Notes under the pieces: generated by a model
The model's database searches: none
Seen by the model: the letters and a program-made list of their open reading frames with translations, nothing else
What the model was told of the DNA's origin: nothing
Shown here: positions 1 through 44,023 of the stretch, piece by piece
How positions within the stretch are numbered: position 1 is the stretch's first letter
Layout: each line of letters starts with the position of its first letter
DNA from: a virus
Reading direction: 5' to 3' (one strand)
IMG/VR virus record: IMGVR_UViG_3300021477_000013
Location: 1-44,023 of that record
DNA: 44,023 bases
Position numbers and translations under genes: made by a program

Positions 1-223
1 ACAGCGCCACTTTCTCCTCGGGGAGGCCGTTTTCACGGCACAGCGTGAAGAACTTGGCGTAGTCAAATCCCTCCTTTCCCTTGCACTGCTCGTTGATGAA
101 CTTCGCAAGATCGTCGTTGCCGCCGTTGGCATACTTGCCAGCGTACTTGGACGGAACGATCGACTTCGACGTCTTGGGCTCGGTTTCGGTCTCGGTTGCT
201 TCAGTCTGGTTGGCTTCACTCAT
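1..223 (-). CDS. N-terminal part of a gene crossing the window junction (QGR-family paralog 1)
   Basis: Starts at ATG 223-221 behind an AAAGGAG ribosome site. It encodes about 73 residues (begins MSEANQTEAT, acidic and Thr/Glu-rich) before running off position 1. The coding sequence continues at the right end of the window (43768-44023), because bases 5-32 equal 43996-44023. Joined, the product is about 148 residues. Its middle (VPSKY..., GFDYAKFFTL) and C-terminal half (SQGRARMTLRNMLA) align with the proteins at 5296-6084 and 9073-9621, so it is one of three paralogs. It has its own promoter at 259-287. Function unknown; a small basic/acidic DNA- or RNA-associated protein is only a guess. 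That it is one gene cut by linearisation is seen directly. Confidence 0.85.
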   Translation of the reverse strand, partial: MSEANQTEATETETEPKTSKSIVPSKYAGKYANGGNDDLAKFINEQCKGKEGFDYAKFFTLCRENGLPEEKVAL

Positions 224-258
224 AACGCTCACTCCTTTGGTTGACTAGCGTCGGGACC

Positions 259-287
259 ATCCTACCACACGGTGAGGTTGCTGTCAA
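259..287 (-). promoter_or_regulatory. sigma70-type promoter for the junction-spanning gene
   Basis: Reading leftward: -35 TTGACA (287-282), 17-bp spacer ending TGG, -10 TAGGAT (264-259). Transcription would begin near 252 and enter the gene starting at 223. Confidence 0.85.
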
Positions 288-320
288 GTACCCCTTCCGC
301 CGTGCTCGATACACGAGCAT

Positions 321-2819
321 TCAGAACTTCGATCCGAACCTGCTCGATCCCTTCCACTTAGCAACCTTCGTCCCATCGTGGGTATTAGGCCCAAAATCAC
401 CGGGGCCAAACTCGAACCTTGGGGCAATGTCGACTCCGATTGCCTCGCCGAATTTCTCGGTAAGAGTGCCGATATGCCACTTGAATCTCCTCTGTATCCC
501 CTTGCCCTTTATAGTGACCAATTCCAACATGCCTAAAGTGTCAAATTCGGTGAGAACGGACCTAGGATTAGTATTGATGTTAAGCGTCTTAATCAACTCG
601 CTAACGGATCGCATGAAGTCTACATCAACAAATGGCGTGGAGATGTCTAAATCTTCCAATATCGCCCCGTTCTCGACAATAAACTTAGCTACCTTGCGGG
701 GGTTGCTCATGTTGCTGGCTACGATATCTGGATCGCTTGAAGACGATAGCCTCAGACTTTCAAGATTATGTCGGTTTACGGGGATATGCTGGAATATCTG
801 CTGGTAATGCTCCCGCGTCGAATCCTCGGTAAGGAAGTCAGCGAATTCGTCGAAGAACGTCTTGTGGGTGAGCGTCCATCTGTTAAATTCCTGCTGGCTC
901 GTCCCCATAAATTCGGGGGTGTAAGCTTTGGTGAAGAATAGCGCTCGATCCACCGTGTTCGATTCACTGATGCGAACGTCCATGTTGTTGCTGGCAAACA
1001 TGAGCCGCGCGTAGATGTTGTAGTCGCGCGAATCCAGTCCCTTTTGCTCGCCGTGGGTCTGGACGTTTCGAATGAGCAGCTTTAATTCGTCGATGGCGTT
1101 GTGGCTTTTAAACTTAACTTCATCAGCGAACACAAACATCTTGCCCATGAATGGCGATACACTAAATCTCTCACCAATTTGCTTACCGTTGACCATCCCG
1201 TAAGATCGTCCAAACAGAGACTTGGCGAAAGCAGTGCCGATGAATGATTTACCGACGCCCTGTCCGCCCACAACTACCCAAGCGATCTGTTGTTTCTCGC
1301 CTGGGTGTTGGATTGTCCATCCGAACCACTCTTTGATCCACTGAGCCTGCTCGCGATTGTTGCATGTGAGCCACGCCAGAACTTTATCAAGCTTCTCCTC
1401 ACATTGCTTAAGCTTCGGTATATTTACCGTGGTCGGCGGCTTGTGGTCCCAATCAGTCCAATGATTGTAAATCAAGCGAGCTTCCCCCTCATAATCCTCC
1501 CCGACGAATTTGCCGGATCGAGTTACACGGAATATGCTGAGGGGTTCCTGTTGCGGATAAAGATCGGCGCTGCCAACTCGAACGCGCATCTTGCTCATTT
1601 CAAACGATTTGAAAGCTTCCTTAGGCTTGCCTCCTAACATAATTACGTCCGACTTATGGCGGCGATACAAATCCTCTGCGGAGTGGGCATAAGGCCAATC
1701 TCCTCGCTTATGGCGGTATCTATCAATATAAAGCCCGTTGGAATCGTCATAGACATATTGCTCAACCAGTTGCATCAATACGTTCGTATCAGTTCCGGGG
1801 GCGCAGATGGCCCGCAGCGCGGCCACAATCTCCTCACCGAATAGAGCTTTCATTGACGGCCAGCCCGGAATGCGGGCATCGGGATTTCGGCTCAGTTTGT
1901 CGCGCGCATCCTTGTAGGTGCGCTTGCGCATGTAGGCTTCGTCGTCGCTAGTCTCGCGACAAATGAAGTCGAGGAGGGACTGAGCAATATCATCATGATC
2001 AATGGGGCAGTGAACTTCCTGAGACAGCTGCTCACTGTTGTTGATCGCGAAGCTTTCATCAACGATGCGGGCTAACCATCCGTTGAATTTGAGGGCTGTG
2101 TCTTGCCGGATGCCGGGAACCCACTGTGGCTTGATGAGGTAGAGGATGGTTCCGAAAGCAATTGCTCTAATAAGCCAATTAAACGGTGTAGCTCTTGGGC
2201 TTGTTTGAGTAAGTTCTCCGAGAGACTTAGCGATTCGTCCCCTATCGGTCCACCAGACTGAAACATCCACTCCATCTCTATCTCCATAGAGTGAACCAGG
2301 AACTACGGTCTGTTTTGCGTCATCGGACGATTCTGTGCCGGAGCGAATGTCAGTGTAGAACCGCTGGTTCCGAATACGGATGGCCTTGGGCTCGAACTGC
2401 TTAAACTCATCAAACGATCTCGATTCTTCTTCCGACAGCTGCACCAGAAAGTGACGGGGCACACCGGCGCTCTTACGGCCAAACGCGAGGCGGCAATCTA
2501 CGCCTACGTGTTGCATGGCCAAATGTATGCACTTGTTGTATTCGGTGTCGTCGCCGTCAACGTCAATGTCAACCCAACCCTGCTGCAGGTTGAACCCGAC
2601 GTTGGAGAACCGGTAGAGTTCATTGTCAATCCAATCCCGCAAGTCGGTGTCGAGGTACTTACTTGCAGACCAATTGTCGTTGACGGGAACCTTCGAAGTT
2701 GGGCGGAGGTAAACCGCCCCCACCTTTACAATATCGCGGTTAACGAGAGTCGTAATAGCCCTTTGCTCGTTTATCCCCACCCAATCGTCGGGCGATAACA
2801 GGCTCAACTGTTCTGTCAT
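321..2819 (-). CDS. AEP primase-polymerase / SF3 (D5-like) helicase fusion
   Basis: An 832-residue replication protein. The N-terminal part (about 1-200) resembles archaeo-eukaryotic primase (prim-pol) domains: a metal-binding D-I-D-V-D at residues 84-88 and a GRKSAGVPRH motif ending at His123. The C-terminal half is a superfamily 3 / D5-type AAA+ helicase with Walker A GGQGVGKS (518-525) and Walker B MFVFADE (561-567). Such fusions prime and unwind phage DNA at the fork. Starts at ATG 2819-2817 with AAGGA five bases upstream; that site lies in a leader stem (2820-2926). It is alone behind its own promoter at 2934-2962. A second polymerase (37563-39335) is the likely main replicase. The domain call is firm; which activities persist is not known. 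Confidence 0.88.
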   Translation of the reverse strand: MTEQLSLLSPDDWVGINEQRAITTLVNRDIVKVGAVYLRPTSKVPVNDNWSASKYLDTDLRDWIDNELYRFSNVGFNLQQGWVDIDVDGDDTEYNKCIHLAMQHVGVDCRLAFGRKSAGVPRHFLVQLSEEESRSFDEFKQFEPKAIRIRNQRFYTDIRSGTESSDDAKQTVVPGSLYGDRDGVDVSVWWTDRGRIAKSLGELTQTSPRATPFNWLIRAIAFGTILYLIKPQWVPGIRQDTALKFNGWLARIVDESFAINNSEQLSQEVHCPIDHDDIAQSLLDFICRETSDDEAYMRKRTYKDARDKLSRNPDARIPGWPSMKALFGEEIVAALRAICAPGTDTNVLMQLVEQYVYDDSNGLYIDRYRHKRGDWPYAHSAEDLYRRHKSDVIMLGGKPKEAFKSFEMSKMRVRVGSADLYPQQEPLSIFRVTRSGKFVGEDYEGEARLIYNHWTDWDHKPPTTVNIPKLKQCEEKLDKVLAWLTCNNREQAQWIKEWFGWTIQHPGEKQQIAWVVVGGQGVGKSFIGTAFAKSLFGRSYGMVNGKQIGERFSVSPFMGKMFVFADEVKFKSHNAIDELKLLIRNVQTHGEQKGLDSRDYNIYARLMFASNNMDVRISESNTVDRALFFTKAYTPEFMGTSQQEFNRWTLTHKTFFDEFADFLTEDSTREHYQQIFQHIPVNRHNLESLRLSSSSDPDIVASNMSNPRKVAKFIVENGAILEDLDISTPFVDVDFMRSVSELIKTLNINTNPRSVLTEFDTLGMLELVTIKGKGIQRRFKWHIGTLTEKFGEAIGVDIAPRFEFGPGDFGPNTHDGTKVAKWKGSSRFGSKF

Positions 2820-2926
2820 GGGAATCCTTGGCCGCCCTCGTAGAGGCGGGCTAAGGGAACCCCGTCGGGTTTTAGCCCCTCAAGCCCGCCTCAAGCTCCC
2901 AAGGACATAGAGCACGCCTCGCGGCG
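2820..2926 (-). promoter_or_regulatory. structured 5' leader of the primase-helicase mRNA with alternative hairpins
   Basis: A stem pairs 2825-2831 with 2899-2905 (7 bp) and contains the AAGGA Shine-Dalgarno. Inside it, 2843-2852 pairs perfectly with 2883-2892 (10 bp). An alternative hairpin pairs 2848-2854 with 2872-2878, extended by 2858-2862 with 2867-2871. The two inner structures share 2848-2852 and cannot form together. This suggests translational or attenuation control; the ligand or trigger, if any, is unknown. Confidence 0.6.
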
Positions 2927-2933
2927 TATGCCC

Positions 2934-2962
2934 ATCTTAGCATGCCCGTGTGCGCCTGTCAA
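2934..2962 (-). promoter_or_regulatory. sigma70-type promoter for the primase-helicase gene
   Basis: -35 TTGACA (2962-2957), 17-bp spacer ending TGC, -10 TAAGAT (2939-2934), reading leftward. The predicted start near 2927 gives a leader of about 107 nt. Confidence 0.85.
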
Positions 2963-3026
2963 GTCTGCTTTCTTAGGTTCGAGAACACTACTCAAAAATT
3001 TCAGTTGCGATAAGCGGAGAGAATAC

Positions 3027-3056
3027 TTGACAGGAAGGCCCAGGGCGTGCTAAGAT
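3027..3056 (+). promoter_or_regulatory. rightward sigma70-type promoter, divergent from the primase promoter
   Basis: -35 TTGACA (3027-3032), 18-bp spacer ending TGC, -10 TAAGAT (3051-3056). Start predicted near 3062, immediately at a hairpin (3063-3081). It is the only rightward promoter in the left arm and faces the leftward promoter at 3629-3657. Confidence 0.8.
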
Positions 3057-3062
3057 CAGTAC

Positions 3063-3300
3063 GCGCCGGGGGTCCCGGCGCAACCGAGCCATGGAATAAA
3101 GGCTAAGTACCGTTGATTGCAGTCTGGCCAGATGCAGGATATACCCATCAGAGACTTCGCGCCCCGTTGGTAAAAGGTTGGCGAAAGCCCGCCAATGGCT
3201 TCTGCGGAGCGACTGTCCGGGAGCAAGGGAAGAGAGCTGATATTCCGTGTGTAGTGACGTGCGTCACGTTCTTGGTATCCCGCAGCATAAGAGGGCTAAA
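3063..3300 (+). ncRNA. long structured leader or possible small RNA upstream of a coiled-coil gene
   Basis: About 238 bases separate the promoter from the ATG at 3301. The transcript would open with a perfect 8-bp hairpin (GCGCCGGG, 3-base loop, CCCGGCGC; 3063-3081). A second stem-loop is built on TTGGC/GCCAA around 3178-3197. No convincing gene lies here; a TTG-started frame at 3113-3310 is possible but unsupported. The length and 5' hairpin suggest a regulatory leader or an independent RNA. Confidence 0.4.
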
Positions 3301-3609
3301 ATGGCACTAGAATCAGTAAAAGTACCTCCTATCGACGATTTGTTGCAAGTCGTCAAGGAGTTCTCCACAACTAGTCTTGTATCCACTGCTGAGTTCAATG
3401 CGATGGTGATGCGGTGCGAGCAGGCGAAACAAGAATTGACAGCTTGCATCAAAGACGAAAACGGTCTGCGGTCTGCCTTGCAGCACCGGCAGGGAACTAT
3501 TAAACATCTGCGATCTGAAATCACCAAGATGGACTACCTTATAAAGGAAGTCAACAAGTCTCCTTACAGCCCCCAAAAAGCCTATTTTCGAGCAGACACG
3601 GCTCACTAA
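3301..3609 (+). CDS. small coiled-coil protein of unknown function
   Basis: A 102-residue protein beginning MALESVKVPP, starting at ATG 3301 after AGAGGG. The central part (about residues 30-75; Glu/Lys/Gln-rich with heptad-like Leu/Ile spacing) looks like a coiled coil, followed by a polar tail. It is the only rightward gene between 1 and 9.9 kb, behind its own promoter at 3027-3056. A leftward promoter at its 3' end would make antisense RNA across it. A role as an early regulator would suit this arrangement but is inference. Frames on the opposite strand lack protein-like composition. Confidence 0.6.
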   Translation: MALESVKVPPIDDLLQVVKEFSTTSLVSTAEFNAMVMRCEQAKQELTACIKDENGLRSALQHRQGTIKHLRSEITKMDYLIKEVNKSPYSPQKAYFRADTAH

Positions 3610-3614
3610 AATAA

Positions 3615-3645
3615 GCGTACGTTGCTGTGGATTAGCAACGTACGC
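3615..3645. terminator. perfect inverted repeat between convergent transcription units
   Basis: A 12-bp perfect stem (GCGTACGTTGCT / AGCAACGTACGC) with a 7-base loop. It follows the stop codon of the rightward gene by five bases. No clear T-tract follows on either side, so it may be a Rho-independent-like terminator or a protein-binding operator. It overlaps the -10 and spacer of the leftward promoter at 3629-3657. Confidence 0.5.
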
Positions 3646-3657
3646 TGCTGGTGTCAA
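3629..3657 (-). promoter_or_regulatory. leftward promoter overlapping a palindrome; possible antisense promoter
   Basis: -35 TTGACA (3657-3652), 17-bp spacer ending TGC, -10 TAATCC (3634-3629). The -35 contains the TGA stop of the gene at 3654-3845. The transcript would run antisense to the coiled-coil gene, and no leftward gene follows before 2819. The -10 is the weakest of the set. Confidence 0.5.
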
Positions 3658-3845
3658 GTTCCCTTTCTTGGATTCGAAAACTCCATCATCGAATCCCGAA
3701 TTAGTAGCAAATCGACGTTGGTGAAATAAGCCAGCAAAAAATTAAGTAGCTCAACGTCAGTCCACTTCAATGTTGCCGACGTCTGCAGAATCGATGCGAT
3801 CAATTCCGTCCGTGATTCCGTGGGCTTCTTCGGTGTTCGGAACAT
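3654..3845 (-). CDS. small hypothetical protein overlapping the upstream gene
   Basis: A 63-residue protein beginning MFRTPKKPTE and ending in a basic tail (NPRKGT). It has a hydrophobic helical stretch around residues 33-50. ATG 3845-3843 is preceded by GGGAG. It overlaps the last 89 bases of the gene at 3757-4260 in another frame. Its TGA lies in the -35 box of the promoter at 3629-3657, a pattern also seen at four other genes here. No recognised family. The composition and the stop/promoter arrangement support a real gene at the end of the leftward operon from 5222, but the long overlap is a caution. Confidence 0.55.
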   Translation of the reverse strand: MFRTPKKPTESRTELIASILQTSATLKWTDVELLNFLLAYFTNVDLLLIRDSMMEFSNPRKGT

Positions 3846-4260
3846 CTGTTGACTCCCATATTCCCTTGCCGGTCCTGACGGCTCTTCTAAATCGGGCCAG
3901 CTTCTCCATCTGCGAAGTAAGCGAGGCGTCCTTGTAGCCCGCCGCAACCAGTACTTTCCTTAATTCGTTGGTTGTGTGCGGTCCTTTGCGGAGGGCAGCG
4001 ATAATTACAGCGTTCATGCCCCGATTGGGGTTGAATCCGGATTTCCGCTGCTTTGGCTGTTTTGGCTGCTCCAAAGAGGCTTGTCTCGCTGCGTACTTCG
4101 CCCTGATCTGCTGATGAGGAGTAGCAACGGCTGGCGGCGGCTTTGGGGCCGGTAAGTCCACCATCTCTTCGACCCCGGTGATTTCGAACGGCAGGTGGGG
4201 AGCCACCAGTTTGAAGAACTCCTCAGAACCGATGAGTATCTTGATCCCGTACTTAACCAT
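3757..4260 (-). CDS. hypothetical protein with a winged-helix-like C-terminal part
   Basis: A 167-residue protein. An N-terminal segment (1-40) is followed by a Pro/Lys/Gln-rich linker (about 41-80). The C-terminal segment starts at about residue 83; its pattern (AVIIAALRKGPHTTNELRKV, then Leu-rich and Arg-rich strands) resembles a winged helix-turn-helix of the kind that probes DNA. Starts at ATG 4260-4258 after GAGAGG and overlaps the end of the XRE-like gene by eight bases, so the two are probably co-translated. Function unknown; a DNA-binding early protein is inferred from fold-like patterning only. Confidence 0.65.
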   Translation of the reverse strand: MVKYGIKILIGSEEFFKLVAPHLPFEITGVEEMVDLPAPKPPPAVATPHQQIRAKYAARQASLEQPKQPKQRKSGFNPNRGMNAVIIAALRKGPHTTNELRKVLVAAGYKDASLTSQMEKLARFRRAVRTGKGIWESTDVPNTEEAHGITDGIDRIDSADVGNIEVD

Positions 4261-4585
4261 GTTTGCCTCTCTTGTACTTTGCCATTTGCACTACGTGCCT
4301 CACTGAATGCGGCGGCTGCTCAGCCGTGGGCCGGAATCGCACCGGCACCGAATGCGGGACCACCCCAAGCTTGTAGCCGAGCGCCCGCAGAACCGCGTTG
4401 ATTGTTGCGGCTTGCGGGCGCTTAGTCTTGCCGTCGAACCACTTAGAGAGAGTTTTCGCGGTGACGCCGCTCTCATCCTCGACCCACTTATAGGTGACTT
4501 GAGCCTCGTCGAATACCGTGCGGATTTCGTCTATTAAGGGGTCTTTGTCTATGAAGTTGTAGGACTTGTAGGTGAACCCAGCCAT
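4253..4585 (-). CDS. XRE/Cro-like helix-turn-helix protein
   Basis: About 110 residues. Residues 15-70 contain a helix-turn-helix of XRE type (VTYKWVEDESGVTAKTLSKW, then PQAATINAVLRALGYKLG), as in phage Cro/CI-like and antitoxin-type regulators. Start chosen at ATG 4585-4583, which overlaps the preceding TGA as TGATG; a GTG one codon earlier is possible. The C-terminal tail is basic. It probably regulates early transcription. No integrase is present, so it is not evidence of lysogeny. Confidence 0.75.
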   Translation of the reverse strand: MAGFTYKSYNFIDKDPLIDEIRTVFDEAQVTYKWVEDESGVTAKTLSKWFDGKTKRPQAATINAVLRALGYKLGVVPHSVPVRFRPTAEQPPHSVRHVVQMAKYKRGKHG

Positions 4586-4779
4586 CACAGTGATCCTTTT
4601 AGCTGCCGTTTCTCCACTTCTCGGAGGATAGCCTCGGCTTGAATTTTATCGGTCCTTATTAAATATCTTGGTGGATCATTTTGAAATTCTATCCATTGCT
4701 CATCATTCAACTCCGGGAGCTTGTAGTGATCTATGTTGTACAAACTTCGGATGCGGTTGATGAATTCGTGCGCGTCCAT
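4585..4779 (-). CDS. small hypothetical protein
   Basis: 64 residues beginning MDAHEFINRI, acidic then charged-helical (AILREVEKRQLKG at the end). ATG 4779-4777 follows GGAGGGC and overlaps the upstream stop codon (TAATG). Its own TGA overlaps the next ATG. It is therefore tightly coupled in the 5222-to-3654 operon. No family recognised. Confidence 0.65.
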   Translation of the reverse strand: MDAHEFINRIRSLYNIDHYKLPELNDEQWIEFQNDPPRYLIRTDKIQAEAILREVEKRQLKGSL

Positions 4780-4988
4780 TACTTGCCCTCCAGCTTTTTG
4801 ACTACGCCATCGAGCGCGACAGAGCAATTCATCCAATCTTTGGCCAGCGCGGTGTCTTGCCAAGTTTCAGCGATGTGCGTTGATTTTTCGCTGCAGATGT
4901 AAGACAGCGCTCGCACGATATTTTCGATGCCGTAATGGTCGACAATCTTCTCTAGATTATCGGTCGCGTCTTTGCTTAATTCAGGCAT
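4779..4988 (-). CDS. small conserved phage protein of unknown function
   Basis: 69 residues beginning MPELSKDATD. It contains a pattern often seen in small phage proteins: YGIENIVRALSYICSEKSTHI, then a WQDTALAKDW segment. It probably forms a short helical bundle. ATG 4988-4986 follows GGAGAACCGC. Stop and start codons overlap with the downstream gene. Function unknown. Confidence 0.65.
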   Translation of the reverse strand: MPELSKDATDNLEKIVDHYGIENIVRALSYICSEKSTHIAETWQDTALAKDWMNCSVALDGVVKKLEGK

Positions 4989-4997
4989 GCGGTTCTC

Positions 4998-5222
4998 CTA
5001 GACGAAGTGAAGCAGGATCAATATCGCGATCCCGATAACAATGAAGATTTGGGTACGCTCGCTTTGAGCGCGTATTCGCGAGAGCGCCGCCATAATCTGG
5101 CGGAAGTCCCGATCATCCATCCCAACTAATTCGGTGGGTTCAGGCTTGACGCCGCCTGTTGCGGGATCGAGATTCTTGCTGGCAGCGAATCCCTGCCATT
5201 CCTTCTCTGACATGTGAGCCAT
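4998..5222 (-). CDS. small protein with C-terminal membrane anchor
   Basis: 74 residues starting MAHMSEKEWQ at ATG 5222-5220, after GGAGAACCACT. Residues 1-50 are soluble and charged; the last about 16 residues (IFIVIGIAILILLHFV) form one transmembrane helix ending at the C-terminus. This suggests a tail-anchored inner-membrane protein. It is the first gene of the leftward operon from the promoter at 5252-5280. Role unknown. Confidence 0.65.
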   Translation of the reverse strand: MAHMSEKEWQGFAASKNLDPATGGVKPEPTELVGMDDRDFRQIMAALSRIRAQSERTQIFIVIGIAILILLHFV

Positions 5223-5251
5223 AGTGGTTCTCCGGTGCGGATGCACGGCCC

Positions 5252-5280
5252 ATTAAAACACGGACCGTGCACGCTGTCAA
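5252..5280 (-). promoter_or_regulatory. sigma70-type promoter for the 5222-3654 operon
   Basis: -35 TTGACA (5280-5275), 17-bp spacer ending TGT, -10 TTTAAT (5257-5252), reading leftward. Confidence 0.8.
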
Positions 5281-5295
5281 TATTCAGTTGCACCG

Positions 5296-6084
5296 TTACT
5301 TCTGGAAGCGCTGAGAACTCATCCAATCGGCGCTCATTCGCATATCTTCGACGCCCCAAGCTGCGGGCATCACAAATATGCCGCCGTTGGCGTGGACCCG
5401 CTTGGCGAGCATATTGCGGCCCGTCATTCGGTATCGGCCTTGCCACCCCGGCGTGGTTCGGCTGTACTTTGACATATCGACGCCGTTCGCCTCCATGATG
5501 AGGTCGAAGTACTCCATGTTCGTGCCCTTGGCGTTCTTGACGAGGTTGTCGAGTTTATTCGCCAGTTCATCGCCGCAGGTGGTTGGGTGTCCCAATTCGG
5601 CGTAGATTGCACGATACTTGGTCTTGACGACGCTGGCGGGCTTCTTTTCCTCCTCCTCCTCCTCCTCAACTGGTGCGGGCTCGCCCATTGCGTCCTCGGC
5701 GCTCGCTTCCCACTGCTCGTCCCATCGAGCCCATTCATCGCCCTCTGCTGGGAACGGATTATCGTTTATGTGAAACCCTGCGCGGTGAGCAGCACGCCCA
5801 TTTGTGGGGATGTTGTTCACTGTCGGGGGCGGGTCCTCAGCGAATAGCGGCTCGGGATTCAACTTAGCCACTGCCTCGGCGAATTGAGGGTGGACTTCAT
5901 TCTTGCGGTACTCGGCTTGAACTGCCTTGATGCGAGCCAGCGCCTCCTTTGCGTCGGGGCCTGTGATGGAACGGTTGTGTTCCGACCATATCGCCTTCAC
6001 GCCGATTTCGGCTGGTTCCAGAACAACGCCCAATTGCTGGGCCTGCTTTACGTGAGTGTGGTGAATCCTACTGTTGGCTGCCAT
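5296..6084 (-). CDS. QGR-family paralog 2, long N-terminal extension
   Basis: 262 residues. Residues 1-150 are a helical, then acidic and Pro-rich extension with a run of Glu near residues 139-145. The C-terminal 110 residues form a domain shared with the products at 9073-9621 and at the window junction: VVKTKY, then L...L..AKGTNMEYFDLIMEANGV, then RTTPGWQGRYRM. ATG 6084-6082 lies just downstream of its own promoter (6112-6140). It is a single-gene unit. The conserved aromatic/Arg-rich motif might bind nucleic acid, but function is unknown. All three copies being promoter-proximal suggests abundant early expression. Confidence 0.75.
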   Translation of the reverse strand: MAANSRIHHTHVKQAQQLGVVLEPAEIGVKAIWSEHNRSITGPDAKEALARIKAVQAEYRKNEVHPQFAEAVAKLNPEPLFAEDPPPTVNNIPTNGRAAHRAGFHINDNPFPAEGDEWARWDEQWEASAEDAMGEPAPVEEEEEEEKKPASVVKTKYRAIYAELGHPTTCGDELANKLDNLVKNAKGTNMEYFDLIMEANGVDMSKYSRTTPGWQGRYRMTGRNMLAKRVHANGGIFVMPAAWGVEDMRMSADWMSSQRFQK

Positions 6085-6111
6085 TGGGTGCCTCGTTGGT
6101 TGAACGTGTTA

Positions 6112-6140
6112 ATTCTAGCACGTCGGTGGGTTCGTGTCAA
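6112..6140 (-). promoter_or_regulatory. sigma70-type promoter for QGR-family paralog 2
   Basis: -35 TTGACA (6140-6135), 17-bp spacer ending TGC, -10 TAGAAT (6117-6112), reading leftward. Confidence 0.85.
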
Positions 6141-6149
6141 TATGTTTTT

Positions 6150-6434
6150 CTACTCGCCTTCAGTTCCGGTGTGGTAGTCCTTGATGGTGTTTGTCAATTC
6201 GGGGTCTTCCTCGGGTGGCGGGTAGGTTATGCCCTTGCCCCGCTCCCACTCCATGTTGATGCAATCACCGCCATCAGTTACGATTACGCGAACCACCAGC
6301 CCGATCTTGGTCGCCACATTGTTGGTGTAATGCCAGAACGCAGCAGCCGCCTCTTCTGCTGAGACGAATTGACGCACTTTCTCGTACCCGCCAGTTTTAA
6401 AGAATTGGGTTACGCTGAATTCTTTTGTGTTCAT
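6150..6434 (-). CDS. hypothetical protein, about 94 residues
   Basis: Starts at ATG 6434-6432, which overlaps the upstream TGA (ATGA) with GGAG nearby; an ATG at 6452 is also possible. It has an alternating beta/alpha composition (FSVTQFFKTGGYEKVRQFVS, an Ala-rich helix, KIGLVVRVIVTDGG) and an acidic tail. No recognised family. It is the last gene of the three-gene operon starting at 6944. Confidence 0.6.
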   Translation of the reverse strand: MNTKEFSVTQFFKTGGYEKVRQFVSAEEAAAAFWHYTNNVATKIGLVVRVIVTDGGDCINMEWERGKGITYPPPEEDPELTNTIKDYHTGTEGE

Positions 6435-6739
6435 GATTCGATACTCCGCCATTTGCGCGCCTCTATTTTCTCGTCGAAATTGTAACGCCAGTTGGTGTTG
6501 AGCCGTTTGGCCGATCTGAAGATGTACACCATCTGCCTGTGACGGCAAGAGTGCCGATTGCTTGCTTTGCAAGTGCACTCGTCGCCGAATGTGGACTGGG
6601 TAACGAAGTAAACATCCTCGTCGCCCATCTTGCCGAATTTGGTCACTACGTATTCGTCGCCCGTTATGCGATCGCCTCGGAAGTCGTCCAGCAGTTTCTT
6701 GCCTTTGTAGTGGACGGCGTATTCGTCACCTTTAGCCAT
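6431..6739 (-). CDS. SWIM-type zinc-finger-like protein
   Basis: 102 residues. An N-terminal beta-rich region (1-50) is followed by C55-x-C57-x7-C65-x-H67, the CxC...CxH spacing of SWIM zinc fingers, which mediate DNA or protein contacts. ATG 6739-6737 lies one base after the upstream stop. The stop overlaps the next start as ATGA. Function in the phage is unknown; a nucleic-acid-associated accessory role is the reasonable inference. Confidence 0.65.
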   Translation of the reverse strand: MAKGDEYAVHYKGKKLLDDFRGDRITGDEYVVTKFGKMGDEDVYFVTQSTFGDECTCKASNRHSCRHRQMVYIFRSAKRLNTNWRYNFDEKIEARKWRSIES

Positions 6740-6740
6740 C

Positions 6741-6944
6741 TCAATATTCCAAATCTTGACCGCGCTCCCGCTTTTCGGCGCAGCTGTTGCAGTAGCCGTA
6801 GTCTGGAAGCAATCTCACCTTGTTCCCGCATCCCTCGCATTTCTTGAGAACGCTGCGACGTTGCACGTCCTGATAGAACTCGACATCGCTTTCATCCTCG
6901 ATGTCATAATGGCCGAAGTTGTCGTCGTAGTAAGATCGTGGCAT
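6741..6944 (-). CDS. small zinc-ribbon protein
   Basis: 67 residues. An acidic, Tyr/Asp-rich N-terminal half is followed by a four-Cys ribbon (CEGCGNK at 36-42, then CNSC at 52-55) and a charged tail. ATG 6944-6942 follows GGAGCG. It is the first gene of the operon from the promoter at 6969-6997. It probably binds one zinc ion; function unknown. Confidence 0.65.
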   Translation of the reverse strand: MPRSYYDDNFGHYDIEDESDVEFYQDVQRRSVLKKCEGCGNKVRLLPDYGYCNSCAEKRERGQDLEY

Positions 6945-6968
6945 GTTACGCTCCTATGTGAACCCGCC

Positions 6969-6997
6969 ATCTTAACACGTCGCGCGGGCGCTGTCAA
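6969..6997 (-). promoter_or_regulatory. sigma70-type promoter for the zinc-ribbon/SWIM operon
   Basis: -35 TTGACA (6997-6992), 17-bp spacer ending TGT, -10 TAAGAT (6974-6969), reading leftward. Confidence 0.85.
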
Positions 6998-7005
6998 GAT
7001 TCATT

Positions 7006-7575
7006 TCAGGCCATCGGCGGGAATTCAGCAAAATAGCGAAGCGCTTCAGCGACGCTATCGAATGGCTGGCCTATAAACACGGTCCAGCCGAATTGAGGAT
7101 GAAATACCCAGAACCCCCGTTTCATCTCTGCGCCGAATTCCCCCTTGATTTCGTCCTTGATTTCGTCGTATGCTTTTATCCTAATTTCCATTGTTCCGCC
7201 ACGGGAGTCCTTGACCCAATAACGGCCCGGGCCGGAGTCAACGTATGAGTTAAGAGGCGCATTCGTGCCTACTTTGCGCTGCCAAGCAGCATCATCAATA
7301 CGAGGCAGAACGCCGCCCTCCTCCACGTGTTGCCTCCACATTTGCTCGATTCCTAGGCGTTGAAACTCAGCGAATACAGAATGATAAAGACGCGAGTTCT
7401 TCGACCGGCAGATTTTGGATACGGTCTGTTCGTTCACAGCGAATGCCTTGGCGAGGATAGGATAGCTTGTGCCGCGATGAACGTGATCAGCAAAGATGGC
7501 GCAGCGGAATGTGAACGTGAGCTTCGACGCGAATGGGTTAGAAATCCTGCGGCTGTTGAGGTAAGCATCAGTCAT
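7006..7575 (-). CDS. HTH-like small-protein family paralog A with extra C-terminal domain
   Basis: 189 residues. The first 80 (TFTFRCAIFADHVHRGTSYP, AKAFAVNEQTVSKI, then Tyr-x-x-Val and a Leu-Gly stretch) resemble a resolvase-like helix-turn-helix. They align with the whole of the downstream-strand neighbour at 7568-7783 and with the protein at 32150-32464. The C-terminal part (about 95-189) is beta-rich (YWVKDSRGGTMEIRIKAYDE, FWVFHPQFGWTVFI) and unrecognised. ATG 7575 follows AAGGAG and overlaps the upstream gene by eight bases. Function unknown; DNA binding is inferred from the HTH pattern. Confidence 0.65.
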   Translation of the reverse strand: MTDAYLNSRRISNPFASKLTFTFRCAIFADHVHRGTSYPILAKAFAVNEQTVSKICRSKNSRLYHSVFAEFQRLGIEQMWRQHVEEGGVLPRIDDAAWQRKVGTNAPLNSYVDSGPGRYWVKDSRGGTMEIRIKAYDEIKDEIKGEFGAEMKRGFWVFHPQFGWTVFIGQPFDSVAEALRYFAEFPPMA

Positions 7576-7783
7576 TGTTGGCTCCTTCTACATACTTCTC
7601 ATAGAATTTGATCGTGCCCATTTTGCTGACTTCGCCATGAATCTCGTTGCCTTTTTTGGATGGCTTCAACCAAGACGCAACTAAGATAGGGTCGACGCCC
7701 AATGGTTTAGCCAGAGCGCGCCACCCAATGTGATGAACGTGATGAATTACGTAACAAGCGCATTTCGTCTCGAATGACGTCAT
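7568..7783 (-). CDS. HTH-like small-protein family paralog B
   Basis: 71 residues, starting at ATG 7783-7781 after AAGGAG. The pattern FETKCACYVIHHVHHIGWRA, LAKPLGVDPILVASWL, then a Lys-rich turn and EVSKMG matches the first domain of the gene immediately downstream and the protein at 32150-32464. The helix-turn-helix reading (LGVDPILVASW) is tentative. It is the first gene after the promoter at 7810-7838. Confidence 0.6.
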   Translation of the reverse strand: MTSFETKCACYVIHHVHHIGWRALAKPLGVDPILVASWLKPSKKGNEIHGEVSKMGTIKFYEKYVEGANND

Positions 7784-7809
7784 TGCAGACTCCTTGAGGG
7801 GTGCGCCCC

Positions 7810-7838
7810 ATGATAACACAGGGCGCAGCACCTGTCAA
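7810..7838 (-). promoter_or_regulatory. sigma70-type promoter for the HTH-paralog pair
   Basis: -35 TTGACA (7838-7833), 17-bp spacer ending TGT, -10 TATCAT (7815-7810). The -35 box contains the TGA stop of the gene at 7835-8122. Confidence 0.85.
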
Positions 7839-8122
7839 GAGCCCTTTAGGCTAGCAATGTGTTCGTCGTTACGAATGGCCGCCGCGTTGAGTTGCCGCTG
7901 GTATTCCTTGGGGAGCCGCGACCAGAATTTCCGCAGCGAATTGAGACCGTGGACGGGCTCTTCGTAACGCGCTTCGCCATCGGGGAGGTAAAGTGATGGC
8001 ATCAACGGCACGATGTGGTTCCACAGGTATTCTTGAACCGAATTCGGCAGGCCATCAAGGCATTCAGCGGCCTCGTCTGCAGTCCAAATGTCGAATAACG
8101 GGTGCGGGCTGATTCTGCTCAT
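7835..8122 (-). CDS. hypothetical protein, 95 residues
   Basis: Begins MSRISPHPLFDIWTADEAAE at ATG 8122-8120 after GGAAGGATG. It appears mainly helical and ends in a charged LKGS tail. Its TGA lies inside the -35 box of the next promoter (7833-7838). No recognised family. Confidence 0.65.
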   Translation of the reverse strand: MSRISPHPLFDIWTADEAAECLDGLPNSVQEYLWNHIVPLMPSLYLPDGEARYEEPVHGLNSLRKFWSRLPKEYQRQLNAAAIRNDEHIASLKGS

Positions 8123-8126
8123 TTTA

Positions 8127-8411
8127 TCATCCTTCCATGTAGTCGCGGTAGACCTTGTGTAACATGAAGCGCCGGTGGGCCTCTTCCTGAGTTTCGGCCC
8201 ATGTCTCAAGGCCAATCATGCGGCCGAAGTCGCGGATTTCGACGGCCCATTGTGGATTTACGGGGACGATGCCCTCCTCCGCGTCAACGAATCCCTGCTC
8301 GGTATAGAACGAATCTGTCGTCGCCCCATTCTCCGCGTTGCGGAGCATCACTTCTGCGGGGTCGCGGGCTTCCAATTCGGTGCCCTCGTCCCATACAAAG
8401 AACTTCATCAT
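8127..8411 (-). CDS. hypothetical protein, 94 residues
   Basis: Begins MMKFFVWDEG at ATG 8411-8409 behind GGAAGGG. Acidic, with beta strands followed by a helix (EEAHRRFMLHKVYRDYMEG). The next gene starts four bases after its stop. It is the first gene from the promoter at 8463-8492. No recognised family. Confidence 0.65.
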   Translation of the reverse strand: MMKFFVWDEGTELEARDPAEVMLRNAENGATTDSFYTEQGFVDAEEGIVPVNPQWAVEIRDFGRMIGLETWAETQEEAHRRFMLHKVYRDYMEG

Positions 8412-8462
8412 CGTGGCCCTTCCATGTTACGCGTCTCCGCCGCCTGATTGCGGCACGGGCCA

Positions 8463-8492
8463 ATTATACCACGGACGGGGGTCCGGCGTCAA
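8463..8492 (-). promoter_or_regulatory. sigma70-type promoter for the 8411-7835 operon
   Basis: -35 TTGACG (8492-8487), 18-bp spacer ending TGG, -10 TATAAT (8468-8463), reading leftward. The consensus -10 may offset the single -35 mismatch. Confidence 0.8.
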
Positions 8493-8511
8493 TCCCCATT
8501 TCCCAACGGAC

Positions 8512-8530
8512 ACCGTAAGCGACTTACGGT
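8512..8530. repeat. perfect 8-bp inverted repeat
   Basis: ACCGTAAG, 3-base loop, CTTACGGT, followed by a pyrimidine-rich run. It could terminate rightward transcription or mark an origin. Confidence 0.5.
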
Positions 8531-8899
8531 ACTTCTTTCTGTACTGTGTGTACTATTTTCTTTTTAAAGAAGTATAGGTCGTTATGCGGGATCGGTTTTA
8601 AAAGTGCAATGCAATAGCCCTAAGGGCCTTGGGCGGCGTACACCGGGGTACGGCGAAAACGGGGGCGACGAACCGACGATGCGCAGGTGGCTAGAGAATC
8701 CCATACCCAGCACGGAGGCGCAGTATGCTGTGTACCGTAAGTTGGGTTCCGGTGTTCCGCTTGCCTGTGTACGTTCCGATTCCGCTTCTAAGTCCCCTAA
8801 TTCGACGAGTTCCAAGAAGCGGAATTCGCCGCGTACACAGAGGCGCAGGCGGAAGCATAAGGATAAGCGCAAGCGGAACACCGCCGCGCACATACGTTT

Positions 8900-8925
8900 A
8901 CGCCCGGAACTCGCGTTCCGGGCGT
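8900..8925. terminator. strong 11-bp hairpin downstream of tiny membrane ORFs
   Basis: ACGCCCGGAAC (8900-8910) pairs with GTTCCGGGCGT (8915-8925) across a TCGC loop. It lies six bases beyond the stop of the leftward ORF at 8931-9014, so it may terminate that operon, although no long T-tract follows. Confidence 0.5.
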
Positions 8926-8930
8926 CGCGG

Positions 8931-9014
8931 CTAGATCACAACTAGGAATACATAAGCAGCGTGGATGGCTAAACAAACCATTCCTATCCAAAATAGTGAA
9001 TACATCATACCCAT
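8931..9014 (-). CDS. tiny single-helix membrane peptide (27 residues)
   Basis: ATG 9014-9012 preceded by TTGGAGA. The product starts MGMMYSLFWIGMVCL and is nearly all hydrophobic, one transmembrane span. It overlaps the end of another tiny hydrophobic ORF (9005-9085) in a different frame. Small membrane peptides in phages can act as holins, anti-holins or exclusion factors; which applies here is unknown. Confidence 0.4.
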   Translation of the reverse strand: MGMMYSLFWIGMVCLAIHAAYVFLVVI

Positions 9015-9085
9015 TCTCCAATTAGGGCTGCGAGGAGGGCGGCGAACGCCACCCCCCAAGCCGCCGCTTGGGCTAGTTCGCCCAC
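9005..9085 (-). CDS. tiny membrane peptide (26 residues), GTG start
   Basis: GTG 9085-9083 overlaps the 3' end of the gene at 9073-9621. The product is an Ala/Leu-rich hydrophobic helix ending GEWV and overlaps the next tiny ORF by ten bases. The overlap chain suggests translational coupling. It could also be a chance frame, since it is short and has a weak ribosome site. Confidence 0.3.
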   Translation of the reverse strand: MGELAQAAAWGVAFAALLAALIGEWV

Positions 9086-9621
9086 TTGCTTAGGAATTCG
9101 GCGGCGTCGTGGTCGCCTTGCGCCGCGAGTTCCACCAGGTTCTGCTCGCCGTCTGGGGTGCGGAACACGCCCGATTTCCCGACCACGCCGCGCAGGACCA
9201 GCGAACCGCTCATTCGCACCCGCCCTTGCCAGCCATTGCTGGTGCGGTTCCAGCGGCTGTAATCGACGCCGTTCGCGTCGAGGATGCGCTCGAAGCGCCC
9301 GAGGTCAAAGTTTCCCTTGGCGTCGTTGCACTCCGCCTGCAGCTCCCTCTGCAGCCAATCGCCGTTGCCACGGCGGCTGGCCTTATCCGTGAGCCCGCGC
9401 GCCTTTGCGCGGTCCTGATAGCGGTGCTTGTACGCCGTCTTCACCACTGTCTTGGGGGCGAGTGCCTTGGGCGTTTCGGCCGGGTATTCGCCGTACACGT
9501 CGTCAACGGCCGCTGGTTGCGGCTCGGGTTGCAGCGCGGGTTGCGTGGTTGTGGGTGCGGTTGCGGGCGCTTCGGCCTCGATTTCGAGCACGCGTCCGCC
9601 TTTGTGTGTGCGCTTTGTCAT
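9073..9621 (-). CDS. QGR-family paralog 3
   Basis: 182 residues, starting at ATG 9621-9619 after GGAGAACCACC, because the promoter start is near 9673. Residues 1-60 are Ala/Pro/Thr/Gln-rich and probably disordered. Residues 62-170 carry the shared domain: VVKTAYKHRY, then CNDAKGNFDLGRFERILDANGV, RTSNGWQGRVRMSG and a hydrophobic GVVGKSGVF segment. The same order of motifs is found in the products at 5296-6084 and at the junction. Function unknown. Confidence 0.75.
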   Translation of the reverse strand: MTKRTHKGGRVLEIEAEAPATAPTTTQPALQPEPQPAAVDDVYGEYPAETPKALAPKTVVKTAYKHRYQDRAKARGLTDKASRRGNGDWLQRELQAECNDAKGNFDLGRFERILDANGVDYSRWNRTSNGWQGRVRMSGSLVLRGVVGKSGVFRTPDGEQNLVELAAQGDHDAAEFLSKWAN

Positions 9622-9679
9622 GGTGGTTCTCCAGACCGGGCCAGGGCAGCCAATCCGCCCTGCGCTCCGATCTGCCCGC

Positions 9680-9708
9680 ACTCTACCACGCTCCGAGGCG
9701 GCTGTCAA
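9680..9708 (-). promoter_or_regulatory. sigma70-type promoter for QGR-family paralog 3
   Basis: -35 TTGACA (9708-9703), 17-bp spacer ending TGG, -10 TAGAGT (9685-9680), reading leftward. Confidence 0.8.
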
Positions 9709-9757
9709 GTGTTGCCAACGCATGGTCGATCTGCGCTCCACGCATGGCGCAAGCGGA

Positions 9758-9769
9758 ATGTTATAACAT
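9758..9769. repeat. 12-bp perfect palindrome in the divergent promoter region
   Basis: ATGTTATAACAT between the leftward and rightward promoters at 9680-9708 and 9918-9946. Possible repressor operator; a single copy was noticed. Confidence 0.4.
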
Positions 9770-9917
9770 CCACCAACAAGAAGAACCCCTGCAACTTGAA
9801 GTGGTATGAAGTTGTTTCAAAACCCCCCTCAATTCCGGGTTGTGGCGGTGAAAGGCGCGCGGGACCCGCCCCGTGCTCGGTGAATCTACGAACATACTGC
9901 TATATGTGAAACGTGGG

Positions 9918-9946
9918 TTGACAATAACCTGCGGGCGTGGTATAAT
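9918..9946 (+). promoter_or_regulatory. consensus sigma70 promoter placing the start at the HNH gene's ATG
   Basis: -35 TTGACA (9918-9923), 17-bp spacer ending TGG, -10 TATAAT (9941-9946). The ATG begins at 9952, only five bases after the -10, so the mRNA is predicted to be leaderless or nearly so. Confidence 0.85.
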
Positions 9947-9951
9947 TATCT

Positions 9952-10284
9952 ATGGCGCGCAGACATGACCCTGAATGGAAGCGAAAGTGGTGGAATGATC
10001 AGAGACACAATAATTCAAATTTTAGAAAGATGCAGTCCGTTCGTCAAATGACTAGAAGATGGATCAAGAAAGGATGGATCAAAGTCCCAGATTCATGTGA
10101 TAGATGCAATAATATAGGCCCTGTAGAGACTCATCATTTGTCGTACGATCAGCCTGATTCGAAAAGCGATGTGATGTTTTTGTGTCCTTCTTGTCACGAG
10201 TTAGAACACTACGGGCCTAAGAAACCTAGAATCCATAAGCATAGGTGGCCAAAATGGGTTCTCGGAACACCCACGGAGACTTGA
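9952..10284 (+). CDS. HNH endonuclease
   Basis: 110 residues with C49-x2-C52, H61-H62 and C78-x2-C81-H82, the zinc-bound HNH arrangement. The N-terminus is basic (RRHDPEWKRKWW). HNH proteins beside terminase genes often take part in genome packaging cleavage; other members are selfish homing nucleases. The gene is visibly more AT-rich than its neighbours, which suggests later acquisition. No ribosome site precedes the ATG and the promoter places +1 at about the ATG. The TGA stop lies in the -35 box of the next promoter (10281-10286). Confidence 0.82.
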   Translation: MARRHDPEWKRKWWNDQRHNNSNFRKMQSVRQMTRRWIKKGWIKVPDSCDRCNNIGPVETHHLSYDQPDSKSDVMFLCPSCHELEHYGPKKPRIHKHRWPKWVLGTPTET

Positions 10285-10309
10285 CACGCCCGCGCGGGCA
10301 TGCTAAAAT
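10281..10309 (+). promoter_or_regulatory. sigma70-type promoter for the packaging/head operon
   Basis: -35 TTGACA (10281-10286), 17-bp spacer ending TGC, -10 TAAAAT (10304-10309). The -35 includes the TGA of the HNH gene. Confidence 0.85.
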
Positions 10310-10338
10310 TAAGTACACTAACATTTAGGTGGCCCTTG

Positions 10339-10815
10339 GTGGAATTTCCCCAAGACCTGCAACCCATACCAACTCAGCCTTGGGATGAACGTCCAGATTC
10401 GCTCCCCCTTAATGTGGAAGAAGTGAGGACCGCCCTTTGGTTGGAGTCCGGTAGTATTCCAAAGGCCGCAATTCGGCTCAAGGTCTTGGCGTCCCGCCTC
10501 CGGCGTTTTATCAATTCGTCGCCGCGCCTGCTCGCCGAACAAAACGAAGCTCGGGAGCAATTGGCTGACAAAGCCGAGGAGAACGTCAAGGACGCGTTGT
10601 GGGATGACAAAGACGCCGCCCGTCGCGATAGCATGTCTAAATACGTGCTCTCCAGCTTGGGCAGGGGGCGCGGATACGGCCAAGGCCCCGGCAAGCAGAT
10701 AAATATTAACAGCGAGGGCGGGAACATATTGATCCAATGGGCAGATGGAACCGCCATTCAGACGCCCGAGAACGACGACGGGGTTATTATCGAGGGAGAG
10801 AAAAATGAAGCATGA
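10339..10815 (+). CDS. probable terminase small subunit
   Basis: About 158 residues. Start chosen at GTG 10339 (TTG 10336 is an alternative) after AGGTGG, because the promoter puts +1 near 10316 and an upstream ATG at 10300 would not be transcribed. An HTH-like segment (EVRTALWLESGSIPKAAIRL) is followed by a charged helical segment (LAEQNEAREQLADKAEENVK). This order is typical of small terminases that recognise the packaging site. Position directly before the large subunit supports the call. The C-terminal tail is acidic. Confidence 0.7.
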   Translation: MEFPQDLQPIPTQPWDERPDSLPLNVEEVRTALWLESGSIPKAAIRLKVLASRLRRFINSSPRLLAEQNEAREQLADKAEENVKDALWDDKDAARRDSMSKYVLSSLGRGRGYGQGPGKQININSEGGNILIQWADGTAIQTPENDDGVIIEGEKNEA

Positions 10816-11254
10816 CGCGGACGTTCTCAATTCGGCGCGGGAACTCGAAGAAGCAGACATAAAGATAGCGGATCTCACCCGCACCAATTCGCAGCTTGGA
10901 TTGGCGCTGGCGGAATCGACGCTGGAATGCGCGGCCTTGCGCGCGCAAGTGCAGGAACTGGTGGTTCAGAACGGGCGGCTGGAAACACTGCGCACACAAC
11001 ATTACAGCCAATTCGCTGCTGAGTCGCAAGCACAGGGGCTGTCCCAGCTGGGAGGGTATTACGACCACTCCCACCAATATCACCAACATGCGTTGGCTCA
11101 GCAGGCTCAAGCGCAGCAGTATCAGGCGCAAGCCCAGCAGTATTATAACCAGCTGCAACAGGGCATAATTGGGAGCCAGCTTGATTCGGGATTCGCAGGA
11201 TTGGCGCATTGCACCTGCGTCCCCGCGCGGCATGACGTATTGCGCGGCCGATAA
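10805..11254 (+). CDS. coiled-coil, Gln/Tyr/His-rich protein of unknown function
   Basis: 149 residues from ATG 10805 (GGGAGAG upstream), overlapping the preceding gene by 11 bases. Residues 5-65 form a likely coiled coil (LEEADIKIADLTRTNSQLGL and a following leucine-rich segment). Residues 70-125 are rich in Gln, Tyr, Ala and His. The TAA overlaps the terminase ATG (TAATGG). It is probably a packaging or head accessory protein, inferred from position only. Confidence 0.65.
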   Translation: MKHDADVLNSARELEEADIKIADLTRTNSQLGLALAESTLECAALRAQVQELVVQNGRLETLRTQHYSQFAAESQAQGLSQLGGYYDHSHQYHQHALAQQAQAQQYQAQAQQYYNQLQQGIIGSQLDSGFAGLAHCTCVPARHDVLRGR

Positions 11255-12591
11255 TGGACGGCGAACTACCGGATATACCTGATCCTATCGATCGTGCGGA
11301 ACCCCGTAGGGTAAATATTCCGTATGTCCCGCGAGTCCACTTTAGGCCCCTACACGCCTCCATTAAGAGGTTTCAATTCGTATGCGCCCACCGACGCGCT
11401 GGAAAAACTGTTGCAGAATATAACCACCTGTTACGGGCGAGCCTCAAGCTCAGACGAAAAGATCCGCCTCCGCGTTATGCTTATGTCGGCCCATCATTTG
11501 ATCAGACAAAGGATCTCGTCTGGGGGTATGCCAAGCATTACGCTGAACCCATCCCTAATGTCAGGTTCTATGAGGGGGACTTGATGACGGTGCTCCCGAA
11601 TGGGGCCTCAATTCGGTTATATGGCGGCTCGGCTGCTTATGAAAGGATGCGCGGCGTTTACTTCGACGGGATTGTACTCGATGAATACCCTCTGCTTAAT
11701 CCTGCTGTGTTTTCTAGCGTCGTGCGGCCATGTCTGGCTGATTATCGTGGATTCGGCATTATATCGGGGACGTCCAACGGGGACGATCACTTTCACGCAC
11801 TCCTCAAGAAAAACCAAGACAATCCAGATTGGGACATCCACATCATTCCGGTGACAAGCACCGATGCACTTTCCCCTTCTGAAGTGCAACAGATGCAGAT
11901 CGACATGTCTCCCGAGGAATACGCTCGCGAGATGCTTTGCAGCTTTGAGGCACCGATCGAAGGGTCTTATTATGCAGACACACTGAACTTGATGATGGCG
12001 GAGGGCCGAATTGATCGCGTTTCTTGGGACCTCAATGCGCCGGTGATTACTGCGTGGGACTTGGGCATTCACGACGCCATGTGCATCTGGTTTTACCAAA
12101 TTTGCGGGAGAGAAATCCACGTCATTGATTACTATCAGAGCTACGGGCAGCCTCTATCACATTACGCTGGAGTTATCAACTCTAAAAAAGTTGGCTCGTC
12201 GGGGTCGATTCGATTCCAATATAAGGCGCATTGTCTACCTCATGACGTTGAAGCGCGTGAGCTTGCAACGGGCCAATCAAGACGACAAGTTCTTAGTGAG
12301 CTTCTTGACGAGCCAGTTATTACAGCTCCGCTTGCATCTCCCGAGGACGGGATCGCTGCAGTTCGGGGAATTCTGGGAATGTCCTGGTTCAACAAGGACA
12401 CCACCGAGAAAGGAATGTCTGGCCTTCGTGCCTACAAGCGTAGCCGTCTCGGACGCCCCGTTCATGATTGGGCGTCTCATCCGGCTGACGCTTTTCGAAC
12501 GCTCGCCACCAGCTTCCACTTGGTTGCCGGATATGCCGGTTCCGCTAGACATCAAGGCCCTCTTAGGCGAAGGATAAGGGGAATAGTTTAA
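11254..12591 (+). CDS. terL: terminase large subunit
   Basis: 445 residues. The ATPase domain has Walker A HRRAGKT (46-52) and Walker B IVLDE (140-144). The RNase H-like nuclease domain begins around residue 264 with AWDLGIHDA (Asp268 a likely metal ligand) and ends with HDWASHPADAFR near residue 410. The protein pumps DNA into the prohead and cuts the concatemer. Length and motif order match phage large terminases. The start ATG overlaps the upstream stop codon. Packaging strategy (headful or cohesive) cannot be decided from sequence alone. Confidence 0.93.
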   Translation: MDGELPDIPDPIDRAEPRRVNIPYVPRVHFRPLHASIKRFQFVCAHRRAGKTVAEYNHLLRASLKLRRKDPPPRYAYVGPSFDQTKDLVWGYAKHYAEPIPNVRFYEGDLMTVLPNGASIRLYGGSAAYERMRGVYFDGIVLDEYPLLNPAVFSSVVRPCLADYRGFGIISGTSNGDDHFHALLKKNQDNPDWDIHIIPVTSTDALSPSEVQQMQIDMSPEEYAREMLCSFEAPIEGSYYADTLNLMMAEGRIDRVSWDLNAPVITAWDLGIHDAMCIWFYQICGREIHVIDYYQSYGQPLSHYAGVINSKKVGSSGSIRFQYKAHCLPHDVEARELATGQSRRQVLSELLDEPVITAPLASPEDGIAAVRGILGMSWFNKDTTEKGMSGLRAYKRSRLGRPVHDWASHPADAFRTLATSFHLVAGYAGSARHQGPLRRRIRGIV

Positions 12592-12603
12592 GGAGATCGC
12601 GCA

Positions 12604-12822
12604 ATGAGTTATGGGGAATCCGCAGTTGGCTTGTCGTTCAACCCGTCGGGCAGCGACGATGTTCACGACTGTAAGCGATTATTCGCCGAGATTATTGATG
12701 CTCTCAACGACGCCCGCTCCAGTACTTCGGACGGCGAACACAAGCGTCTTTATAGCGTCGCGATCACCGAGGCGCAGACTGCACAGATGTGGGCGGTGAA
12801 GGCTATAACCTGGAGAGGATAA
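12604..12822 (+). CDS. Acb2/Tad1-hairpin-like protein (predicted cyclic-nucleotide sponge)
   Basis: 72 residues beginning MSYGESAVGLSFNPSG, with two helices (VHDCKRLFAEIIDALNDAR; AITEAQTAQMWAVKAITW). The FNPSG start, the helical hairpin and the AQMWAVKA(I/L)TW end are those I know from small phage proteins assigned to the Acb2/Tad1 hairpin family. Acb2 proteins form compact oligomers that sequester cyclic di- and trinucleotides made by bacterial CBASS defence. ATG 12604 follows AGGAGATCGC. The stop overlaps the next start (TAATG). Assignment rests on remembered family pattern; ligand specificity cannot be read from sequence. Confidence 0.72.
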   Translation: MSYGESAVGLSFNPSGSDDVHDCKRLFAEIIDALNDARSSTSDGEHKRLYSVAITEAQTAQMWAVKAITWRG

Positions 12823-13538
12823 TGGCTACCTCGCAGAAGAACCCCGCTTGGCTCGACGCGCTGTTGGCGCAGACTTACCCCGGCAATGCCACCGATATGT
12901 CTGCTTTTCCCAACGTAATGCAGGCGCACGCGGGCGGGACGCCAACTGGACCGATTATTCCAAGATCTGGTGGTTACGCTCCGCCTGGAGGAGACCCCCG
13001 CGCAGCTGATTCGGCGATGAACATGAACACCGGAATGGCTCCAGGGTCATTGGGGAATATCCCCATTCCGGTCGGTGGGGTTCGCCATCCATATGCTCCG
13101 CCTGTTCCCAACCCTTCCAATGTTGGCGGGGCACCCTCTCCGGGTATTCCCGCCCCACAGGGCGCGAACCGCACCGCGAATAACCCGCCGATGAACCCCA
13201 ACTTCGGCACCGTCCAATATCAAACCCCTAATTCGGTGGGCGGTCGCGCTCCCATTTACACAGCTGCCAACCTCGGCAGCATGTTCGGAGGCAGTCCGCA
13301 ACAAACCCCGACGGGGCATCCGTCCGCAACGCCGCCCGCAGGCGCTCTCTCGGGTGGATTCGACGTGGGCAAAATGTTCCAGAACCTCCCCAACAATACC
13401 TTCGATGGTTCCACGGATACTTCCGGGGTCGCCCCGTGGAACATGGGGCTGTATCAGCAGAAGGTGATGGGGAGCGGCCAGCAGACGGGTCCCAATAGAC
13501 CGAGCAGCGGCGTTGATCCTTCGTTATGGGGTTACTAA
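12822..13538 (+). CDS. Pro/Gly/Asn-rich disordered protein before the portal
   Basis: 238 residues starting MATSQKNPAWLDALL at ATG 12822 (TGGAGAGG upstream, overlapping the Acb2-like stop). After a short amphipathic N-terminus the rest is low-complexity Pro, Gly, Asn and Thr, with no hydrophobic core, so it is probably disordered. The position between terminase and portal suggests a head-associated or assembly role. No recognised family. Confidence 0.65.
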   Translation: MATSQKNPAWLDALLAQTYPGNATDMSAFPNVMQAHAGGTPTGPIIPRSGGYAPPGGDPRAADSAMNMNTGMAPGSLGNIPIPVGGVRHPYAPPVPNPSNVGGAPSPGIPAPQGANRTANNPPMNPNFGTVQYQTPNSVGGRAPIYTAANLGSMFGGSPQQTPTGHPSATPPAGALSGGFDVGKMFQNLPNNTFDGSTDTSGVAPWNMGLYQQKVMGSGQQTGPNRPSSGVDPSLWGY

Positions 13539-15737
13539 ATGTCTTACACGCAGCAAGCTGGCGGGGGCATGGAGCGCCTCTTCTATTCTTTTAAGGACTC
13601 CGGAACCGCCACACAATATGATCCCGCTGATCCGGAGTCGTATGCGCAATTCATCGATTCCCTCATCAACGATTGCAGGGATTACGAGAACTCTGTGCTC
13701 GCCAAATATCGCGACGAGGCGCAGAAGTTTTATTACGGAATGCTTCCGAGCATGGGGGGGCAGCCTCCTGAGGAGACTTCCAGCGTCCTTACGGACCCCA
13801 GCCTTACATTCGGCGATATTCTTGGCGGCGAATATGACACAAAGTCGCTGAACAAATCGACTTTTGTGTCCACCGATGTTCGCGACGCCGTTCTCCAGAT
13901 GCTGCCCTCTCTTGTTCGCATATTCGCTGCGTCGGAGAATGTTATAACGATTGTTCCGAGAACGCAGCAGGAGATTGCGACCGCCGAACAGGCGACAAAC
14001 TACGTAAATTATACGTTCTGGCAGGATAATCCAGGCTTTCTTATTCTATACGGTGCCTTCAAAGACGCGATGACGGTTAAGACAGGCTTCGTGAAATGGT
14101 GGACCGACGACAATGTTCAGACAGCTTATAAGACATTCGTCAACTGCAACCAAATGCAGATCCAACTTCTCCTGCAAGAGTCGCAAGGGTCGAGGGTGGT
14201 TCAAGCAGCCCCGGTGGATCAGCAGACTGGTCTCTTTCCTGAAGTGGTTATCGAGTATCAGATCAGCAAACCGGTAATTAAGGTCGCCGGGGTTCCTCCA
14301 GAGGAGATGCGCCTTGATCGATACGCGCGAAGTTTCTCTCGTTCCCGCATTATCGGGCACGAGCGTATTGTCTACATCGACGAATTGGTGTCAATGGGTT
14401 ATGACCGCGACTTATGCGCCAATTATATTCAAACGCAAGATATTCATAATTTTACAATGGAGGCCCAACTCCGCAATGAGGGTCGTGGAATGTCGACTCG
14501 TATTGGCGATGGAGTGATGTATGGAGAATGGTACATCTGGGTGGATAAGGATGGAACTGGGTCAACTCAGCTCCGATATATTTGCACGATGGGAGAGGAT
14601 CACGCAATCGTCAACGATGAGACAGCGAATCGAGCTAAGTTCGCCTGTTTTTCTGTTGATCCCATTTCTCACACTATTGTTGGCGATTCTATCGCCGATC
14701 TCACCCTCGATATCCAGCGCATCAAGACCAATATGTTCCGGGGTGTTCTTGATTCGCTAGCGGAATCGATTAACCCGAAGACCGTAGTCAACGAATTGAT
14801 GACGAATCTCGACGACGCGATGAACGATGATCTTGGGGCCATCATTCGCACGCGAGGCGATCCGAACACCGCCGTAGCCTATTCCCGTACTCCATTCGTT
14901 GGTCAGGACGCCCTTCCGGTGATCCAGATGCTCAACGAAGTGTTGCAGCGGCGGACAGGACTATCCGATGCGGCGAAGGGCCTTGATCCTAAAGCATTGC
15001 AATCGTCGACTATGATTGGCGTTGATGCAATCATTTCCGGAGCCCAAGAGCGTATCGAGTTGGTGGCGAGGGTTCTCGCGGAAACCGGCTTTAAGGATCT
15101 CTTCCAGGGTCTTTATAACGAGATATGTGAGAACCCGAACCCGCCGCGTATTCTTCGGGTCAACGGAACTTTTCAGCAATTCGATCCGAGCACCTTCGAC
15201 GCTACGATGGGCGTGGAGGTAAATCCGACCCTCGGCAAGGGCACCGACGTTACGCGGATGATGGCCCTTACACAGATTAAACAAGATCAGCAAACTCTCG
15301 TTAGTCAGATGGGCCTCAATAATCCTATCTGTGGTATTCCGGAAATGCTGAACACCGTTACTGATATGTTGGAGATGCTTAACATTAAAAATGTCAACAG
15401 GTATTTCAAGATGCCCGACCCGCAGACGCTGCAAGCGATGCAGTCTGCGCCGAAGGAACCCGATCCGATGACGGTCGCGTCCAAGGCTCAGTACGAGAAG
15501 GTTAAAGCCGACGCCGCCGCGAAGATTGGTCAGCAAGGCCTTGAAGCGCAGAAGAATAAGGCTACCGCCGAAATTCAGCAGGAGCAGCTGCTTCAGAAGA
15601 GCGGGTACGACAATAAGCGCATCGAGCTTGAGCGCCAGAAGATGGAACTCCAGAACCAGCAGGAATTGGAGAAGATGCAGATCGAGCGAGAGCGCATCGC
15701 GATGGAAGCTGCTAAGCCCCAAGGTGGGGGTAAATAA
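13539..15737 (+). CDS. portal protein (P22-size class)
   Basis: 732 residues, the size of P22-type portals. The first gene after the terminase block and before the scaffold-like gene, which is the usual portal position. Features include the early helical region with many acidic residues, a central core (PPEEMRLDRYARSFSRSRII near 250-270; DSIADLTLDIQRIKTNMFRG near 385-405) and a long charged coiled-coil C-terminus (from about residue 650). Portals form the dodecameric channel at the capsid vertex through which DNA is packaged and ejected. ATG 13539 follows the stop of the previous gene directly; the TAA overlaps the next ATG. Confidence 0.85.
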   Translation: MSYTQQAGGGMERLFYSFKDSGTATQYDPADPESYAQFIDSLINDCRDYENSVLAKYRDEAQKFYYGMLPSMGGQPPEETSSVLTDPSLTFGDILGGEYDTKSLNKSTFVSTDVRDAVLQMLPSLVRIFAASENVITIVPRTQQEIATAEQATNYVNYTFWQDNPGFLILYGAFKDAMTVKTGFVKWWTDDNVQTAYKTFVNCNQMQIQLLLQESQGSRVVQAAPVDQQTGLFPEVVIEYQISKPVIKVAGVPPEEMRLDRYARSFSRSRIIGHERIVYIDELVSMGYDRDLCANYIQTQDIHNFTMEAQLRNEGRGMSTRIGDGVMYGEWYIWVDKDGTGSTQLRYICTMGEDHAIVNDETANRAKFACFSVDPISHTIVGDSIADLTLDIQRIKTNMFRGVLDSLAESINPKTVVNELMTNLDDAMNDDLGAIIRTRGDPNTAVAYSRTPFVGQDALPVIQMLNEVLQRRTGLSDAAKGLDPKALQSSTMIGVDAIISGAQERIELVARVLAETGFKDLFQGLYNEICENPNPPRILRVNGTFQQFDPSTFDATMGVEVNPTLGKGTDVTRMMALTQIKQDQQTLVSQMGLNNPICGIPEMLNTVTDMLEMLNIKNVNRYFKMPDPQTLQAMQSAPKEPDPMTVASKAQYEKVKADAAAKIGQQGLEAQKNKATAEIQQEQLLQKSGYDNKRIELERQKMELQNQQELEKMQIERERIAMEAAKPQGGGK

Positions 15738-15994
15738 TGGATCGCAGTTCTGATTCGGAGGACATAAAGGAGCGCGCTCGCATATCCAAGGAATTGCTTG
15801 AGAACAAAGCATTCCAGTATGCTTTGATGAAACTACGTAAGCAGTGGTTCCAGGAACTCATGGACAACGGGGCGGGGGACTTGACAGGTGCCCGCCTGTG
15901 TGCTAGGATAAACGCGCTGGAAGCCCTTGCTACTGAACTTGCTGTTCAGATAAATGACTACAAAATGATGGCAAGAAATGCCCGAGGGAATTGA
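15737..15994 (+). CDS. small helical protein between portal and scaffold
   Basis: 85 residues, highly helical and charged (ERARISKELLENKAFQYALM, then ARINALEALATELAVQINDY). Starts TAATGG with the portal stop and overlaps the scaffold start by 17 bases. It contains a promoter within its reading frame (15881-15909). Probably a head assembly accessory; function unknown. Confidence 0.65.
   Translation: MDRSSDSEDIKERARISKELLENKAFQYALMKLRKQWFQELMDNGAGDLTGARLCARINALEALATELAVQINDYKMMARNARGN
15881..15909 (+). promoter_or_regulatory. internal sigma70-type promoter ahead of the scaffold/capsid genes
   Basis: -35 TTGACA (15881-15886), 17-bp spacer ending TGC, -10 TAGGAT (15904-15909), inside the coding sequence of the preceding small gene. 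It would boost scaffold and capsid mRNA. Confidence 0.8.
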
Positions 15995-17234
15995 TCAAGC
16001 TGCCAATGCTTTCCGTGACGCGGTAGGAGGCCCCGAACGGGTTCCTGCGCGGGATACGTCTGGTCGATTCCGCGAGAATACGCCTCGTCCTGAGTCTTTA
16101 TTTGCTGAGCGCCAAACTGAAGGCGACGCGTTTGGCGATACCCGCGATGGCGGGGAGGACGTAAGGCGGCGTCGCCAGGAAGCGAGAGCAAATGGTGACC
16201 CGTTCGAAGATGGAGCCCCTGCCACACGATCCCGCAAAACGACCTCCCAAGCTGAAAGGCAGGGTCGCCAACGTAATGAATCCGACGGCGAGGGACGCGT
16301 CAATGCCCCCGCCGACGAAAGACACGAAACCTTCGGGGATGAGCGGCGGGAAGAACAAGGTGACGACGAGTCCGAGTCACAAGATCAAGGGGCTCTATCA
16401 GACGACGACGAGCAGACCGACGACGAGCGGGAGTTGCCCGACGGGGACGCCGGCGAAGACGCCGAAGGCGAAGGCGGGGAGGGGTCTGACCAGAGGTATG
16501 AGGTAACTGTTGACGGGAAACCGATGGAGGTTACCCTAAAGCAGGCGCTCGAAGGTTACATCCGCACAGAAACTTTCCACCAGCGGATGAATAAAGTAAA
16601 CGAAGCTTCTCAAACAGTCATGGCCGAGGCACAGCGTGTTGCGCAGGTCCGTGACCACTACATCAATCAGAACGCAGCGCTGGAGCAGGAGATCATGACG
16701 CTCCTTCCGCAGCAACCTGATTGGGAAGCGGAGTTCCAGAGAGATCCGAAATCCGCCTATTCGTTGAGGAAACAATACGAGGCGGTGGACCAGAAGCTGC
16801 AAGCACTCCGACAGGCAAGAGGCGCGGCGATGCAAGAGAGGGCCGCAGAACAGGCCCGATCTACGGAAACCTACGCGAAGGATCAATTCGCTAGGTTCGT
16901 CATGGACAATAAGATCCCTGACGAAGGTGCTCTCCGAAAAGAACTCAACTCAATGCGGCGAACCGCAATGACGGCGGGTTTCTCGGAACAAGAGGTCGCG
17001 ACCGTTTACGATGCGCGGATGCTCAGTGTTTTGAGGAAGGCGAGCAAATATGACCGGTTGATGGCGGCAAAACCCAGAGCGGTCGTCCCCGGTAAAGGCA
17101 GAGCGTTGACACCCGGTTCCGCACCCCGAATAGGGAACGCGGGACGTCGGAATATCGACGAAGCCCAGAGCCGATTGGCTAAATCAGGTCGCATTGATGA
17201 CGCGGCCTCGGTCTTCGAGAAGATAATCCGATGA
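15978..17234 (+). CDS. scaffold-like head assembly protein
   Basis: 418 residues directly before the capsid gene. The first about 170 are strongly charged, Glu/Asp/Arg-rich and probably disordered. A short folded motif (YEVTVDGKPMEVTLKQALEG, about 174-193) follows, then a long helical region (about 200-340) and a basic C-terminus. This acidic-then-helical build and the position fit phage scaffolding proteins, which direct capsid assembly and then leave or are degraded. No protease gene is seen nearby. Start ATG 15978 is in the end of the preceding gene. Confidence 0.75.
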   Translation: MPEGIDQAANAFRDAVGGPERVPARDTSGRFRENTPRPESLFAERQTEGDAFGDTRDGGEDVRRRRQEARANGDPFEDGAPATRSRKTTSQAERQGRQRNESDGEGRVNAPADERHETFGDERREEQGDDESESQDQGALSDDDEQTDDERELPDGDAGEDAEGEGGEGSDQRYEVTVDGKPMEVTLKQALEGYIRTETFHQRMNKVNEASQTVMAEAQRVAQVRDHYINQNAALEQEIMTLLPQQPDWEAEFQRDPKSAYSLRKQYEAVDQKLQALRQARGAAMQERAAEQARSTETYAKDQFARFVMDNKIPDEGALRKELNSMRRTAMTAGFSEQEVATVYDARMLSVLRKASKYDRLMAAKPRAVVPGKGRALTPGSAPRIGNAGRRNIDEAQSRLAKSGRIDDAASVFEKIIR

Positions 17235-17243
17235 GGGATCAAC

Positions 17244-18227
17244 ATGGCCAAAGTAACCAACGCCTTTACTACGTATCAGGCTACGGCGAACCGCGAAGAT
17301 TTGTCGAACGCCATTTACAACATCGATCCGTTCGACACGCCTGTTATGTCTGCGATTCGGCGCAGGAACGTTAAGAACCGAATATTCGACTGGCAAACCG
17401 AACATCTTCCGCTAGTCAACGCCGCTAACGCCCAGGTCGAAGGTTTTCAACTTTCTCCTTCCGTTGGGACGCCGACTGTCCGCGTCAATAACTGCACGCA
17501 GATTTCGGAACGCGATGCCACCGTGTCAGGGACTCAGGAGGAGTCGGACGCGGCGGGCAAGGGCTCCGAAATGGCCCACCAGATGGCAATGGCTGCCAAG
17601 GTCCTCAAGTCGGACATGGAAGTTATGATGTGCTCGCGGCAAGCGCGCAACGACGGGTCGGACGCGACCACGCCTGTTCCGCGCATCACCGAAGGCATCT
17701 CTCACTGGTTGGCGCGAGCGATTGACAAGAACAGCAATCCCGCCGCTGCGATTGCGCCGGGAACTTCGGTCACTGGTTTGCCGGTCTTGCAGACGGACCC
17801 ATTTGTGGCTCCGGCTACTCCGGTTCAGCTGACCGAGGAGATGCTGAACGACGCGATGCAGCAAGCATACACCAACGGTGCGTCGCCCACGATGTGGATT
17901 CTGCCGCCGGGGCCGAAGCGGACGGCTTCGACCTTTGTTGGCCGCTCCACCACCCAAGTCTTGGTCGGGAAGACCGAGGTTGTGTCGACCGTCGATATAT
18001 TCGCGACGGATTTCGGCAGAGTGAAGTCGCTCCCGTCTCGTTGGGTTGCGCCGGATATCGGCCTCCTCATTGACCCGGATTACGCGGCAGTTGCATTCTT
18101 CCGTGCGTTCCGCCAGTACCTGATGGCCCGCATCGGTGATGCGGAAAACCGAATGATTGTCGTGGAGTGGGGCGTCGAAATGCGCAACTCTCTCGCGCAT
18201 ATTCTGTTCAATGGTATCACGGCGTAA
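17244..18227 (+). CDS. major capsid protein, SU10/DUF5309-like
   Basis: 327 residues, beginning MAKVTNAFTTYQATANREDL, with IDPFDTPVMSAIRR and the DWQTEHL pattern at residues 50-56 that I associate with DUF5309 (SU10-type) capsid proteins of HK97 fold. It would form the icosahedral shell. ATG 17244 follows GAGGGATC. Strong codon bias and the promoter upstream fit high expression. The next gene starts 12 bases downstream. Confidence 0.88.
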   Translation: MAKVTNAFTTYQATANREDLSNAIYNIDPFDTPVMSAIRRRNVKNRIFDWQTEHLPLVNAANAQVEGFQLSPSVGTPTVRVNNCTQISERDATVSGTQEESDAAGKGSEMAHQMAMAAKVLKSDMEVMMCSRQARNDGSDATTPVPRITEGISHWLARAIDKNSNPAAAIAPGTSVTGLPVLQTDPFVAPATPVQLTEEMLNDAMQQAYTNGASPTMWILPPGPKRTASTFVGRSTTQVLVGKTEVVSTVDIFATDFGRVKSLPSRWVAPDIGLLIDPDYAAVAFFRAFRQYLMARIGDAENRMIVVEWGVEMRNSLAHILFNGITA

Positions 18228-18239
18228 AAGGACAAGGAC

Positions 18240-18536
18240 GTGGAGCGGAAGTCAGTCATCAAGGACGAGGATGGTATTCGTCGTACCTTGATGACTGATT
18301 CCGAAGACCCTGCTCGGTTCCATGTTATTACTGAGCAGAATGTTGATGAAATACTTGAAAGCATTAAGCGCGATACGGAGAATCACCGGGAGCGCACAAC
18401 CAATAAATTGCTCGCTCGCATCCCAATGACCGTCTACGAGACGGCAATAGCACAGGGATGGGACGAGGGCGATTGGAAGCGTTATCTCAATTCGAGTGAC
18501 GCTGCCCCGTTTAGGATCTGGAAGGGACGGGTCTGA
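18240..18536 (+). CDS. hypothetical protein, 98 residues, GTG start
   Basis: Starts at GTG 18240 behind AAGGAC. Charged, mostly helical (DEILESIKRDTENHRERTTN) with a C-terminal EGDWKRYLNSSDAAPFRIWK motif of a kind often seen in small phage head genes. The stop overlaps the endolysin start (TGATG). A head completion or decoration role is inferred from position only. Confidence 0.7.
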   Translation: MERKSVIKDEDGIRRTLMTDSEDPARFHVITEQNVDEILESIKRDTENHRERTTNKLLARIPMTVYETAIAQGWDEGDWKRYLNSSDAAPFRIWKGRV

Positions 18537-19201
18537 TGCCTTATGACCGTAAACATTTTTTCGATACAGTTCGCAAAGATCTATTTAAGGGCACATTGAC
18601 TCAATCTCAGGTAGACGGCATGAATTATCTGCTTGAGGTGTGGGAGCAGCATTTCGAGGTTAACAATCCGAACGATGGGACGATGTGGCTCGCCTATGCG
18701 CTGGCGACATTTTACCACGAAACTGCTTATACTATGCAGCCGATTGAAGAATACGGCAAAGGTTCGGGCAAGAGTTACGGCAAGCCTGCAGGTCCACATG
18801 GTCAGTGCTATTATGGGCGCGGCCATGTTCAGCTAACCTGGGAAGAGAACTATAAAAATGGCCAAAAATATCTCAAGGAGCGTTACGGCGTTGATGCAAA
18901 TATCCACCCCGAGGCCCATAAGATGCTACATCCGCAGACATCGGCGTTGGTCTCTTATGACGGTATGATCCACGGTTGGTTCACTGGCGTCGGTTTGCCG
19001 AAATACCTATCTAAATCTAAGGGGATCGAGGATCCAGTCAACGCTCGTCGAATCGTCAATGGTACTGATAAGGCTAGTACGATTGCGGAGTATTATTGGA
19101 AATTCAAGAACGCTCTTAAACAGATTCCGGCCGCCGCCCTGATGGTGGAGGCCGAGCTTCCAGGCCTTCCTGCTGGTGCTGCTATGCCGGAGCCGAGCTG
19201 A
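18536..19201 (+). CDS. endolysin, glycoside hydrolase family 19 (chitinase-like)
   Basis: 221 residues. GH19 hallmarks: AYALATFYHETAYTMQPIEE with Glu62 and Glu71 or Glu72 as the likely acid/base residues, then YYGRGHVQLTWEENY (92-106). Such phage enzymes cut the peptidoglycan glycan strand to release progeny. There is no signal peptide, so it needs a holin; a membrane protein follows at once. The ATG overlaps the upstream stop. Confidence 0.9.
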   Translation: MPYDRKHFFDTVRKDLFKGTLTQSQVDGMNYLLEVWEQHFEVNNPNDGTMWLAYALATFYHETAYTMQPIEEYGKGSGKSYGKPAGPHGQCYYGRGHVQLTWEENYKNGQKYLKERYGVDANIHPEAHKMLHPQTSALVSYDGMIHGWFTGVGLPKYLSKSKGIEDPVNARRIVNGTDKASTIAEYYWKFKNALKQIPAAALMVEAELPGLPAGAAMPEPS

Positions 19202-19204
19202 TGA

Positions 19205-19519
19205 ATGGCCGCGTCGGATCTTGTTATTCCACCGCCGAGCCCGAAGTTGCTCGACTATCCGGCGTCGGTCGGGTTGGCGATCGCTGTTGCACTAACCATT
19301 ATTCTAATAATTGTCGCCAACAAGTTCGACAAGACTGGCGGCACCCTTACTATTTCGTTGCTCGTGATTCTAGCATTTCTAGGTCTCGTAACTTTCTGCG
19401 CGCTTTTTACCATTCCCACCGACGAAATCACCTCAGGCGCTATTGGCGGTTTAGTAGCCGCATTCGGCGCGGTGGTGGCGTTTTGGCTCAGTCGAACTCC
19501 CCCGAGGCCGCCTGAATGA
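19205..19519 (+). CDS. holin candidate, three transmembrane spans
   Basis: 104 residues with three hydrophobic helices (about 21-40, 48-68 and 76-95) and a Pro/Arg C-terminal tail (RTPPRPPE). Size, three-span topology and position immediately after the endolysin suggest a class I holin that permeabilises the inner membrane at lysis. The ATG at 19205 was chosen over a frame starting at 19201 that lacks membrane character. The last codons overlap the next tiny gene (ATGA). Confidence 0.7.
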   Translation: MAASDLVIPPPSPKLLDYPASVGLAIAVALTIILIIVANKFDKTGGTLTISLLVILAFLGLVTFCALFTIPTDEITSGAIGGLVAAFGAVVAFWLSRTPPRPPE

Positions 19520-19578
19520 GCCCGCTTGCTCTCGTTTTCGTTATTGTTCTTATCCTCTGGACAATGGGGCGAATGTGA
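19516..19578 (+). CDS. 20-residue membrane peptide coupled to the holin and adaptor genes
   Basis: ATG 19516 overlaps the holin stop as ATGA, and its TGA (19576-19578) overlaps the next GTG start. The product begins MSPLALVFVIVLILW and is a single transmembrane helix with a short basic end. Overlap at both ends makes translation likely. It could modulate the holin, as small lysis peptides do elsewhere; that is inference. Confidence 0.5.
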   Translation: MSPLALVFVIVLILWTMGRM

Positions 19579-20255
19579 CTGATTTTTCGAATTTTTGCGG
19601 CATCATTGCTGAGTGGGCTAATCGGCAAGATTGGTCGATCAACTTGGTGACACAATTTGTTAGGGACGCGGAGCAGAAATTTAACCAAGATTTGCGCGTC
19701 GATCGAATGATTAGCACTAATGATGCGCTCATCGCTTCGTGCTGCGCACCGCTTCCTCATGATTGGTTAGAGATGGATTTATTGCTAGTAGATCGCAATG
19801 TGCCATCGGCATCTTCTAATGGTTGCTGCGGCAGCAACGGATGGGTGCCGATGCGTTATACGCAACGCGATGAATTTTTTCGTTCAACTAATACAATTTC
19901 GTCTAGTTGGGGATATGCGTCTTCGTTGTTTGGTAGATATACGTTAGAAGGTCGCCAAATTTATTTTGGCGGTATTCCTGACGAGATTAATGGACGAAAA
20001 TTTAGGATGAATTATTATGCCGAGGTACCGATATTTTCTGATACCCAGGATAGCTGGATATATACGAAATATCCTAGTCTTTATCGCTATGCTGCGCTTG
20101 CTAATTCTGATTTGCATGCAGTTGGCGAAGAGGACAAGGCTGCCATGCTTAAGCAGGTAGTAGACGAAATGATAACAAAGCTTAACAACGCCCATACAAG
20201 AGCCAAAACTTCTGGGTCAATGTTAACACGTACGCGCAAGCATTCTTTCGGTTAG
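19575..20255 (+). CDS. head-tail adaptor protein (SU10 adaptor-like)
   Basis: 226 residues with a helical N-terminus (EWANRQDWSINLVTQFVRDA), the typical opening of podovirus adaptor proteins, a beta-rich centre (about 60-150) and a helical C-terminus. It would bind the portal ring and connect it to the tail. GTG 19575 overlaps the tiny upstream gene. The sequence is more AT-rich than its neighbours. The exact adaptor subclass (P22 gp4-like or SU10-like) cannot be decided by eye. Confidence 0.72.
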   Translation: MTDFSNFCGIIAEWANRQDWSINLVTQFVRDAEQKFNQDLRVDRMISTNDALIASCCAPLPHDWLEMDLLLVDRNVPSASSNGCCGSNGWVPMRYTQRDEFFRSTNTISSSWGYASSLFGRYTLEGRQIYFGGIPDEINGRKFRMNYYAEVPIFSDTQDSWIYTKYPSLYRYAALANSDLHAVGEEDKAAMLKQVVDEMITKLNNAHTRAKTSGSMLTRTRKHSFG

Positions 20256-20264
20256 GAGAATTCG

Positions 20265-20633
20265 ATGGCTGGCCTATCTTCCATTGGCGAAGCGGACGTT
20301 CTGGTCCCGCTCACCGACAACGTGTTCGTGTCGCTGCACCTCGCGGACCCCGGCGACACTGGGGCGAATGAGGTCGTTGGCGGTGGTTATGTGCGCCAGG
20401 GGCCGATTGCCTTCGCCAGCAGCGGCTTTAACCCAACGGTGGCGGCCAATACAACGATCATGACCTTTCCCCAGGCGAGCGCCAATTACGGCACGGTCCT
20501 TTTCTTCGGCCTGTGGACGGCGCTGAGCGGGGGTAGCTTTCTCGGCTCTGGCGCGGTCGCCATCCCGATCCCGATCAATGCTGGCGACAGTGCGCGGTTT
20601 TACGCCAACACGCTGACGATTACGGTCGACTGA
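20265..20633 (+). CDS. small beta-rich tail/fibre-associated protein
   Basis: 122 residues. It contains the pattern VSLHLADPGDTGANEVVGGG, followed by YVRQG, FGLWTALSGGSFLGSG and a final LTITVD strand. This pattern is common in small phage proteins encoded next to tail fibres. ATG 20265 follows AGGAG. Probably a tail-tip or fibre-attachment protein. GC content rises from here through about 23.3 kb, suggesting a recombining host-range cassette. Confidence 0.65.
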   Translation: MAGLSSIGEADVLVPLTDNVFVSLHLADPGDTGANEVVGGGYVRQGPIAFASSGFNPTVAANTTIMTFPQASANYGTVLFFGLWTALSGGSFLGSGAVAIPIPINAGDSARFYANTLTITVD

Positions 20634-20634
20634 G

Positions 20635-21468
20635 ATGACAGCCGCGCTGCTGGACGCTCCTGGGGTCACCACTCAGTACAATTGGTTCACGGATATCGGC
20701 GGCGCGGTCGATCCGAATTCGCTCAGTTCTGTGCAGCTACCTGCGTCATACGGCGCAAATCCTTACAACACTGGGATGATCTGGTTCACTTTGCAGCCCG
20801 GCATCGAAAGGGCCGTAACCCTTAATCAGTTGGGCATTATGGGCGGCCCTCTGGTCCATGCGAATGGTCAGCCTAATGTTGGTGGCGTTGTGACGCTCGC
20901 CCTTATGCAGGGTTTCGCAGCCCCATCTGGTTATTTGTACAGTCAAATTGCGACGACCAGCGTTGATCTGACCGATTGGGTTCCGGGTCAGTTTTATTGG
21001 AGCGATCCGCTCCCTAATCCAATCACTCTCCCAAGTTACCAAGGCGCGATACAATACTATTATTATATCTCGGCCATCTGCTCAGTTCCTTATTCAGTGT
21101 ATACCGCGCGTCCTTGTACGCTGCGTTATGGCACGACGTGGGGGAGTGTTGCGTATCGACCCGGCTTCGGTGAAATTCCAGCCTCTACCAACAATCATTT
21201 ATGCTTAGGCGGCCCCGTCGATGTTACTCTCAACAACTACGTAGATCTCAGCACAGGCTCCATCGCGCCGACTTTTGCTCTCTCGGGCGCGCCGCAGCGA
21301 ATGGGCGGCTTGGAAGCGCCGCTCGTTCCGCAGATCGAGTTAAAGGGCCGGTTTGGGCGCGCAGGCGTGTTCGAGGGCGACAATAACATGATCGGCGGCA
21401 AGTTCGTTTTGAGCGCCTCCATAGCTGGGGGTCCGCTGTGGAAACCGGCACGGCTCTGCACGGGGTGA
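20635..21468 (+). CDS. tail protein of unknown function
   Basis: 277 residues, beta-rich with many Pro, Gly, Ser and aromatic residues (YYYYISAICSVPYSVYTARP). Located between two fibre-region genes and tightly spaced on both sides. Probably a structural fibre-base or appendage protein; not recognised. Confidence 0.65.
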   Translation: MTAALLDAPGVTTQYNWFTDIGGAVDPNSLSSVQLPASYGANPYNTGMIWFTLQPGIERAVTLNQLGIMGGPLVHANGQPNVGGVVTLALMQGFAAPSGYLYSQIATTSVDLTDWVPGQFYWSDPLPNPITLPSYQGAIQYYYYISAICSVPYSVYTARPCTLRYGTTWGSVAYRPGFGEIPASTNNHLCLGGPVDVTLNNYVDLSTGSIAPTFALSGAPQRMGGLEAPLVPQIELKGRFGRAGVFEGDNNMIGGKFVLSASIAGGPLWKPARLCTG

Positions 21469-21471
21469 GAT

Positions 21472-23232
21472 ATGTGCGCTGACACGACCACCGCGAATTA
21501 TGGCTGGATCAAGCCTGAAGTCGGCGCGTCGCCGTCGGTCTGGGGCGCAAAGCTCAATGCTGACCTCGACGCCATCGACACTCAGGTCGCCACTGTCGCC
21601 TCTCAGACTGGCGGCCTTGCCGACGCTCCGGCTGACGGCAACCTCTATGGGCGCGAGAACAACGCTTGGTCGCCGGTGCCGCCGCCGACCGGCGTTCCCG
21701 AAGCGCCGACCAATGGGCAGGTATTCGGCCGTCTCAATGCCCAATGGGTGCAGATCCCGCCGAGCCCGCTGACCGACGCTCCGACCGATGGGCAGGTTTA
21801 TGGGCGGCAGACCGGGAATTGGGTAGCGGTAGGAGCAAGCGCCGGGGGCGGCATTCCCGAAGCTCCCAACAATGGCGTGTCCTACGTCCGCAATAGCGAG
21901 ACGTGGCTCCCGGCCGCCTATCTGCCGCTGACAGGCGGCTCGATCAGCGGCGTCCTGACTGTCCAGGGCTCCAATTCGATGGTGCTGAATGCCGCGGGCG
22001 GCAATCAACGTTCGATCCTCGGCATGACGTCGAATATCGCTCGTTGGGTGTTGACGCTGGGCGACGGCACAACGGAGGGATTGAACAACACTGGCTCAAA
22101 TTTCTCTCTCACTGCCTATTCGACGACCGGCGCGTTTCTCGGCAATTGGCTGACCATCTCGCGCGCGACCGGGGCGACGACGCTCGCCGGTCCGGTCACC
22201 GCTAACGCCGGACTGGCGGTCAACGGTTTGTTGGCGGTCTCCAACGCTGGCAACTTGTACGTTCCTGGCGGGACTGCAGGACAATTTCTCCAGACTAACG
22301 GCGCGGGCGTTCTCAGCTGGCAGACGCCGCCTGGGGCGGGCGGCGGCATTGGCGATGCGCCCAATGACGGGACTATGTACGCCCGCATCAGCGCCGGGTG
22401 GGAGCACATCCTTTCCACGGACATCGCTGATTGGGCGACAGCCTTGTCGGGCTATTACCCGACCACTAATCCAGCTGGCTATCAGACGGCGGCGCAGGTC
22501 GCGACTGCGCTTGAACCCTATGCGATGTTCTCCGAGCTTCCGAACGCCTCGACCACCACGCCAGTCATGAACGGCGCGGCGGCGGTCGGTACTGGAACGA
22601 CATGGGCGCGGGCCGACCACGTTCATCCGACCGACACCTCGCTCTATGCGGCCAGCAATCCGGCGGGTTACCAAACTGCGGCGCAAGTCACGGCGGCTCT
22701 TCCAGCGGCTTCGACCACCACGCCATTAGTGGACGGCACAGCGGCGGTTGGCATTTCAACGACTTATGCAAGGGCCGATCACGTCCATCCCGCCGGAGCT
22801 AGCGCTGGCACAAAGTGGACGCAGATTGCGACCCAAAACGTCACGGCGGTGCCCAACATTAATTTCACCAATATACCGCAGATTTATAGCGATCTGTTGA
22901 TTATAGGGCAAAGCATAACCCTAGGCTCCGGATCACTATATATGCTGGTATCAACGAACAACGGCACGGCTTATGGTGGTAATGCTATATTAGCCGGCGC
23001 TGGCACATTCCCATTTAATTTTGCTGCGATTTTTCATGGCTATTCTTTGGGCATTGGTTACGTCTTTTCTCATACTTATAATGGCGCTCTTCCAGCTAGT
23101 CCTAACGTCGTAGCGGCGGCAAGCCCGAACCAGTCGATCACTGTCCATACTGGAGGATGCAACGCTTTACGTTTCCAGCCGCCAAGCGGAAATTTCACGG
23201 CGGGCGGTTCTATAACAATCTACGGCAGGTGA
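21472..23232 (+). CDS. tail fibre with repeated 16-residue motifs
   Basis: 586 residues. The N-terminus ([20 protein letters not shown]) is a known opening of phage fibre-like proteins. Five copies of a [D/E]AP-x-[N/D]G...[Y/F]x-R...W motif lie at about residues 50-144 and 296-314. Two ARADHVHP motifs with [11 protein letters not shown] linkers lie at about 378-442. The C-terminal about 130 residues are beta-rich and probably the receptor-binding tip. It is expected to form a trimeric fibre that recognises the host surface. Confidence 0.8.
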
Positions 23233-23235
23233 AGG

Positions 23236-25029
23236 GTGAGCACGCAATTTCGCCCGCTCGAAATTCCTCCCGGCGTGGTCGCCAAGCCCACGAAACAGAT
23301 GGAATCGTCGCAATGGGCGGAAGTGAACATGATGCGTTGGGTGGAAGGCCAGCTGTCGCCCATCGGCGGCCAAAGCCAGTACGCCTACACCTTCGCCTCG
23401 CCCTGCCGAGCCATCCACTCTTGGTATGATCTCAACAGCGTTTTTCACATCGCCTATTTGTGCGAGAGCAACCTCTATATCGACACCGGAGGAACGCTGG
23501 CTGACGTCACCCCGACCAGCGGCATCACCGCGCCTGCGCCCAATGTGGATGGGGATTATAGCGCTGGCTTCTATAGCGACGGTCCCTATAGCGGGGCGGG
23601 GCCGATCCCGACCATCGACAATATCCCCGACGCCTGGAGCCTCGATAATTTCGGCGCGGTCCTGTTGGCGATGACCTCGCCCGACGGGCGACTGTTGCAA
23701 TGGGATCCTAGCCTGGGCGTGGGCGTGGTATTCACCGATCCGGCTTTCCATGCTTTCGCCGCCGGTTCGACGACCGTCAATATGACCGACGCCAATCCCG
23801 GCTCTGTCTTGCCGGGGATGAGCGTTTTCAACCAGACCAGCAATCTGCCCATCGGCGTGGTGCTCACTTACAGCGCCGCAGGTGTGCTGACCTTGGCTGC
23901 TCCGGCGCTCAATCCCGGCGCAGCTGACGACGTGCTGGCCTTCACGAATGTCGCTACGCCGGTGGTCGCCGACACGGGCCGGGGCATCGTGCCGACCGGC
24001 CGGTGCTTCGTGGTGACCGCAGAACGGTTTGTAATGATGTTCGGCGCTTCTGACCCCACCAATGGCGGCGGGTTCCGGCGCTTCGCTTGGAGCGACCAAG
24101 AAAATCCCGGCGCCTGGGATTACTCCAACGTCACCAGTCAGGCCGGGTTCCTCGACATCGAACCGGCGAGCCCCATCATCACCTGCAAATCGACGCCGCA
24201 GGGAACGCTCTTCTGGACTGCGGCCAAGTGCTATCTCTCCAGCTTTCTCGGCCTGCCCTACATCTACAATTACGTCGAGGTTGCGAAGAATTGCACGCCC
24301 TGGAGTCCGCAGAGCATCGTGTCGACCACAGTATTAACTTTATGGATGTCGCAGCAAGGTTTGTTCTCGTTCAATGGCGCTTGGGTTGCGCCGATGCCGT
24401 GCGCAATTCGGCCCTGGATCGACGATGACATTGATTTGTTCAACGTCCGCAATCAAGCGTGCGCGGTCAACGTCGCTAATTTCAATGAGTTCTGGTGGTT
24501 TTTCCCGCAGGACGGGCAGACCACCAACACCCGGTGCATGATCTTTAATTACAAGGAAAACTGGTTCAGCCAGGGTCAGATGGCACGATCGGCCGGTATT
24601 TCAGCATCTTACGCCACACAGACAGTAATGGCTAATGGGGTCTTTGCTTATCAGCACGAGCTTGGCGATTTATATCCCGACGGAACGCCGTTGCCGTGGG
24701 CCGAAACGTTCGACCTCAATTTGAATTCCGGTTCTAGATTGACTACGCTCAAGCAGATGATCCCAGACATCGACGGCGACGTCAACAATCTTCGTTATTC
24801 GGTATACTATCGGATGAGTCGCTCGGTGATGCCTGACGCTAATGGCAACCCAATTCCGGTAGTTGAGTTACAAACACCGCCTCGCAAAGTAAATGCGTCG
24901 AACGGCTTTGTCGACTTTCGTACTACTGGTCGAGATATGCGGTTGCGAATTATGTTGGCTGGCCCGCAAGTTTTGCCAGTCACCGTCGGCCAGCATCTAG
25001 TCGACAGCGTTGCGCGAGGAGATCGCTAA
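23236..25029 (+). CDS. tail hub/stabilisation-like protein
   Basis: 597 residues, GTG start, beginning with FRPLEIPPGVVAKPTKQMESS and MRWVEGQLSPIGG, an opening I associate with large podovirus tail-hub proteins (P22 gp10-like packaged-DNA stabilisation class). Beta-rich throughout, with WSDQENPGAWD and FFPQDGQTTNTRCMIFNYKE blocks typical of that class. It would close the portal-adaptor channel and anchor fibres. Family name remains tentative. Confidence 0.68.
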   Translation: MSTQFRPLEIPPGVVAKPTKQMESSQWAEVNMMRWVEGQLSPIGGQSQYAYTFASPCRAIHSWYDLNSVFHIAYLCESNLYIDTGGTLADVTPTSGITAPAPNVDGDYSAGFYSDGPYSGAGPIPTIDNIPDAWSLDNFGAVLLAMTSPDGRLLQWDPSLGVGVVFTDPAFHAFAAGSTTVNMTDANPGSVLPGMSVFNQTSNLPIGVVLTYSAAGVLTLAAPALNPGAADDVLAFTNVATPVVADTGRGIVPTGRCFVVTAERFVMMFGASDPTNGGGFRRFAWSDQENPGAWDYSNVTSQAGFLDIEPASPIITCKSTPQGTLFWTAAKCYLSSFLGLPYIYNYVEVAKNCTPWSPQSIVSTTVLTLWMSQQGLFSFNGAWVAPMPCAIRPWIDDDIDLFNVRNQACAVNVANFNEFWWFFPQDGQTTNTRCMIFNYKENWFSQGQMARSAGISASYATQTVMANGVFAYQHELGDLYPDGTPLPWAETFDLNLNSGSRLTTLKQMIPDIDGDVNNLRYSVYYRMSRSVMPDANGNPIPVVELQTPPRKVNASNGFVDFRTTGRDMRLRIMLAGPQVLPVTVGQHLVDSVARGDR

Positions 25030-25307
25030 TGTCTATACCGGCTCAATCCCCTCCAGCCCAACTAGCTCCGCCCCCGCCACCGGCAGGGACTAATCCGGCG
25101 CTAGTCAATTATCTGCAGCAATATACGGCGTGGATCCAAAACCAGCTGGCCGGCAAGGTGGGCGCCAATGGGGCGCAGAATGGGGTCATGCTGCAGGCCA
25201 GCGACGCGCCGCCGGGCACGATCCCGGCGGTGTTTCATTTGCAGGTGCAGACTGATGGGACGCTCGTCGCCACTCCTGTGCCGCTCGGAGGTTCGAACCC
25301 GACGTGA
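25029..25307 (+). CDS. small Pro-rich tail protein
   Basis: 92 residues: a Pro/Ala-rich N-terminus, a short helix (LVNYLQQYTAWIQNQLAGKV) and a beta C-terminus. Start overlaps the hub stop (TAATG); stop overlaps the next start (TGATG). Role unknown, probably virion-associated from position. Confidence 0.6.
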   Translation: MSIPAQSPPAQLAPPPPPAGTNPALVNYLQQYTAWIQNQLAGKVGANGAQNGVMLQASDAPPGTIPAVFHLQVQTDGTLVATPVPLGGSNPT

Positions 25308-25666
25308 TGACCGCACATCTTTATCGCCGCAAGCTGGAGCGGGTTCTGGACCGAATGGGGGGACTATACACGGTTCAGGACATCTTGTCAGCGATTGCTG
25401 TGGGAAAGATGCAGTCATTCGTTGAGAAGAATAGCTGGGCGATTACTCAGATCGCGGAATATCCTAAGGCCAGAGTATTGGAAATTGTTGCGGTGGTCGG
25501 TGATTTAGACGATCTAAGAGAATTGCACGACAAGATTTTGGAATATGCTAGGGACATGAATGTTGGAGTCATTAATTCTTATGGGAGGAAGGGATGGCTT
25601 CCAGACGCGAAGAGACGTGGCTGGACGGTAAAATCCCGCTCATTCGTATATCAGAGGAATATGTAA
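25307..25666 (+). CDS. GNAT-fold-like internal protein (T7 gp13-type class)
   Basis: 119 residues. Pattern: an N-terminal helix with GGLYTVQDILSAI, a strand pair (SWAITQIAEYPKARVLEIVA), then a helix (DLRELHDKILEYARDMNVG), then YGRKGWLPDAKRRGW. This order resembles the short acetyltransferase-fold proteins encoded among podovirus internal-virion genes. A catalytic function is doubtful, and the relation is pattern-based. ATG 25307 overlaps the upstream TGA. Confidence 0.6.
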   Translation: MTAHLYRRKLERVLDRMGGLYTVQDILSAIAVGKMQSFVEKNSWAITQIAEYPKARVLEIVAVVGDLDDLRELHDKILEYARDMNVGVINSYGRKGWLPDAKRRGWTVKSRSFVYQRNM

Positions 25667-26860
25667 ATGGGCGGTAGCGGAACTACCCAGACCACTAATC
25701 AGGTTTCGCAGACTCAGTTACCTCCCTGGGTAAATCAGGCGGCGCAACAGAACTATGCGTTCGCTCAAGATGTGGCGAACCGCCCCCTCCAGCAATATCA
25801 AGGGCAACAGGTCGCCAGTGTCGCGCCGCAGCAGACGCAATCCGAGCAGCTTGCGGCGAATATGCCGGGAGCGAATGCCGCCCAATTCGGCGAGGCGAAC
25901 GCCGGGTATCTCAGCGCGATGGGGCAAGGCGCTCCTCAGGTAACGGCTGGAGCATTGGCGAACACCAATCTGCAGCCGTACATGAACCCGTACACGCAGA
26001 GCGTCATCAATACGACGCTGCCGATCATGCAGCAGAACCTGGCGCTGTCGCAGGACCAGAACCAAGACGCGGCGGCGTCCGCCAACGCCTATGGCGGATC
26101 GCGGCAAGCAATTCAGCAAGGCGTGACGCAAGCGCAGGGCGCGCAGAACATGGCGCAGATGGCCGCCCAACTTAACCAGGCCAACTTCACCCAGGCGCAA
26201 GCCGGGGCGACGGGCGATCTCAACCGTCAACTTACGGCTGCTCAGGGCAACCAATCGGCGACTCTTGCTGGCCAACAGAATCAGATCGCTGGCGCGAGCG
26301 GGCTGGCCAATATGGCCAACTTGGAGAACACTGGAGCGCTCCAGCAATACATGTCGTTGTCTGGAGCGGGCCAGACAGAGCAAACTCAGCAGCAAAATCA
26401 GATCACTGCTGACATGAATCAGTTCAATCAGGCGTGGAATTACCCAACCACCCAGATGAATACTCTCCTGGCTTCGTTGGGAATGACACCTTATGGTCAG
26501 ACGCAAACTACCTCTGGCACTCAGAACGTCCAGACTTCTACAGACCCAATGCAGGCCCTCCTCGGTGTCGGGACTATCATGGGCAGCTTGTTCAGCTCCG
26601 ATCGCGAGGAAAAGACGGATATTAAGAAGCTCGGCAAGCAGGGCGGCGTCTCAATGTACGCCTATCGCTACAAGGGTGATCCGAAGACGTATCCGAAAGT
26701 TGTCGGGCCGATGGCTCAAGATATCCAAAAAATGGACCCGACGAAGGTTGTCAGCATCGCAGGAAGCAAGGCTATTGCGCCGGGGGCGGGGGCCTTGGCG
26801 TCTATGTTACATAAGCCTAAAAAGCGTGGTATTCCAGGAGCGCTGAGCCTTGGCAGATAA
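25667..26860 (+). CDS. Gln/Ala-rich virion protein with S74-type C-terminal chaperone domain
   Basis: 397 residues. Residues 1-300 are rich in Gln, Asn, Ala and Thr. Around residue 310 begins SSDREEKTDIKKLG, then YAYRYK and VVGPMAQDIQKMDPTKVV, which is the Peptidase S74 (intramolecular chaperone) pattern that folds and then often self-cleaves from fibres. The Ser-Asp pair at 310-311 marks a possible cleavage point. It is followed without a gap by the tail lysozyme gene. Fibre, spike or ejection protein is undecided. Confidence 0.72.
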   Translation: MGGSGTTQTTNQVSQTQLPPWVNQAAQQNYAFAQDVANRPLQQYQGQQVASVAPQQTQSEQLAANMPGANAAQFGEANAGYLSAMGQGAPQVTAGALANTNLQPYMNPYTQSVINTTLPIMQQNLALSQDQNQDAAASANAYGGSRQAIQQGVTQAQGAQNMAQMAAQLNQANFTQAQAGATGDLNRQLTAAQGNQSATLAGQQNQIAGASGLANMANLENTGALQQYMSLSGAGQTEQTQQQNQITADMNQFNQAWNYPTTQMNTLLASLGMTPYGQTQTTSGTQNVQTSTDPMQALLGVGTIMGSLFSSDREEKTDIKKLGKQGGVSMYAYRYKGDPKTYPKVVGPMAQDIQKMDPTKVVSIAGSKAIAPGAGALASMLHKPKKRGIPGALSLGR

Positions 26861-27710
26861 CGCAACCGACAACAGGAAGTTCTTCTACAATAAGCTGACC
26901 GGCGAATTAGGTCTGCCGCCTCAAGCTGCCTTGGGGGTTCTGTATTCGCTGGGAGGGGAAAGCCACTATAATTTAGACACTGGAGCTGTTGGCGCGGGCG
27001 GTGATTTTGGCGTCGCCCAATGGGTCGGCCCTCGTAAGACTGGCCTAAATCAGATGGCGAGCACGTTGGGGACTAGCAATACCGATCCCAACACTCAGTG
27101 GCAATTTATGAAATCTGAACTAGTGGGGCCATATTCTCATGTCCTGCAAGGGCTGCAAGGAGCGAAGACAGCTGCTGATGCGACTAATATCTGGACGACG
27201 CAATACGAGGCCCCCGCCGTCAACAATTGGCAGCAACGTTACGCCGGGGGTTCCCAAGTCGGTTCTGTCAACTCCGACGGCGAATTTGTTCCGGGGAAAG
27301 CGGGCACCGCGCCCAATCCGACCCCTCCCGGAACAACGCTGAACTCCAGCCCTGTCGCTTCTTCGGGTACAACTCCCGCGAGTACAACCCCTCCGCCGTC
27401 CGCCGCGAGCCAATTCGCTCAGGGGAATCTTGGGGGCGGGTTGCAAACGATGTTTAAGCAAGGCGACCTGAAAACACTTGGGGATGCAATTAAGCCTCAG
27501 CAACAGCAGATCACGCCGATGCAAGCGCCGAACTTAGGAGTTCACCAGCCCAATCCTCAGGCGGCGTCATTGTTGGCTTCCTTGGCGCAGCAACAGGCTG
27601 CTCCCGCCGTCGGGCAACATCCCGGCGCTCCTATCGGTGCTTTGGGCCAACAAGGGATGGGGATGATGGCTGGATTGTATCCTTACGGAATGATGGGAAT
27701 GATGTCATGA
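26850..27710 (+). CDS. phage tail lysozyme-type virion protein
   Basis: 286 residues from TTG 26850 (AGGAG upstream, overlapping the previous gene). Residues 1-130 match the phage tail lysozyme pattern: KLTGELGLPPQAALGVLYSL with GGESHYNLDTGAVG, FGVAQWVGPRK, and WTTQYEAPA. Glu32 in GGESHYN is the likely catalytic residue. The C-terminal half is Pro/Thr/Gln-rich with the GTTLNS motif shared with the next two genes. It probably digests peptidoglycan during DNA ejection. Confidence 0.8.
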   Translation: MADNATDNRKFFYNKLTGELGLPPQAALGVLYSLGGESHYNLDTGAVGAGGDFGVAQWVGPRKTGLNQMASTLGTSNTDPNTQWQFMKSELVGPYSHVLQGLQGAKTAADATNIWTTQYEAPAVNNWQQRYAGGSQVGSVNSDGEFVPGKAGTAPNPTPPGTTLNSSPVASSGTTPASTTPPPSAASQFAQGNLGGGLQTMFKQGDLKTLGDAIKPQQQQITPMQAPNLGVHQPNPQAASLLASLAQQQAAPAVGQHPGAPIGALGQQGMGMMAGLYPYGMMGMMS

Positions 27711-28123
27711 ACCCGCAGTTATTGGCGCAAATTCAAGCAATGATGGGCGGGATGGGTCAACAGGGCCAACAACAGGCTCCGACCACTCCATTCACCCAGC
27801 CTCCGGGAACTACTCTGAATTCGATGGGGGCTCCGCCTCCTGCGGCAAGCCCGATGCCGGGACAACAACCGGCTCAAGGCGGAATCCAGAATCCGTTGAC
27901 GGGTGGAAATATGAACATGGGCGGCGTTGGGAAGGGAATCGGTCAAATCGCGGGCGCGTTGGCCCCTCATCCCGCACAAATGTCGGCCATGCCAACGCCG
28001 AATGTGCAGTCTCACCAAGCGAACCCCCAGATGATGCAGGCGCTTATGCAGCAACAGCAACGACCGGGATCGCCGGGAGGAGGCGGCCCATTCGGCGACA
28101 CGCAAGGATACAGCTATGGTTGA
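27707..28123 (+). CDS. Gln/Met/Pro-rich low-complexity protein
   Basis: 138 residues, start overlapping the preceding stop (ATGA). Composition is Met, Gln, Pro and Gly rich, with PPGTTLNSMG at residues 32-41 and a HQANPQMMQALMQQQQ tail. Both motifs also occur in the tail-lysozyme protein upstream. Probably disordered in solution; internal virion component inferred from location. Confidence 0.6.
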   Translation: MNPQLLAQIQAMMGGMGQQGQQQAPTTPFTQPPGTTLNSMGAPPPAASPMPGQQPAQGGIQNPLTGGNMNMGGVGKGIGQIAGALAPHPAQMSAMPTPNVQSHQANPQMMQALMQQQQRPGSPGGGGPFGDTQGYSYG

Positions 28124-28811
28124 CGGATCGAATGCCTCAACATTCCCACAATACAGCTTAGCTCAGGCGGGGCTTTATCCCGACCTTAGCCAATGGTCGA
28201 ACCCGTATTCGTCGTTCAATGCGAGCGGCCAAATGCCGGGATGGCCGACGCAGTATTCTGGAACGCCGGTTCAGGCCGCGACCGGCAGCCCAATTGCTGG
28301 CTATCAGCCTCCCATGCCCCAATCGATGGGAACTACCCTGAATTCGATGCCGCAATCGCGGCCAAATATCCCCCAATTCTTGCCGACCGGGGGCGGGCAA
28401 GCAACTGGAGGGGCGGCAGGCGGCGAAAATGCTGGAATGGGCGGCGCAACTGGTGGAACCAATTTTAATCCGGGCTATCAGATTAACCCGGCTTATGCAG
28501 CGGCGCAGCAATCGCAACAACCATCGCCGATGGGTTCTGCTACTCAGCCAAGCGGATATCAAAACGCGCTGAATGCGTTAGCGAATCCGGGGACCCCCGC
28601 AATGACAGGGGCTGGCTACAACCCGATGACACAGACGGGGTTGGCGAACCAACAGGTAGGACAGAGTGTTCTTAACAACTTCCTACAGAGTGGTCAGATG
28701 GGTGGAATGAATCGGCCCGCTGCTCCAGGTATCGGTGGGGGTTCCTCCGGTGTAACGATGGCTGGCAACCCGTCGTTCATGTCTGCGTTGCAAGGGTTGA
28801 AGACGGGGTAA
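28116..28811 (+). CDS. Asn/Gln/Gly/Pro-rich low-complexity protein
   Basis: 231 residues from ATG 28116, overlapping the preceding gene by eight bases. Low-complexity with a SMGTTLNSMPQ motif near residue 70 related to those in the two upstream genes. The C-terminus is Gly/Met rich. No recognised domain. Virion-internal location is inferred. Confidence 0.6.
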   Translation: MVDGSNASTFPQYSLAQAGLYPDLSQWSNPYSSFNASGQMPGWPTQYSGTPVQAATGSPIAGYQPPMPQSMGTTLNSMPQSRPNIPQFLPTGGGQATGGAAGGENAGMGGATGGTNFNPGYQINPAYAAAQQSQQPSPMGSATQPSGYQNALNALANPGTPAMTGAGYNPMTQTGLANQQVGQSVLNNFLQSGQMGGMNRPAAPGIGGGSSGVTMAGNPSFMSALQGLKTG

Positions 28812-28814
28812 TCA

Positions 28815-30449
28815 ATGGCCATCGGTGACTTGCTATTCAGTTTGATGGGGCAGCCGAATCCCCAACAGCAACTCGCTCAATCGTTGGGGCAGTTCCCCGG
28901 CCAATCTGGTTCACGCTCTGGCCCTGTTCCGGGCTCCGGTGCTGGAGCCGCTGCTCCTGGGCTTGCTCAACAGGGCGGTGGCGCAAATTCGCCCCCTCCG
29001 CCTCCTCAGCAGCAACAATCTCCTCCTCAGCCGCAGGCTTATCAGACGCCTCCTGACATGGGGCAATTATATCTCCAGCTTATGCAACGCCAGCAGGCGA
29101 ATGCAGGGATAAATACCGGGTTGGGGCTAATTGCCGGGGCATTCAGCCACGATCAAACCGACCGCACCAATATGATGCAGGCGATGCAGGGACTGAACCA
29201 GCAGCAAGGAAATCCTGCCGAGCAGATCAGCGCAATTGCGCAATTGCAGCAGACTGCATTCCAGCGCCAAGCGTTGATGCAACAGCTTGGCAATGCCGGG
29301 ACGTACGCTAAGCAGCTAAATATGCCGATCGAGCAAGTTCAGGCCGCTATTATGTCTGGCAAGTTGTCCGAATTGATCAGCACTTCCCAGGCAAATAGGC
29401 TCCAATTGGCTGATCCTTTGCATCAAGCTCAAACCAGGGAAGCTGTGGCGGCCACTGGCAAGACGACAGCCGAGACGGGGGCTATTCCGGCCACCGTCGC
29501 CAAGACAGTTGCGGATACGAATCTCGCCAATGCTCAAACGGGTGCGGTTCCCGCCACCGTTGCGAAAACGCAGGCTGAAACGGCGGCTATTCCAGCCACT
29601 GTCGCTAAGACGGTTGCGGATACGCAGGCGGCTCTCGCTACTATTCCAAAGACACAGGCTGACGTCGCGGCTATTCAGGCGCAGACCCAGAAGACGCAAC
29701 AAGATACTCAACTCCCGACCGACGCGATCAAGAATTACGCGTATTACGCTAACGGCGAACTCAATGGTAAGCGTCAACCAGTTTCGTTCAGCGATTGGCT
29801 GGCGTCGGGCGGAACAAGCCCAACCGAAGGAATGAAAGATTATCGCCTTGCAATGACTCAGGTTCCAGAGGGGCAACCGAAGCCCTCATTCGATGAGTGG
29901 AACGCAAAGAACGCGGGGATGAAGGAGGCTATGACTCAATCAGCGTTGCTACAGACGCAACAAAAGATGAGCGCTCAGAATCAGCTACCCGATGCTACTC
30001 AAAAGATCACCGATCAGCTTAAGTTGGCAGACAGTATTATTAATGATAAGAGTTTGGAGAGCCTCACTGGATGGGGTGGAACTGGCATCGGTAAGGTCAT
30101 CAACGCTTTGCCTGGAACTCAGGGAGCGGCGCTGCAAGCTAAGATTGACCAGTTAGCTGGTTCAGCTGGTGTGTCGGCGGTAGAATCGCTCAAAGGCGTT
30201 GGCCGAATTTTAGGCACCGAATTCGCTGCCGGAACCGAAGCGCAGAGCCGATTGCATGATCAGACAATGACCGGCGCGGATTATAAAACCGCTATCATGG
30301 ATTATCGGAACAAGATCGCTGCTCAATTACGCACTGTTTACGATAAAGCCGGAATGCCGATGCCTAAAGAACTCGATGCCCAACTAAGTGGGCAAACTGC
30401 GCCCCCGAAACAATGGAAGCGTGTTAACGGCCAACTGGTGCCACAATAA
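28815..30449 (+). CDS. large internal-virion-like protein with tandem TVAKT repeats
   Basis: 544 residues. The N-terminus is Pro/Gln-rich (1-85), then a helical zone. Residues about 215-300 carry tandem 15-residue units of the form TGA-IPATVAKTVADT, predicted to be a long helix. The C-terminal 250 residues are helical (SIINDKSLESLTGWGGTGIG, GVSAVESLKGVGRILGTEF). The GRILGTEFAAGTEAQSRLHD segment resembles C-termini of phage injected proteins. Probably ejected with DNA through the cell wall; inference. Confidence 0.65.
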   Translation: MAIGDLLFSLMGQPNPQQQLAQSLGQFPGQSGSRSGPVPGSGAGAAAPGLAQQGGGANSPPPPPQQQQSPPQPQAYQTPPDMGQLYLQLMQRQQANAGINTGLGLIAGAFSHDQTDRTNMMQAMQGLNQQQGNPAEQISAIAQLQQTAFQRQALMQQLGNAGTYAKQLNMPIEQVQAAIMSGKLSELISTSQANRLQLADPLHQAQTREAVAATGKTTAETGAIPATVAKTVADTNLANAQTGAVPATVAKTQAETAAIPATVAKTVADTQAALATIPKTQADVAAIQAQTQKTQQDTQLPTDAIKNYAYYANGELNGKRQPVSFSDWLASGGTSPTEGMKDYRLAMTQVPEGQPKPSFDEWNAKNAGMKEAMTQSALLQTQQKMSAQNQLPDATQKITDQLKLADSIINDKSLESLTGWGGTGIGKVINALPGTQGAALQAKIDQLAGSAGVSAVESLKGVGRILGTEFAAGTEAQSRLHDQTMTGADYKTAIMDYRNKIAAQLRTVYDKAGMPMPKELDAQLSGQTAPPKQWKRVNGQLVPQ

Positions 30450-31678
30450 TGCAAACAGTAACTGATGAAGACGGAACTGTCCACCAGTTTCCGGATGATG
30501 CCACGCCTGATGAAATAAACACGGCGCTTGGTAGTCAGAAAACTGGAGGGGCAACACCTTCTCCGGCAGCTGGTTCGCCGAACGCGACGGCGGATCAGCC
30601 TTCTTATGCGTCGCAATTAGTCGGTCAATTGGCAAAACCGTTGAGGGCGTTTAATAAGGGCCTAACAGGGGGATTATGGGACCCCGCTGTTGGCGGGGTA
30701 AAATCACTATTCGGTGCTGGTTCCCCGGCACAGGAACGCGCCCAAACCGCTAGCGGCGAAGCTCAAATGGGTCCGGGGGCTTCGATCGCGCTAGAAGGAG
30801 CTGGAATGTTAACTGGCCCCGGAAAACTAGCACAAACCGAAAATGCCGCTGCCCAAGCACCTGGGTTTGTAAACAGATTATTGACGCGCCTCGGCGGCGG
30901 AGCAGCGGAGGGCTCTACTTACGCAGGTGTGAACGCAGCAGCGAATCAGCAGCCGGTTGTCCCGGCGATGGAGAAAGGGGCGCTTATTGGAGGCCCCACC
31001 GCTGTTGCGGCTCCTGTTGTGACTGCCGCCGCGAGCAAAATTGCCGGGAAGATTCCAGAATCTATTGGTGGGCCTCCTACGCCTCCCGATGTTCCAACAT
31101 CCAGTTCTGTTGTTGACCCACGCCGATATGGAGGATATGCGTTTCCATCCAACGCCGACAAGTTAGCCTCCAGCAATCTCAGCGTACTTGAGAATTTAGA
31201 AGCGAATGCCAAGCTCGGCACCGGAACCTTAGGGAATCAGATTAAGTCATTGTTTGATAAGAACCCGTTAACTGGAACGGCTCCCGCCGATGCTATGGGT
31301 TTGACCGATGCTCAAGCTGATGCCCTGAAGGCTGTTCCCAAAGCGGCTCCAATTGCAAGCGGAATGGTGGCGCATCCGCGAATCACTCAAGGGGCCGTTG
31401 GCGCAGTCACCGAATTACCGGCGATGGCTTTGGGATTGCACGGGAATATAGCTGAGGCGATGGCAACCGAATCGATGGGTATTGGCGGCCATGTCGCCGC
31501 TGCCTATTTGCCGGTGATTCGCCAAGCGGCGGCTCAGCAAGCGGCCCTAAATGCAGCGAAGTATAAGATAGCGGGGATTCCGGTTCAGACTACCAGCAGC
31601 TTGCAGGATGCCCTAAATTCGCCGGATTCTAAACAGGCGTTGCAGGCGTTGATGTTTAATCGAACGCTAAATCAATAA
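30449..31678 (+). CDS. internal-virion-like protein with FPDDATPDEI opening
   Basis: 409 residues. The first 30 (TVTDEDGTVHQFPDDATPDE) match a short N-terminal domain often placed at the start of phage internal or transglycosylase-like virion proteins. The rest is Ala/Gly/Pro rich, with hydrophobic stretches (GGPTAVAAPVVTAAASKIAG) that might contact membrane. It is the last rightward gene; the leftward 29-residue ORF overlaps its end by 12 bases. Confidence 0.65.
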   Translation: MQTVTDEDGTVHQFPDDATPDEINTALGSQKTGGATPSPAAGSPNATADQPSYASQLVGQLAKPLRAFNKGLTGGLWDPAVGGVKSLFGAGSPAQERAQTASGEAQMGPGASIALEGAGMLTGPGKLAQTENAAAQAPGFVNRLLTRLGGGAAEGSTYAGVNAAANQQPVVPAMEKGALIGGPTAVAAPVVTAAASKIAGKIPESIGGPPTPPDVPTSSSVVDPRRYGGYAFPSNADKLASSNLSVLENLEANAKLGTGTLGNQIKSLFDKNPLTGTAPADAMGLTDAQADALKAVPKAAPIASGMVAHPRITQGAVGAVTELPAMALGLHGNIAEAMATESMGIGGHVAAAYLPVIRQAAAQQAALNAAKYKIAGIPVQTTSSLQDALNSPDSKQALQALMFNRTLNQ

Positions 31679-31756
31679 CAGAACTAGTGACCAGTTAAAT
31701 ATTCCCATGGCGACGAGGCCGATGAGAAACAGCCAGAACACTACTTCGGAATCCAT
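31667..31756 (-). CDS. 29-residue membrane peptide
   Basis: ATG 31756-31754 after a strong GAGGAG site. The product begins MDSEVVFWLFLIGLVAM and is one hydrophobic span. Its 3' end overlaps the last 12 bases of the convergent rightward gene. It is the second gene of a two-gene leftward unit from the promoter at 31994-32022. Might affect the membrane at lysis or superinfection; unknown. Confidence 0.5.
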   Translation of the reverse strand: MDSEVVFWLFLIGLVAMGIFNWSLVLLLI

Positions 31757-31838
31757 CTATGTCTCCTCTGTGTCATTGCCCACGCTTTGCTTGGTGAGCA
31801 GGTTACCCAATACGCCACTGCGTATTCACTGAATTCAC

Positions 31839-31970
31839 TCAGCGATGCAACAGCGCGGCGTAAATAAAGCCAGCTCCAACAACAGCCCACAAGAACCAGA
31901 CTGGCATTCTCCACATGAGCCGCCAAATCGCGGCGCGAACTATCGTGTTGAACAGTTGGTTGAAGTTCAT
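31839..31970 (-). CDS. 43-residue basic membrane protein
   Basis: ATG 31970-31968 after AGGAG. A basic amphipathic N-terminus (NTIVRAAIWRLMWRM) is followed by one transmembrane span (VWFLWAVVGAGFIYAALL) and a short HR end. First gene after the promoter at 31994-32022. Small phage membrane protein of unknown role. Confidence 0.55.
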   Translation of the reverse strand: MNFNQLFNTIVRAAIWRLMWRMPVWFLWAVVGAGFIYAALLHR

Positions 31971-31993
31971 CCCAGTCTCCTGTCGGTCTATAC

Positions 31994-32022
31994 ATCATAC
32001 CACACTCCTGATAGACTGTCAA
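31994..32022 (-). promoter_or_regulatory. sigma70-type promoter for two small membrane genes
   Basis: -35 TTGACA (32022-32017), 17-bp spacer ending TGG, -10 TATGAT (31999-31994). The -35 contains the TGA stop of the gene at 32019-32153. Confidence 0.85.
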
Positions 32023-32153
32023 CCCTCATTTATAGTGGAATCTCCTACGATGGTTAGCCATTTGTCACCAGCAGGTGTACTGGACGGTGGTATTGAAGCT
32101 GGTCCAGTACAGGCCGCCGCTGTGCCTCGTACAGTGTACGCCTCCCTAGTCAT
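32019..32153 (-). CDS. small hypothetical protein, 44 residues
   Basis: ATG 32153-32151 overlaps the preceding stop (ATGA). Product starts MTREAYTVRGTAAACTG and ends KWLTIVGDSTINEG. Its stop lies in the -35 box of the next promoter, as for several other terminal genes here. No recognised family; identified mainly from its coupling and placement. Confidence 0.45.
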   Translation of the reverse strand: MTREAYTVRGTAAACTGPASIPPSSTPAGDKWLTIVGDSTINEG

Positions 32154-32464
32154 ACACCGCCCGCAGCAGGGGCCGCCTGTGCCTGGGCCGCTACCACCCG
32201 CTGCTGAATTGTTGGGGTCCAATATGCCTCACGGAATTTATCTAATCCCAATTCATCGAATCTCTGATGAACTGAGGAATAGGCTTTATAACGCCTGCTA
32301 ATTAGGCGCGTTATAGTTCCTCGGTCTAGCTTTGACGCTAGAACTATTACTCCTTTCTCGATGCCTATAATCGAGGCATAATAAAATCCGCATCTCTCTT
32401 CGAAGCTCAGCTTGGGAGCCCATTTCCCGGTTCCTCCGAGAGACTTGCCTTTACCTTTCTTCAA
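32150..32464 (-). CDS. HTH-like small-protein family paralog C
   Basis: 104 residues, TTG start (32464-32462) overlapping the upstream TGA as TTGA, with AGGAG upstream. A basic Gly/Lys-rich start is followed by LSFEERCGFYYASIIGIEKG, LASKLDRGTITRLI, then a Tyr-containing turn and FDELGLDKFREAYW. This order aligns with the N-terminal domain of 7006-7575 and with 7568-7783. The C-terminus is Ala/Gln rich. Possibly DNA-binding; function unknown. Confidence 0.6.
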   Translation of the reverse strand: MKKGKGKSLGGTGKWAPKLSFEERCGFYYASIIGIEKGVIVLASKLDRGTITRLISRRYKAYSSVHQRFDELGLDKFREAYWTPTIQQRVVAAQAQAAPAAGGV

Positions 32465-32643
32465 TGCTGCTCTCCTAAGTGGTCGCGAATTTGCAATTCT
32501 AGTACTAGGCGATCTAAGTATTCCCGCCGCCAGCCTTTCTTGGAATGCTGAATCTTATCGATGCAGTTCAATAGATGTCTACGTTCCATTCGGCGCACCG
32601 GTATTCTCCTCCCGTCCTTGGTTACCCAAACCGTATCCTGCAT
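32461..32643 (-). CDS. small basic hypothetical protein
   Basis: 60 residues from ATG 32643, Arg/Lys-rich (RRIPVRRMERRHLLNCIDKI). It overlaps the upstream gene by 65 bases and the downstream TTG start by four. Possibly nucleic-acid-binding by composition; no family recognised. Confidence 0.55.
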   Translation of the reverse strand: MQDTVWVTKDGRRIPVRRMERRHLLNCIDKIQHSKKGWRREYLDRLVLELQIRDHLGEQH

Positions 32644-32827
32644 GGTTCATCTCTACACATTTTTTACAGTAGGATTCCCAGTTAACTTTGCTTACATTGA
32701 GAAGGCTGAATTCCAAATTCGGCCAGTGGCCTCGCCATAACCCGATTATGTCGCCACAAATCCACTCAATGGCCCACGCGCTTCCGCCTGCCGTGAGCCA
32801 AATATGATCGTCATGTTGCTCCGTCAC
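32579..32827 (-). CDS. small hypothetical protein with CxxC
   Basis: 82 residues from GTG 32827-32825, overlapping the helicase stop (GTGA). Trp-rich N-terminal half (HIWLTAGGSAWAIEWICGDI) and a YCKKCVEMN segment. Its last 20 residues overlap the next gene in another frame. Unrecognised. Confidence 0.5.
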   Translation of the reverse strand: MTEQHDDHIWLTAGGSAWAIEWICGDIIGLWRGHWPNLEFSLLNVSKVNWESYCKKCVEMNHAGYGLGNQGREENTGAPNGT

Positions 32828-34227
32828 GCTGGGACCGCCTTCCTTATGTGGGCGAAGATCGCTTTGAAAATAGATTCTTTACGCTGAAGCGCTCGAATGA
32901 CATTTCGATCCATGCTAGTCCCGCAAAGATCGATATAGTTGACCGAATTAGCATCCTGTCCGCGACGATGATTCCGGTCTTCAACTTGCGAGCGATCGTC
33001 GAGAGAATAGCTATTCTCAAAGAAGATGGTGGTGGAACATCGATTTCCAGGACCCGGACTACCCAAAAGTGTGTGGCCGTACTTTCCGGCTCGCTCTTGT
33101 ACCAGAATGATACGACAGGATGGGTTCTCGTTGAATTTTCGCTTTTGTTCATCGACTTCATCGGGTTTCATGCCCCCTGTGATTCGGGCGGGGTTAAACT
33201 CCTTTAACGCTTCACTCAAGATTTCGAACGTATATCGGTGAATATAGACGACGATAGCCTTGCCGGGAACCTCGTCGCGCAGAATGTCCAGCAACGTCAG
33301 GACGCGGGGATTCTTGTGCGGTTCACAGATAACTGTCACCTTCGATTCGTTGTCGGTATCGATGATGAACCCGCACTGAATTTGGGCCAGCTTTCCATAT
33401 TTCGTGATCGCCGCGTCCACCGTGACGAATTCGTCGTCGTTCATCCAGAGAACGAAGTCCTTTTCCATGCTCCGATATTGGGCGCGCTGTTCTTTCGTCA
33501 TCTCGTATTCGCGGGTCGTGTACACCTTGGGGATACTGAACAGCCAATCCTCTTTGGTAGCCCGGAATACATGTGGTTCGATAAGCTTCGCGAGGATGTC
33601 CTCATTCTGGGAGCCTATGACTTGCTTATTTTTGAACCCGCCCATCCGACAAAACATACCACGGAACGCGTAAAAATTGCGTCCATCCAGTTGGCCGATA
33701 GCTCGCATTTGAGCCCATAAGTCATGAGGCCCCTGAGCCGTCGGCTTTCCGGTGAGGATACGTCTGACAACTGCCTGCCGCGATAAGGATATAGCCGCCT
33801 TACTCTGTATCGCGTCATGAGTCTTAATCTGGATGCTTTCGTCAAGTGCGATGTAGGTGGGCTTCCGAGCCATCCAATCAAGAAGCTTAGTATGAATGGC
33901 TGGACTACGGATTGCTTCGTAGTTGATAATAAGTAAAGGCGGACGCTCATAACGTCGTCCAATAAAACGGTCGCTGTCAAACGTACCGCTCTGGAAGATG
34001 TGAGTTTCAAAGTCAAAGCCGTGCTTTTCGACTTCTTCGGCCCATCCGCCTTTGAAGGTATTGGGACATACCGCGACCATTCTAGTAGTGCCATCTGCAA
34101 TCCCCCTTTGGAACTCAGTTAACGCTGTTAACGTCTTCCCTAAGCCCATCTCCATGAAGAATCCGAATCCATGCCTACCCTTCGAGGCTTCGAGCGCGGC
34201 GATCTGGACTGGATCAAGAGTGCTCAT
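32824..34227 (-). CDS. SNF2/SF2-type DNA-dependent ATPase (helicase)
   Basis: 467 residues. Walker A MGLGKT (27-32); a DEAH-like box ALDES (127-131) followed by IQIKTHDA, as in SNF2 proteins; motif VI DRSQVEDRNHRRGQ near residue 415. It is a superfamily 2 ATPase that translocates on or remodels DNA; in phages such proteins assist replication or recombination. It overlaps the upstream small gene by 14 bases and is followed by a GTGA-coupled gene. Confidence 0.88.
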   Translation of the reverse strand: MSTLDPVQIAALEASKGRHGFGFFMEMGLGKTLTALTEFQRGIADGTTRMVAVCPNTFKGGWAEEVEKHGFDFETHIFQSGTFDSDRFIGRRYERPPLLIINYEAIRSPAIHTKLLDWMARKPTYIALDESIQIKTHDAIQSKAAISLSRQAVVRRILTGKPTAQGPHDLWAQMRAIGQLDGRNFYAFRGMFCRMGGFKNKQVIGSQNEDILAKLIEPHVFRATKEDWLFSIPKVYTTREYEMTKEQRAQYRSMEKDFVLWMNDDEFVTVDAAITKYGKLAQIQCGFIIDTDNESKVTVICEPHKNPRVLTLLDILRDEVPGKAIVVYIHRYTFEILSEALKEFNPARITGGMKPDEVDEQKRKFNENPSCRIILVQERAGKYGHTLLGSPGPGNRCSTTIFFENSYSLDDRSQVEDRNHRRGQDANSVNYIDLCGTSMDRNVIRALQRKESIFKAIFAHIRKAVPA

Positions 34228-34432
34228 TGTTCGCCAGATAAGTAGTCGCAGCTATGCGAGGAATCGACTCATCGATTATTTTAGAAGTGGTTAAGGCTAT
34301 CCCTAAAGCTATCGTAAGCGCTATGTTGCGCGTCTCATCATCAACATCGCCGATAGTTTGAACCGCCGCTCTTATCATCAATTTAGCTGCCTCCACACCA
34401 AGATCTATTGTTTCTTGCTCGTATTTATTCAT
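34214..34432 (-). CDS. small helical hypothetical protein
   Basis: 72 residues from ATG 34432, acidic and largely alpha-helical with a hydrophobic middle (RNIALTIALGIALTTSKIID), perhaps a buried or membrane-contacting helix. Overlaps the zinc-ribbon gene upstream and the helicase downstream. Unrecognised. Confidence 0.6.
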   Translation of the reverse strand: MNKYEQETIDLGVEAAKLMIRAAVQTIGDVDDETRNIALTIALGIALTTSKIIDESIPRIAATTYLANNEHS

Positions 34433-34595
34433 CTTCTGCCCCGGTTCTCCTCAGCCAATCCCGTAGCTCCTCTTTATCATTCGGATCGTCTTGGTCTGCG
34501 ATCCATTGGCAGGTTAGGCATCTCTTGCGAACGATGCCGAGAGCGTCGTAAACCTCGGAGCTACAATCTGTACAGATATAGGTCGGTTCATCCAT
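34425..34595 (-). CDS. small zinc-ribbon protein, 56 residues
   Basis: Starts at ATG 34595-34593 after GGGAGGG, overlapping the MazZ stop (TAATG). CTDC at 8-11 and CLTC at 26-29 are likely zinc ligands; the rest is acidic (DQDDPNDKEELRDWLR). Located immediately downstream of mazZ in the same operon. Function unknown. Confidence 0.65.
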   Translation of the reverse strand: MDEPTYICTDCSSEVYDALGIVRKRCLTCQWIADQDDPNDKEELRDWLRRTGAEDE

Positions 34596-34927
34596 TAGTC
34601 CCTCCCGTCGATCGCCATTGCGCACAAAATGAGAGCCATATTCGCCACGTCGGCAGCTTCGAGAACTATCTCTACGGTGTTCTTTCCCTCCTCAATGGCG
34701 CTGGCTAGTTCTGTGACTTCTTCCCGAAGGTGGTTCATGTATTCGACGACCCGCCCGTGTTCCCACTTTCCCTTGTGGGAATTCTTGCGCAGCTTGTAGA
34801 TCATCGCATCGAACATGCGCCTCATATCATGTTCATACGCTCGAAGCTCCGGCGGAATCTTGATCGTCAACTTGCTCCACTCTAGGCCCATGCCCGAAGA
34901 TAAATTTGTAATTCGCTCCGAGGACAT
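34595..34927 (-). CDS. mazZ: MazZ-like nucleotide pyrophosphohydrolase (MazG/DUF550 fold)
   Basis: 110 residues by the longest frame; the domain resembles DUF550/MazG proteins. The Mg-binding acids are in EEVTE (69-73) and EAADVAN (90-96, Glu90 and Asp93), with NSHKGKW (49-55) before them. In Z-genome phages this class converts dGTP to dGMP, supplying the substrate of PurZ. It overlaps the end of purZ by 95 bases if started at ATG 34927 (AGGA upstream). Later ATGs (34891, 34825) would shorten the overlap, so the true start is uncertain. No long linker or second domain is present. Confidence 0.85.
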   Translation of the reverse strand: MSSERITNLSSGMGLEWSKLTIKIPPELRAYEHDMRRMFDAMIYKLRKNSHKGKWEHGRVVEYMNHLREEVTELASAIEEGKNTVEIVLEAADVANMALILCAMAIDGRD

Positions 34928-35888
34928 CTCTAGTATTCCTGTGCTTTTTGTAAAAGTCCAGTTGCTCTAGGGTATTCAGATAGTTCATGAAGTTTAAGAA
35001 TACATGCGTCGGGTCGTTCGCTGTCACCGAATCCTTGAACTGGTTCCAGCTGAACGTAGCGACGCGGCGCACCCGCTTGGTTACGGTTGTATATTCGGTG
35101 GGAACGCCTACCGTATCCCAGTCGGTTTCATATTGATCAGTGTACCAATCCCCACTGCTGAACCCATCGGCATTTCCTACCCGGATGGGGTAGGTCCGGA
35201 AACACAGATAGCCCCTTTTGTAGTATGTCGGCGGGAGACGGGCGTCAGCCATTCCCTGCATGAACGTACATTCGCGGCTGGTTACGTGTGGATAAAATTT
35301 GGCCTCGTTTAATCCCAACGAGAACCCTTGAGAAATCTCCATAAAATACGGGTGATATTCCAGGTCGACAATATTCTCATAGTAAGGAAATAACCGATGG
35401 GAGTGATTGTAATAAATGGCAGAAGGATCACGGCGAACCTTTCTAGAAATTGCCGCGCCGGTTCCTGAACGTGTTCCAGCAACAGCGAATATACTGCCAG
35501 AGGTATCATTCTCTGTCACCCTATCCTTTTCGAGGATTACCGTCGCGCAGGGATGAATGAATATAGGGATGTCCGGAAATTCTAAGTGTTCCTTGATCAG
35601 CAATTCGGCGTCGATAGTTGCCCCTGCCGAAAAGTATACCGGAATGGTATGGCCTCGCAGATGCATGTGAACCGCGAAGGTGGGCAGTTGTTTTAGAACG
35701 ATCTTAGTTTCCCTGAAATAACTGGTGTGTCCGCTATTCGGCCCCGCGCTTGTGATGCAGCCGTTGAATGGGATTACTTCTATAATAGCGCGCTTGGCGA
35801 GCCAAGAAGCGATCAGCCCCTTCCCCTCTGAACCATATTGGCCTCCGGCGAGGATATGGAGGCCAGTGTCAGTGAATAGAGTGCTCAC
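34833..35888 (-). CDS. purZ: PurZ, 2-amino-deoxyadenylosuccinate synthetase
   Basis: 351 residues, homologous to adenylosuccinate synthetases. The P-loop-like start GGQYGSEGKG (15-24) has Ser20 where host PurA has the catalytic Asp (GDEGKGK); this replacement marks PurZ. GPNSGHT (49-55) and the GTRSGTGAA segment (138-146) are further family motifs, with RTYPIRVGN and ETDWDTVGVPTEYTTVTKR later in the sequence. PurZ joins dGMP and aspartate (ATP-driven) to give 2-amino-deoxyadenylosuccinate; host enzymes finish dZTP. ATG 35888 overlaps the preceding stop. Confidence 0.93.
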   Translation of the reverse strand: MSTLFTDTGLHILAGGQYGSEGKGLIASWLAKRAIIEVIPFNGCITSAGPNSGHTSYFRETKIVLKQLPTFAVHMHLRGHTIPVYFSAGATIDAELLIKEHLEFPDIPIFIHPCATVILEKDRVTENDTSGSIFAVAGTRSGTGAAISRKVRRDPSAIYYNHSHRLFPYYENIVDLEYHPYFMEISQGFSLGLNEAKFYPHVTSRECTFMQGMADARLPPTYYKRGYLCFRTYPIRVGNADGFSSGDWYTDQYETDWDTVGVPTEYTTVTKRVRRVATFSWNQFKDSVTANDPTHVFLNFMNYLNTLEQLDFYKKHRNTRDVLGANYKFIFGHGPRVEQVDDQDSAGASSV

Positions 35889-36097
35889 TTCATCATTTCC
35901 TTGAGCTTGTTGATGGCTGCTTGCCTCTCATCCAAGGGTTGGGGCGGCGGTGCAACTGGCACCGCCGCTTTGATTATAAATCGGTTGGCAGACCCACATT
36001 GTTGAGGCCAGGGGTATTTCCACGTGTGGAATCGATGACATGCCTCTGCCGGGGTGGTTATCAGCGTTATTAAGGCCAATCCGGCTAGTCTTTTCAT
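35885..36097 (-). CDS. small exported protein with signal peptide
   Basis: 70 residues. MKRLAGLALITLITTPAEA is a typical signal peptide; cleavage is likely after AEA. The mature part has CHRFHTWKYPWPQQCG, with two Cys that may form a disulfide, then a Pro-rich helix. It would act in the periplasm. Encoded between PurZ and the DUF6378 gene with four-base overlaps. Role unknown. Confidence 0.7.
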   Translation of the reverse strand: MKRLAGLALITLITTPAEACHRFHTWKYPWPQQCGSANRFIIKAAVPVAPPPQPLDERQAAINKLKEMMK

Positions 36098-36474
36098 TCG
36101 GCGGCCTTTCGCGATCGGATTTCGTCGAATAAGCCGCCGCCGGTTGGCTTCATTATTTCTTGCTTAGGCGCGGCTACCATTCCTGCGAGCGCAGTGTAAC
36201 CCGCGTCGTCTGCGAAATTGTCGCGATTGACATCGATTGCGTAGACAAACCGAGCCTTCTTAAGCAGGGACATCATTTCCAACACGTCAACTGCATCGAT
36301 TTGCAGCAGAATCGAGGGGTTCTTGTGCCTCGAATAGTTCGCGTGGCGGAGGTAAACCTCCCACATCTGCGCCACCATCGAATACGAGTTGTCTACGTCG
36401 CCGTGAATGTCTCGGCCTCCACCGACCGCCTGACTTGCGTCTTCCAGGATATCAACTGCTGTTGTGTTTCCCAC
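36094..36474 (-). CDS. DUF6378-like phage protein
   Basis: 126 residues. The pattern ILEDASQAVGGGRDIHGDVD, SYSMVAQMWEVYLRHAN, DVLEMMSLLKKARFVYAIDV and DNFADDAGYTALAG matches small phage proteins grouped as DUF6378. Function unknown. In the same operon as the exported protein and purZ, with overlapping codons. Confidence 0.75.
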   Translation of the reverse strand: MGNTTAVDILEDASQAVGGGRDIHGDVDNSYSMVAQMWEVYLRHANYSRHKNPSILLQIDAVDVLEMMSLLKKARFVYAIDVNRDNFADDAGYTALAGMVAAPKQEIMKPTGGGLFDEIRSRKAAE

Positions 36475-36838
36475 GTAACCACTCCTCTATTGTTCCGGCG
36501 TAATTCGCACCACTTGGCTGCTTAAACGCCTTGGTGATGAATGCCTCTCTGCCCCAATCCGCGATGTACATTACTTGGCTGCGCCATCCTATCAACACCG
36601 GGAACGCTATACCTTTTGCCTCGATGACTCGGATGCCTTCCACGTATTGTCTCTCGGACGGGGCGAATTTGAGACCATCCGTCACTTTGCCCTCGACAAA
36701 TAGGGTGGGATAACCAGTCGGCACGATGGTGATATCCAGAATGCCTACGCCGTATCCGTCTTCTATTCGCCGAGCATACCAACCCCTTGCCTTACATTGT
36801 TTCACAAGCTCGGTCTTGAGGATGGATTCTTCGCTCAA
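36452..36838 (-). CDS. VRR-NUC-like PD-(D/E)XK nuclease
   Basis: About 128 residues from TTG 36838-36836, which overlaps the upstream TGA (TTGA) with AAAGGA upstream; no in-frame ATG is well placed. Likely active-site residues: Asp35 (GVGILDITIV), Glu49 and Lys51 (FVEGKVTD), with a Gln64-containing helix (SERQYVEG) after. These fit the VRR-NUC branch, which cuts branched or flapped DNA. A replication or recombination role is likely. It overlaps the DUF6378 gene by 23 bases. Confidence 0.78.
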   Translation of the reverse strand: MSEESILKTELVKQCKARGWYARRIEDGYGVGILDITIVPTGYPTLFVEGKVTDGLKFAPSERQYVEGIRVIEAKGIAFPVLIGWRSQVMYIADWGREAFITKAFKQPSGANYAGTIEEWLRGKHNSS

Positions 36839-37053
36839 TGGATTGGCATGTCCTTTGCTGGTTCGCCGTCGATCGTCTCCAACATGTGCAACAACATGTC
36901 GCGACCTATTACACATTTCGCCCATGTGTTATCGTTTCCATCGAGAAGCATCACGTGCAAGTGATCGCATCCCCCGCACTTGTAGTAGCTCGTTGCGATG
37001 GCTGTTGGCGCGTCGTTTGGGTCTTCGAATGGTGCCCCGTCTTCATGTTCCAT
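36835..37053 (-). CDS. small acidic protein with CxxC
   Basis: 72 residues from ATG 37053-37051, overlapping the upstream stop (TGATG). Acidic N-terminus (MEHEDGAPFEDPNDAPT), then YYKCGGCDHLHVMLLDGN. One CxxC and a His could form half a zinc site. Unrecognised. Confidence 0.6.
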   Translation of the reverse strand: MEHEDGAPFEDPNDAPTAIATSYYKCGGCDHLHVMLLDGNDNTWAKCVIGRDMLLHMLETIDGEPAKDMPIH

Positions 37054-37262
37054 CAGATGAACCTGTTTTTCTTGCACCACCATGTTGGTGCATTGAATAT
37101 AGTGTTGCCTTCGGGATCAACATCTCGCACAATGTTGCCTATCGACTTGGGTAGCCAAGCTTGGTTGCCGGACATGTTGTCGATCACCAACCACGCCTTT
37201 GCTGTCGAGTGCTCTACCTTGCACTCTATTTCTTGCATTTCGTCGCCAACTTGATCTGCCAT
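37053..37262 (-). CDS. small hypothetical protein, first gene of the purZ/mazZ operon
   Basis: 69 residues from ATG 37262-37260 after GGAGGTCACG. The promoter at 37273-37301 gives an extremely short leader. Sequence: acidic start, beta-like KVEHSTAKAWLVIDNM and a WLPKSIGNIV segment, then a basic tail. A DUF-like small replication-region protein; unrecognised. Confidence 0.6.
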   Translation of the reverse strand: MADQVGDEMQEIECKVEHSTAKAWLVIDNMSGNQAWLPKSIGNIVRDVDPEGNTIFNAPTWWCKKNRFI

Positions 37263-37272
37263 CGTGACCTCC

Positions 37273-37301
37273 ATTATAACACGCCGTGCACCGGCTGTCA
37301 A
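37273..37301 (-). promoter_or_regulatory. consensus sigma70 promoter of the purZ/mazZ/helicase operon
   Basis: -35 TTGACA (37301-37296), 17-bp spacer ending TGT, -10 TATAAT (37278-37273), reading leftward. The -35 contains the TGA of the gene at 37298-37570. It can serve all genes from 37262 to 32019. Confidence 0.88.
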
Positions 37302-37570
37302 CTATCTTTTGCGCCTCGTACCAACCCAATCATATTTATAGCATGAACTACGTCGATGTCGCCTGCGATGTCTTCCATCTCTTTATCGCTAGGATTACGC
37401 AATTTATCGCCATCATATATTGCGACATGTGAACAATAGAAGCATATTGCCACATCCCCATCCTCCGGAGGGCGGCTCTTTGCGTTGGTTACGTCCATCG
37501 CCGCACTCATGGATTTATTGCAATTAGGGCAGAAACACTCAGGTCTTCTGAACGCTTCGATTCTAGCCAT
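37298..37570 (-). CDS. small zinc-ribbon protein downstream of the polymerase
   Basis: 90 residues from ATG 37570-37568 (GGAGGC upstream). CPNC near residue 14 and CFYC near 43 give a zinc ribbon; the C-terminal segment is helical (DIDVVHAINMIGLVRGAKD). It overlaps the polymerase stop by eight bases, and its TGA lies in the next promoter's -35. Unknown function. Confidence 0.65.
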   Translation of the reverse strand: MARIEAFRRPECFCPNCNKSMSAAMDVTNAKSRPPEDGDVAICFYCSHVAIYDGDKLRNPSDKEMEDIAGDIDVVHAINMIGLVRGAKDS

Positions 37571-39335
37571 AGGAAGCCTCCGCCCAATTAGTTCCAGTTC
37601 CGACCTCATAAGGAATAGGTAGACCGAGTTTAAATTCATCCGGGACCGCCTCGCAGACTTTTATCAATTCGGTGGTGTCGAATCCGATCTCGCGCTGCCA
37701 AATCAACGAATCGTGGATGGTCATTAGTAACTGTACCTGCGGATGAGCTTCCTCGTATTCGGAGGCGCGCAGGAGAGTTGTCTTCATCAAGTCGCCGCCG
37801 GAATTCTGTATGATTCGGCTCACCGCTCGATAAGCGTATGCTTTATCCTCTAGACGAGCCTTGCGGCCAGTGATCGACCTGACGTAGCCGCTCGATAAGA
37901 ATATGCCCTTCGCTTCTTTTTGGAACTTGAGAATGGCGGGGAATTGACCTTTCAGCCACGCCTGATGATAGTTCAACGCTCGATTGTAGTCCCAACCCAT
38001 ATGACCTGCCAACGCTTTAGCTGACATGCCTGTTAGGATTCCCATGGCCATTCGTTTAGCGATATCTCGGTGCAATCCCAGACCAGCGGAAGTGATGTCG
38101 TGGATGTCCATAGTTCCGGAGCGGTATCCCTGAAGTAATCGCTCATCTTCTGAGAAATATGCAAACAATCTAGGCTCTTGCTGTTTGGCGTCGCCTTCCT
38201 GAATCTCGAAACCGTCATCAGCAATGATGAGTCTTCTGACGGTTTTCCCGACTTCTTTATTTCGTTTTGGGAACGCTTGAAGATTCGGCTCAGAACAGCT
38301 AAATCGCGCTCCGATTGCACCGTAGTCGTCAGATTTAGATTGATTGAGTACAGGATGAACTCGTCCCTTAACATTATGCGTCTCCACAAGCGGCGTGACG
38401 AACGAATCCCGAGCTTTTTTCATCTGCCTTATGCCGATAATTCTTTCGCCAATTTCGTTATTTTTCAGCCATCCTTCGGTGAAGGATACGGCCCCATTCT
38501 GGGTGCGTGCGAAGTCATCGTCCCCGAACCCCTCACGACGATAAAGACTCTCAACGTCTTTCGGTGAGTTGGTATTGAAACCATATGGAAACGTCGATTG
38601 GATCGCGGCAATTTTGGTCTCGATGATTCCGTTCGGTCCTCTGAGTTGTTGACCATATTCGCCATCCACTTTCATCCCGCGTCGATGGAGACGCGCCACT
38701 CGATGAATTAGCTGACATTCCAGCTTCCAAGGAGTCCTCAATTCGTGTTCGTCTAGCAGCTTCTGCTGCGCCTCCCACAGCTCTAAAGTGGATATCCCGT
38801 CACCCGTAGCGTAATCCACAACGTCAGGATGATCGCCAGCCATCTTGTAAAAGTTAGCCATTGTCTTGCGGTTTGGCATACCGCCAAATTTCGCCGCGAT
38901 TGCCCGATAAAGAGCATCGCCAAGCTTAGCAGTAACACCATGGCGTTGGCTACAATCATCGAGTCCATACCCAGAAGTGACATCGCTGATAAGCCCCTCA
39001 TTTATCATGGTATCTTCCAAGGGGTACTCCGGAAATACGCCGTGTTTTCCCGCCATGCGCAGGTCGAAACCCAGAGCGTGACCGACCGTAAGGAAGCCGC
39101 GCCGAGCGCGAGTCTTGAATGCGAGACCCAAAACTCTCTCGAACTCCCCTGAATGAAGTATGTTTCCTCCACCAACATGGCCGGTGGGAACGTAGACGCT
39201 CGCATAGCGGTCTGTAAACACCCAACCCACAACAGTATCATGAATTGTCAATCCCGTTGTTTCTGTATCGAACGCCATCACAGAAGAGTGTTGCACCATA
39301 TCGATGGCGCGTTGCGGATCAATTCCCTGATACAT
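37563..39335 (-). CDS. family A DNA polymerase with 3'-5' exonuclease (DpoZ candidate)
   Basis: 590 residues from ATG 39335-39333 (GGAGACTAAA). Exonuclease motifs: FDTET (22-26), GHALGFD (85-91) and YATGD (175-179). Polymerase motifs: A with Asp382 (EGDAKQQEPR), B from Arg423 and Lys427, C with His541-Asp542. Unusual residues: relative to E. coli Pol I, the O-helix Phe762 is Met431 and Tyr766 is Thr435, and the Glu after the motif C Asp is Ser543. In Z-genome phages a proofreading family A polymerase (DpoZ) favours Z over A. Co-occurrence with purZ and mazZ supports that, but the substrate preference is inferred. Confidence 0.85.
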   Translation of the reverse strand: MYQGIDPQRAIDMVQHSSVMAFDTETTGLTIHDTVVGWVFTDRYASVYVPTGHVGGGNILHSGEFERVLGLAFKTRARRGFLTVGHALGFDLRMAGKHGVFPEYPLEDTMINEGLISDVTSGYGLDDCSQRHGVTAKLGDALYRAIAAKFGGMPNRKTMANFYKMAGDHPDVVDYATGDGISTLELWEAQQKLLDEHELRTPWKLECQLIHRVARLHRRGMKVDGEYGQQLRGPNGIIETKIAAIQSTFPYGFNTNSPKDVESLYRREGFGDDDFARTQNGAVSFTEGWLKNNEIGERIIGIRQMKKARDSFVTPLVETHNVKGRVHPVLNQSKSDDYGAIGARFSCSEPNLQAFPKRNKEVGKTVRRLIIADDGFEIQEGDAKQQEPRLFAYFSEDERLLQGYRSGTMDIHDITSAGLGLHRDIAKRMAMGILTGMSAKALAGHMGWDYNRALNYHQAWLKGQFPAILKFQKEAKGIFLSSGYVRSITGRKARLEDKAYAYRAVSRIIQNSGGDLMKTTLLRASEYEEAHPQVQLLMTIHDSLIWQREIGFDTTELIKVCEAVPDEFKLGLPIPYEVGTGTNWAEASYG

Positions 39336-39348
39336 TTTAGTCTCCGAG

Positions 39349-39391
39349 AAGCGGGCGGGGCCGAAGAACCACCAACAGAACCCCGCCCTTC
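39349..39391 (-). terminator. GC-rich hairpin just upstream of the polymerase start
   Basis: GGGCGGGG (39353-39360) pairs with CCCCGCCC (39381-39388), with partly matching flanks, 14 bases before the polymerase ATG. It may be an attenuator or terminator between the upstream gene and the polymerase; no T-tract is evident. Confidence 0.5.
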
Positions 39392-39422
39392 TAGCTACCA
39401 ACGTGATCTACGATTTACGGCG

Positions 39423-40259
39423 CTAGAACTTTGTATTCGCGTCTCGGTGCACCGGTTGCGCCCTCCCATTCGTTGAGGGCGGGTCGTCTCCTGTCCGCTC
39501 GTCGTTGGCGCGGAATGCCACGTCTTTGTACTGCTCGAACATCGATCGGGCGACTTCGCCGTCGCTCTCGTCTGCGTATCCCAGACTCTTGTAGTTAAAG
39601 TTGAAGTACGAGTTATTCTCGGGACCCTTGTCGGTGACCACCCCTATCGAATACAGTTGGAAGAAATGGTCCACAGGCTTAGCGTCGATCAGCGACAAGA
39701 GCCGCTGGCACTGCTTCACCGACCCCCGCGAATTGAGGATAATGGAGGGGCCGAGGTCCATTCTCTCTGGGAATAGCCAGAGAATTTCGTATGTGAGCGC
39801 GGCGGCAGGAGGCGAATTGGGGTCGTCATCCCTCTGCGTGCCGAACTGGTCGAGTTTTGATTCGGCGACAGTCGGGGCAAGCCTCCAGGTATAGGTTCGC
39901 GGATTCTTGGAGAACTTCACCTGGAATTCGCCCTCGGGCGGGTCCCACTTGATGCCGTCGCGCGACCGCGCCAGAATGCCGCGCTCGTCTCCTCTTGGTG
40001 CCCACAATACGTAGGTCTTGCGGAGGACCAGAGGAATTCCGATGAGTTCCTTACCCATCGATTCGTTGAGGATTGTGTGCCAGAACTCCCCTGCTTTGGC
40101 ATTCTCGTTTTCCTCAACTTCCGGGGAGACGGAAGCGAGGAGTTTGATGCGCGGAATTACCAGATCGGAGCGGTCGAAATTACCGAATCGCTCGGTCTTA
40201 ACTTTACCCACCAGATATTCAGGTAGGGCGTTGCTTCGGAATGGGATTACGTCGGCCAT
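39423..40259 (-). CDS. replication-region protein of unknown function (possibly ssDNA-associated)
   Basis: 278 residues. Pattern LVIPRIKLLASVSPEVEENE, AGEFWHTIL, LVLRKTYVLWAPRGDERGIL is known to me from phage proteins placed next to polymerase and recombination genes, sometimes annotated as ssDNA-binding-like. Beta-rich core, acidic or polar C-terminus (DDPPSTNGRAQPVHRDANT), as in ssDNA-binding proteins. Starts at ATG 40259; the next gene ends three bases before. Function remains unproven. Confidence 0.6.
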   Translation of the reverse strand: MADVIPFRSNALPEYLVGKVKTERFGNFDRSDLVIPRIKLLASVSPEVEENENAKAGEFWHTILNESMGKELIGIPLVLRKTYVLWAPRGDERGILARSRDGIKWDPPEGEFQVKFSKNPRTYTWRLAPTVAESKLDQFGTQRDDDPNSPPAAALTYEILWLFPERMDLGPSIILNSRGSVKQCQRLLSLIDAKPVDHFFQLYSIGVVTDKGPENNSYFNFNYKSLGYADESDGEVARSMFEQYKDVAFRANDERTGDDPPSTNGRAQPVHRDANTKF

Positions 40260-40261
40260 GA

Positions 40262-40759
40262 CTACACCTTTGTGATTGACGTGTATGGACGCAGAGTAGT
40301 AGTGAACAAGTCAGTCGGCAGTTCGCGTGCGTGCGTTTCGACCTCGCTCTTAGCGAATGAGGCCAGGGTTTGTGCGTTGATCGTTTCGATGATGATGCCA
40401 CCGTTTCCGGTGTCTCGGAGCCATTCGAAACTCTCCGGCTTCTTGCCGTCGACTATCGAGCAGCCCCATTTATACGCAACATTGACACGCCCGACACCAT
40501 CCACGGTTACTGTCTTGATGCCGGAGCGCTTGAACGCATCGGGTACATCCTCGTGGGACAAATGATCTTCTAGGTCGTCCAGTGCCTTACGCGCTTTCTT
40601 GATGTTTTCGGTGACCCCACGAAGTTCTGCGTAGTGCTTGATCAGAGGGATCAAATCACCCGCGCCGACGAATTGTTGGGTGTCGGCGATTACGCGCCTC
40701 GTCGCCTCTTCCAAGGAGAGGACTACTTGGCTAAGTACTAATTGTGTCATTGCTTGCAT
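40262..40759 (-). CDS. conserved replication-region protein of unknown function
   Basis: 165 residues. A helical N-terminal half (residues 15-70) is followed by a compact beta domain: VTVDGVGRVNVAYKWGCSIV, FEWLRDTGNGGIIIETINAQ, and a LRPYTSITK end. This arrangement recurs next to phage recombination/SSB-type genes. ATG 40759 (GAGGTG upstream) is the first gene of the polymerase operon. Function unknown. Confidence 0.65.
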   Translation of the reverse strand: MQAMTQLVLSQVVLSLEEATRRVIADTQQFVGAGDLIPLIKHYAELRGVTENIKKARKALDDLEDHLSHEDVPDAFKRSGIKTVTVDGVGRVNVAYKWGCSIVDGKKPESFEWLRDTGNGGIIIETINAQTLASFAKSEVETHARELPTDLFTTTLRPYTSITKV

Positions 40760-40799
40760 GTTGCACCTCGTTCCGGGCGCTCTTCACGCCCGTCCGATC

Positions 40800-40828
40800 A
40801 GTGTACCACGCCATGAGGTTGGTGTCAA
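40800..40828 (-). promoter_or_regulatory. sigma70-type promoter of the polymerase operon
   Basis: -35 TTGACA (40828-40823), 17-bp spacer ending TGG, -10 TACACT (40805-40800), reading leftward into 40759, 40259 and 39335 genes. Confidence 0.8.
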
Positions 40829-40852
40829 GTCCCCCTTCTACTCAGGAATAGT

Positions 40853-40912
40853 GAGGCCGAATCCCAGGGGGTGTGGGATTCGGCCTCCGTCGCGAGCGGT
40901 GTTCCCGCGACG
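40853..40912 (-). terminator. double hairpin after the PEP-CTERM-like gene
   Basis: A perfect 13-bp stem (40853-40865 with 40875-40887, loop of 9) and beside it a 7-bp stem (CGTCGCG 40888-40894 with CGCGACG 40906-40912). Together they lie between the gene's stop (40918) and the promoter of the next operon. They probably end leftward transcription, though no T-tract is present. Confidence 0.6.
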
Positions 40913-40917
40913 TTCGG

Positions 40918-41508
40918 TTAGCCCAAGTTCAGATCGGTTCTACGTCGGCTAGAGCCGAACATACTGAGCATCCCGAACCCTGCAATCAGCATCGCCCAAG
41001 TCGAAAGCTCGGGAGTTGCCGCCGCACCGACCCCGCTCACTCCTGTCACCGTTCCATCGATAGCGAGATGAATCGGCGATGAGCCGCTCATGCCCGCAAG
41101 TTCGGTGAAGTAGGTGCCCGCCGCAAGCACGTCGGGATTAAGCTCGGCGCTTTGGCCTCCCGGCGTATTGACAAGAGGCGTGCTTTCGAGGAGCGCACCA
41201 GCCGGAATGAACAAAGGCCCAGGCCCGATCGAGGTTTCAGTGTTGAGCGAAAGCACGCCGTCAACAATTTTGAGGCTGTTGCTGAAAGCGCTATCACTCA
41301 TCGAAACGCTGACGGTTTCGGTGGTCGGCAACGTGAACTCGAAGAATTCCGAGAACCCGATACCAGAACCCGGTGACGATTCGGCGGGGAGCGCGAGGCT
41401 CTCGTTAAGAATCGAACCGACGTCCTGAACGTCAATAAGGGTTGCTGCTCCTACTGGATTCGCGCCGATCGCAGCCAAGATCGTCGCGCCCAACAATATA
41501 CTTTTCAT
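40918..41508 (-). CDS. secreted protein with PEP-CTERM-like sorting tail
   Basis: 196 residues. Signal peptide MKSILLGATILAAIGANPVG (1-20), a beta-rich mature domain of about 140 residues with no Cys, and a C-terminal module: PELSTWAML (from 166), a hydrophobic span (IAGFGMLSMFG) and Arg-Arg-Arg. Signal peptide, PEP-like motif, one span and basic end are the tripartite PEP-CTERM signal read by host exosortase. It is a single-gene unit from its own promoter. PEP-CTERM proteins are exported surface or matrix proteins; in a phage this suggests host-surface modification, or a captured host gene. Unusual in a virus. Confidence 0.75.
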   Translation of the reverse strand: MKSILLGATILAAIGANPVGAATLIDVQDVGSILNESLALPAESSPGSGIGFSEFFEFTLPTTETVSVSMSDSAFSNSLKIVDGVLSLNTETSIGPGPLFIPAGALLESTPLVNTPGGQSAELNPDVLAAGTYFTELAGMSGSSPIHLAIDGTVTGVSGVGAAATPELSTWAMLIAGFGMLSMFGSSRRRTDLNLG

Positions 41509-41533
41509 GTGACTAGCTCCATGTTAGCGCCCA

Positions 41534-41562
41534 ATTATAACACATCACGCGTACGCTGTCAA
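41534..41562 (-). promoter_or_regulatory. consensus sigma70 promoter of the PEP-CTERM-like gene
   Basis: -35 TTGACA (41562-41557), 17-bp spacer ending TGT, -10 TATAAT (41539-41534), reading leftward. Confidence 0.88.
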
Positions 41563-41586
41563 GTCCCCTTTACTACTATAACGAAA

Positions 41587-41622
41587 CCCCGCGCAGAGGG
41601 CCTGTGGGAAGCTTGCGCGGGG
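41587..41622 (-). terminator. hairpin after the proline-rich gene
   Basis: CCCCGCGCA (41587-41595) pairs with TGCGCGGGG (41614-41622), followed in the leftward direction by TTTCGTTATAG. Probable Rho-independent terminator, 33 bases after the gene's stop. Confidence 0.6.
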
Positions 41623-41655
41623 CTCCGACTCGGGCCGGGAGGCGGCCTGCCCGAA

Positions 41656-42240
41656 TTATCGGCCCAGACGAGACTTCGGCTGGGGTGTTGGCGGCTGCGG
41701 AAGCCCTTGATCGGGATGCTCACTTCCTTCTTCCGGAGGCAAGCCTTGATCAGGCGCAGGCGGAGAGATTTCAATCACGATGTAACGATACCCGACGCCT
41801 TGAATGGCGGCGAGAACTAACGCTTTGCCAGTCGGCGCGGCTCCGGGAGGAAGAGGCGGCCAAACCGTGCCGGGGGGCGGATCGGTCGGGGGAAGAGGAT
41901 GTCCCGCGATTGGGGGAAGTCCTTGATCCGGACCGATTGGCCAAACCGGAAGCTGTCCCGGCTGCTCTTCACCGACGCCGTACTCCGGATCGGTTGGGCG
42001 ACCGGGGCGGGATGGAAGATGGCCGGGGCGAGGAGGACGGCCCTGACCGAATCCGGGGTCAACCGGACGGCCTGGACGAGCCGGAAGATGGCCTGGGTGT
42101 CCCGGTGAACCCGGAAATCCAGGCAATCCTTGATCGGGGCCTGCGCCTTCGTCAATCCCATAATCGGGATCACCCCCTCCGCCGCCGAATCCCGGCCGTT
42201 CAACCGGGGTAATGTATGCTAGATAACCTGATCTGGGCAT
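41656..42240 (-). CDS. proline/glycine-rich protein with PDQGLP repeats
   Basis: 194 residues from ATG 42240-42238 (GGAGAG upstream). A short N-terminus (MPRSGYLAYITPVE) is followed by long Pro/Gly/Asp-rich sequence with repeats of PDQGLP and GHPGHLPARPGRP type, and a folded-looking insert (KALVLAAIQGVGYRYIVIEI, about residues 144-163). Such sequence occurs in several phage proteins near tail or structural genes. A virion surface or fibre-associated role is possible. Frames on the plus strand here are shadows of this repeat. Confidence 0.65.
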   Translation of the reverse strand: MPRSGYLAYITPVERPGFGGGGGDPDYGIDEGAGPDQGLPGFPGSPGHPGHLPARPGRPVDPGFGQGRPPRPGHLPSRPGRPTDPEYGVGEEQPGQLPVWPIGPDQGLPPIAGHPLPPTDPPPGTVWPPLPPGAAPTGKALVLAAIQGVGYRYIVIEISPPAPDQGLPPEEGSEHPDQGLPQPPTPQPKSRLGR

Positions 42241-42258
42241 TGCTTCTCTCCTAGACAC

Positions 42259-42274
42259 CGCCAAATTCGGCGGA
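42259..42274 (-). terminator. short GC hairpin after the DUF6496 gene
   Basis: CCGCC, 6-base loop, GGCGG directly after the stop codon at 42275. Weak; may reduce read-through. Confidence 0.35.
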
Positions 42275-42448
42275 TTACTTGCGGCGGCGACCCTTCTCAG
42301 GGTACTTACCGCCATGTTTCTTCTCTGTCGCCTTCTCGCTGAGCATGATGGCGACGGCTTGTTTTTGGCTCTTAACGACCGGCCCCTTCTTGGAGCCGGA
42401 GTGGAGCTTGCCTTTTCCCCACTTACTCATTACCTCGCTGGACGGCAT
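42275..42448 (-). CDS. DUF6496-like small basic protein
   Basis: 57 residues from ATG 42448-42446 (GGAGCG upstream). Sequence contains SKWGKGKLHSGSKKGPVVK, then QKQAVAIMLSEK and a Lys/Arg-rich end. KGKLHSGS...V.S..QA.AI.LSE is the DUF6496 pattern seen in phages and bacteria. Very basic, so possibly nucleic-acid-binding; function unknown. Confidence 0.75.
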   Translation of the reverse strand: MPSSEVMSKWGKGKLHSGSKKGPVVKSQKQAVAIMLSEKATEKKHGGKYPEKGRRRK

Positions 42449-42460
42449 AATTCGCTCCTA

Positions 42461-43030
42461 TTATGCTGCGCTCACAGTAACGTTGACGATCGGGCTCTCT
42501 CCGCCCGCGTTGGTGGCGGAAACGCCGAGGATGTCGTTGCCAGCGACAATCCCTGCCGCTCCTGCCGCTGTCACGGTAAGCTGGCCGCTGTTACTGATGG
42601 CGAAGTGGCCATTCGGGTTACTAGCAGCGCTTATGGCGAAGCTGGTTGGGTTGCCAAGCGCGCTGACCGCGCCAATGATTTGGTTGGCGCTCGCTGGTAG
42701 AGTCAGATTAAAGTTCTGATTCGGTGCGATTACCGGGGGCGCTGGCGGAAGCACTGCTTGAAGCTCCGCTGCCATTGCTGAATTGCTGAGATTCCCAGCC
42801 TTGCCGCGATTGATAACGATCAGTAGATCGTTGGTGAACGGCGAATGGGAAGCCTGCCCCGGCTGCAACCCGACAACCGGAGCGGTCTTGATGGTTGCAT
42901 CATGGGTGGTTGTATCAGTGCCGAGAGCGGTTGCGATTGCCTGCGTCTCGGTTTCCAGATTCGCGTAGTTCGCATATTGTTTCATTACCAGAGACGCTTT
43001 GTCCTGGAATGTGCCCAAATCGTACGACAT
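42461..43030 (-). CDS. Ig/cadherin-like virion or surface protein
   Basis: 189 residues. A helical N-terminal segment (1-90) is followed by a Pro-rich linker (about 91-105) and an immunoglobulin/cadherin-like beta domain (FNLTLPASANQIIGAVSALG, then GHFAISNSGQLTVTAAGAAG, and SATNAGGESPIVNVTVSAA). Such domains in phages often decorate capsid or tail and bind cell-surface glycans. ATG 43030 follows GGAGAGC. Single domain; it may be a decoration protein. Confidence 0.65.
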   Translation of the reverse strand: MSYDLGTFQDKASLVMKQYANYANLETETQAIATALGTDTTTHDATIKTAPVVGLQPGQASHSPFTNDLLIVINRGKAGNLSNSAMAAELQAVLPPAPPVIAPNQNFNLTLPASANQIIGAVSALGNPTSFAISAASNPNGHFAISNSGQLTVTAAGAAGIVAGNDILGVSATNAGGESPIVNVTVSAA

Positions 43031-43054
43031 GTTGCTCTCCGTCCCTGGAAAGAG

Positions 43055-43072
43055 TGGGGGCTTGCGCCCCCA
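43055..43072 (-). terminator. GC-rich terminator hairpin
   Basis: TGGGGGC, TTGC loop, GCCCCCA, then a CTCTTTCC stretch in the leftward direction. Located just after the stop at 43077. Confidence 0.6.
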
Positions 43073-43076
43073 TATT

Positions 43077-43532
43077 TTAGCGCTGAGGCGAATTCGGCGG
43101 TAGTGAACCGTCCGGATTGCGAACAGGCGCGCGTTGCGGAGTCTCGGTCGTCGGGTGCGAGATGCCAGGAACTCGCTTGCCGGCGTCTAGAGGAGTGTTG
43201 AGAACGTCGCCAGCGGCGATATAGCCGCGAACGATAACCGGACGCTCTTCCTCGGGACGTTGGTCCTGCTCTTGCTTCCACGCCTCGACCCCGATTGTTT
43301 CGATTTCGCGGGATCGCTGCATCTGCTCATTTATGATTGAATCTTCGTTATCCAATCGGTCCATCCGCTCCCTCCGCATTGCCTCGCGGTCGGGGCGTCT
43401 ACGCGAATCCTTGTCCGCCATGCCCAAGTCGTGAGGCGCATCCTTGGGGGTATGCGATTGTGGGTCGTGCTCTGGCCTCTGCTGTTGAGAAGCAGAAGCG
43501 GATCGCTGCGGTATCTGTGGGGTGGTTGCCAT
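43077..43532 (-). CDS. charged hypothetical protein
   Basis: 151 residues, rich in Arg, Glu, Asp, Gln and Pro, with a helical middle (REAMRRERMDRLDNEDSIIN, EIETIGVEAWKQEQD) and a Pro-rich end (PVRNPDGSLPPNSPQ). It may be largely disordered. The ATG overlaps the preceding stop (TAATG). No recognised family; operon position next to structural-looking genes only. Confidence 0.6.
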   Translation of the reverse strand: MATTPQIPQRSASASQQQRPEHDPQSHTPKDAPHDLGMADKDSRRRPDREAMRRERMDRLDNEDSIINEQMQRSREIETIGVEAWKQEQDQRPEEERPVIVRGYIAAGDVLNTPLDAGKRVPGISHPTTETPQRAPVRNPDGSLPPNSPQR

Positions 43533-43696
43533 TACGCGTCGTCCTCTTCCTCGGTGCTTTCCTCAGCCTCGTCGGCCTCGGTTTCCACATCATCTTTGGC
43601 GTCATCCAACGCCTCAGCGATGTCTCTTAAGCTAGTCTGTCCCTTCGCATCTTCGATAAGGGACTCCAGCTTATCCTTGAATTCTTTCAGATTCAT
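43532..43696 (-). CDS. small acidic coiled-coil protein
   Basis: 54 residues from ATG 43696-43694 after GGGAGGCGG. Begins MNLKEFKDKLESLIEDAKGQ and ends in a strongly acidic tail (TEADEAEESTEEEDDA). Acidic tails of this kind can shield DNA-binding partners. Function unknown. A terminator hairpin separates it from the junction-spanning gene upstream. Confidence 0.6.
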   Translation of the reverse strand: MNLKEFKDKLESLIEDAKGQTSLRDIAEALDDAKDDVETEADEAEESTEEEDDA

Positions 43697-43709
43697 ACCC
43701 GCCTCCCTA

Positions 43710-43743
43710 GAAAAATAGGGGAGGGACACTACGCCCTCCCCTA
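43710..43743 (-). terminator. Rho-independent terminator after the junction-spanning gene
   Basis: TAGGGGAGGG (43716-43725) pairs with CCCTCCCCTA (43734-43743) across an 8-base loop. Leftward, the stem is followed by TTTTT. The best intrinsic terminator in the window. Confidence 0.85.
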
Positions 43744-43767
43744 CAAGAAAGTCCCTCGACGGAAGTC

Positions 43768-44023
43768 TTAGAACTTTCTCTCCGCCGTCGGCTCGTTCGC
43801 AGCCTCCTGCTTAGCCTTGGCGCTAGCTGCAGCACCGGCCAGAACGGTCTTCGGCAGTTCGATTTCAACGTCATCGCCTTCGAGGTCCCGCAAGACGCCG
43901 TTCTTGCGAACCAGCGTTGCGAGCATATTGCGGAGGGTCATCCGCGCCCGCCCCTGAGAACCCAGGCGCTTGGATTCGACCTGGCCTTCATACATCGCCA
44001 CTTTCTCCTCGGGGAGGCCGTTT
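43768..44023 (-). CDS. C-terminal part of the junction-spanning gene (QGR-family paralog 1)
   Basis: Continues the frame begun at 223-1. The encoded end carries SQGRARMTLRNMLATLVRKN and an acidic-then-Ala-rich tail (AGAAASAKAKQEAANEPTAE). The in-frame GTG at 44001 is internal to the gene, not a true start, because the frame is open to 44023 and matches bases 5-32. The shared QGR domain places it with the paralogs at 5296-6084 and 9073-9621. A one-base difference at the junction changes residue 74 between Leu and Met. Confidence 0.85.
   Translation of the reverse strand, partial: NGLPEEKVAMYEGQVESKRLGSQGRARMTLRNMLATLVRKNGVLRDLEGDDVEIELPKTVLAGAAASAKAKQEAANEPTAERKF
43992..44023. repeat. terminal overlap with bases 1-32
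   Basis: Bases 43996-44023 are identical to 5-32, and 43992-44023 matches 1-32 with one mismatch (T at 43995, G at 4). This shows a circular or circularly permuted genome, probably an assembly overlap rather than a true terminal repeat. Confidence 0.85.

Follow-up and report, generated by a model that had tools for sequence, protein, structure and literature searches.

The window analyzed here, a 44,023-nucleotide stretch of viral DNA, encodes three paralogous proteins, A, B, and C, that appear to carry one small helical domain. We name this domain GxRM after its signature, G-x-x-R-M, with which a long helix would begin. The paralogs have one-to-one orthologs in another phage, co-occur with the 2-aminoadenine (Z) synthesis enzyme PurZ, and are distantly homologous both to a domain of other PurZ phages and to a domain fused to nucleases in bacteria. 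We postulate, at about even confidence, that the GxRM domain is DNA binding and that it was taken up and multiplied by PurZ-type phages on account of genomes in which Z appears to replace A.

The A, B, and C paralogs

All three reading frames were present as given in a preliminary description of this sequence, which did not mention that they lie on the minus strand (Table 1). The frame of C runs from position 223 to 1 and continues from 44023 to 43768; the contig ends overlap by 32 bases with one mismatch, and collapsing the overlap yields an intact 148-aa protein. The C gene is uninterrupted in an independent contig (L005, positions 18798 to 19253), which rules out an artefact of the contig ends. 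B has an alternative GTG start at 9741; the ATG at 9621 is the likelier start because the -35 box of B lies downstream of that GTG.

Table 1. Features of the window discussed in the text
Feature	Position	Strand	Remarks
Paralog A	5296..6084	-	262 aa; predicted N-terminal alpha-beta-beta-beta-alpha domain, RMF-like segment, acidic linker, QGR core
A residues 9-63, predicted folded N-terminal domain	5896..6060	-	Model m52899aae05ca; begins IHHT; kept in most A orthologs
A residues 95-134, marginal RMF-like segment (G..A...G....NP/CP....W...W)	5683..5802	-	Pfam RMF
A core domain, residues 149-242	5359..5640	-	
Paralog B	9073..9621	-	182 aa; core ~9148-9459
Paralog C, 5' part	1..223	-	ATG start at 223
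Paralog C, 3' part across contig ends	43768..44023	-	
PurZ, Z nucleotide synthesis	34833..35888	-	PHROG 1211, E 9e-49; GSEGKG, Ser at PurA Asp13 position
Primase-like replication protein, directly upstream of C	321..2819	-	PHROG 1156 DNA primase, E 2.5e-25
Family A DNA polymerase, candidate Z polymerase	37563..39401	-	
A promoter, -35 TTGACA	6135..6140	-	-10 TAGAAT at 6112-6117
B promoter, -35 TTGACA	9703..9708	-	-10 TAGAGT at 9680-9685
C promoter, -35 TTGACA	282..287	-	-10 TAGGAT at 259-264

A, B, and C are paralogs, as had been proposed. Smith-Waterman scores were 151 for A-B (maximum of 1,000 shuffles, 60), 109 for A-C (58), and 77 for B-C (61), and 0/1,000 shuffles reached the observed score for any pair. 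The products share, in the same order, VV/P.KY, GD.LA, G..D..F, NG, G.QGR.RM, and a GxF/L end, and ten core columns are invariant across 11 sequences. Ochrobactrum phage vB_OspP_OH (OH) encodes one ortholog of each paralog at a matching position, and the triplication is therefore old. Of the two outcomes suggested for it in the preliminary description, a functional split is supported by the one-to-one orthology and the differing N-terminal parts; we reject simple dosage, the paralogs being divergent and each having its own orthologs.

The N termini had also been described as different and disordered. They do differ, but the disorder does not extend to A, for which residues 9 to 63 are modeled as a folded alpha-beta-beta-beta-alpha domain and residues 96 to 133 as helices (pLDDT of ~95 in most blocks). 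The AlphaFold model of C matched the predictions for all three OH paralogs (Foldseek E values of 3.2e-15, 4.6e-3, and 2.1e-2; probability 1.00 each). Neither outcome named in the preliminary description as refuting the family, mismatched predicted structures or alignments at shuffle level, was observed. The family is absent from described ones, as the preliminary description supposed: A, B, and C found no usable match in Pfam, PHROG, NCBIfam, or PADLOC, none falling below an E value of 0.03.

Foldseek returned no solved structure matching the core at an E value of ≤0.001. The best VIA-align match of the core, a death-domain chain (Z of 4.1, root mean square deviation of 3.6 over 69 residues), stood among mixed rows below the noise level of the tool, and searches of PDB sequences with the profiles of both branches described below gave only matches at an E value of 0.27 or worse. 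In VIA-align, the N-terminal domain of A reached a Z of up to 5.1 with release factor domains on ribosomes and of 4.2 with the 67-residue Thermus protein 2yzt; we set these matches aside as too weak and common to assign a function. Lone weak matches to a chemotaxis inhibitor and, on Burkholderia phage Bm1, to DDHD were taken as chance or composition, as was a match to HeH/LEM in 1 of 60 members (E value of 0.0078). In A and its orthologs, a middle segment shows the spacing AY..G...CP....W..EW, which we take to be the motif of ribosome modulation factor; Pfam RMF matched 4 of 60 family members (best E value, 0.022), with no match for A of the window and no score at the gathering threshold.

Co-occurrence with PurZ in two phage branches

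The PurZ encoded by the window has Ser in place of Asp13 of PurA, the substitution diagnostic of PurZ (PMC8515928), which makes the window PurZ-type in gene content. We checked this residue because PHROG 1211 also picks up cellular PurA (14 of 14 control genomes). Ser was present in 40/40 PurZ genes, all sampled from records in which a PurA/PurZ match had been found beforehand.

We refer to the family of A, B, and C as the QGR branch. Among 49 records of this branch, chosen as longer or more distant and not as all contigs found, 40 encode PurZ, including 32 of the 32 that are at least 35 kb long; since related phages are nonindependent samples, such counts make the association look stronger than it is. 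The nine records without PurZ are all fragments, none longer than 31.3 kb. Those of at least 35 kb have 2 to 4 QGR genes each and three or more in 27/32 cases (split matches counted once).

The association tracks Z and not virion lineage. The terminase of the window matches 469 phage records, and of its listed relatives, P26218, HTVC010P, and ctfPj964 have no copy of the domain, while OH has copies; the text of the paper describing OH does not mention PurZ or 2-aminoadenine (PMC7139368). The domain is also not found in all PurZ-type phages. Since no copy was detected in cyanophage S-2L, Bacillus phage BpsS-140, or the three PurZ0-like actinophages Korra, Ghobes, and Rasovi, it is not required for Z-DNA as such.

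A second, more distant branch, type-2 (Y.HLN.GxQRMN.GN.LR), occurs in phiVC8, ZP6, BUCT555, SH-Ab 15497, PMBT28, and other phages. A tblastn search of 50,697 phage records, of which 192 are PurZ records, with a probe from Bm1 matched 47 records, all 47 among the listed PurZ rows. In IMG/VR, a PurA/PurZ family member was encoded by 41 of 50 type-2 records and by 35/35 of those of at least 35 kb; the 50 were taken from 76 distinct contigs (those of at least 20 kb, two left out), which in turn came from the best 80 of 186 confirmed matches. Two or more type-2 copies were present in 21/34 IMG/VR records.

The QGR and type-2 profiles scored 26.1 against each other; 300 column shuffles reached 17.5 at most. 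Gappy columns were trimmed before shuffling (0/300 above the real score), as untrimmed alignments gave artefact scores (8/200 above it); the hhalign probability for the trimmed alignment was 49%. Among 29,125 open reading frames (ORFs), 317 of them from the family, the type-2 hidden Markov model (HMM) found no single family ORF below an E value of 0.1, and 42 of its 43 matches at an E value of ≤1 were family members. In the other direction, of ten other PurZ phages the QGR profile reached Bm1 alone, and it reached neither phiVC8 nor SH-Ab. Profile comparison, the common signature, and these weak reciprocal matches together point to distant homology.

Bacterial relatives and nuclease fusions

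A first scan of genome contigs with the QGR profile found nothing. In some bacteria, however, a cellular form of the domain precedes a BisI-type modification-dependent nuclease. The fusion nucleases matched the BisI-family model PDLC03212 in all three cases tested (E values of ≤1.9e-50), and one of the nucleases (L274) matched the solved structures of NhoI (E value of 2e-24) and Eco15I (5e-24). These fusions were detected in Sphingomonadales and Caulobacterales contigs and only in alphaproteobacterial records. The cellular domain scored 35.0 against the QGR profile (maximum of 300 shuffles, 25.5) and 100.6 against the type-2 profile (shuffle maximum, 24.2).

The signature recurs throughout: G..[RKSV]M in 144/144 QGR cores over 80 aa, and G..[RKS]M..[GA]..[LI] in 13/13 type-2 and 11/11 cellular sequences, with the fuller form G..[RKS]M...N.[LI] in 92/144 QGR cores. 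By profile and signature, A, B, and C belong to the superfamily of the N-terminal domain of the BisI fusions, the GxRM domain. This domain is not exclusive to Z, since in 16 of the 19 bacterial genomes with a relative, the host PurA is the sole PurZ-like gene found. Nor is the fusion proof of DNA binding, because BisI-type nucleases recognize their target without an extra domain.

A putative DNA-binding role

Each paralog was said in the preliminary description to be first behind its own strong promoter. The promoters, TTGACA-N17-TAGAAT (A), -TAGAGT (B), and -TAGGAT (C), bear this out, but they are not special to the QGR family. The minus strand has 21 TTGACA sites, 11 of which are followed at a spacing of 17 by a -10 box that matches at 4 or more of its 6 positions, and 87 of 2,000 random 160-nt stretches score equal to or above the promoters of B and C. 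These sites bear on an alternative hypothesis, that the paralogs are sequence-specific early regulators that bind operators near their own TTGACA-N17-TAG promoters and time operons, the PurZ link reflecting gene exchange and not Z. The leading position of each gene behind a consensus-like promoter, the likeness of the three promoters, the similar positions in OH, and a modeled helical core that could be a DNA-binding domain would all agree with it. However, most of the 11 similar promoters do not precede family members, no operator was identified, and the PurZ association covers phages of differing genome sizes and hosts; we regard early regulation as unlikely, with a modest chance of being right.

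Net charge speaks to the physical role. It is +4 for the A core, +9 for the B core, 0 for the C core, and -8 for full-length A, and because of the values for the C core and full-length A, a simple nucleoid coat, as had been suggested, is doubtful. That A and C have little or negative charge, that the family co-occurs with PurZ, and that C follows the primase-like gene in both the window and OH could instead indicate accessory proteins of replication or nucleotide metabolism whose contacts are with proteins, for instance the Z polymerase, the primase, or PurZ, and not with DNA. We give this hypothesis a slender chance, as it leaves unexplained both the nuclease fusion in bacteria and the presence of several paralogs with differing N termini.

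The least probable reading considered here is anti-restriction, in which free-standing copies of the nuclease-linked domain mask sites in Z-DNA or else act on the host enzyme as competitors or poisons: the Sphingomonadales and Caulobacterales fusions, the early position of the phage genes, and several divergent copies, as an arms race predicts, would fit, but the fusions come only from alphaproteobacterial records while PurZ phages have many hosts, BisI enzymes are described as reading modified cytosine (PMC11347163), and C, next to the primase, shows a strong conservation that anti-defense genes typically lack.

DNA binding by the GxRM domain is the preferred hypothesis. Weighing against it are the PurZ phages with no detected copy, the bacterial relatives in genomes lacking PurZ, the mixed charges, the lack of a convincing match to any solved structure, and the limited reach of the QGR profile. 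The PurZ association and the bacterial BisI-type fusion lend indirect support to the binding of modified DNA that the preliminary description had raised. Contact with DNA would fall to the G-x-x-R-M turn, which is invariant, and to the helix that follows it; each paralog would be directed to a separate task by its variable N-terminal part. C, adjoining the primase-like gene, may take part in replication or repair. A and B, which each head an early operon, may regulate or package Z-DNA that has just entered the cell or just been synthesized. A preference for Z-DNA over ordinary DNA would be a guess. We give a small chance to the more specific proposal that the domain reads 2-aminoadenine DNA, recognizing Z:T pairs by the additional amino group that they present in the minor groove, with several addressed copies in phages (for replication, transcription, and packaging) and the nuclease-fused bacterial copy possibly sensing Z-DNA as it enters.

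The name GxRM would unite well over a hundred hypothetical genes and provide a sequence marker for PurZ-type phages. Among them are gp04, gp15, and gp23 of OH, annotated as hypothetical proteins, which are the orthologs of B, A, and C and belong to the same family. PHROG 8941, a group of unknown function, is matched by the type-2 protein CDS_0067 of Bm1 (E value of 6.2e-11) and not by A, B, or C. The bacterial fusion domain is homologous to the QGR core at the profile level and more strongly to the type-2 branch; the fusions have a nuclease, whereas A, B, and C have no BisI-like catalytic domain (no PADLOC match). The described genes of Z genomes, PurZ, MazZ, DatZ, and DpoZ, are enzymes of dZTP synthesis and polymerization. 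In the GxRM domain we saw no enzymatic signature, and S-2L has no detectable copy; what links it to that gene set is its co-occurrence with PurZ in phages. How DNA-binding proteins deal with a genome whose every A bears an extra minor-groove amino group is a separate question, and a domain present in multiple copies in otherwise different PurZ phages and fused to nucleases in bacteria could offer a direct handle on it.

Three paralogs and their predicted structures

The three genes A, B and C, whose products share a core that we call the GxRM domain, all lie on the minus strand. Their paralogy, proposed in the preliminary description, is borne out by local alignment scores of 151 (A-B), 109 (A-C), and 77 (B-C), each higher than all 1,000 shuffles of that pair. 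As a query against the whole window, an IMG/VR virus record, B matched only itself and A (E = 2.2e-13), and A also matched both halves of C. C spans both contig ends. These have 32 bases in common, save for 1 mismatch; once this overlap is read through, C is an intact 148-amino-acid protein, and a second contig carries the gene uninterrupted. This overlap makes it probable that the genome, catalogued as linear, is circular or terminally redundant.

Features of the window and orthologs in Ochrobactrum phage vB_OspP_OH (OH)
Feature	Window position	Strand	OH ortholog	Identity
A	5296-6084	minus	gp15	41%; the N-terminal region matches separately
RMF-like segment of A	5683-5802	minus
B	9073-9621	minus	gp04	40%
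C	223-1 joined to 44023-43768	minus	gp23	60%
Overlapping contig ends	1-32 and 43992-44023
Pam3 gp34-like gene	39423-40259

A TTGACA-N17-TAG.[AG]T-like promoter stands in front of each gene, in keeping with the claim that each has a strong promoter of its own, but eleven such TTGACA-N17 promoters occur on the minus strand of the window, and the promoter is therefore a feature of the early region. The gene between C and the polymerase resembles gp34 of phage Pam3 (Pfam Pam3_Gp34, E = 1.8e-30).

In AlphaFold models of A (mean pLDDT 87, core mostly >90) and C (mean pLDDT 76, core >90), the core consists of four helices and then a short strand pair, with a long last helix that starts at G.QGR.RM. 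In the structural comparison suggested in the preliminary description, the C model agreed with those predicted for OH gp04, gp15, and gp23; nothing else convincing matched this model, and comparison with the PDB yielded no convincing match. In the A model, an alpha-beta-beta-beta-alpha domain is added at the N-terminus. Further on, A and its orthologs contain in their middle part a helical segment (AY..G...DCPY....W..EWD.AAD) that resembles ribosome modulation factor (RMF), for which Pfam support is marginal.

Age of the triplication and co-occurrence with PurZ

OH, a Wolominvirus, has orthologs of all three paralogs; gp23 follows a primase-polymerase gene, and C follows a primase-like gene. 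IMG/VR profile searches returned 60, 61, and 31 loci, and a tree of 153 distinct cores set C apart from A plus B (support 0.98), with support of 0.93 for the B clade. Because of the OH orthologs and this tree, we conclude that the triplication predates the split of window- and OH-type phages and that the copies have been kept apart. In some genomes there is an additional B-like gene as a fourth copy, which is often encoded on the opposite strand; in five such genomes (L020, L036, L057, L062, and L064), the two B-like genes are on opposite strands no more than a few kilobases apart.

PurZ, the enzyme for 2-aminoadenine (Z) DNA, is encoded in the window. Among 49 records that carry the QGR family (A, B, C, and their close relatives), 40 have PurZ, and so does every record that reaches 35 kb (32 of 32); the nine records without it are all ≤31.3 kb.

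A distant branch in other PurZ phages

The QGR-family profile matched one protein of the PurZ phage Bm1 (E = 5.4e-4). A tblastn search of 50,697 phage records with a 98-amino-acid part of that protein gave matches in 47, all of which fall among the 60 PurZ records listed, as checked by script; they include phiVC8, VP2, VP5, ZP6, BUCT555, PMBT28, PSA28, Kokobel2, and Klebsiella phages. The profile of this type-2 branch (A10) added SH-Ab 15497 (E = 4.8e-32) and found no copy in S-2L or BpsS-140. Likewise, no copy was found in three PurZ0-like actinophages or in three non-PurZ relatives by terminase. In the reverse search, the Bm1 probe matched the window exactly twice, once in A (E = 0.004) and once in C (E = 0.011). 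Among 50 IMG/VR type-2 records tested, 41 encoded a PurA/PurZ-family protein, among them all 35 records with a length of 35 kb or more. Forty of the genes were fetched, 33 of them from records of the type-2 branch and 7 from those of the QGR family, and all 40 had Ser at the position of Asp13 in PurA, a replacement that is a PurZ signature (PMC8515928).

Three type-2 genes (L169, L179, and L184) are present in Burkholderia phage Bm1, two of them short, with GRKSM/GRKKM. In the type-2 proteins of PSA28, PMBT28, Kokobel2, and SH-Ab 15497 (L173 to L176), a zinc-ribbon-like CxxC...CxxC segment precedes the core, which is a further hint that these proteins bind nucleic acid. A 36,591-base, PurZ-carrying contig of a gammaproteobacterial metagenome-assembled genome equals an IMG/VR record in size (L266 and L213) and has the appearance of a Z-phage that was sorted into a bacterial bin.

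Bacterial relatives and a possible role

The domain was also found at 19 bacterial loci. In Brevundimonas, Sphingomonas, Phenylobacterium, and other Sphingomonadales (L271 to L275), it is N-terminal in a longer protein, the C-terminal half of which matched BisI-family nucleases in all three fusions tested (PADLOC PDLC03212, E = 1.9e-50 or better); that of L274 also matches NhoI and Eco15I structures. At L276 to L283, it stands alone or ends a protein of unknown function. That family (Rhizobiales, Rhodobacterales, and others) has a conserved DRIKQMIGHM.RQIM region before the terminal domain, and no Pfam, NCBIfam, or PADLOC model gave the members tested a convincing name. A gene resembling PurZ also occurs in some of the 19 genomes (G099, G102, and G103), where it probably stems from phage contigs.

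Profile-profile comparison of type-2 with QGR scored 26.1 (maximum of 300 column shuffles, 17.5), and 42 of 43 ORFs matched by the type-2 HMM at E ≤ 1 were QGR members. The bacterial relatives scored 35.0 against QGR (shuffle maximum, 25.5) and 100.6 against type-2 (24.2), and by these profiles they bridge the two. All branches have G-x-x-[R, rarely K/S/V]-M in common. Their homology is likely but not proven, as individual E-values are weak.

We postulate that this is a DNA-binding domain in which G-x-x-R-M and the helix after it would contact DNA, and the differing N-terminal parts may act as address labels; a preference for Z-DNA would be a guess. The consulted parts of the PurZ and 2-aminoadenine literature (PMC12884076, PMC8342488, PMC8065100, and PMC8515928) contain no description of the family, which is not proof of novelty. 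Since the domain is dispensable for Z-DNA in general and also occurs outside Z-phages, the safest statement is that PurZ-type phages use it repeatedly. In phages, it forms an old multicopy family tied to PurZ, and bacteria attach the same domain to modification-dependent nucleases; the substrate of BisI enzymes is DNA with modified cytosines (PMC11347163).

Follow-up and report, generated by a model that had tools for sequence, protein, structure and literature searches.

We identified, in a 44,023-nucleotide stretch of viral DNA (positions 1 to 44,023 of IMG/VR record IMGVR_UViG_3300021477_000013, the whole of which we call the window), a small gene of the packaging operon that very probably encodes an Acb2-type sponge, a hexamer that would take up cyclic oligonucleotide signals of host immunity. 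Its product belongs to the Acb2 hairpin family, is predicted to share the family fold and conserves the residues that correspond to assembly and phosphate positions of phage T4 Acb2 (Vs.4), and the gene is under purifying selection and behaves as a cassette. The family, fold and role of Acb2 are already known, and the branch represented in the window is a new addition to it.

In the mechanism that we propose, six helical hairpins would assemble through A53, A60 and A64, small residues of helix 2, and through I30 on the hydrophobic side of helix 1, and the assembly would bind cyclic oligonucleotide alarm signals made by a CBASS (or related signalling) system of the host, with the invariant K24 and K66 holding the phosphates of the signal. 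Sequestration of the signal would keep the suicide effector off. A strong promoter of the host type would drive the gene along with the rest of the packaging operon. The gene, in this reading an accessory counter-defence one, is gained, lost and swapped as a single cassette at the terL-portal junction.

The acb2-like gene

The reading frame extends from an ATG at 12604 to a TAA at 12820-12822, encoding 72 amino acids, and its stop codon overlaps the ATG of the following gene (TAATG). An earlier note, made from the sequence alone, had placed a 72-residue protein at 12604-12822, and this clean ATG-to-TAA frame with its AAGGAG (Table 1) confirms it. The protein has the N-terminus MSYGESAVGLSFNPSG. 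Of the two motifs that the note had singled out, AQMWAVKAITW does lie near the end (residues 60-70, followed by RG), but FNPSG, described as the start, occupies residues 12-16. The frame stands far above chance, since 220 of 248 pattern-matched stretches in a scan of viral contigs encode a relative of its product, 50 of 50 relatives' records tested (from 80 kept loci) passed the Pfam cut-off, and the gene is under purifying selection (pN 0.11, pS 0.49, window compared with the related locus L096).

Table 1. Positions of the acb2-like gene, its neighbours and other features of the window
Feature	Position	Strand	Basis
Promoter-like TTGACA-17-TATAAT, extended -10, 12 of 12, before HNH gene	9918..9946	+	consensus match only
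Promoter-like TTGACA-17-TAAAAT, extended -10 (TGC), heads packaging operon	10281..10309	+	consensus match only
Presumed small terminase subunit (terS)	10300..10815	+	position only; before terL in relatives too
terL, left flank of cassette	11254..12591	+	phrog_2, 4.4e-24
Ribosome-binding site AAGGAG of acb2-like gene	12590..12595	+	sequence reading; 8 nt before ATG
acb2-like gene, 72 aa	12604..12822	+	PF24729, phrog_717, AlphaFold2 model
238-aa Pro/Gly/Asn-rich ORF, right flank	12822..13538	+	no PHROG match; relative in same place in 10/12 related loci
Portal protein gene	13539..15737	+	phrog_1216, 8.2e-114
PurZ-like protein	34836-35888	-	NF038379, 5.3e-58, 196.6 bits vs cut-off 300
DpoZ-like protein	37566-39401	-	NF038380, 1.1e-72, 245.3 bits vs cut-off 500

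Membership of the Acb2 family

The earlier note had called the protein Acb2/Tad1-like, and a search with the Pfam model PF24729 ('Acb2/Tad1, hairpin domain') gave a match of 1.4e-10, well above the curated cut-off (41.6 against 27 bits), with T4 Vs.4 scoring 71.4 bits as a control on the same model. Half of what the note had set as a refutation, the absence of a match to this family, is thereby not borne out. A second match was to the C-terminal end of the phrog_717 profile (2.5e-7); PHROG 717 is the family that holds the T4 Vs.4 homologues, according to the accessible part of Jenson et al. 2023 (PMC10097602), the only paper that our literature search on PHROG 717 returned. The Acb2 half of the name stands and the Tad1 half does not. 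Tad1 (Thoeris anti-defence 1) has the hairpin domain in common, by the name of the Pfam family, and carries an N-terminal beta-sheet part in the accessible text of a review; the window protein, at 72 amino acids, is too short for such a domain, we could not find a beta strand in its model, and Tad1 proper was rejected on these grounds.

Searches with single sequences were less informative. We could not find a sponge with phmmer using the single protein against PDB sequences, nor a match in PADLOC, and NCBIfam returned only a pectinesterase-inhibitor match below its cut-off; the pectin methylesterase inhibitor-like family PF04043 was rejected as a candidate at 18.1 bits against a cut-off of 29. 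The relatives in phages Aaphi23, PS3 and elemo, searched singly against PDB sequences, gave nothing useful, with Vs.4 at E 0.38 for elemo only.

The 80 loci kept from the viral contig scan encode proteins approximately 60-100% identical, with the common motifs YGEKAVGLxFNPS and AITEAQTAQMWAVKAITW, and 20 columns are invariant among 57 sequences. A scan of genomes identified relatives in 34 of 86 matched stretches, from Dyadobacter, Polaromonas, Avibacterium, Novosphingobium and others. We additionally identified a large sister branch of the same hairpin kind (L218-L297), with the consensus FNPSxxxxVDxIK...AAMWAVKAAT and a relative in 162 of 164 matched stretches. Avibacterium paragallinarum NCTC11296 contains five copies of a relative (L306, L307, L309, L310 and L311), four of them in blocks of 2.9-5.0 kb that are 99.1-99.9% identical to L306, suggesting a multi-copy prophage.

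From viral loci we derived four branch profiles: W (the window branch, n=65, including three phage records), G (that of the gene at locus L101, n=54), P (PaP2 Acb2, n=67) and T (T4 Vs.4, n=31). Using hhalign, W was linked to G at 99.7%, G to P at 95.6% (E 1.2e-8, 56 columns) and W to P at 94.3% (E 9.8e-8, 27 columns), and T was linked to P at 97.6% and to G at 67.8%, whereas the direct link between W and T was weak (12.9%); thus, the window branch joins the experimentally tested Acb2 proteins via G and P. Against single proteins, branch W aligned with Vs.4 at 45.0% over 44 columns and with PaP2 p26 at 8.1% over 27. Searched against PDB sequences, the profile of W placed Vs.4 third (E 0.48) after two designed proteins, and we could not find a solved member of the window branch among these sequences.

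Functional residues

In the accessible part of Jenson et al. 2023 (PMC10097602), Vs.4 is a hexamer with three cGAMP, with a Kd of about 30 nM. Stacking is attributed to Y8 and F82, and hydrogen bonds or salt bridges to Y8, H11, K23 and R79, while mutation of S74 disturbs cGAMP and L29, A66, A73 and A77 are listed as hexamer residues; the contacts of K23 and R79 go to phosphates in our own reading of the contact list available to us. The corresponding positions are kept in branch W: K24 and K66 (Vs.4 K23 and R79) are basic in 65/65 sequences each, I30 (L29) is hydrophobic in 65/65, and A53, A60 and A64 (A66, A73 and A77) are small in 65/65, 65/65 and 64/65, respectively. At the milder position F33 of Vs.4, 53/65 sequences are hydrophobic.

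The register used here, that from the sequence and structure alignments, keeps these six Vs.4 positions best of 255 register pairs, with a mean of 0.997, the second best reaching 0.903. When column conservation was correlated with that of PaP2 and T4 Acb2, shift 0 gave 0.50 and 0.48, and other shifts reached up to 0.61 and 0.53; it is therefore the functional-residue test, and not the conservation correlation, that singles out this register.

The ligand contacts F82 and S74 of Vs.4, which correspond to T69 and Q61 in the window protein, are kept in 0/65 sequences each, so that the window protein may prefer another ligand than Vs.4 does. PaP2 Acb2 is also without both, with A88 and M80 in their place, and they are thus not family-defining. 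The window residues R48, T55 and Q58 align with PaP2 R67, T74 and Q77, which are conserved in 0.91, 0.85 and 0.93 of branch P; at the same positions of the T4 branch the first two are variable and the third is a conserved lysine (0.97). We infer that R48, T55 and Q58 might form a second ligand site. F12, invariant in 65/65 sequences of branch W, may be the counterpart of Vs.4 Y8 and of PaP2 Y11 (itself equated with Y8 in the alignment of Vs.4 and PaP2), a candidate assignment as the loop is shorter and the alignments leave the register loose there.

Predicted fold

The AlphaFold2 model of the protein (pLDDT 95.9) contains helices at residues 3-8, 18-40 and 44-68, which is the layout of an Acb2 protomer, one short N-terminal helix and two long antiparallel helices, as given in the accessible text of reviews. 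The branch G model (pLDDT 93.3) folds in the same way. Foldseek identified no PDB match with E <= 0.001 for the window model, and in BFVD it identified two 'Acb2/Tad1 hairpin' proteins, at E 1.5e-4 and 4.8e-4. The first of these, A0A411AWH0 of Providencia phage PS3 ('Acb2/Tad1 hairpin domain-containing'; TM 0.82, 44% identity over 71 columns), is closely related to the window branch, and so adds no independent support.

We ran VIA-align on the top 181 chains from Foldseek. The window model aligned with Vs.4 (7uq2_A) at Z 7.5 (rmsd 2.5, 60 residues), a score equalled by unrelated helical entries, and with Acb2 8h2x_F at Z 5.7 (rmsd 3.0, 59 residues), within the range of unrelated helical bundles. 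The end points of these alignments, which place window residues 13..72 on Vs.4 12..85 and on Acb2 15..91, imply offsets for the two long helices, 1 and 2, identical to those of the sequence alignment.

Position in the packaging operon and cassette behaviour

The gene was said to lie between terL and a head gene, which holds for the portal gene, with the qualification that one ORF without a PHROG match, the 238-aa ORF, intervenes. This ORF is fast-evolving, with 57.8% identity to L096 where terL has 88.2%. The presumed terS matched nothing in PHROG or Pfam.

A scan with the window terL gave 12 related loci. In nine of them (L091, L002, L092, L093, L094, L096, L097, L098 and L099) the acb2-like gene is located between terL and the 238-aa ORF; three of these (L091, L002 and L099) are nearly identical to the window, and a single acb2 allele is found in L092 to L094. 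The gene is absent from L095 and L100, and L101 has a 41%-identical copy placed between terS and terL. Ochrobactrum phage OH orders its terL, portal and capsid genes in this way too and carries no acb2 at that place; it is missing from the 158 phage records that gave a hit at E 0.01. That the gene is inserted in the packaging operon, as the earlier note held, is borne out by an empty and an occupied site: L095 and L096 share 96.4% identity over 2.4 kb on one flank and 97.0% over 4.4 kb on the other, and the junction differs by exactly acb2. The cassette edges share ATGGCT (L096:6320-6607 compared with L095:2917), a short homology through which the gene may have been lost or gained.

We additionally identified exchange of alleles. 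The window terL is about equally distant from L096 (88.2%) and L092 (89.1%), whereas the acb2 genes are 84.7% and 59.7% identical, and the L092 allele falls together with the L064 and L065 alleles (support 100/99), which come from loci without a match to the window terL or portal (the L064 locus being only 4.2 kb), indicating that alleles have been exchanged. A single clade for the five alleles of the lineage was borderline rejected (AU p 0.045, 72 columns); it is the grouping of L092 with L064 and L065 on which the argument rests. Presence, absence, swap and relocation together look like the behaviour of an accessory counter-defence gene. These counts are not population frequencies, since similarity guided the choice of loci, near-duplicates are numerous, and L095 and L096 are metagenome contigs.

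Beyond this lineage the gene appears mostly not to be tied to packaging. By our reading, a relative is <= 1.5 kb from terL in 6/23 records with a terL match, a count from a search in which 27/50 records gave no terL match and which missed the terL beside the gene in at least two of these, the L001 and L004 records. The upstream neighbour matches phrog_2 (terL) in 6/54 cases, the window lineage included, and in some further cases a family of exonucleases, SSB, ribonucleotide reductases or integrases. In EcP1 and elemo the relative lies among small genes, and in Providencia phage PS3 between internal virion protein genes, in each case away from terminase genes; in phage DSL-LC05 it is again between terL and portal, and Pmp11 and Aaphi23 have it directly upstream of terS.

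Promoter-like sites and expression

The earlier note had expected expression with the late operon, barring earlier read-through. The gene does lie in the packaging operon, but a near-consensus, putative sigma70-type promoter before terS heads it (Table 1), so expression need not be late, and host RNA polymerase could transcribe acb2 early. In 300 resampled sequences, sites with >= 11 of 12 matches occurred at a rate of 0.03 per strand and 5.7 kb. Of the 11 related loci scanned, several of them near-duplicates, nine have a 10- or 11-of-12 site at most about 165 nt before the start of the presumed terS, and no such site was found upstream of the presumed terS in L097 and L098. We could not find a terminator-like site on the + strand between 10309 and 12604.

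Alternative readings

A sponge of the same build might have as its main ligand not a CBASS cyclic dinucleotide but a cyclic trinucleotide or an NAD-derived signal; this overlaps our main reading, and we regard it as a real possibility, though less likely than not. The replacement of F82 and S74 in 65/65 relatives while the phosphate and assembly residues stay points this way, as do R48, T55 and Q58, which follow the conserved PaP2 residues and not the T4 branch. The signal bound by Tad1 is NAD-derived, and Tad1 is listed weakly for branch G, both by its model in VIA (Z 3.8-4.7, with no Acb2 chain among the 50 entries listed, 89 chains having been aligned) and by its profile against PDB sequences (E 0.75-0.9, behind Vs.4 at 0.0083). 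However, these Tad1 matches are not significant and the extra domain of Tad1 is absent, and PaP2 Acb2, which lacks F82 and S74 too, is of a type reported to bind cGAMP in the accessible text of reviews. More tentatively still, we suggest that the window branch may have kept the Acb2 hexamer and phosphate grip, re-tooled its base pocket (the YGEKAVGLxFNPS N-terminus, with T69/W70 and Q61 where Vs.4 has F82 and S74) to sequester other immune signals, and been exchanged allele by allele, one gene at a time, at the terL-portal junction in a lineage with, at least in the window phage, PurZ- and DpoZ-like genes.

A small structural or packaging helper, that is a terminase or portal accessory merely sharing the hairpin fold, would account for the position between terL and portal in 9/12 related loci (several near-duplicates) and in DSL-LC05, and for adjacency to terS in Pmp11 and Aaphi23. 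Such a helper should hardly be considered probable, and was rejected on the cassette behaviour: the gene is cleanly absent from L095, its flanks 96-97% identical to those of L096, as well as from L100 and phage OH, is not near the terminase genes of EcP1, PS3 or elemo, and is close to or directly behind terL in only the minority of records counted above, with the terL search incomplete. Slightly less credible again is a hairpin of unrelated function, such as an adaptor or an inhibitor of another target, matched through composition; helical hairpins are common and the Foldseek E-values against the PDB are poor, yet this would leave unexplained the curated Pfam match, the PHROG match, the profile-profile links and a register in which six Vs.4 positions defined by experiment are kept. 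An Acb2-type sponge is the reading that we prefer.

Comparison with known sponges

T4 Vs.4 (T4 Acb2; 7uq2) shares with the window protein PF24729, PHROG 717 and a hairpin of two long helices, and the class of K23/R79 and of the hexamer residues L29, A66, A73 and A77 is kept. It is longer (88 compared with 72 amino acids) and 17% identical over 60 aligned residues, the hairpin turn of the window protein is shorter, and F82 and S74 are not kept there. Its gene is found among small genes of the tk-vs region, and that of the window in the packaging operon. Acb2 of the PaP2/PaMx33 type (p26; 8h2x, 8h2j) is linked to the window branch by hhalign, and PaP2 K26, R67, T74, Q77, M81 and R85 match window K24, R48, T55, Q58, M62 and K66. 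The two are nonetheless only 20% identical over 59 aligned residues, and differ in their N-terminal motif, GYRDLS in PaP2-type Acb2 and YGEKAVGLxFNPS in the window branch. The PaP2 gene is encoded on the opposite strand and closes the block that contains the virion genes.

With the window gene, the Acb2 sponges gain a large further branch, and a probable counter-defence gene is seen to be carried in a packaging operon. If the branch binds other signals, it would point to host immune signals beyond those covered by known sponges. L095 and L096 are a clean natural pair of contigs without and with the gene, and so allow a direct test of its role. Our literature searches on Acb2 with terminase and portal, or on 'Acb2 homologs', returned only reviews; PDB chain 9ptq (E 1.0 with branch G) bears the name 'Acb2 homolog 43', which suggests a survey of Acb2 homologs by others.

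Candidate aminoadenine genes

The earlier note had coupled the sponge with Z-DNA as two layers of defence evasion, and we found nothing in the literature on 2-aminoadenine with PurZ and CBASS together. PurZ- and DpoZ-like genes are indeed present in the window (Table 1); as both score under their NCBIfam cut-offs, the window phage is only a plausible candidate for an aminoadenine (Z) genome.

Follow-up and report, generated by a model that had tools for sequence, protein, structure and literature searches.

An Ochrobactrum phage OH relative with a 2-aminoadenine gene set lacks DatZ, and its purZ-linked polymerase may keep adenine out

How does a phage that appears equipped to build its DNA with 2-aminoadenine (Z) deal with adenine (A) when it has no DatZ, the HD-type dATP triphosphohydrolase encoded next to mazZ in the Z-cluster? 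This question is raised by a virus record of 44,023 nucleotides (IMG/VR IMGVR_UViG_3300021477_000013, here called the window), which is the near-complete genome of a soil phage related to Ochrobactrum phage vB_OspP_OH (OH; NC_070933). The first-pass annotation had taken the genome to be essentially complete, in agreement with a 32-bp overlap of the record ends (one mismatch) and with a replication and structural gene content corresponding to that of OH. Orthologues of the DUF6378, VRR-NUC, capsid, portal and primase genes occur in both phages, and the minus-strand operon keeps the same order, polA–VRR-NUC–DUF6378–purZ–mazZ–helicase, with identities between window and OH of 55% for PolA, 49% for PurZ, 52% for the helicase and 43% for MazZ. 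In contrast to the window, OH carries datZ (gp35) between mazZ and the helicase gene. The operon proper spans about 32824–40759 (Table 1); the interval first assigned to it, 31667–41508, was too wide.

Table 1. Features of the Z operon and its surroundings in the window
Feature	Coordinates	Strand	Evidence
Pam3 gp33-like protein; OH orthologue annotated as Gam-like nuclease inhibitor	40262..40759	-	PF23984 7.4e-27
Pam3 gp34-like protein (replication/recombination module)	39423..40259	-	PF23977 1.8e-30
Family A DNA polymerase with 3′-5′ exonuclease, DpoZ-like by similarity and purZ linkage	37563..39401	-	PF00476 9e-43
113-aa protein with CxxC pairs, zinc-ribbon-like	37298..37639	-	weak PHROG of unknown function; close relatives only
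82-aa protein	36835..37083	-	no family match; close relatives only
VRR-NUC-like nuclease	36452..36925	-	36% identity to OH gp30 'putative nuclease'; weak PHROG endonuclease; 79/87 loci
DUF6378 protein, helical	36094..36474	-	PF19905 4.4e-17; 82/87 loci
70-aa ORF	35885..36097	-	no family match
PurZ, putative 2-aminoadenylosuccinate synthetase (dGMP to dSMP)	34833..35888	-	PF00709 2.7e-19; NF038379 5e-58
MazZ (MazZ-2 type), MazG-like pyrophosphohydrolase	34595..34927	-	43% identity to OH gp33
66-aa zinc-ribbon-like ORF, putative former datZ slot	34425..34625	-	closest relatives only
mazZ-helicase interval, 368 bp	34228..34594	-	datZ position in OH and datZ-positive relatives
72-aa ORF, putative former datZ slot	34214..34432	-	no convincing family; 7 loci only, all in the window's clade
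SNF2-type helicase, 3′ boundary of the Z operon	32824..34227	-	PF00176 3.7e-16; 52% identity to OH gp36

The Z-DNA gene set recognized in the first-pass annotation is real: PurZ, MazZ and a family-A polymerase are all present. PurZ carries the signature GQYGSEGKG, with Ser in place of Asp13 of PurA, and groups in the tree with PurZ and not with PurZ0. Its match to the PurZ model NF038379 has an E-value of 5e-58 but scores 197 bits against a cut-off of 300. In MazZ, encoded next to PurZ, the ExxE and ExxD metal-binding residues are invariant, and its profile matches the solved structure of S-2L MazZ (7ody) at 2e-7.

DatZ is absent from the window. A profile of five DatZ proteins, compared with all six frames with filters off, gave a best E-value of 0.94, and the whole record returned zero matches to this profile, PF12917, phrog_7076, a 24-sequence DatZ profile and the HD family PF01966. 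DatZ and HD were likewise unmatched in 10 further long datZ-minus records (37–45 kb). As a positive control, the 24-sequence profile recovered DatZ in OH and datZ-positive relatives with E-values of 1e-62 to 1e-75, and seven datZ-positive records scored below 1e-60 with the DatZ profile. The slot between mazZ (end 34595) and the helicase gene (start 34227) measures 368 bp, which is too small for datZ, compared with the 552-bp datZ at the equivalent place in OH, and it is occupied by two ORFs of 66 and 72 aa unrelated to DatZ. The earlier reading of a Z gene set without DatZ, and without any HD-type phosphohydrolase, is upheld by these results, and the profile search proposed along with it, now run on the whole record, found nothing that would overturn it. 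Relocation of datZ elsewhere in the genome was rejected, as the whole-record searches gave no match. Also rejected was the idea that the slot still holds remains of datZ or a strongly diverged DatZ, given the unrelated slot ORFs and the lack of room in most datZ-minus relatives.

The widespread loss of datZ in the OH-like lineage was overlooked in the first-pass annotation. Among the 72 OH-like loci that are resolved from purZ to the helicase gene, datZ is missing from 46, or from 36 of 56 after removal of near-copies. The gap between mazZ and the helicase frame is 200 bp or less in 35 of the 46 datZ-minus loci, compared with at least 441 bp where mazZ and datZ are both present. On the PurZ tree, datZ is carried by the outgroup, by the lineages that branch off early and by OH, and its state changes 7–8 times, at least six of these changes being forced by supported branches. 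The clade of the window contains no datZ-positive member, and the datZ-less state is stable across its 13 members. DatZ and PurZ distances correlate (Mantel rho 0.59, p = 0.0005), as expected under vertical inheritance. The ancestry reconstructed from these sequences points to repeated losses of datZ, and DatZ is best explained as an accessory part of the Z-cluster that is dispensable in the OH-like lineage. The window itself is best explained as a 2-aminoadenine phage of this lineage from which an ancestral datZ has been cleanly lost.

No gene family consistently takes the place of datZ in the 10 kb flanking the datZ-minus loci, and a replacement gene common to them was rejected, the most associated families being structural genes or shadow ORFs of sub-clades. 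Residue changes convincingly tracking datZ loss were found in none of PolA, MazZ, PurZ, DUF6378 and the helicase, in a comparison with the low power of six independent contrasts. A host dATPase, such as a YfbR- or dGTPase-type HD enzyme, might make the phage DatZ unneeded, and HD proteins including a YfbR-like family are common in bacteria, as seen in the control genomes. However, relatives with and without datZ are intermingled on the tree, so that their hosts would have to differ correspondingly, and an enzyme depleting dATP would be expected to harm the host that makes it. This explanation is therefore regarded as very improbable.

With DatZ gone, adenine must be dealt with by the rest of the system, most probably by the polymerase. 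The window PolA is a purZ-linked family-A polymerase with an intact 3′-5′ exonuclease, in which D26/E28/D85 and the pre-motif A residue R358 are conserved, and the exonuclease residues are intact in every datZ-minus PolA. Its score against the NCBIfam model DpoZ_1 (NF038380) is 245 bits, under the cut-off of 500, and its position as sister to the phiVC8-type DpoZ is weakly supported (77/61). At the position of phiVC8 F459 (Klenow Y766), Thr is found in the window and in all 29 datZ-minus PolA examined, and Ser in OH. Phe at this position is common to the characterised DpoZ clades (PMC8599892), and its absence from the window PolA had gone unnoticed in the first pass. Wherever the sequence downstream of an OH-like polA extends far enough, purZ was found, and this strict linkage suggests a dedicated Z polymerase. 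An ordinary non-Z PolA is not supported, since no OH-like polA lacking purZ turned up among the loci with sufficient sequence.

From the gene content we infer both the activities involved and how completely A would be excluded. MazZ would cut dGTP to dGMP, PurZ would join dGMP and aspartate to give dSMP, and host PurB and kinases would convert this product to dZTP. The genome would be copied by the purZ-linked PolA, and without DatZ the discrimination against A would take place at polymerisation, through preference of PolA for Z and through proofreading. dATP would also be drawn down by PurZ as phosphate donor, and possibly by MazZ; the PurZ of S-2L accepts dATP as well as ATP (PMC8342488). 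On balance, we lean towards a phage in which DatZ is dispensable and A is wholly or largely excluded by the purZ-linked proofreading PolA with the help of PurZ and possibly of MazZ.

The phiVC8 DpoZ favours dZTP over dATP by 1–2 orders of magnitude, and alone it still puts in some A at physiological dATP (PMC8599892). Therefore, polymerase selectivity may not suffice, and for the window this selectivity is itself presumed, because its PolA is without the residue common to characterised DpoZ. Partial substitution, with phage DNA that would be an A/Z mixture sufficient against many host nucleases, can be proposed only tentatively. The A incorporated by phiVC8 DpoZ and the missing Phe of the OH-like PolA are consistent with it, as is the lowered Z content after incomplete Z-cluster expression in E. 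coli (PMC8342488), but both the strict PolA-purZ linkage across the lineage and the stability of the datZ-less clade argue against it. In the literature we found no measurement of Z in the DNA of OH-like phages, and none is given in the passages of the OH description that we consulted.

It is conceivable, although doubtful, that MazZ acts as a dual dGTP/dATP pyrophosphohydrolase, which took over the removal of dATP and made DatZ redundant. No other MazG-type protein was detected in the window genome, every resolved datZ-minus locus retains mazZ so that 0 of 72 loci lack both genes, and in phage SH-Ab 15497 a fused homologue hydrolyses dATP as well as dGTP (PMC8342488, PMC12884076). However, the dual activity of the SH-Ab protein may stem from a DUF5664 domain that the window does not encode, and a scan of viral contigs found no relatives of this DUF5664. 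The S-2L MazZ is specific for dGTP, and neither the type nor the sequence of MazZ separates datZ-positive from datZ-minus loci. Furthermore, no significance attaches to the absence of loci without either gene, because the loci with datZ and without mazZ form one small clade.

Compared with other known systems, the window resembles the phiVC8-type Z-cluster (datZ-mazZ-purZ plus DpoZ, including ZP6 and Bm1) in its purZ, its MazZ-2-type mazZ, its proofreading family-A polymerase and a nearby DUF6378 gene, but it differs in the missing datZ and in a PolA with Thr for F459 and no helix-O insertion. The Wayne/Ghobes PurZ0 phages are, like the window, Z phages without DatZ, and they remove dATP by DutZ, DmtZ and DUF5664-1 (PMC12884076). 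In contrast, the window has PurZ and not PurZ0, and searches of the window and 17 other records for DutZ (PF00692) and DUF5664 (PF18909) gave nothing at E ≤ 1. Apart from MazZ, the phage dATP hydrolases known so far (DutZ, DUF5664, HD) are thus absent too, which narrows the options for a replacement.

The first-pass annotation had also considered that an unknown small gene replaces DatZ, and an unrecognised dATP-disposal activity of DUF6378 or of a small operon ORF seems unlikely. DUF6378 lies beside purZ in 82 of 87 loci, occurs also near the Z-clusters of Bm1, ZP6 and, weakly, phiVC8, and adjoins a glutaredoxin gene in mycobacteriophages. Among its residues are invariant H, G, W, K, R and D positions. 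However, DUF6378 is a near-constant part of the operon with or without datZ and is found too in phages not among the PurZ hits, the mycobacteriophages being an example. Profile comparison detected no similarity to DUF5664, MazZ or DatZ (hhalign probability below 1%), and a fold search with the predicted helical model (mean pLDDT 83) gave only unspecific matches to small helical bundles. Present regardless of datZ and without detectable similarity to DatZ, MazZ or DUF5664, DUF6378 does not appear to stand in specifically for datZ. Neither the zinc-ribbon ORF nor the 72-aa ORF is found beyond the closest relatives of the window, and the other datZ-less lineages therefore cannot be explained by them. 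The comparison narrows the four options offered earlier (polymerase, host enzyme, small gene, partial A/Z substitution), while sequence does not fully separate them.

Phages picked for having both purZ and datZ were the basis for defining the published Z-cluster, and PurZ phages have been described as mostly DatZ-encoding. In the PurZ lineage described here, which is broad and mostly uncultured, about two thirds are without datZ, apparently through repeated losses, and the OH-like PolA represents a polymerase group with linkage to Z but without the residue common to DpoZ. As a speculative extension, this large environmental lineage of Z phages might exclude A without a dedicated dATPase, either through the divergent purZ-linked PolA (Thr at Y766/F459) or through an undescribed dATP disposal by DUF6378. 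The repeated losses would provide natural replicates for testing whether polymerase selectivity alone keeps A out, a question that bears on the laboratory production of ZTGC-DNA.

DatZ, an HD-type dATP triphosphohydrolase, is absent from the window, in agreement with the first-pass annotation, which had seen a Z gene set without it. None of five independent models had a match there, nor did an unfiltered search of all six reading frames give one. With a 24-sequence DatZ profile, seven datZ+ records gave hits at E = 1e-62 to 1e-75; the window and ten further long records of the datZ-minus type gave none at E ≤ 10. DutZ and DUF5664, the dATP hydrolases of PurZ0 phages, were likewise not found in the window, and a Pfam scan revealed no nucleotide phosphohydrolase among its other predicted proteins. 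The two ends of the 44-kb record share a 32-bp overlap containing a single mismatch, its size is on par with its longest relatives (44–45 kb) and its gene complement is full; it can be treated as a near-complete genome.

The closest named phage, Ochrobactrum phage vB_OspP_OH (OH), is syntenic with the window across the replication and base-modification operon, and both have primase, portal, capsid and tail genes in common. While datZ (552 bp) is situated between gp34 and the helicase gene in OH, the mazZ–helicase interval of the window measures 368 bp and holds two small ORFs. The window PurZ carries the GQYGSEGKG motif with Ser in place of Asp13 of PurA, and clusters in the tree with PurZ, not PurZ0. 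In MazZ, the ExxE/ExxD residues are invariant, and a search with the family profile hits the S-2L MazZ structure (7ody); no second MazG-type protein was detected in the window.

Features of the window discussed in the text
Feature	Position	Strand	Description
Replication and base-modification operon	40759–32824	−	Gam-like/DUF7307, Pam3 gp34-like, family-A polymerase, small ORFs, VRR-NUC, DUF6378, 70-aa ORF, PurZ, MazZ, two small ORFs, SNF2-type helicase
PolA	37563–39401	−	Thr at Klenow Y766 / phiVC8 F459; Met at F762
66-aa ORF	mazZ–helicase interval		zinc-ribbon-like; occupies OH datZ slot
72-aa ORF	mazZ–helicase interval		occupies OH datZ slot
72-aa protein	12604–12822	+	Acb2/Tad1 hairpin domain (PF24729, 1.4e-10); between terminase and portal genes
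196-aa protein	40918–41508	−	apparent signal peptide; PEPxxWA-CTERM-like C-terminal tail

Outside the operon, the 72-aa hairpin-domain protein is likely an anti-CBASS/anti-Thoeris cyclic-nucleotide sponge. The tail of the 196-aa protein matches NF038126 (2.7e-6) and NF035944 (2e-5), both under cut-off; such a sorting-like tail, directly upstream of the Z operon, is unusual for a phage-encoded protein.

OH-like loci were collected by two IMG/VR scans with the window PurZ as query. Since the set consists of the best 80 matches to the window clade, the datZ-minus fraction holds for the OH-like lineage, not for all Z phages. Among the 72 resolved contigs with both purZ and helicase, including the window and OH, 46 contain mazZ without datZ, 22 contain both and four contain datZ without mazZ; none lacks both. 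In a mirror-image variant (loci L023, L027, L028, L030 and L034), datZ directly follows purZ and mazZ is missing. Once near-duplicates (PurZ identity of 95% or more) are removed, 56 loci are left, of which 36 are datZ-minus; a further scan with PolA left the picture unchanged. Of the 46 datZ-minus loci, 35 have at most 200 bp between mazZ and the helicase frame; wherever mazZ and datZ occur together, this gap is at least 441 bp.

The PurZ tree implies 7–8 changes of datZ state, at least six of them forced by supported branches. No datZ+ member occurs in the 13-member window clade, and datZ+ is found in OH, the outgroup and early branches. Furthermore, DatZ distances track PurZ distances (Mantel rho 0.59, p = 0.0005). 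The simplest reading is repeated loss of an ancestral datZ; some regain may have occurred as well, as the counts taken alone are compatible with it. In one 44.8-kb contig (L008 and L118), PolA is 99% identical to that of the window in its best segment and PurZ 86–87%, which suggests recombination within its Z operon.

The first-pass option of a small gene in place of DatZ is unlikely: there is no single replacement gene, and the flanking 10 kb contain no consistent datZ-minus partner family. The 66-aa and 72-aa slot ORFs are confined to the neighbourhood of the window's own branch. DUF6378 occurs in 82 of 87 loci, datZ+ and datZ-minus alike, and also in phages outside the PurZ set, e.g. mycobacteriophages. 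It is predicted with good confidence to be helical; a fold search with the model gave no clear known-fold match, and profile comparison shows no similarity to DUF5664, MazZ or DatZ. DUF6378 fits best as a general accessory of MazZ-2-type Z operons with unassigned function, rather than as a DatZ substitute. Its gene is also located close to the Z-clusters of Burkholderia phage Bm1 (L017), Alteromonas phage ZP6 (L110) and, weakly, phiVC8 (L015); around purZ of S-2L, SH-Ab, PSA28, BUCT555 and Kokobel2 it was not found.

In every PolA examined, the exonuclease residues D26, E28 and D85 (phiVC8 numbering) are kept, and R161/M165 mostly so. Among loci with enough downstream sequence, no OH-like polA occurs without purZ, which argues for a role as Z polymerase. 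The OH-like PolA groups weakly with phiVC8-type DpoZ (support 77/61), and that of the window scores 245 bits against the NCBI DpoZ cut-off of 500. Phe459 is common to the characterised DpoZ clades at the Klenow Y766 position, where the window has Thr and OH has Ser; the OH-like PolA thus breaks the one residue said to be common to both clades. Taken together, we infer rather than demonstrate its Z preference. Thr or Ser occupies this position in every OH-like PolA.

In the known pathway, MazZ provides dGMP, PurZ produces dSMP with dATP as a possible phosphate donor, and the steps to dZTP are completed by enzymes of the host (PMC8342488). The phiVC8 DpoZ favours dZTP by 1–2 orders of magnitude, with some A still added at physiological dATP (PMC8599892). 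Therefore, a datZ-less phage should depend on the polymerase and on dATP drawdown by PurZ, perhaps also MazZ, and its DNA may carry a little A. The main rivals are that MazZ would cut both dATP and dGTP, by analogy with the SH-Ab fusion protein, and that Z substitution is only partial. We found no published Z measurement for any OH-like phage; in the passages located, the OH description gives gene annotations only (PMC7139368).

The Z-cluster was originally described from phages chosen for having both purZ and datZ (PMC8342488); according to PMC12884076, most PurZ phages encode DatZ. Checks of four more named PurZ phages (PSA28, BUCT555, ZP6 and Kokobel2) showed DatZ in each. In the isolate Bacillus phage vB_BpsS-140 (L108), no match to DatZ, MazZ or DpoZ lies within 6 kb of purZ. 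The system itself is already known; what is new is a broad PurZ lineage in which most members do without datZ.

Follow-up and report, generated by a model that had tools for sequence, protein, structure and literature searches.

The purZ gene of a podovirus-like soil phage related to Ochrobactrum phage OH sits in a new variant of the 2-aminoadenine (Z) cassette, one that lacks datZ and has a third type of polymerase. The window analyzed is the whole 44,023-nt sequence of the phage (IMG/VR record IMGVR_UViG_3300021477_000013). Judged by sequence and modeled fold, the predicted enzyme is a true PurZ, and so adds a member to that known family. It is probable that this is a real PurZ in a working Z-DNA cassette, with A excluded by the polymerase and by PurZ's use of dATP, or otherwise with Z and A mixed.

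In the pathway proposed, MazZ would convert dGTP to dGMP, which PurZ would combine with aspartate, using ATP or dATP, to give dSMP; both activities are predicted from sequence. Host enzymes would carry dSMP onward to dZTP, and the phage PolA would place Z opposite T. With no recognizable dATPase encoded, either the polymerase and PurZ must exclude A or the genome must be mixed: A would be kept out by a polymerase preference for Z, helped by PurZ's consumption of dATP, and failing this the two bases would occur together. S-2L PurZ is able to use dATP (PMC8342488), and the preference of phiVC8 DpoZ for Z amounts to one to two orders of magnitude, with trace A still admitted (PMC8599892). Z is likely present in the DNA of this phage, a Z-containing genome being the best reading of a PurZ encoded together with a MazZ-2 and with a PolA whose clade is associated with PurZ.

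The purZ gene and its product

The purZ gene (2-amino-deoxyadenylosuccinate synthetase) occupies 34833-35888 on the minus strand and encodes 351 aa from a GTG start at 35888. A preliminary description had placed the gene at these same coordinates, which hold, but the strand has been corrected to minus, since the plus-strand translation of the interval contains many stops. Its account of an adenylosuccinate-synthetase-like protein with Ser20 in GGQYGSEGKG (codon 35829-35831) and GPNSGHT farther on (AGPNSGHT in full) is borne out by translation of the minus-strand ORF. The match to PurZ families is far beyond chance: the NCBIfam PurZ model NF038379 scored highest of all models (196.6 bits, 5e-58, compared with 75.6 for purA), with further matches to PHROG 1211 (167 bits) and Pfam PF00709 (70 bits). 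The NF038379 score lies below the curated cut-off of 300 bits, a value set from known members and not a biological feature. Among relatives, dN/dS is 0.10-0.16, indicating purifying selection.

In alignment, Ser20 takes the position of the catalytic Asp13 of PurA, giving a P-loop of GSEGKG where PurA has GDEGKG and the alternative form is GSTGKG. Ser alone is not diagnostic of the PurZ subgroup, being also found in PurZ0 and some archaeal homologs (PMC12884076). The solved structures nearest by sequence are phiVC8 PurZ and S-2L PurZ. A 103-row tree places the protein inside PurZ, where phage OH and metagenome viral contigs share its clade; a 28-row tree places it in a PurZ group split from PurZ0 and PurA with support of 99/99, the branches to PurA and PurZ0 being long, which calls for caution. 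The AlphaFold model (pLDDT 88, pTM 0.90) gives TM scores of 0.84 to phiVC8 DgsS/PurZ with dGMP and 0.82 to S-2L PurZ, and lower ones to Pyrococcus PurA (0.79), PurZ0 (0.77), and E. coli PurA (~0.72). The dGMP-pocket residues of S-2L PurZ, as defined in PMC8342488 (S23, N49, T132, R146, Q190, T205, R240, V241, R280), are all identical here, the pocket positions in this protein being G19, S20, N51, T139, R153, Q187, T203, R236, V237, and R274. The peripheral S-2L residues A50, G130, S131, Y203, and C204 differ, mostly as they do in OH or other PurZ. Both trees and the structure matches rule out a PurA or PurZ0 identity. The earlier identification as PurZ is thereby upheld, in a phylogenetic position within PurZ rather than PurA or PurZ0, in the fold and pocket residues, and in the gene neighborhood described below.

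Compared with locus L006, PurZ is only 87% identical (84% in DNA) and the flanking genes 97-100%, which suggests a recent exchange of purZ alleles among close relatives. Bacillus phage vB_BpsS-140 (L027, 5935-7056) encodes a PurZ-like protein with GSEGKG that does not belong to the main PurZ clade and has neither MazZ nor DatZ in its vicinity.

The cassette and the absence of datZ

The minus-strand order is gp33/Gam-like, gp34-like, PolA, a small ORF, a nuclease, DUF6378, a 70-aa ORF, PurZ, MazZ, two small ORFs, and an SNF2 helicase. The gp33/Gam-like (40262-40759) and Pam3 gp34-like (39423-40259) genes, together spanning 39423-40759, belong to the same replication module as PolA. The putative nuclease (36452-36925) is a homolog of OH gp30, and the 70-aa ORF (35885-36097), found in close relatives only, lies between DUF6378 and purZ. 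Directly after purZ, and overlapping it, is mazZ (34595-34927), encoding a predicted dGTP diphosphohydrolase of the MazZ-2 type. Its product is 43% identical to OH MazZ, which is classed as MazZ-2 (PMC8342488), keeps all of the acidic residues E70/E73/E90/D93, and has weak Pfam MazG/PRA-PH scores. Homology to OH MazZ begins near residue 20, so the true mazZ start may lie within the purZ overlap. The SNF2-type helicase (32824-34227) bounds the cassette downstream. A primase/helicase (321-2819), also on the minus strand, is 45% identical to the OH DNA primase-polymerase. The right end repeat (43992-44023) equals bases 1-32 with one mismatch, a 32-bp overlap, and a homolog of OH gp23 spans the two ends of the 44,023-nt sequence, so the genome is circularly closed.

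No DatZ was found in the whole closed genome by tblastn with OH DatZ, by Pfam YfbR-like and HD searches, or with a 15-sequence DatZ profile that was positive in 9/9 full or near-full DatZ-plus genomes; nor was any found in 11 other near-full-length relatives by the same DatZ/YfbR-like/HD searches. The position of datZ is taken up by two minus-strand ORFs, one of 66 aa (34425-34625), Cys-rich, zinc-ribbon-like, and conserved in L006-L009, the other of 72 aa (34214-34432) and without DatZ homology. A relocated or diverged datZ is ruled out by the whole-contig tblastn, YfbR-like, HD, and profile searches, and a contig broken at datZ by the intact MazZ-helicase junction and the overlapping ends.

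Some 44 related loci are DatZ-minus, including eight other closed genomes (exact end overlaps of 69-127 bp). In DatZ-minus loci the helicase comes straight after MazZ, where OH has datZ; the gap between these two genes is mostly <400 bp in the 44 loci of this kind, whereas 40 DatZ-plus loci have gaps of at least 474 bp. The 11-row subclade around this PurZ (support 98) has no DatZ-plus members. On the PurZ tree the DatZ pattern amounts to eight changes, at least seven of them on well-supported branches, a count that cannot by itself separate loss from gain; the outer PurZ lineages are all DatZ-plus, and datZ is kept in 12/12 reference PurZ phages sampled. In the L048 and L057 records (G016, G022), one TAG lies within the match range of the DatZ frame.

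In published schemes purZ-mazZ-datZ forms a single unit, with DatZ for total exclusion of A. The datZ dATPase is invoked for this in phiVC8 and S-2L (PMC8599892, PMC8065100), mazZ is said to be always between datZ and purZ (PMC8342488), and PurZ phages are said mostly to encode DatZ (PMC12884076). A DatZ-less group with PurZ and MazZ is not described in the available parts of PMC8342488 or PMC12884076. Closed genomes that keep PurZ and MazZ without DatZ, with sisters that keep DatZ, are a natural experiment on the need for dATP removal. The preliminary description had gone on from PurZ to propose that Z replaces A throughout the genome, and to predict that such DNA would resist many restriction enzymes and Cas nucleases; complete replacement is weakened, datZ being missing and the polymerase lacking most hallmarks of phiVC8-type DpoZ.

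The helix-O gate and the make-up of the DNA

The PolA-family DNA polymerase, with 3'-5' exonuclease, is encoded at 37563-39335 on the minus strand (590 aa from ATG, in an ORF that opens at 39401 with TTG). It has in common with phiVC8 DpoZ the exonuclease residues, the R/M in helix E2, and motif C (HDS), but not insertions 2 and 3, L455, F459, or G548, and has Met431, Thr435, and Ser506. It does not reach the NCBIfam DpoZ cut-off and, on these sequence features, is not a phiVC8-type DpoZ. In the polymerase tree it is in a clade of its own (support 100), adjacent to the phiVC8-like DpoZ clade (91 SH-aLRT).

Thr435 (codon 38031-38033) is at the position of phiVC8 DpoZ F459 and Klenow Y766, the helix-O gate, where OH has Ser and ordinary PolA has Tyr. 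The only mutation that the two DpoZ classes have in common is F459, which stands where a Tyr is otherwise strictly conserved (PMC8599892). Among the dereplicated PurZ-positive loci of the survey, 64 have Thr at the gate, 15 have Phe, two have Ser, and five have Tyr; of the five with Tyr, four have retained DatZ and the other is a PurZ0-like MAG contig. A separate polymerase scan found Tyr in 72/73 PurZ-negative loci and Asn in one, several of these loci being short enough to miss a distant purZ, and Thr or Asn in six PurZ-positive loci. Gate Thr or Ser was seen in PurZ carriers only, among the loci surveyed. The tree suggests that the gate Tyr has been replaced at least three times, twice by Phe and once by Thr. 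L152, L155, L156, and L158 are PurZ-plus, DatZ-plus phages whose PolA has the ordinary Tyr, and are a negative comparison for the gate idea.

Klenow carrying Y766S has an opened active site and reduced fidelity (PMC3121766). On this analogy the change to Thr plausibly alters base-pair sensing here, and we infer that it may be linked to the choice of Z; its meaning may also lie elsewhere than in Z selection. The gate residue (Tyr to Phe twice, Thr/Ser in PurZ phages) is a candidate part of Z selection, the basis of which is the question left by the phiVC8 DpoZ structure. This point and the natural experiment on dATP removal are both relevant to building ZTGC-DNA cells or tools. The chances are about even that, in a large group of uncultured soil phages, a Z-selecting PolA of a third type (Thr/Ser), with an origin of its own, keeps A out so well that DatZ became dispensable and was lost often, or else that these genomes are mixed Z and A.

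Partial replacement, in which a moderately selective polymerase working without DatZ would give a mixture of Z and A sufficient to blunt restriction, deserves serious if somewhat doubtful consideration. Wild-type phiVC8 DpoZ admits A at physiological dATP (PMC8599892), parts of the S-2L cluster in E. coli gave lower Z, with the absence of datZ and mazZ acting together (PMC8342488), and the repeated DatZ changes on the tree suggest that full exclusion of A is not essential in this clade; the purifying selection on PurZ and the strong tracking of PurZ by the polymerase gate change argue the other way.

It is unlikely, although conceivable, that Z is made and A is removed by an unrecognized phage dATPase, for example DUF6378 or a small ORF, so that the three-function scheme would hold. 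The DUF6378 protein (36094-36474, minus strand) is encoded immediately upstream of purZ in almost every relative and has invariant H24, G25, K72, R75, D89, and G92. Such proteins, often annotated as phosphofructokinase, are also encoded close to the Z clusters in phiVC8, ZP6, K300, BUCT555, and Bm1. PurZ0 phages, with DutZ/DUF5664 in place of DatZ (PMC12884076), are a precedent, and the phage has many unknown ORFs among which such an enzyme could be encoded. Against this, a sensitive search found DUF6378 in DatZ-plus and DatZ-minus genomes alike, it is present in L235, a contig with this replication module but no PurZ/MazZ, and it occurs beside NrdH-like genes in many ordinary phages. Its AlphaFold model (pLDDT 89, all-helical) has no PDB match, and gene-content comparison gave no clear DatZ-minus-specific substitute. 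DUF6378 was rejected as a DatZ replacement because its seeming DatZ-minus enrichment was gone in the sensitive search, and because of its presence in PurZ-less L235. It is older than the Z cassette, so that it may contribute to Z metabolism without being specific to it. A dUTPase was found in 0/21 genomes searched, DatZ-plus and DatZ-minus, which rules out a substitute of that type; no other HD protein was found as a substitute in the genomes searched, and DUF5664 gave no match in a search that had no positive control. L235 (IMGVR 3300026121_000018, 9743-16024) has short unknown ORFs between DUF6378 and the SNF2 helicase, Asn as its polymerase gate residue, and an MT-A70-type methylase farther along.

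It is very improbable that the protein is PurA- or PurZ0-like and serves some other purpose (purine salvage or ordinary dAMP supply) in a phage with normal DNA: the P-loop resembles that of PurA more than GSTGKG and the NCBIfam PurZ cut-off is not reached, but Ser replaces the catalytic Asp, the protein falls inside PurZ on the tree, its structure and pocket agree with dGMP-bound PurZ, MazZ is adjacent, and the same cassette is found in DatZ-plus sisters.

Comparison with known Z systems

OH (Ochrobactrum phage vB_OspP_OH, Wolominvirus, NC_070933) has gene order, polymerase, nuclease, DUF6378, and SNF2 helicase in common with this phage, and its PurZ and MazZ-2 are 49% and 43% identical to those here. 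The OH paper describes these genes as nucleotide salvage only (PMC7139368). OH differs in having datZ (gp35), preceded by gp34, between MazZ and the helicase, and in its gate residue, Ser instead of Thr.

The purZ-mazZ-datZ clusters of phiVC8, S-2L, and SH-Ab 15497 share the PurZ and MazZ families and the PurZ pocket residues with this phage, but have datZ. Insertions 2 and 3 and Phe459 of the phiVC8-type PolA are missing here, and S-2L uses PrimPol. Relative to the canonical Z cluster (PMC8342488), purZ and mazZ are adjacent here but mazZ has no datZ beside it. PurZ0 phages (Wayne and Ghobes; here DrRobert and FireCastle) likewise have no DatZ, Ser for Asp, and a non-Tyr PolA gate; they are a separate clade, however, and carry DutZ and often DmtZ (PMC12884076), where no dUTPase was found here. 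The phiVC8-like DpoZ, in the adjacent clade, resembles the polymerase of this group in its intact exonuclease, helix E2 R/M, and HDS motif C, and differs in that Thr/Ser here replaces the gate Phe, Met replaces Leu455, and Ser replaces Gly548.

What the first reader, a model, noticed from the sequence alone, without database searches (positions are those of the whole stretch)
37563..39335. Family A polymerase with altered O-helix and motif C in a putative Z-DNA phage
Seen: exonuclease motifs intact; relative to E. coli Pol I, Phe762 becomes Met431, Tyr766 becomes Thr435, and the Glu of HDE becomes Ser543. These positions touch the incoming nucleotide, template base and metal site. Inference: the changes may serve discrimination for Z over A (DpoZ function). 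Whether characterised DpoZ share them I cannot check here.
Basis: partly seen in the sequence, partly recalled or inferred. Interest (0 to 1): 0.82.

Follow-up and report, generated by a model that had tools for sequence, protein, structure and literature searches.

The report
Phage polymerase adapted to Z-DNA
This phage carries a DNA polymerase from a little-described family found in viruses that appear to replace adenine with 2-aminoadenine, and one active-site amino acid of that family tracks the presence of the aminoadenine-making gene, so the open question of how such polymerases prefer the odd base can be tested at a single position.

Summary
In detail: window 39335..37563 (minus strand, 590 aa) is a family A polymerase with intact exonuclease motifs and Met431, Thr435, Ser543 at the E. 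coli F762, Y766, E883 positions. The phage encodes PurZ with the diagnostic Ser and a MazZ-like protein; no DatZ was found. Nearest named relative: Ochrobactrum phage OH, 55%. Among 271 non-redundant viral polymerases, 0 of 112 from purZ loci keep Tyr766 (Thr 81, Ser 2, Phe 29), against 146 of 159 others. Inside this clade, 766 is the only one of 555 testable columns separating 83 purZ+ from 9 purZ- polymerases; three nested purZ- lineages carry Asn or Tyr there. F762 and E883 changes are not purZ-specific. This is a third DpoZ-type lineage, with Thr/Ser where known DpoZ have Phe and without phiVC8 insertions 2 and 3. Z-over-A preference is inferred, not measured. In a published simulation the equivalent Tyr-to-Ser change puts a hydroxyl on a template purine's 2-amino group, the group that distinguishes Z from A.

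The parts
37563..39335 (-). family A DNA polymerase with 3'-5' exonuclease, 590 aa (DpoZ-type, OH-like lineage)
38043..38045 (-). codon ATG, Met431 = E. coli F762 position
38031..38033 (-). codon ACA, Thr435 = E. coli Y766 position; the residue that tracks purZ
37707..37709 (-). codon of Ser543 = E. coli E883 position (HDS instead of HDE)
34833..35888 (-). purZ, 2-amino-deoxyadenylosuccinate synthetase, GGQYGSEGKG with Ser at the PurA Asp13 position
   Evidence: PF00709 2.7e-19, phrog_1211 9.3e-49, alignment A4
34595..34927 (-). MazZ/MazG-like nucleotide pyrophosphohydrolase, 43% to the OH phage MazG
   Evidence: Pfam scores just under cut-off
36094..36474 (-). DUF6378 protein; present in purZ+ and purZ- relatives alike
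36452..36925 (-). nuclease-like protein (weak)
   Evidence: phrog_93 E 0.0022
32824..34227 (-). SNF2-type helicase closing the replication block
39423..40259 (-). Pam3 gp34-like protein upstream of the polymerase
40262..40759 (-). Pam3 gp33-like protein (DUF7307)
321..2819 (-). primase-helicase with weak Prim-Pol N-terminal match, 45% to OH phage 'DNA primase-polymerase'

Best explanation
This is the proofreading family A polymerase of a phage that encodes the dZTP pathway gene purZ, and it belongs to a third DpoZ-type lineage (OH-like), sister to the phiVC8-like one. Shown: purZ in the same genome; purZ linkage across the lineage; Thr/Ser at the Y766 position tracking purZ, with Asn or Tyr in lineages without purZ. 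Inferred: the polymerase copies a Z-containing genome and Thr/Ser766 is its adaptation. Likely mechanism (inferred): Y766 normally bounds the template side of the nascent base-pair pocket and helps hold the fingers closed; a small hydroxyl residue there (a) removes a steric and closing contact, so that three-hydrogen-bond Z:T and G:C pairs reach the closed state more easily than two-bond A:T, whose primer end is passed to the intact exonuclease, and (b) lets the hydroxyl contact the minor-groove 2-amino group carried by Z and G but not by A.
For: purZ with the diagnostic Ser and a MazZ-like gene adjacent. 0 Tyr in 112 purZ+ versus 146 Tyr in 159 purZ-; 4 further purZ+ all Thr. Position 435 has the highest mutual information with purZ of all window columns (0.834, next 0.695) and is the only one of 555 testable columns with disjoint residues in 83 purZ+ and 9 purZ- clade members, the clade being defined on a tree built without the three columns. 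Tree: L043 nested at 99/99, L102+L325+L326 at 100/100, L249+L208+L257 joined to the Met/Leu-Thr rows at 98/99 (sister place of the Gln-Thr group 82/90, weaker). AU test rejects one clade of purZ+ Thr/Ser rows (p = 5e-66) and one clade of the Asn rows (p = 0.00036). The PurZ tree has the same major groups, so purZ was mostly inherited with the polymerase and lost. Y766 is a pocket and fingers-closing residue and Y766A loosens the closed state (PMC4882331 passages). In simulations of Bacillus Pol I Y714S the Ser hydroxyl bonds the template dG 2-NH2 for 92% of the run (PMC12756729). phiVC8 DpoZ preference was attributed to base-pair-strength-sensitive backtracking (PMC8599892).
Against: No enzyme of this lineage has been assayed here or in the papers seen, and no genome of it has been shown to contain Z. 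Only four independent phylogenetic pairs are informative (4 concordant, 0 discordant, 3 ties; p = 0.125). Non-Tyr at 766 alone is not a purZ mark: 7 purZ- rows have Phe and 4 have Asn. The simulated Ser contact is in a wobble G:T pair, and the Tyr-to-Ser change in Klenow favours the G:T mismatch, which a Z phage would have to tolerate. Y766F keeps the closed state in simulation, so the Phe of known DpoZ cannot work by the same loosening. Relatives with DatZ also have Thr766, so the residue is not a simple substitute for DatZ.
Confidence: 0.6

Rival explanations
1. Thr766 adapts the enzyme to reading a Z-containing template (every template A is Z) and extending past it, not to selecting dZTP; exclusion of dATP is left to nucleotide-pool enzymes.
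For: The Y766 side chain stacks on the template base in the binary complex and the simulated Ser contact is to the template purine. S-2L shows that a polymerase without Z preference suffices when DatZ removes dATP (PMC8342488 passages).
Against: The window phage and 14 other purZ+ records of the 35 searched show no DatZ, some of them fragments, so something else must keep A out; DUF6378 could, but it is also in purZ- relatives.
Confidence: 0.25
2. The association is only shared ancestry: one clade happens to carry both Thr766 and purZ.
For: Most purZ+ Thr rows are one radiation; the sign test on independent pairs does not reach 0.05. Mutual information is not corrected for relatedness.
Against: Three nested purZ- lineages differ at this residue each time, in a tree that rejects a single purZ+ clade, and no other of 555 columns does so. 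The same position is altered, to Phe, in both known DpoZ clades.
Confidence: 0.1
3. The PrimPol-like primase is the genome replicase and this polymerase is accessory, as PrimPol is the sole polymerase in S-2L; the Thr is drift in a dispensable gene.
For: Primase with weak Prim-Pol match and 45% identity to the OH primase-polymerase.
Against: Catalytic and exonuclease residues are conserved across the lineage, Thr/Ser is held in 83 of 83 purZ+ clade members, and phage Wayne also has a primase/polymerase/helicase beside its PolA, a clade reported to be Z-selective (PMC8599892).
Confidence: 0.1
4. The F762M and E883S changes, or the three together, are the Z determinants.
For: Both lie in the active site; Ser883 also occurs in phiVC8.
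Against: 762 is M, L, Q or F and 883 is S, A, D or E in purZ+ phages; Leu762 and Ser/Ala883 occur in purZ- phages; the phiVC8 paper notes the Ser583-type residue in T5.
Confidence: 0.08

Closest known systems
Ochrobactrum phage vB_OspP_OH DNA polymerase I (phiOH_p28)
   Same: 55% identity over the whole length, same gene block (primase-polymerase, pol, purZ, mazG, helicase); Met762, Ser883
   Different: Ser instead of Thr at 766; OH has a DatZ homologue (annotated 5'-nucleotidase), none found in the window. The passages of its paper that I saw mention adenylosuccinate synthase; '2-aminoadenine' and 'diaminopurine' occur 0 times in the main text (PMC7139368)
phiVC8-like DpoZ (PDB 7pbk)
   Same: fold (Foldseek E 1.1e-31, VIA Z 35.3); sister clade; Ser at 883; Arg/Met pair aligned to exonuclease helix E2 residues R161/M165
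   Different: about 26% identity; Thr not Phe at 766, Met not Leu at 762, Ser not Gly at the G548 position; insertions 2 and 3 absent
Wayne-like DpoZ
   Same: family A polymerase beside purZ, no helix-O insertion, Ser at 883
   Different: Phe at both 762 and 766; long branch, not placed near the window clade; dUTPase-like gene instead of datZ
E. coli / Bacillus Pol I with Y766S or Y714S
   Same: same position, small hydroxyl side chain; PDB 3hpo is Y714S with a G:T mismatch
   Different: laboratory mutants, ordinary DNA, favouring the G:T mismatch

Membership tests
family A DNA polymerase (PolA) | DNA_pol_A domain over gathering cut-off and catalytic D705/E710/H881/D882 equivalents | tested here: met
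   PF00476 147.2 bits vs cut-off 34.3; D382, E387, H541, D542 in 86 of 86 clade rows
family A DNA polymerase (PolA) | 3'-5' exonuclease motif residues | tested here: met
   D23, E25, D91, Y175, D179; the Pfam exonuclease model itself scores 19.0, under its cut-off 23.6
DpoZ (functional definition) | prefers dZTP over dATP | not testable with these tools
   needs an enzyme assay
DpoZ (genomic definition) | encoded in a phage with purZ | tested here: met
phiVC8-like DpoZ | Phe at the Y766 position (F459), the one mark shared by both known clades | tested here: not met
   Thr435
phiVC8-like DpoZ | insertions 2 (helix O) and 3 (between O1 and P) | tested here: not met
   22 against 29 and 14 against 33 residues in the compared stretches
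phiVC8-like DpoZ | falls inside the clade of phiVC8 polymerase | tested here: not met
   window lies in a separate 38-row clade (100/100), sister to the 15-row phiVC8-like clade (100/100); purZ- rows such as L209 and L346 fall on the window's side
Wayne-like DpoZ | groups with Wayne polymerase | tested here: inconclusive
   Wayne is a long branch, placed beside a mycobacteriophage row or near the root
PurZ (for the neighbour gene) | Ser in place of PurA Asp13 | tested here: met
   GGQYGSEGKG, S20 invariant in A4; the Ser criterion as reported in PMC12884076

The most novel reading that the evidence does not exclude
Position 766 is the evolutionary switch for Z genomes in family A polymerases: in the OH-like lineage Thr/Ser there reads the minor-groove 2-amino group directly, it is lost (to Asn, one base step away, or Tyr) each time a phage gives up purZ, and phiVC8-like and Wayne-like enzymes reached the same site independently through Phe. 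Exchanging this one residue would shift Z/A preference.
Probability: 0.3. Interest if true: 0.85.

Novelty: new variant of a known kind. Interest (0 to 1): 0.64.

Why it matters
How DpoZ prefers Z was left open by the structural study, which concluded that no single mutation is likely to explain it (PMC8599892). A third lineage with a different residue at the same position, and natural pairs of relatives with and without purZ that differ there (window or L032 against L043; L091 against L102, L325, L326), turns this into a one-residue experiment with evolutionary controls. It also bears on polymerases for fully Z-substituted DNA, and shows that much of the diversity of PurZ-linked polymerases seen here lies in uncultivated phages outside the named ones.

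Tried and rejected
F762M and E883S as Z determinants: rejected by their distribution. Thr766 as a replacement for DatZ: rejected, since OH, L046, L070, L095, L204 and others have both a Thr/Ser766 polymerase and DatZ. DUF6378 as a Z-specific gene: rejected, present in purZ- L043 and L102. A single purZ+ clade and a single Asn766 clade: rejected by AU tests. A first within-clade column scan chose its purZ+ rows by Thr/Ser766 and was circular; it was replaced, which takes clade membership from a tree without that column; the result was the same.

Led nowhere: the scan of bacterial and archaeal genome contigs found no relative by tblastn (125 pattern matches, 0 relatives), so no host was inferred. 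No solved structure matched the primase by sequence. The fold listings show nothing closer than Klenow-type enzymes and 7pbk; that absence is no test.

Rows dropped: bacterial contig L025 filed under phages; partial or repeated loci L022, L098-L101, L179, L180, L245; rows identical in the core region were merged (339 to 271). L065 was counted as purZ+ because its contig ends in the start of purZ. L004 and L071 (Thr, contigs end before purZ) stand as purZ- and were left out. For most other purZ- rows only the fetched locus was searched; whole records were searched for 40, 35 and 7 records, with some purZ+ among the last. L208 and L411 lie on short contigs, so their purZ status is unknown, yet L208 is one of the 9 purZ- rows. 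L359, a member of the Gln762 group with Leu at 766, has no purZ on its 52,816-base contig, but the contig ends just after the polymerase, so it is unresolved. Most purZ- rows are metagenomic and may be incomplete. The 40 rows are not in the counts.

Full report
What is there. The finding's coordinates hold a 590-residue open frame on the minus strand, ATG at 39335, stop at 37563. It is a family A polymerase (PF00476, 147 bits) with a 3'-5' exonuclease domain. AlphaFold2 on an alignment of 46 sequences gives mean pLDDT 94.2, and the closest solved folds are vibriophage phiVC8 DpoZ (7pbk, Foldseek E 1.1e-31; VIA Z 35.3 over 562 residues) and the Klenow, mycobacterial, Bacillus and Taq fragments (VIA Z about 35-37).

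Genome context. The window is a 44,023-base virus record. Next to the polymerase lie purZ (PF00709; PHROG 2-aminooxy adenylosuccinate synthetase) with Ser at the PurA Asp13 position, a MazG-like protein, a DUF6378 protein and an SNF2 helicase. A primase at the other end is 45% identical to the 'primase-polymerase' of Ochrobactrum phage OH. A profile of ten DatZ proteins finds DatZ in 13 of 35 records searched, but not in the window. Of the 60 best phage records listed (of 1506 with a match), only the two records of phage OH exceed 30% identity, at 55%; OH has the same block plus DatZ, annotated 5'-nucleotidase.

Comparison with described DpoZ. In phiVC8 DpoZ the same three positions are L455, F459 and S583. 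Its authors say that F459 is the only mark shared by the phiVC8-like and Wayne-like clades, that the other residues occur in phages without the Z genes, and that a single mutation is unlikely to explain specificity (PMC8599892: abstract, two of three parts of Results, Discussion). The window enzyme has neither F459 nor insertions 2 and 3, but keeps S583 and the Arg/Met pair of exonuclease helix E2. A 2026 paper describes two DpoZ groups, matching PurZ0 and PurZ (PMC12884076: abstract, introduction, two Results sections, passages). Its main text does not contain 'Ochrobactrum'; its supplements were not read, and the original Science report on DpoZ (recalled, not seen) is not among the papers found, so OH may appear there.

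Survey. Seven scans of IMG/VR plus named phages gave 339 polymerase rows, 271 after merging identical ones. At the Y766 position, 112 purZ+ rows have Thr 81, Ser 2, Phe 29, Tyr 0; 159 purZ- rows have Tyr 146, Phe 7, Asn 4, Thr 2. The two purZ- Thr rows are contigs cut off just before purZ. An eighth scan added 40 rows: 4 purZ+, all Thr; 36 without purZ in the locus, of which 33 Tyr, one Asn (L411), one Leu (L359) and one lacking the region (L408) by the motifs printed. The F762 position is M, L, Q or F in purZ+ rows, and E883 is S, A, D or E. Of all window columns, 435 has the highest mutual information with purZ (0.834; next 0.695), a measure not corrected for relatedness. The sample consists of relatives found with this family's own sequence patterns, so it is not a random sample of phage polymerases.

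Tree. With the three columns removed, a careful tree of 61 rows puts the window in a 38-row clade (100/100) sister to the phiVC8-like clade. In it: a Gln762-Thr766 group of 12 (purZ+); L249, L208, L257 (no purZ found, Tyr); L332, L204, L333 (purZ+, Thr); L102, L325, L326 (purZ-, Asn); L091, L103, OH, the window and others (purZ+, Thr or Ser); and L043 (purZ-, Asn) beside the window's own subclade (99/99). L209 and L346 (purZ-, Tyr) attach at the base. The data reject one clade of all purZ+ Thr/Ser rows (AU p = 5e-66) and one clade of the four Asn rows (p = 0.00036); these groups were named after the tree was seen. The PurZ tree has the same major groups, so loss of purZ in the nested lineages is the simpler reading; the direction is inferred. 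Whole-record profile searches found no PurZ in L043 (44,213 bases), L102 (41,190), L325/L186 (45,282), L326 (44,628), L249 (64,330), L257 (66,357), L209 (70,466) or L346/L220 (59,852); in L043 DUF6378 and the helicase, which flank purZ and mazZ in the window, overlap directly. Clade membership taken from a FastTree of all 271 rows without the three columns gives 83 purZ+ and 9 purZ- rows; of 555 testable columns only 435 has no residue in common between them. Independent pairs: 4 of 7 go the same way, 0 the other, 3 tie, p = 0.125, too few for significance. All four Asn codons are AAC, one step from Thr ACC and from Tyr TAC.

Mechanism. Shown: linkage and covariation. From the literature: in Pol I, Y766 blocks the insertion site in the binary complex, pairs with E710 in the closed complex, and in simulation Y766A loosens the closed fingers while Y766F does not (PMC4882331, passages). 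In Bacillus Pol I the equivalent Tyr714 sets pocket volume, and in the Y714S mutant the Ser hydroxyl bonds the 2-NH2 of template G for 92% of the simulation (PMC12756729, one section and passages). Z carries the same 2-amino group; A does not. Inferred: Thr/Ser766 opens the pocket and weakens closing, so that two-bond A:T pairs fail more often and go to the exonuclease (the backtracking model proposed for phiVC8), and it can touch the 2-amino group. Template reading and dNTP selection cannot be told apart here.

Verdict. The polymerase is best called a DpoZ-type enzyme by genome context and by the change at position 766, not a member of the phiVC8-like clade, and membership in the Wayne-like clade is not shown. 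None of the papers listed that I opened describes Thr or Ser at this position in a Z phage; those searches cover open-licence papers only.

Noticed in passing
window 1-44023, both ends: About 28 bases near the start (from about base 5, CGCCACTTTCTCC...) recur at the very end, so the contig probably overlaps itself and may be a complete genome.
   Followed up: no
window 40918-41508 (-): Protein ending in PELSTWAMLIAGFGMLSMFGSSRRR..., which looks like a PEP-CTERM sorting signal (motif recalled, not searched); odd in a phage and a possible host hint.
   Followed up: no
L043 9974-17200: Close relative with the same polymerase - nuclease - DUF6378 - helicase order but without purZ and mazZ between DUF6378 and the helicase; Asn at 766.
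   Followed up: yes
L060 and L095: The usually invariant triphosphate-binding Arg (R754 position) aligns with Tyr (QEYDKAKRMAMG).
   Followed up: no
L345/L216 3434-7293: phiVC8-like polymerase with Phe766 and the helix-O insertion but no purZ on its 18,983-base contig; a deoxynucleotide monophosphate kinase-like gene follows instead.
   Followed up: partly
L247, L248, L250-L255, L335-L342: A diverse purZ+ polymerase group with Gln at 762 and Thr at 766, on contigs up to about 60 kb.
   Followed up: partly
window 1-44023; contigs of L008, L032, L088, L091, L069: purZ+ phages in which no DatZ was found although sister phages have it; what removes dATP there is unknown.
   Followed up: partly
window 41656-42315 (-): Pro/Gly-rich repetitive protein.
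   Followed up: no

Follow-up and report, generated by a model that had tools for sequence, protein, structure and literature searches.

Why should a phage encode a protein that ends like a substrate of a bacterial sorting enzyme? In the passage of Haft 2006 cited here, bacterial PEP-CTERM proteins are proposed to cross the inner membrane by means of a signal peptide, to be held there by a C-terminal helix and to be cut by EpsH/exosortase. An initial annotation had claimed that a protein of this kind, which might remodel the host surface during infection, is encoded at positions 40918-41508 of the window (the whole 44,023-nucleotide stretch of the IMG/VR virus record IMGVR_UViG_3300021477_000013 that was analyzed). 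The overall best explanation, and one that we consider reasonably probable, is that the gene is phage cargo for a surface protein sorted by the exosortase of the host.

The gene and the parts of its protein

The features at and around the gene are as follows.

40918-41508, minus strand: coding sequence for a phage FxDxF-like PEP-CTERM protein, 196 aa, ATG start
41446-41508, minus strand: signal-peptide-like start, residues 1-21, read by eye (A21/A22 at least 90% conserved; helix 4-14 in the model)
41029-41445, minus strand: body, residues 22-160, predicted beta-sandwich (AlphaFold model and closest solved folds)
40990-41013, minus strand: residues 166-173, putative sorting motif PELSTWAM (PE-x-x-T-W-x-M without exception in 49 complete contig copies; NF035944 E 2e-5)
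40954-40998, minus strand: hydrophobic span, residues 171-185 (read from the sequence; helix 168-187 in the model)
40939-40947, minus strand: arginine cluster RRR, residues 188-190 (read from the sequence; all 49 complete contig copies end with a net positive charge)
41517-41520, minus strand: GGAG ribosome-binding site read from the sequence, 8 nt before the ATG
41534-41562, minus strand: consensus sigma-70 promoter with extended -10 (12/12; one of 16 genome-wide sites)
40853-40887, minus strand: hairpin downstream of the gene, no T run (14 of 14 pairs)
41582-41627, minus strand: hairpin between the upstream gene and the promoter (86% paired)

The open reading frame proposed earlier is real, and the body and tail described for its product were found again. 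Read by eye, the N-terminus has a basic residue followed by a hydrophobic core and small residues at about 21-22, a start resembling the signal peptide that had been claimed. No cysteine occurs in the 196 residues and the AlphaFold model contains nine strands, matching the cysteine-free, beta-rich body of the initial annotation. The tail (PELSTWAMLIAGFGMLSMFGSSRRR) reads P166-E-L-S-T-W-A-M, stays hydrophobic to about residue 185 and ends in RRR at 188-190, again as described, and thus follows the C-terminal plan of a transmembrane helix and then a basic cluster given in the cited part of Haft 2006. At the near-invariant Pro-Glu-Pro of the same source the window protein has PEL, the PE being invariant in 49 contig copies.

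An apparently closed phage genome

Phage genes occupy both strands of the window, itself a virus record, namely terminase, portal, scaffold, major head protein, endolysin-like and DNA ejection genes on the plus strand and primase-like, helicase-like and DNA polymerase A genes on the minus strand. Bases 8-32 repeat the final 25 bases of the window, and a separate contig (L100), which carries a 98% copy of the gene among matching neighbours, reads across this junction without a break; the genome therefore appears to be closed. Neither Rfam nor tRNA scans returned a match. No tyrosine integrase was detected in the window, so lysogenic conversion is not obviously applicable to this phage, a point against the explanation favored here.

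PEP-CTERM is a bacterial system (Haft 2006, in the part cited), which speaks for a host gene caught in a chimeric or contaminated contig, but phage genes flank the gene, the contig ends join, the second contig keeps the same neighbours around its copy and relatives lie at 52 viral loci. A profile of the body, which recovered the window protein as a control, matched none of 397 genomes from the order of a Bradyrhizobium, none of 246 from the order of a Polymorphobacter and none of 385 from the class (three overlapping samples), and no bacterial chromosomal copy with the same flanks was found. Given the joined ends, the 98% sibling and the 52 viral loci, contamination was rejected as hardly credible, and the gene is phage-borne, as the initial annotation had it.

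Elsewhere on the minus strand of the window, a family A DNA polymerase gene (37563-39401) lies close to a MazG-like gene (34595-34927, E 0.006) and a gene for a PurZ-like adenylosuccinate synthetase (34833-35888, phrog_1211, E 9e-49), a cluster that we take to be a candidate 2-aminoadenine (Z) genome module. A Pro/Gly-rich protein with PDQGLP and RPVDPGYG repeats is encoded at 41656-42315 (minus strand); its cluster occurs in 13 loci besides the window (members include L118, L119, L124, L125, L131, L134 and L136), in several of them just upstream of the PEP-CTERM gene, and some relatives share the conserved end 'PAGKALVL..I.GVGYRY'. Also near the PEP-CTERM gene, an Ig-like protein (42461-43030, minus strand; weak Big_9 match, E 0.023) belongs to a cluster of 19 loci including the window, with related domains across several phage lineages.

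A diverged homologue of FxDxF-like PEP-CTERM proteins

The search of virome data for homologs that had been proposed as a check found, in successive IMG/VR scans, 22, then 50 and then 52 viral loci. Half of the first 22 belonged to the same family and 11 had mainly the tail in common. These 52 are spread over 51 contigs, since L116 and L143 share one; in the 50-locus set 49 are complete and L113 runs off its contig, and L148 and L149 were counted only among the 52 loci and in no other family count.

The window protein matches the FxDxF PEP-CTERM profile NF038126 near full length (residues 13-189, 27.7 bits, E 2.7e-6; cut-off 50) and the PEPxxWA-CTERM profile NF035944 with 24.4 bits (E 2e-5; cut-off 35), bearing out the description "PEP-CTERM-like"; it reached none of the curated PEP-CTERM cut-offs, and no TIGR02595 or PF07589 match was listed for it. 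Because it lies below both cut-offs, the window copy taken alone falls short of formal membership. Among five relatives scanned, L134 passes both thresholds (FxDxF 58.7 against 50, PEPxxWA 38.5 against 35), L128 (53.3) and L116 (51.0) also pass that of FxDxF, L122 passes PEPxxWA (42.2 against 35) and misses FxDxF (41.9), and L103 passes neither (FxDxF 38.6). PF07589 matches 48 of 50 members at E values up to 1, the window not included. The profile check suggested by the initial annotation is thus borne out for the relatives L134, L116, L128 and L122 and not for the window copy itself. With the NF038126 and NF035944 families the phage proteins share a beta body, the tail plan and a full-length profile match, along with a start that by eye resembles a signal peptide; in contrast to their bacterial counterparts, the phage copies appear as mobile cargo, and the window copy has PEL and remains under both cut-offs. 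Judged by sequence comparison, the window copy is a diverged homologue under the cut-offs, and the family is one of FxDxF-like PEP-CTERM proteins. The PEL and the missed cut-offs count against the explanation that we favor.

A tail motif under strict selection

The motif PE-x-x-T-W-x-M was kept in 50 of 50 complete copies, comprising the window's and 49 from other contigs, and because all 49 of the latter retain it the tail motif is more than chance. Its third residue is P in 31 of these contig copies, A in 7, L in 6, T in 3 and I in 2, which makes the PEL of the window a minority form. The codons for P, E and T of the motif vary among 39 non-redundant copies, and median dN/dS, from pairs not independent of one another, was 0 for the motif (22 usable pairs), 0.27 for the body (25 close pairs), 0.46 for the hydrophobic/basic end (22 pairs) and 0.42 for the signal (25 pairs). 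The net charge of the last 16 residues lies between +2 and +5 in 49 of 49 contig copies, and most of the 45 columns invariant among 50 copies fall in the body. Constancy of the motif while the hydrophobic flanks vary freely is, at the level of sequence, the pattern expected of a sorting signal, and homology together with selection strongly supports the putative identity of the tail.

A predicted beta-sandwich body

An AlphaFold model built from 50 alignment rows had a mean pLDDT of 63.8 and nine strands of at least 3 residues, an earlier model from 12 rows being poor (pLDDT 49.7). Nearest among solved folds was the C-terminal domain of a subtilase (Z 9.6, rmsd 3.4, 102 aligned), with p24 GOLD domains at up to Z 9.2 (rmsd 2.6, 99 aligned) and collagen-binding/PPC domains at Z 8.2-8.7; at Z 8-9.6, against a best Z of 7-8 typical without a clear match, the resemblance is modest, and this weighs against the favored explanation. 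By profile, GOLD_2 matches weakly in 16 of 50 members (best E 0.011) and PPC (PF04151) in 13 of 50 (best E 0.039), the likeness being otherwise one of fold. A PDB sequence search with the protein gave nothing below E 0.14, the BFVD fold list for the model was diffuse, and no PEP-CTERM protein was among the PDB fold matches listed, which excludes nothing. On this model the body is predicted to be a common secreted beta-sandwich, a fold that indicates no function.

Expression and control

The consensus promoter claimed for the gene is present at 41562-41534 as TTGACA-17-TATAAT with an extended -10 (12/12 consensus match), a site of sigma-70 type belonging to the gene itself. The 961-base stretch around the gene holds 2 promoter sites against 0.5 expected, and the whole window holds 16 of the class TTGACA-N14-TGnTATAAT (up to 3 mismatches; 3 perfect) against 1.9 expected, so the PEP-CTERM gene uses the general promoter type of the phage. 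The idea of a promoter special to this gene was rejected on account of these 16 sites. The two flanking hairpins of the initial annotation were also recovered; neither carries a T run, and 0 T-tailed terminators were found near the gene. A further sequence, GGGGACTTGACA, is over-represented in the window (11 occurrences against 2.8 expected, up to 2 mismatches).

According to the cited part of Haft 2006, bacterial PEP-CTERM genes are mostly single-gene operons and the proteobacterial ones mostly have a sigma-54-type site. Unlike these, the phage copies have no sigma-54-like enrichment, best scores upstream of 39 copies being equal to those of shuffles, so the protein has seemingly been taken out of host exopolysaccharide-linked control.

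The strong promoter of the window, together with a tail motif that is the best conserved part, would suit a decoy, in which an abundant phage substrate occupies the exosortase and keeps the host's own PEP-CTERM proteins, for instance phage receptors, off its surface. A pure decoy would need no selection on its body, yet the body is constrained too (dN/dS 0.27 and most of the invariant columns), and a promoter matching at least 10 of 12 positions precedes only 4 of 40 family copies (against 19 of 604 control genes), two of these four (L101 and L113) representing one lineage. We consider a decoy improbable.

Cargo exchanged between phage lineages

Gene content near the gene divides the carriers into 5 groups at a threshold of 0.2 or 9 at 0.3, and linking records with at least two common clusters joins all of them. 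Their large terminases differ in type (phrog_2-like in the window and L137, phrog_9 in L107, phrog_38 in L108), and a tyrosine integrase was matched in 16 of 38 carrier records searched (15 over the cut-off), adjoining the PEP-CTERM gene in one carrier group. A protein tree of 39 copies, built after removal of 12 rows (the truncated L113 and 11 near-copies), required 14 changes of group label against a minimum of 7 and a shuffled mean of 22.8; labels followed the 0.3 threshold, with the single L112 placed in the integrase group by its neighbour. Taken as a sequence-based reconstruction, the gene tree is clustered by phage lineage with repeated transfers. One example is L101, which has the window's neighbours at 73-84% identity and a copy that groups with L123 of another lineage (support 99/98). 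The varied terminases, the integrases and the 14 changes indicate that the gene moves between phage lineages, and the sequences suggest accessory cargo exchanged among different phages. Gene calling for the gene-order, cluster and tail-locus analyses used a home-made longest-ORF scheme, and 4 of 51 family genes (L118, L129, L139 and L140) were uncalled in the gene-order display.

On the 52042-base contig with two copies, L116 and L143 each lie beside their own integrase near opposite contig ends, and tandem prophages or a composite are candidate readings of it. The viral record of L150 (G017) contains GGCNN arrays with 5-base periodicity at about 115-403, at 1033-1135 and elsewhere.

Some carriers have the gene near portal or tail genes, which would suit a protein of the virion or of its assembly with a C-terminal helix only accidentally like PEP-CTERM. 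Its position nevertheless varies between lineages, and the signal-peptide-like start, the strict motif and the full-length FxDxF match over the cut-off in relatives all argue against this, leaving a structural role very improbable.

The same tail occurs on other bodies. A tail-only scan returned 50 viral loci, of which 49 (L187 was dropped because its body is too short) have bodies forming 13 clusters including this family. Twelve further body types with PEPxxWA-CTERM tails were therefore recognized in viral contigs (L012-L022, L159-L207), two of them with 11 members each. Phage genes accompany some of these loci (L012 beside a portal gene, L014 and L019 near terminases, L013 next to an exonuclease); 4 of 10 neighbours tested had no PHROG match (L015, one of two in L017, L021 and L022), and viral origin at these loci rests on the IMG/VR classification.

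Searches of named phages with tblastn gave no match to the protein and none to a 33-aa tail, although the low-complexity filter of BLAST may hide tails, and one group-D protein searched gave no match.

A probable alphaproteobacterial host with an exosortase

No exosortase was found in the window or in any of 49 carrier records, many of them fragments and L012-L022 not among them; the same search found the enzyme in each of 7 bacterial genomes that have tails of this kind. Set against each other, these results make the exosortase-bearing host foreseen by the initial annotation a well-grounded expectation.

Which bacterium this might be is addressed by several searches. All 77 genome matches to the tail scan, which was seeded with the window's own tail, are named alphaproteobacteria or subgroups of them, and none covers the whole body (the longest runs over 56-190 at 31%). 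A capsid protein search matched 11 of 385 alphaproteobacterial genomes at 27-38% identity, too distant for naming a host. By portal the nearest named phages, beside spring phages, are Ochrobactrum OH (38.5%) and Sinorhizobium phiM5 (31.5%), and the phages recovered by terminase searches were all distant and had mixed hosts. An alphaproteobacterium is the probable host. That none of the three genome samples held a bacterial homologue of the body counts against our favored explanation.

A proposed surface protein of the infected cell

We propose the following course of events. Host RNA polymerase would transcribe the gene from the phage's sigma-70-type promoter, a site present in the sequence, and the signal peptide would direct the product to Sec export. 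The PE-x-x-T-W-A-M/hydrophobic/basic tail would then hold the protein in the inner membrane, following the model of Haft 2006, until the host exosortase recognizes and cuts it, releasing the body to the cell surface or exopolysaccharide; sorting by the host enzyme in this way is, in our estimate, highly probable. Once displayed, the PPC/GOLD-like beta-sandwich may bind or mask something at the surface of the infected or lysogenic cell, most likely so as to block adsorption of competing phages or to alter matrix properties. Most plausibly, the displayed phage protein changes who adsorbs or sticks to the infected cell; superinfection exclusion is a possible purpose, and some other change of surface or matrix a slightly less probable one.

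In a related alternative, matrix conversion, the displayed domain would join the host exopolysaccharide matrix and change aggregation, so that the infected cell is shielded or progeny stay close to hosts. The cited part of Haft 2006 links PEP-CTERM proteins to exopolysaccharide and a further excerpt links them to flocs, binding modules appear among the fold neighbours of the model, and carriers include phages with and without a detected integrase. The invariant residues, however, point to no known binding module, and we regard this alternative as rather unlikely.

Display of a cargo protein by the host exosortase, as favored here, has parallels in known systems. Ltp, Llp and Cor are superinfection-exclusion lipoproteins, those of the Ltp type having a lipobox cysteine after the signal peptide; this cysteine is absent from the window protein (0 Cys). 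Ltp of Streptococcus thermophilus phages, as described in the part of PMC3952083 cited, is likewise small, secreted and phage-encoded, with temperate carriers in both cases, and it reaches the host surface through an anchoring route of the host, as is proposed for the product described here; its anchor is a lipobox, whereas the protein described here, known from sequence, has an exosortase-type tail. By analogy, Ltp may be the nearest functional counterpart.

In titles and abstract openings, with few subscription journals covered, no phage PEP-CTERM protein was found beyond a passing mention of TIGR03118. That passage (PMC11003980) places TIGR03118 proteins, which have a putative exosortase interaction domain, among the HGT genes found in Yellowstone viruses; these too are viral, belong by accession to a different family and are given there as a count only (n=13), their tail, spread and function not being analyzed in it. 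The cited excerpt of PMC12642866, on Microcystis, concerns host genes.

Exosortase sorting is a widespread and little understood envelope pathway of environmental bacteria, and phage substrates with a strictly selected motif would show that it matters in phage competition. Tentatively, we envisage a class of exchangeable phage cargo proteins, of at least 13 body types, that would coat the infected or lysogenic cell via the host exosortase as a Gram-negative counterpart of lipoprotein superinfection exclusion, moved from host exopolysaccharide-linked to phage control, in hosts that are probably Alphaproteobacteria. Phage-encoded substrates would provide small single-gene probes of PEP-CTERM protein function, and for uncultivated phages the tail may mark the host as one expected to have an exosortase. 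The apparent trade in this gene among many different viruses suggests a redecoration of infected cells by the phages.
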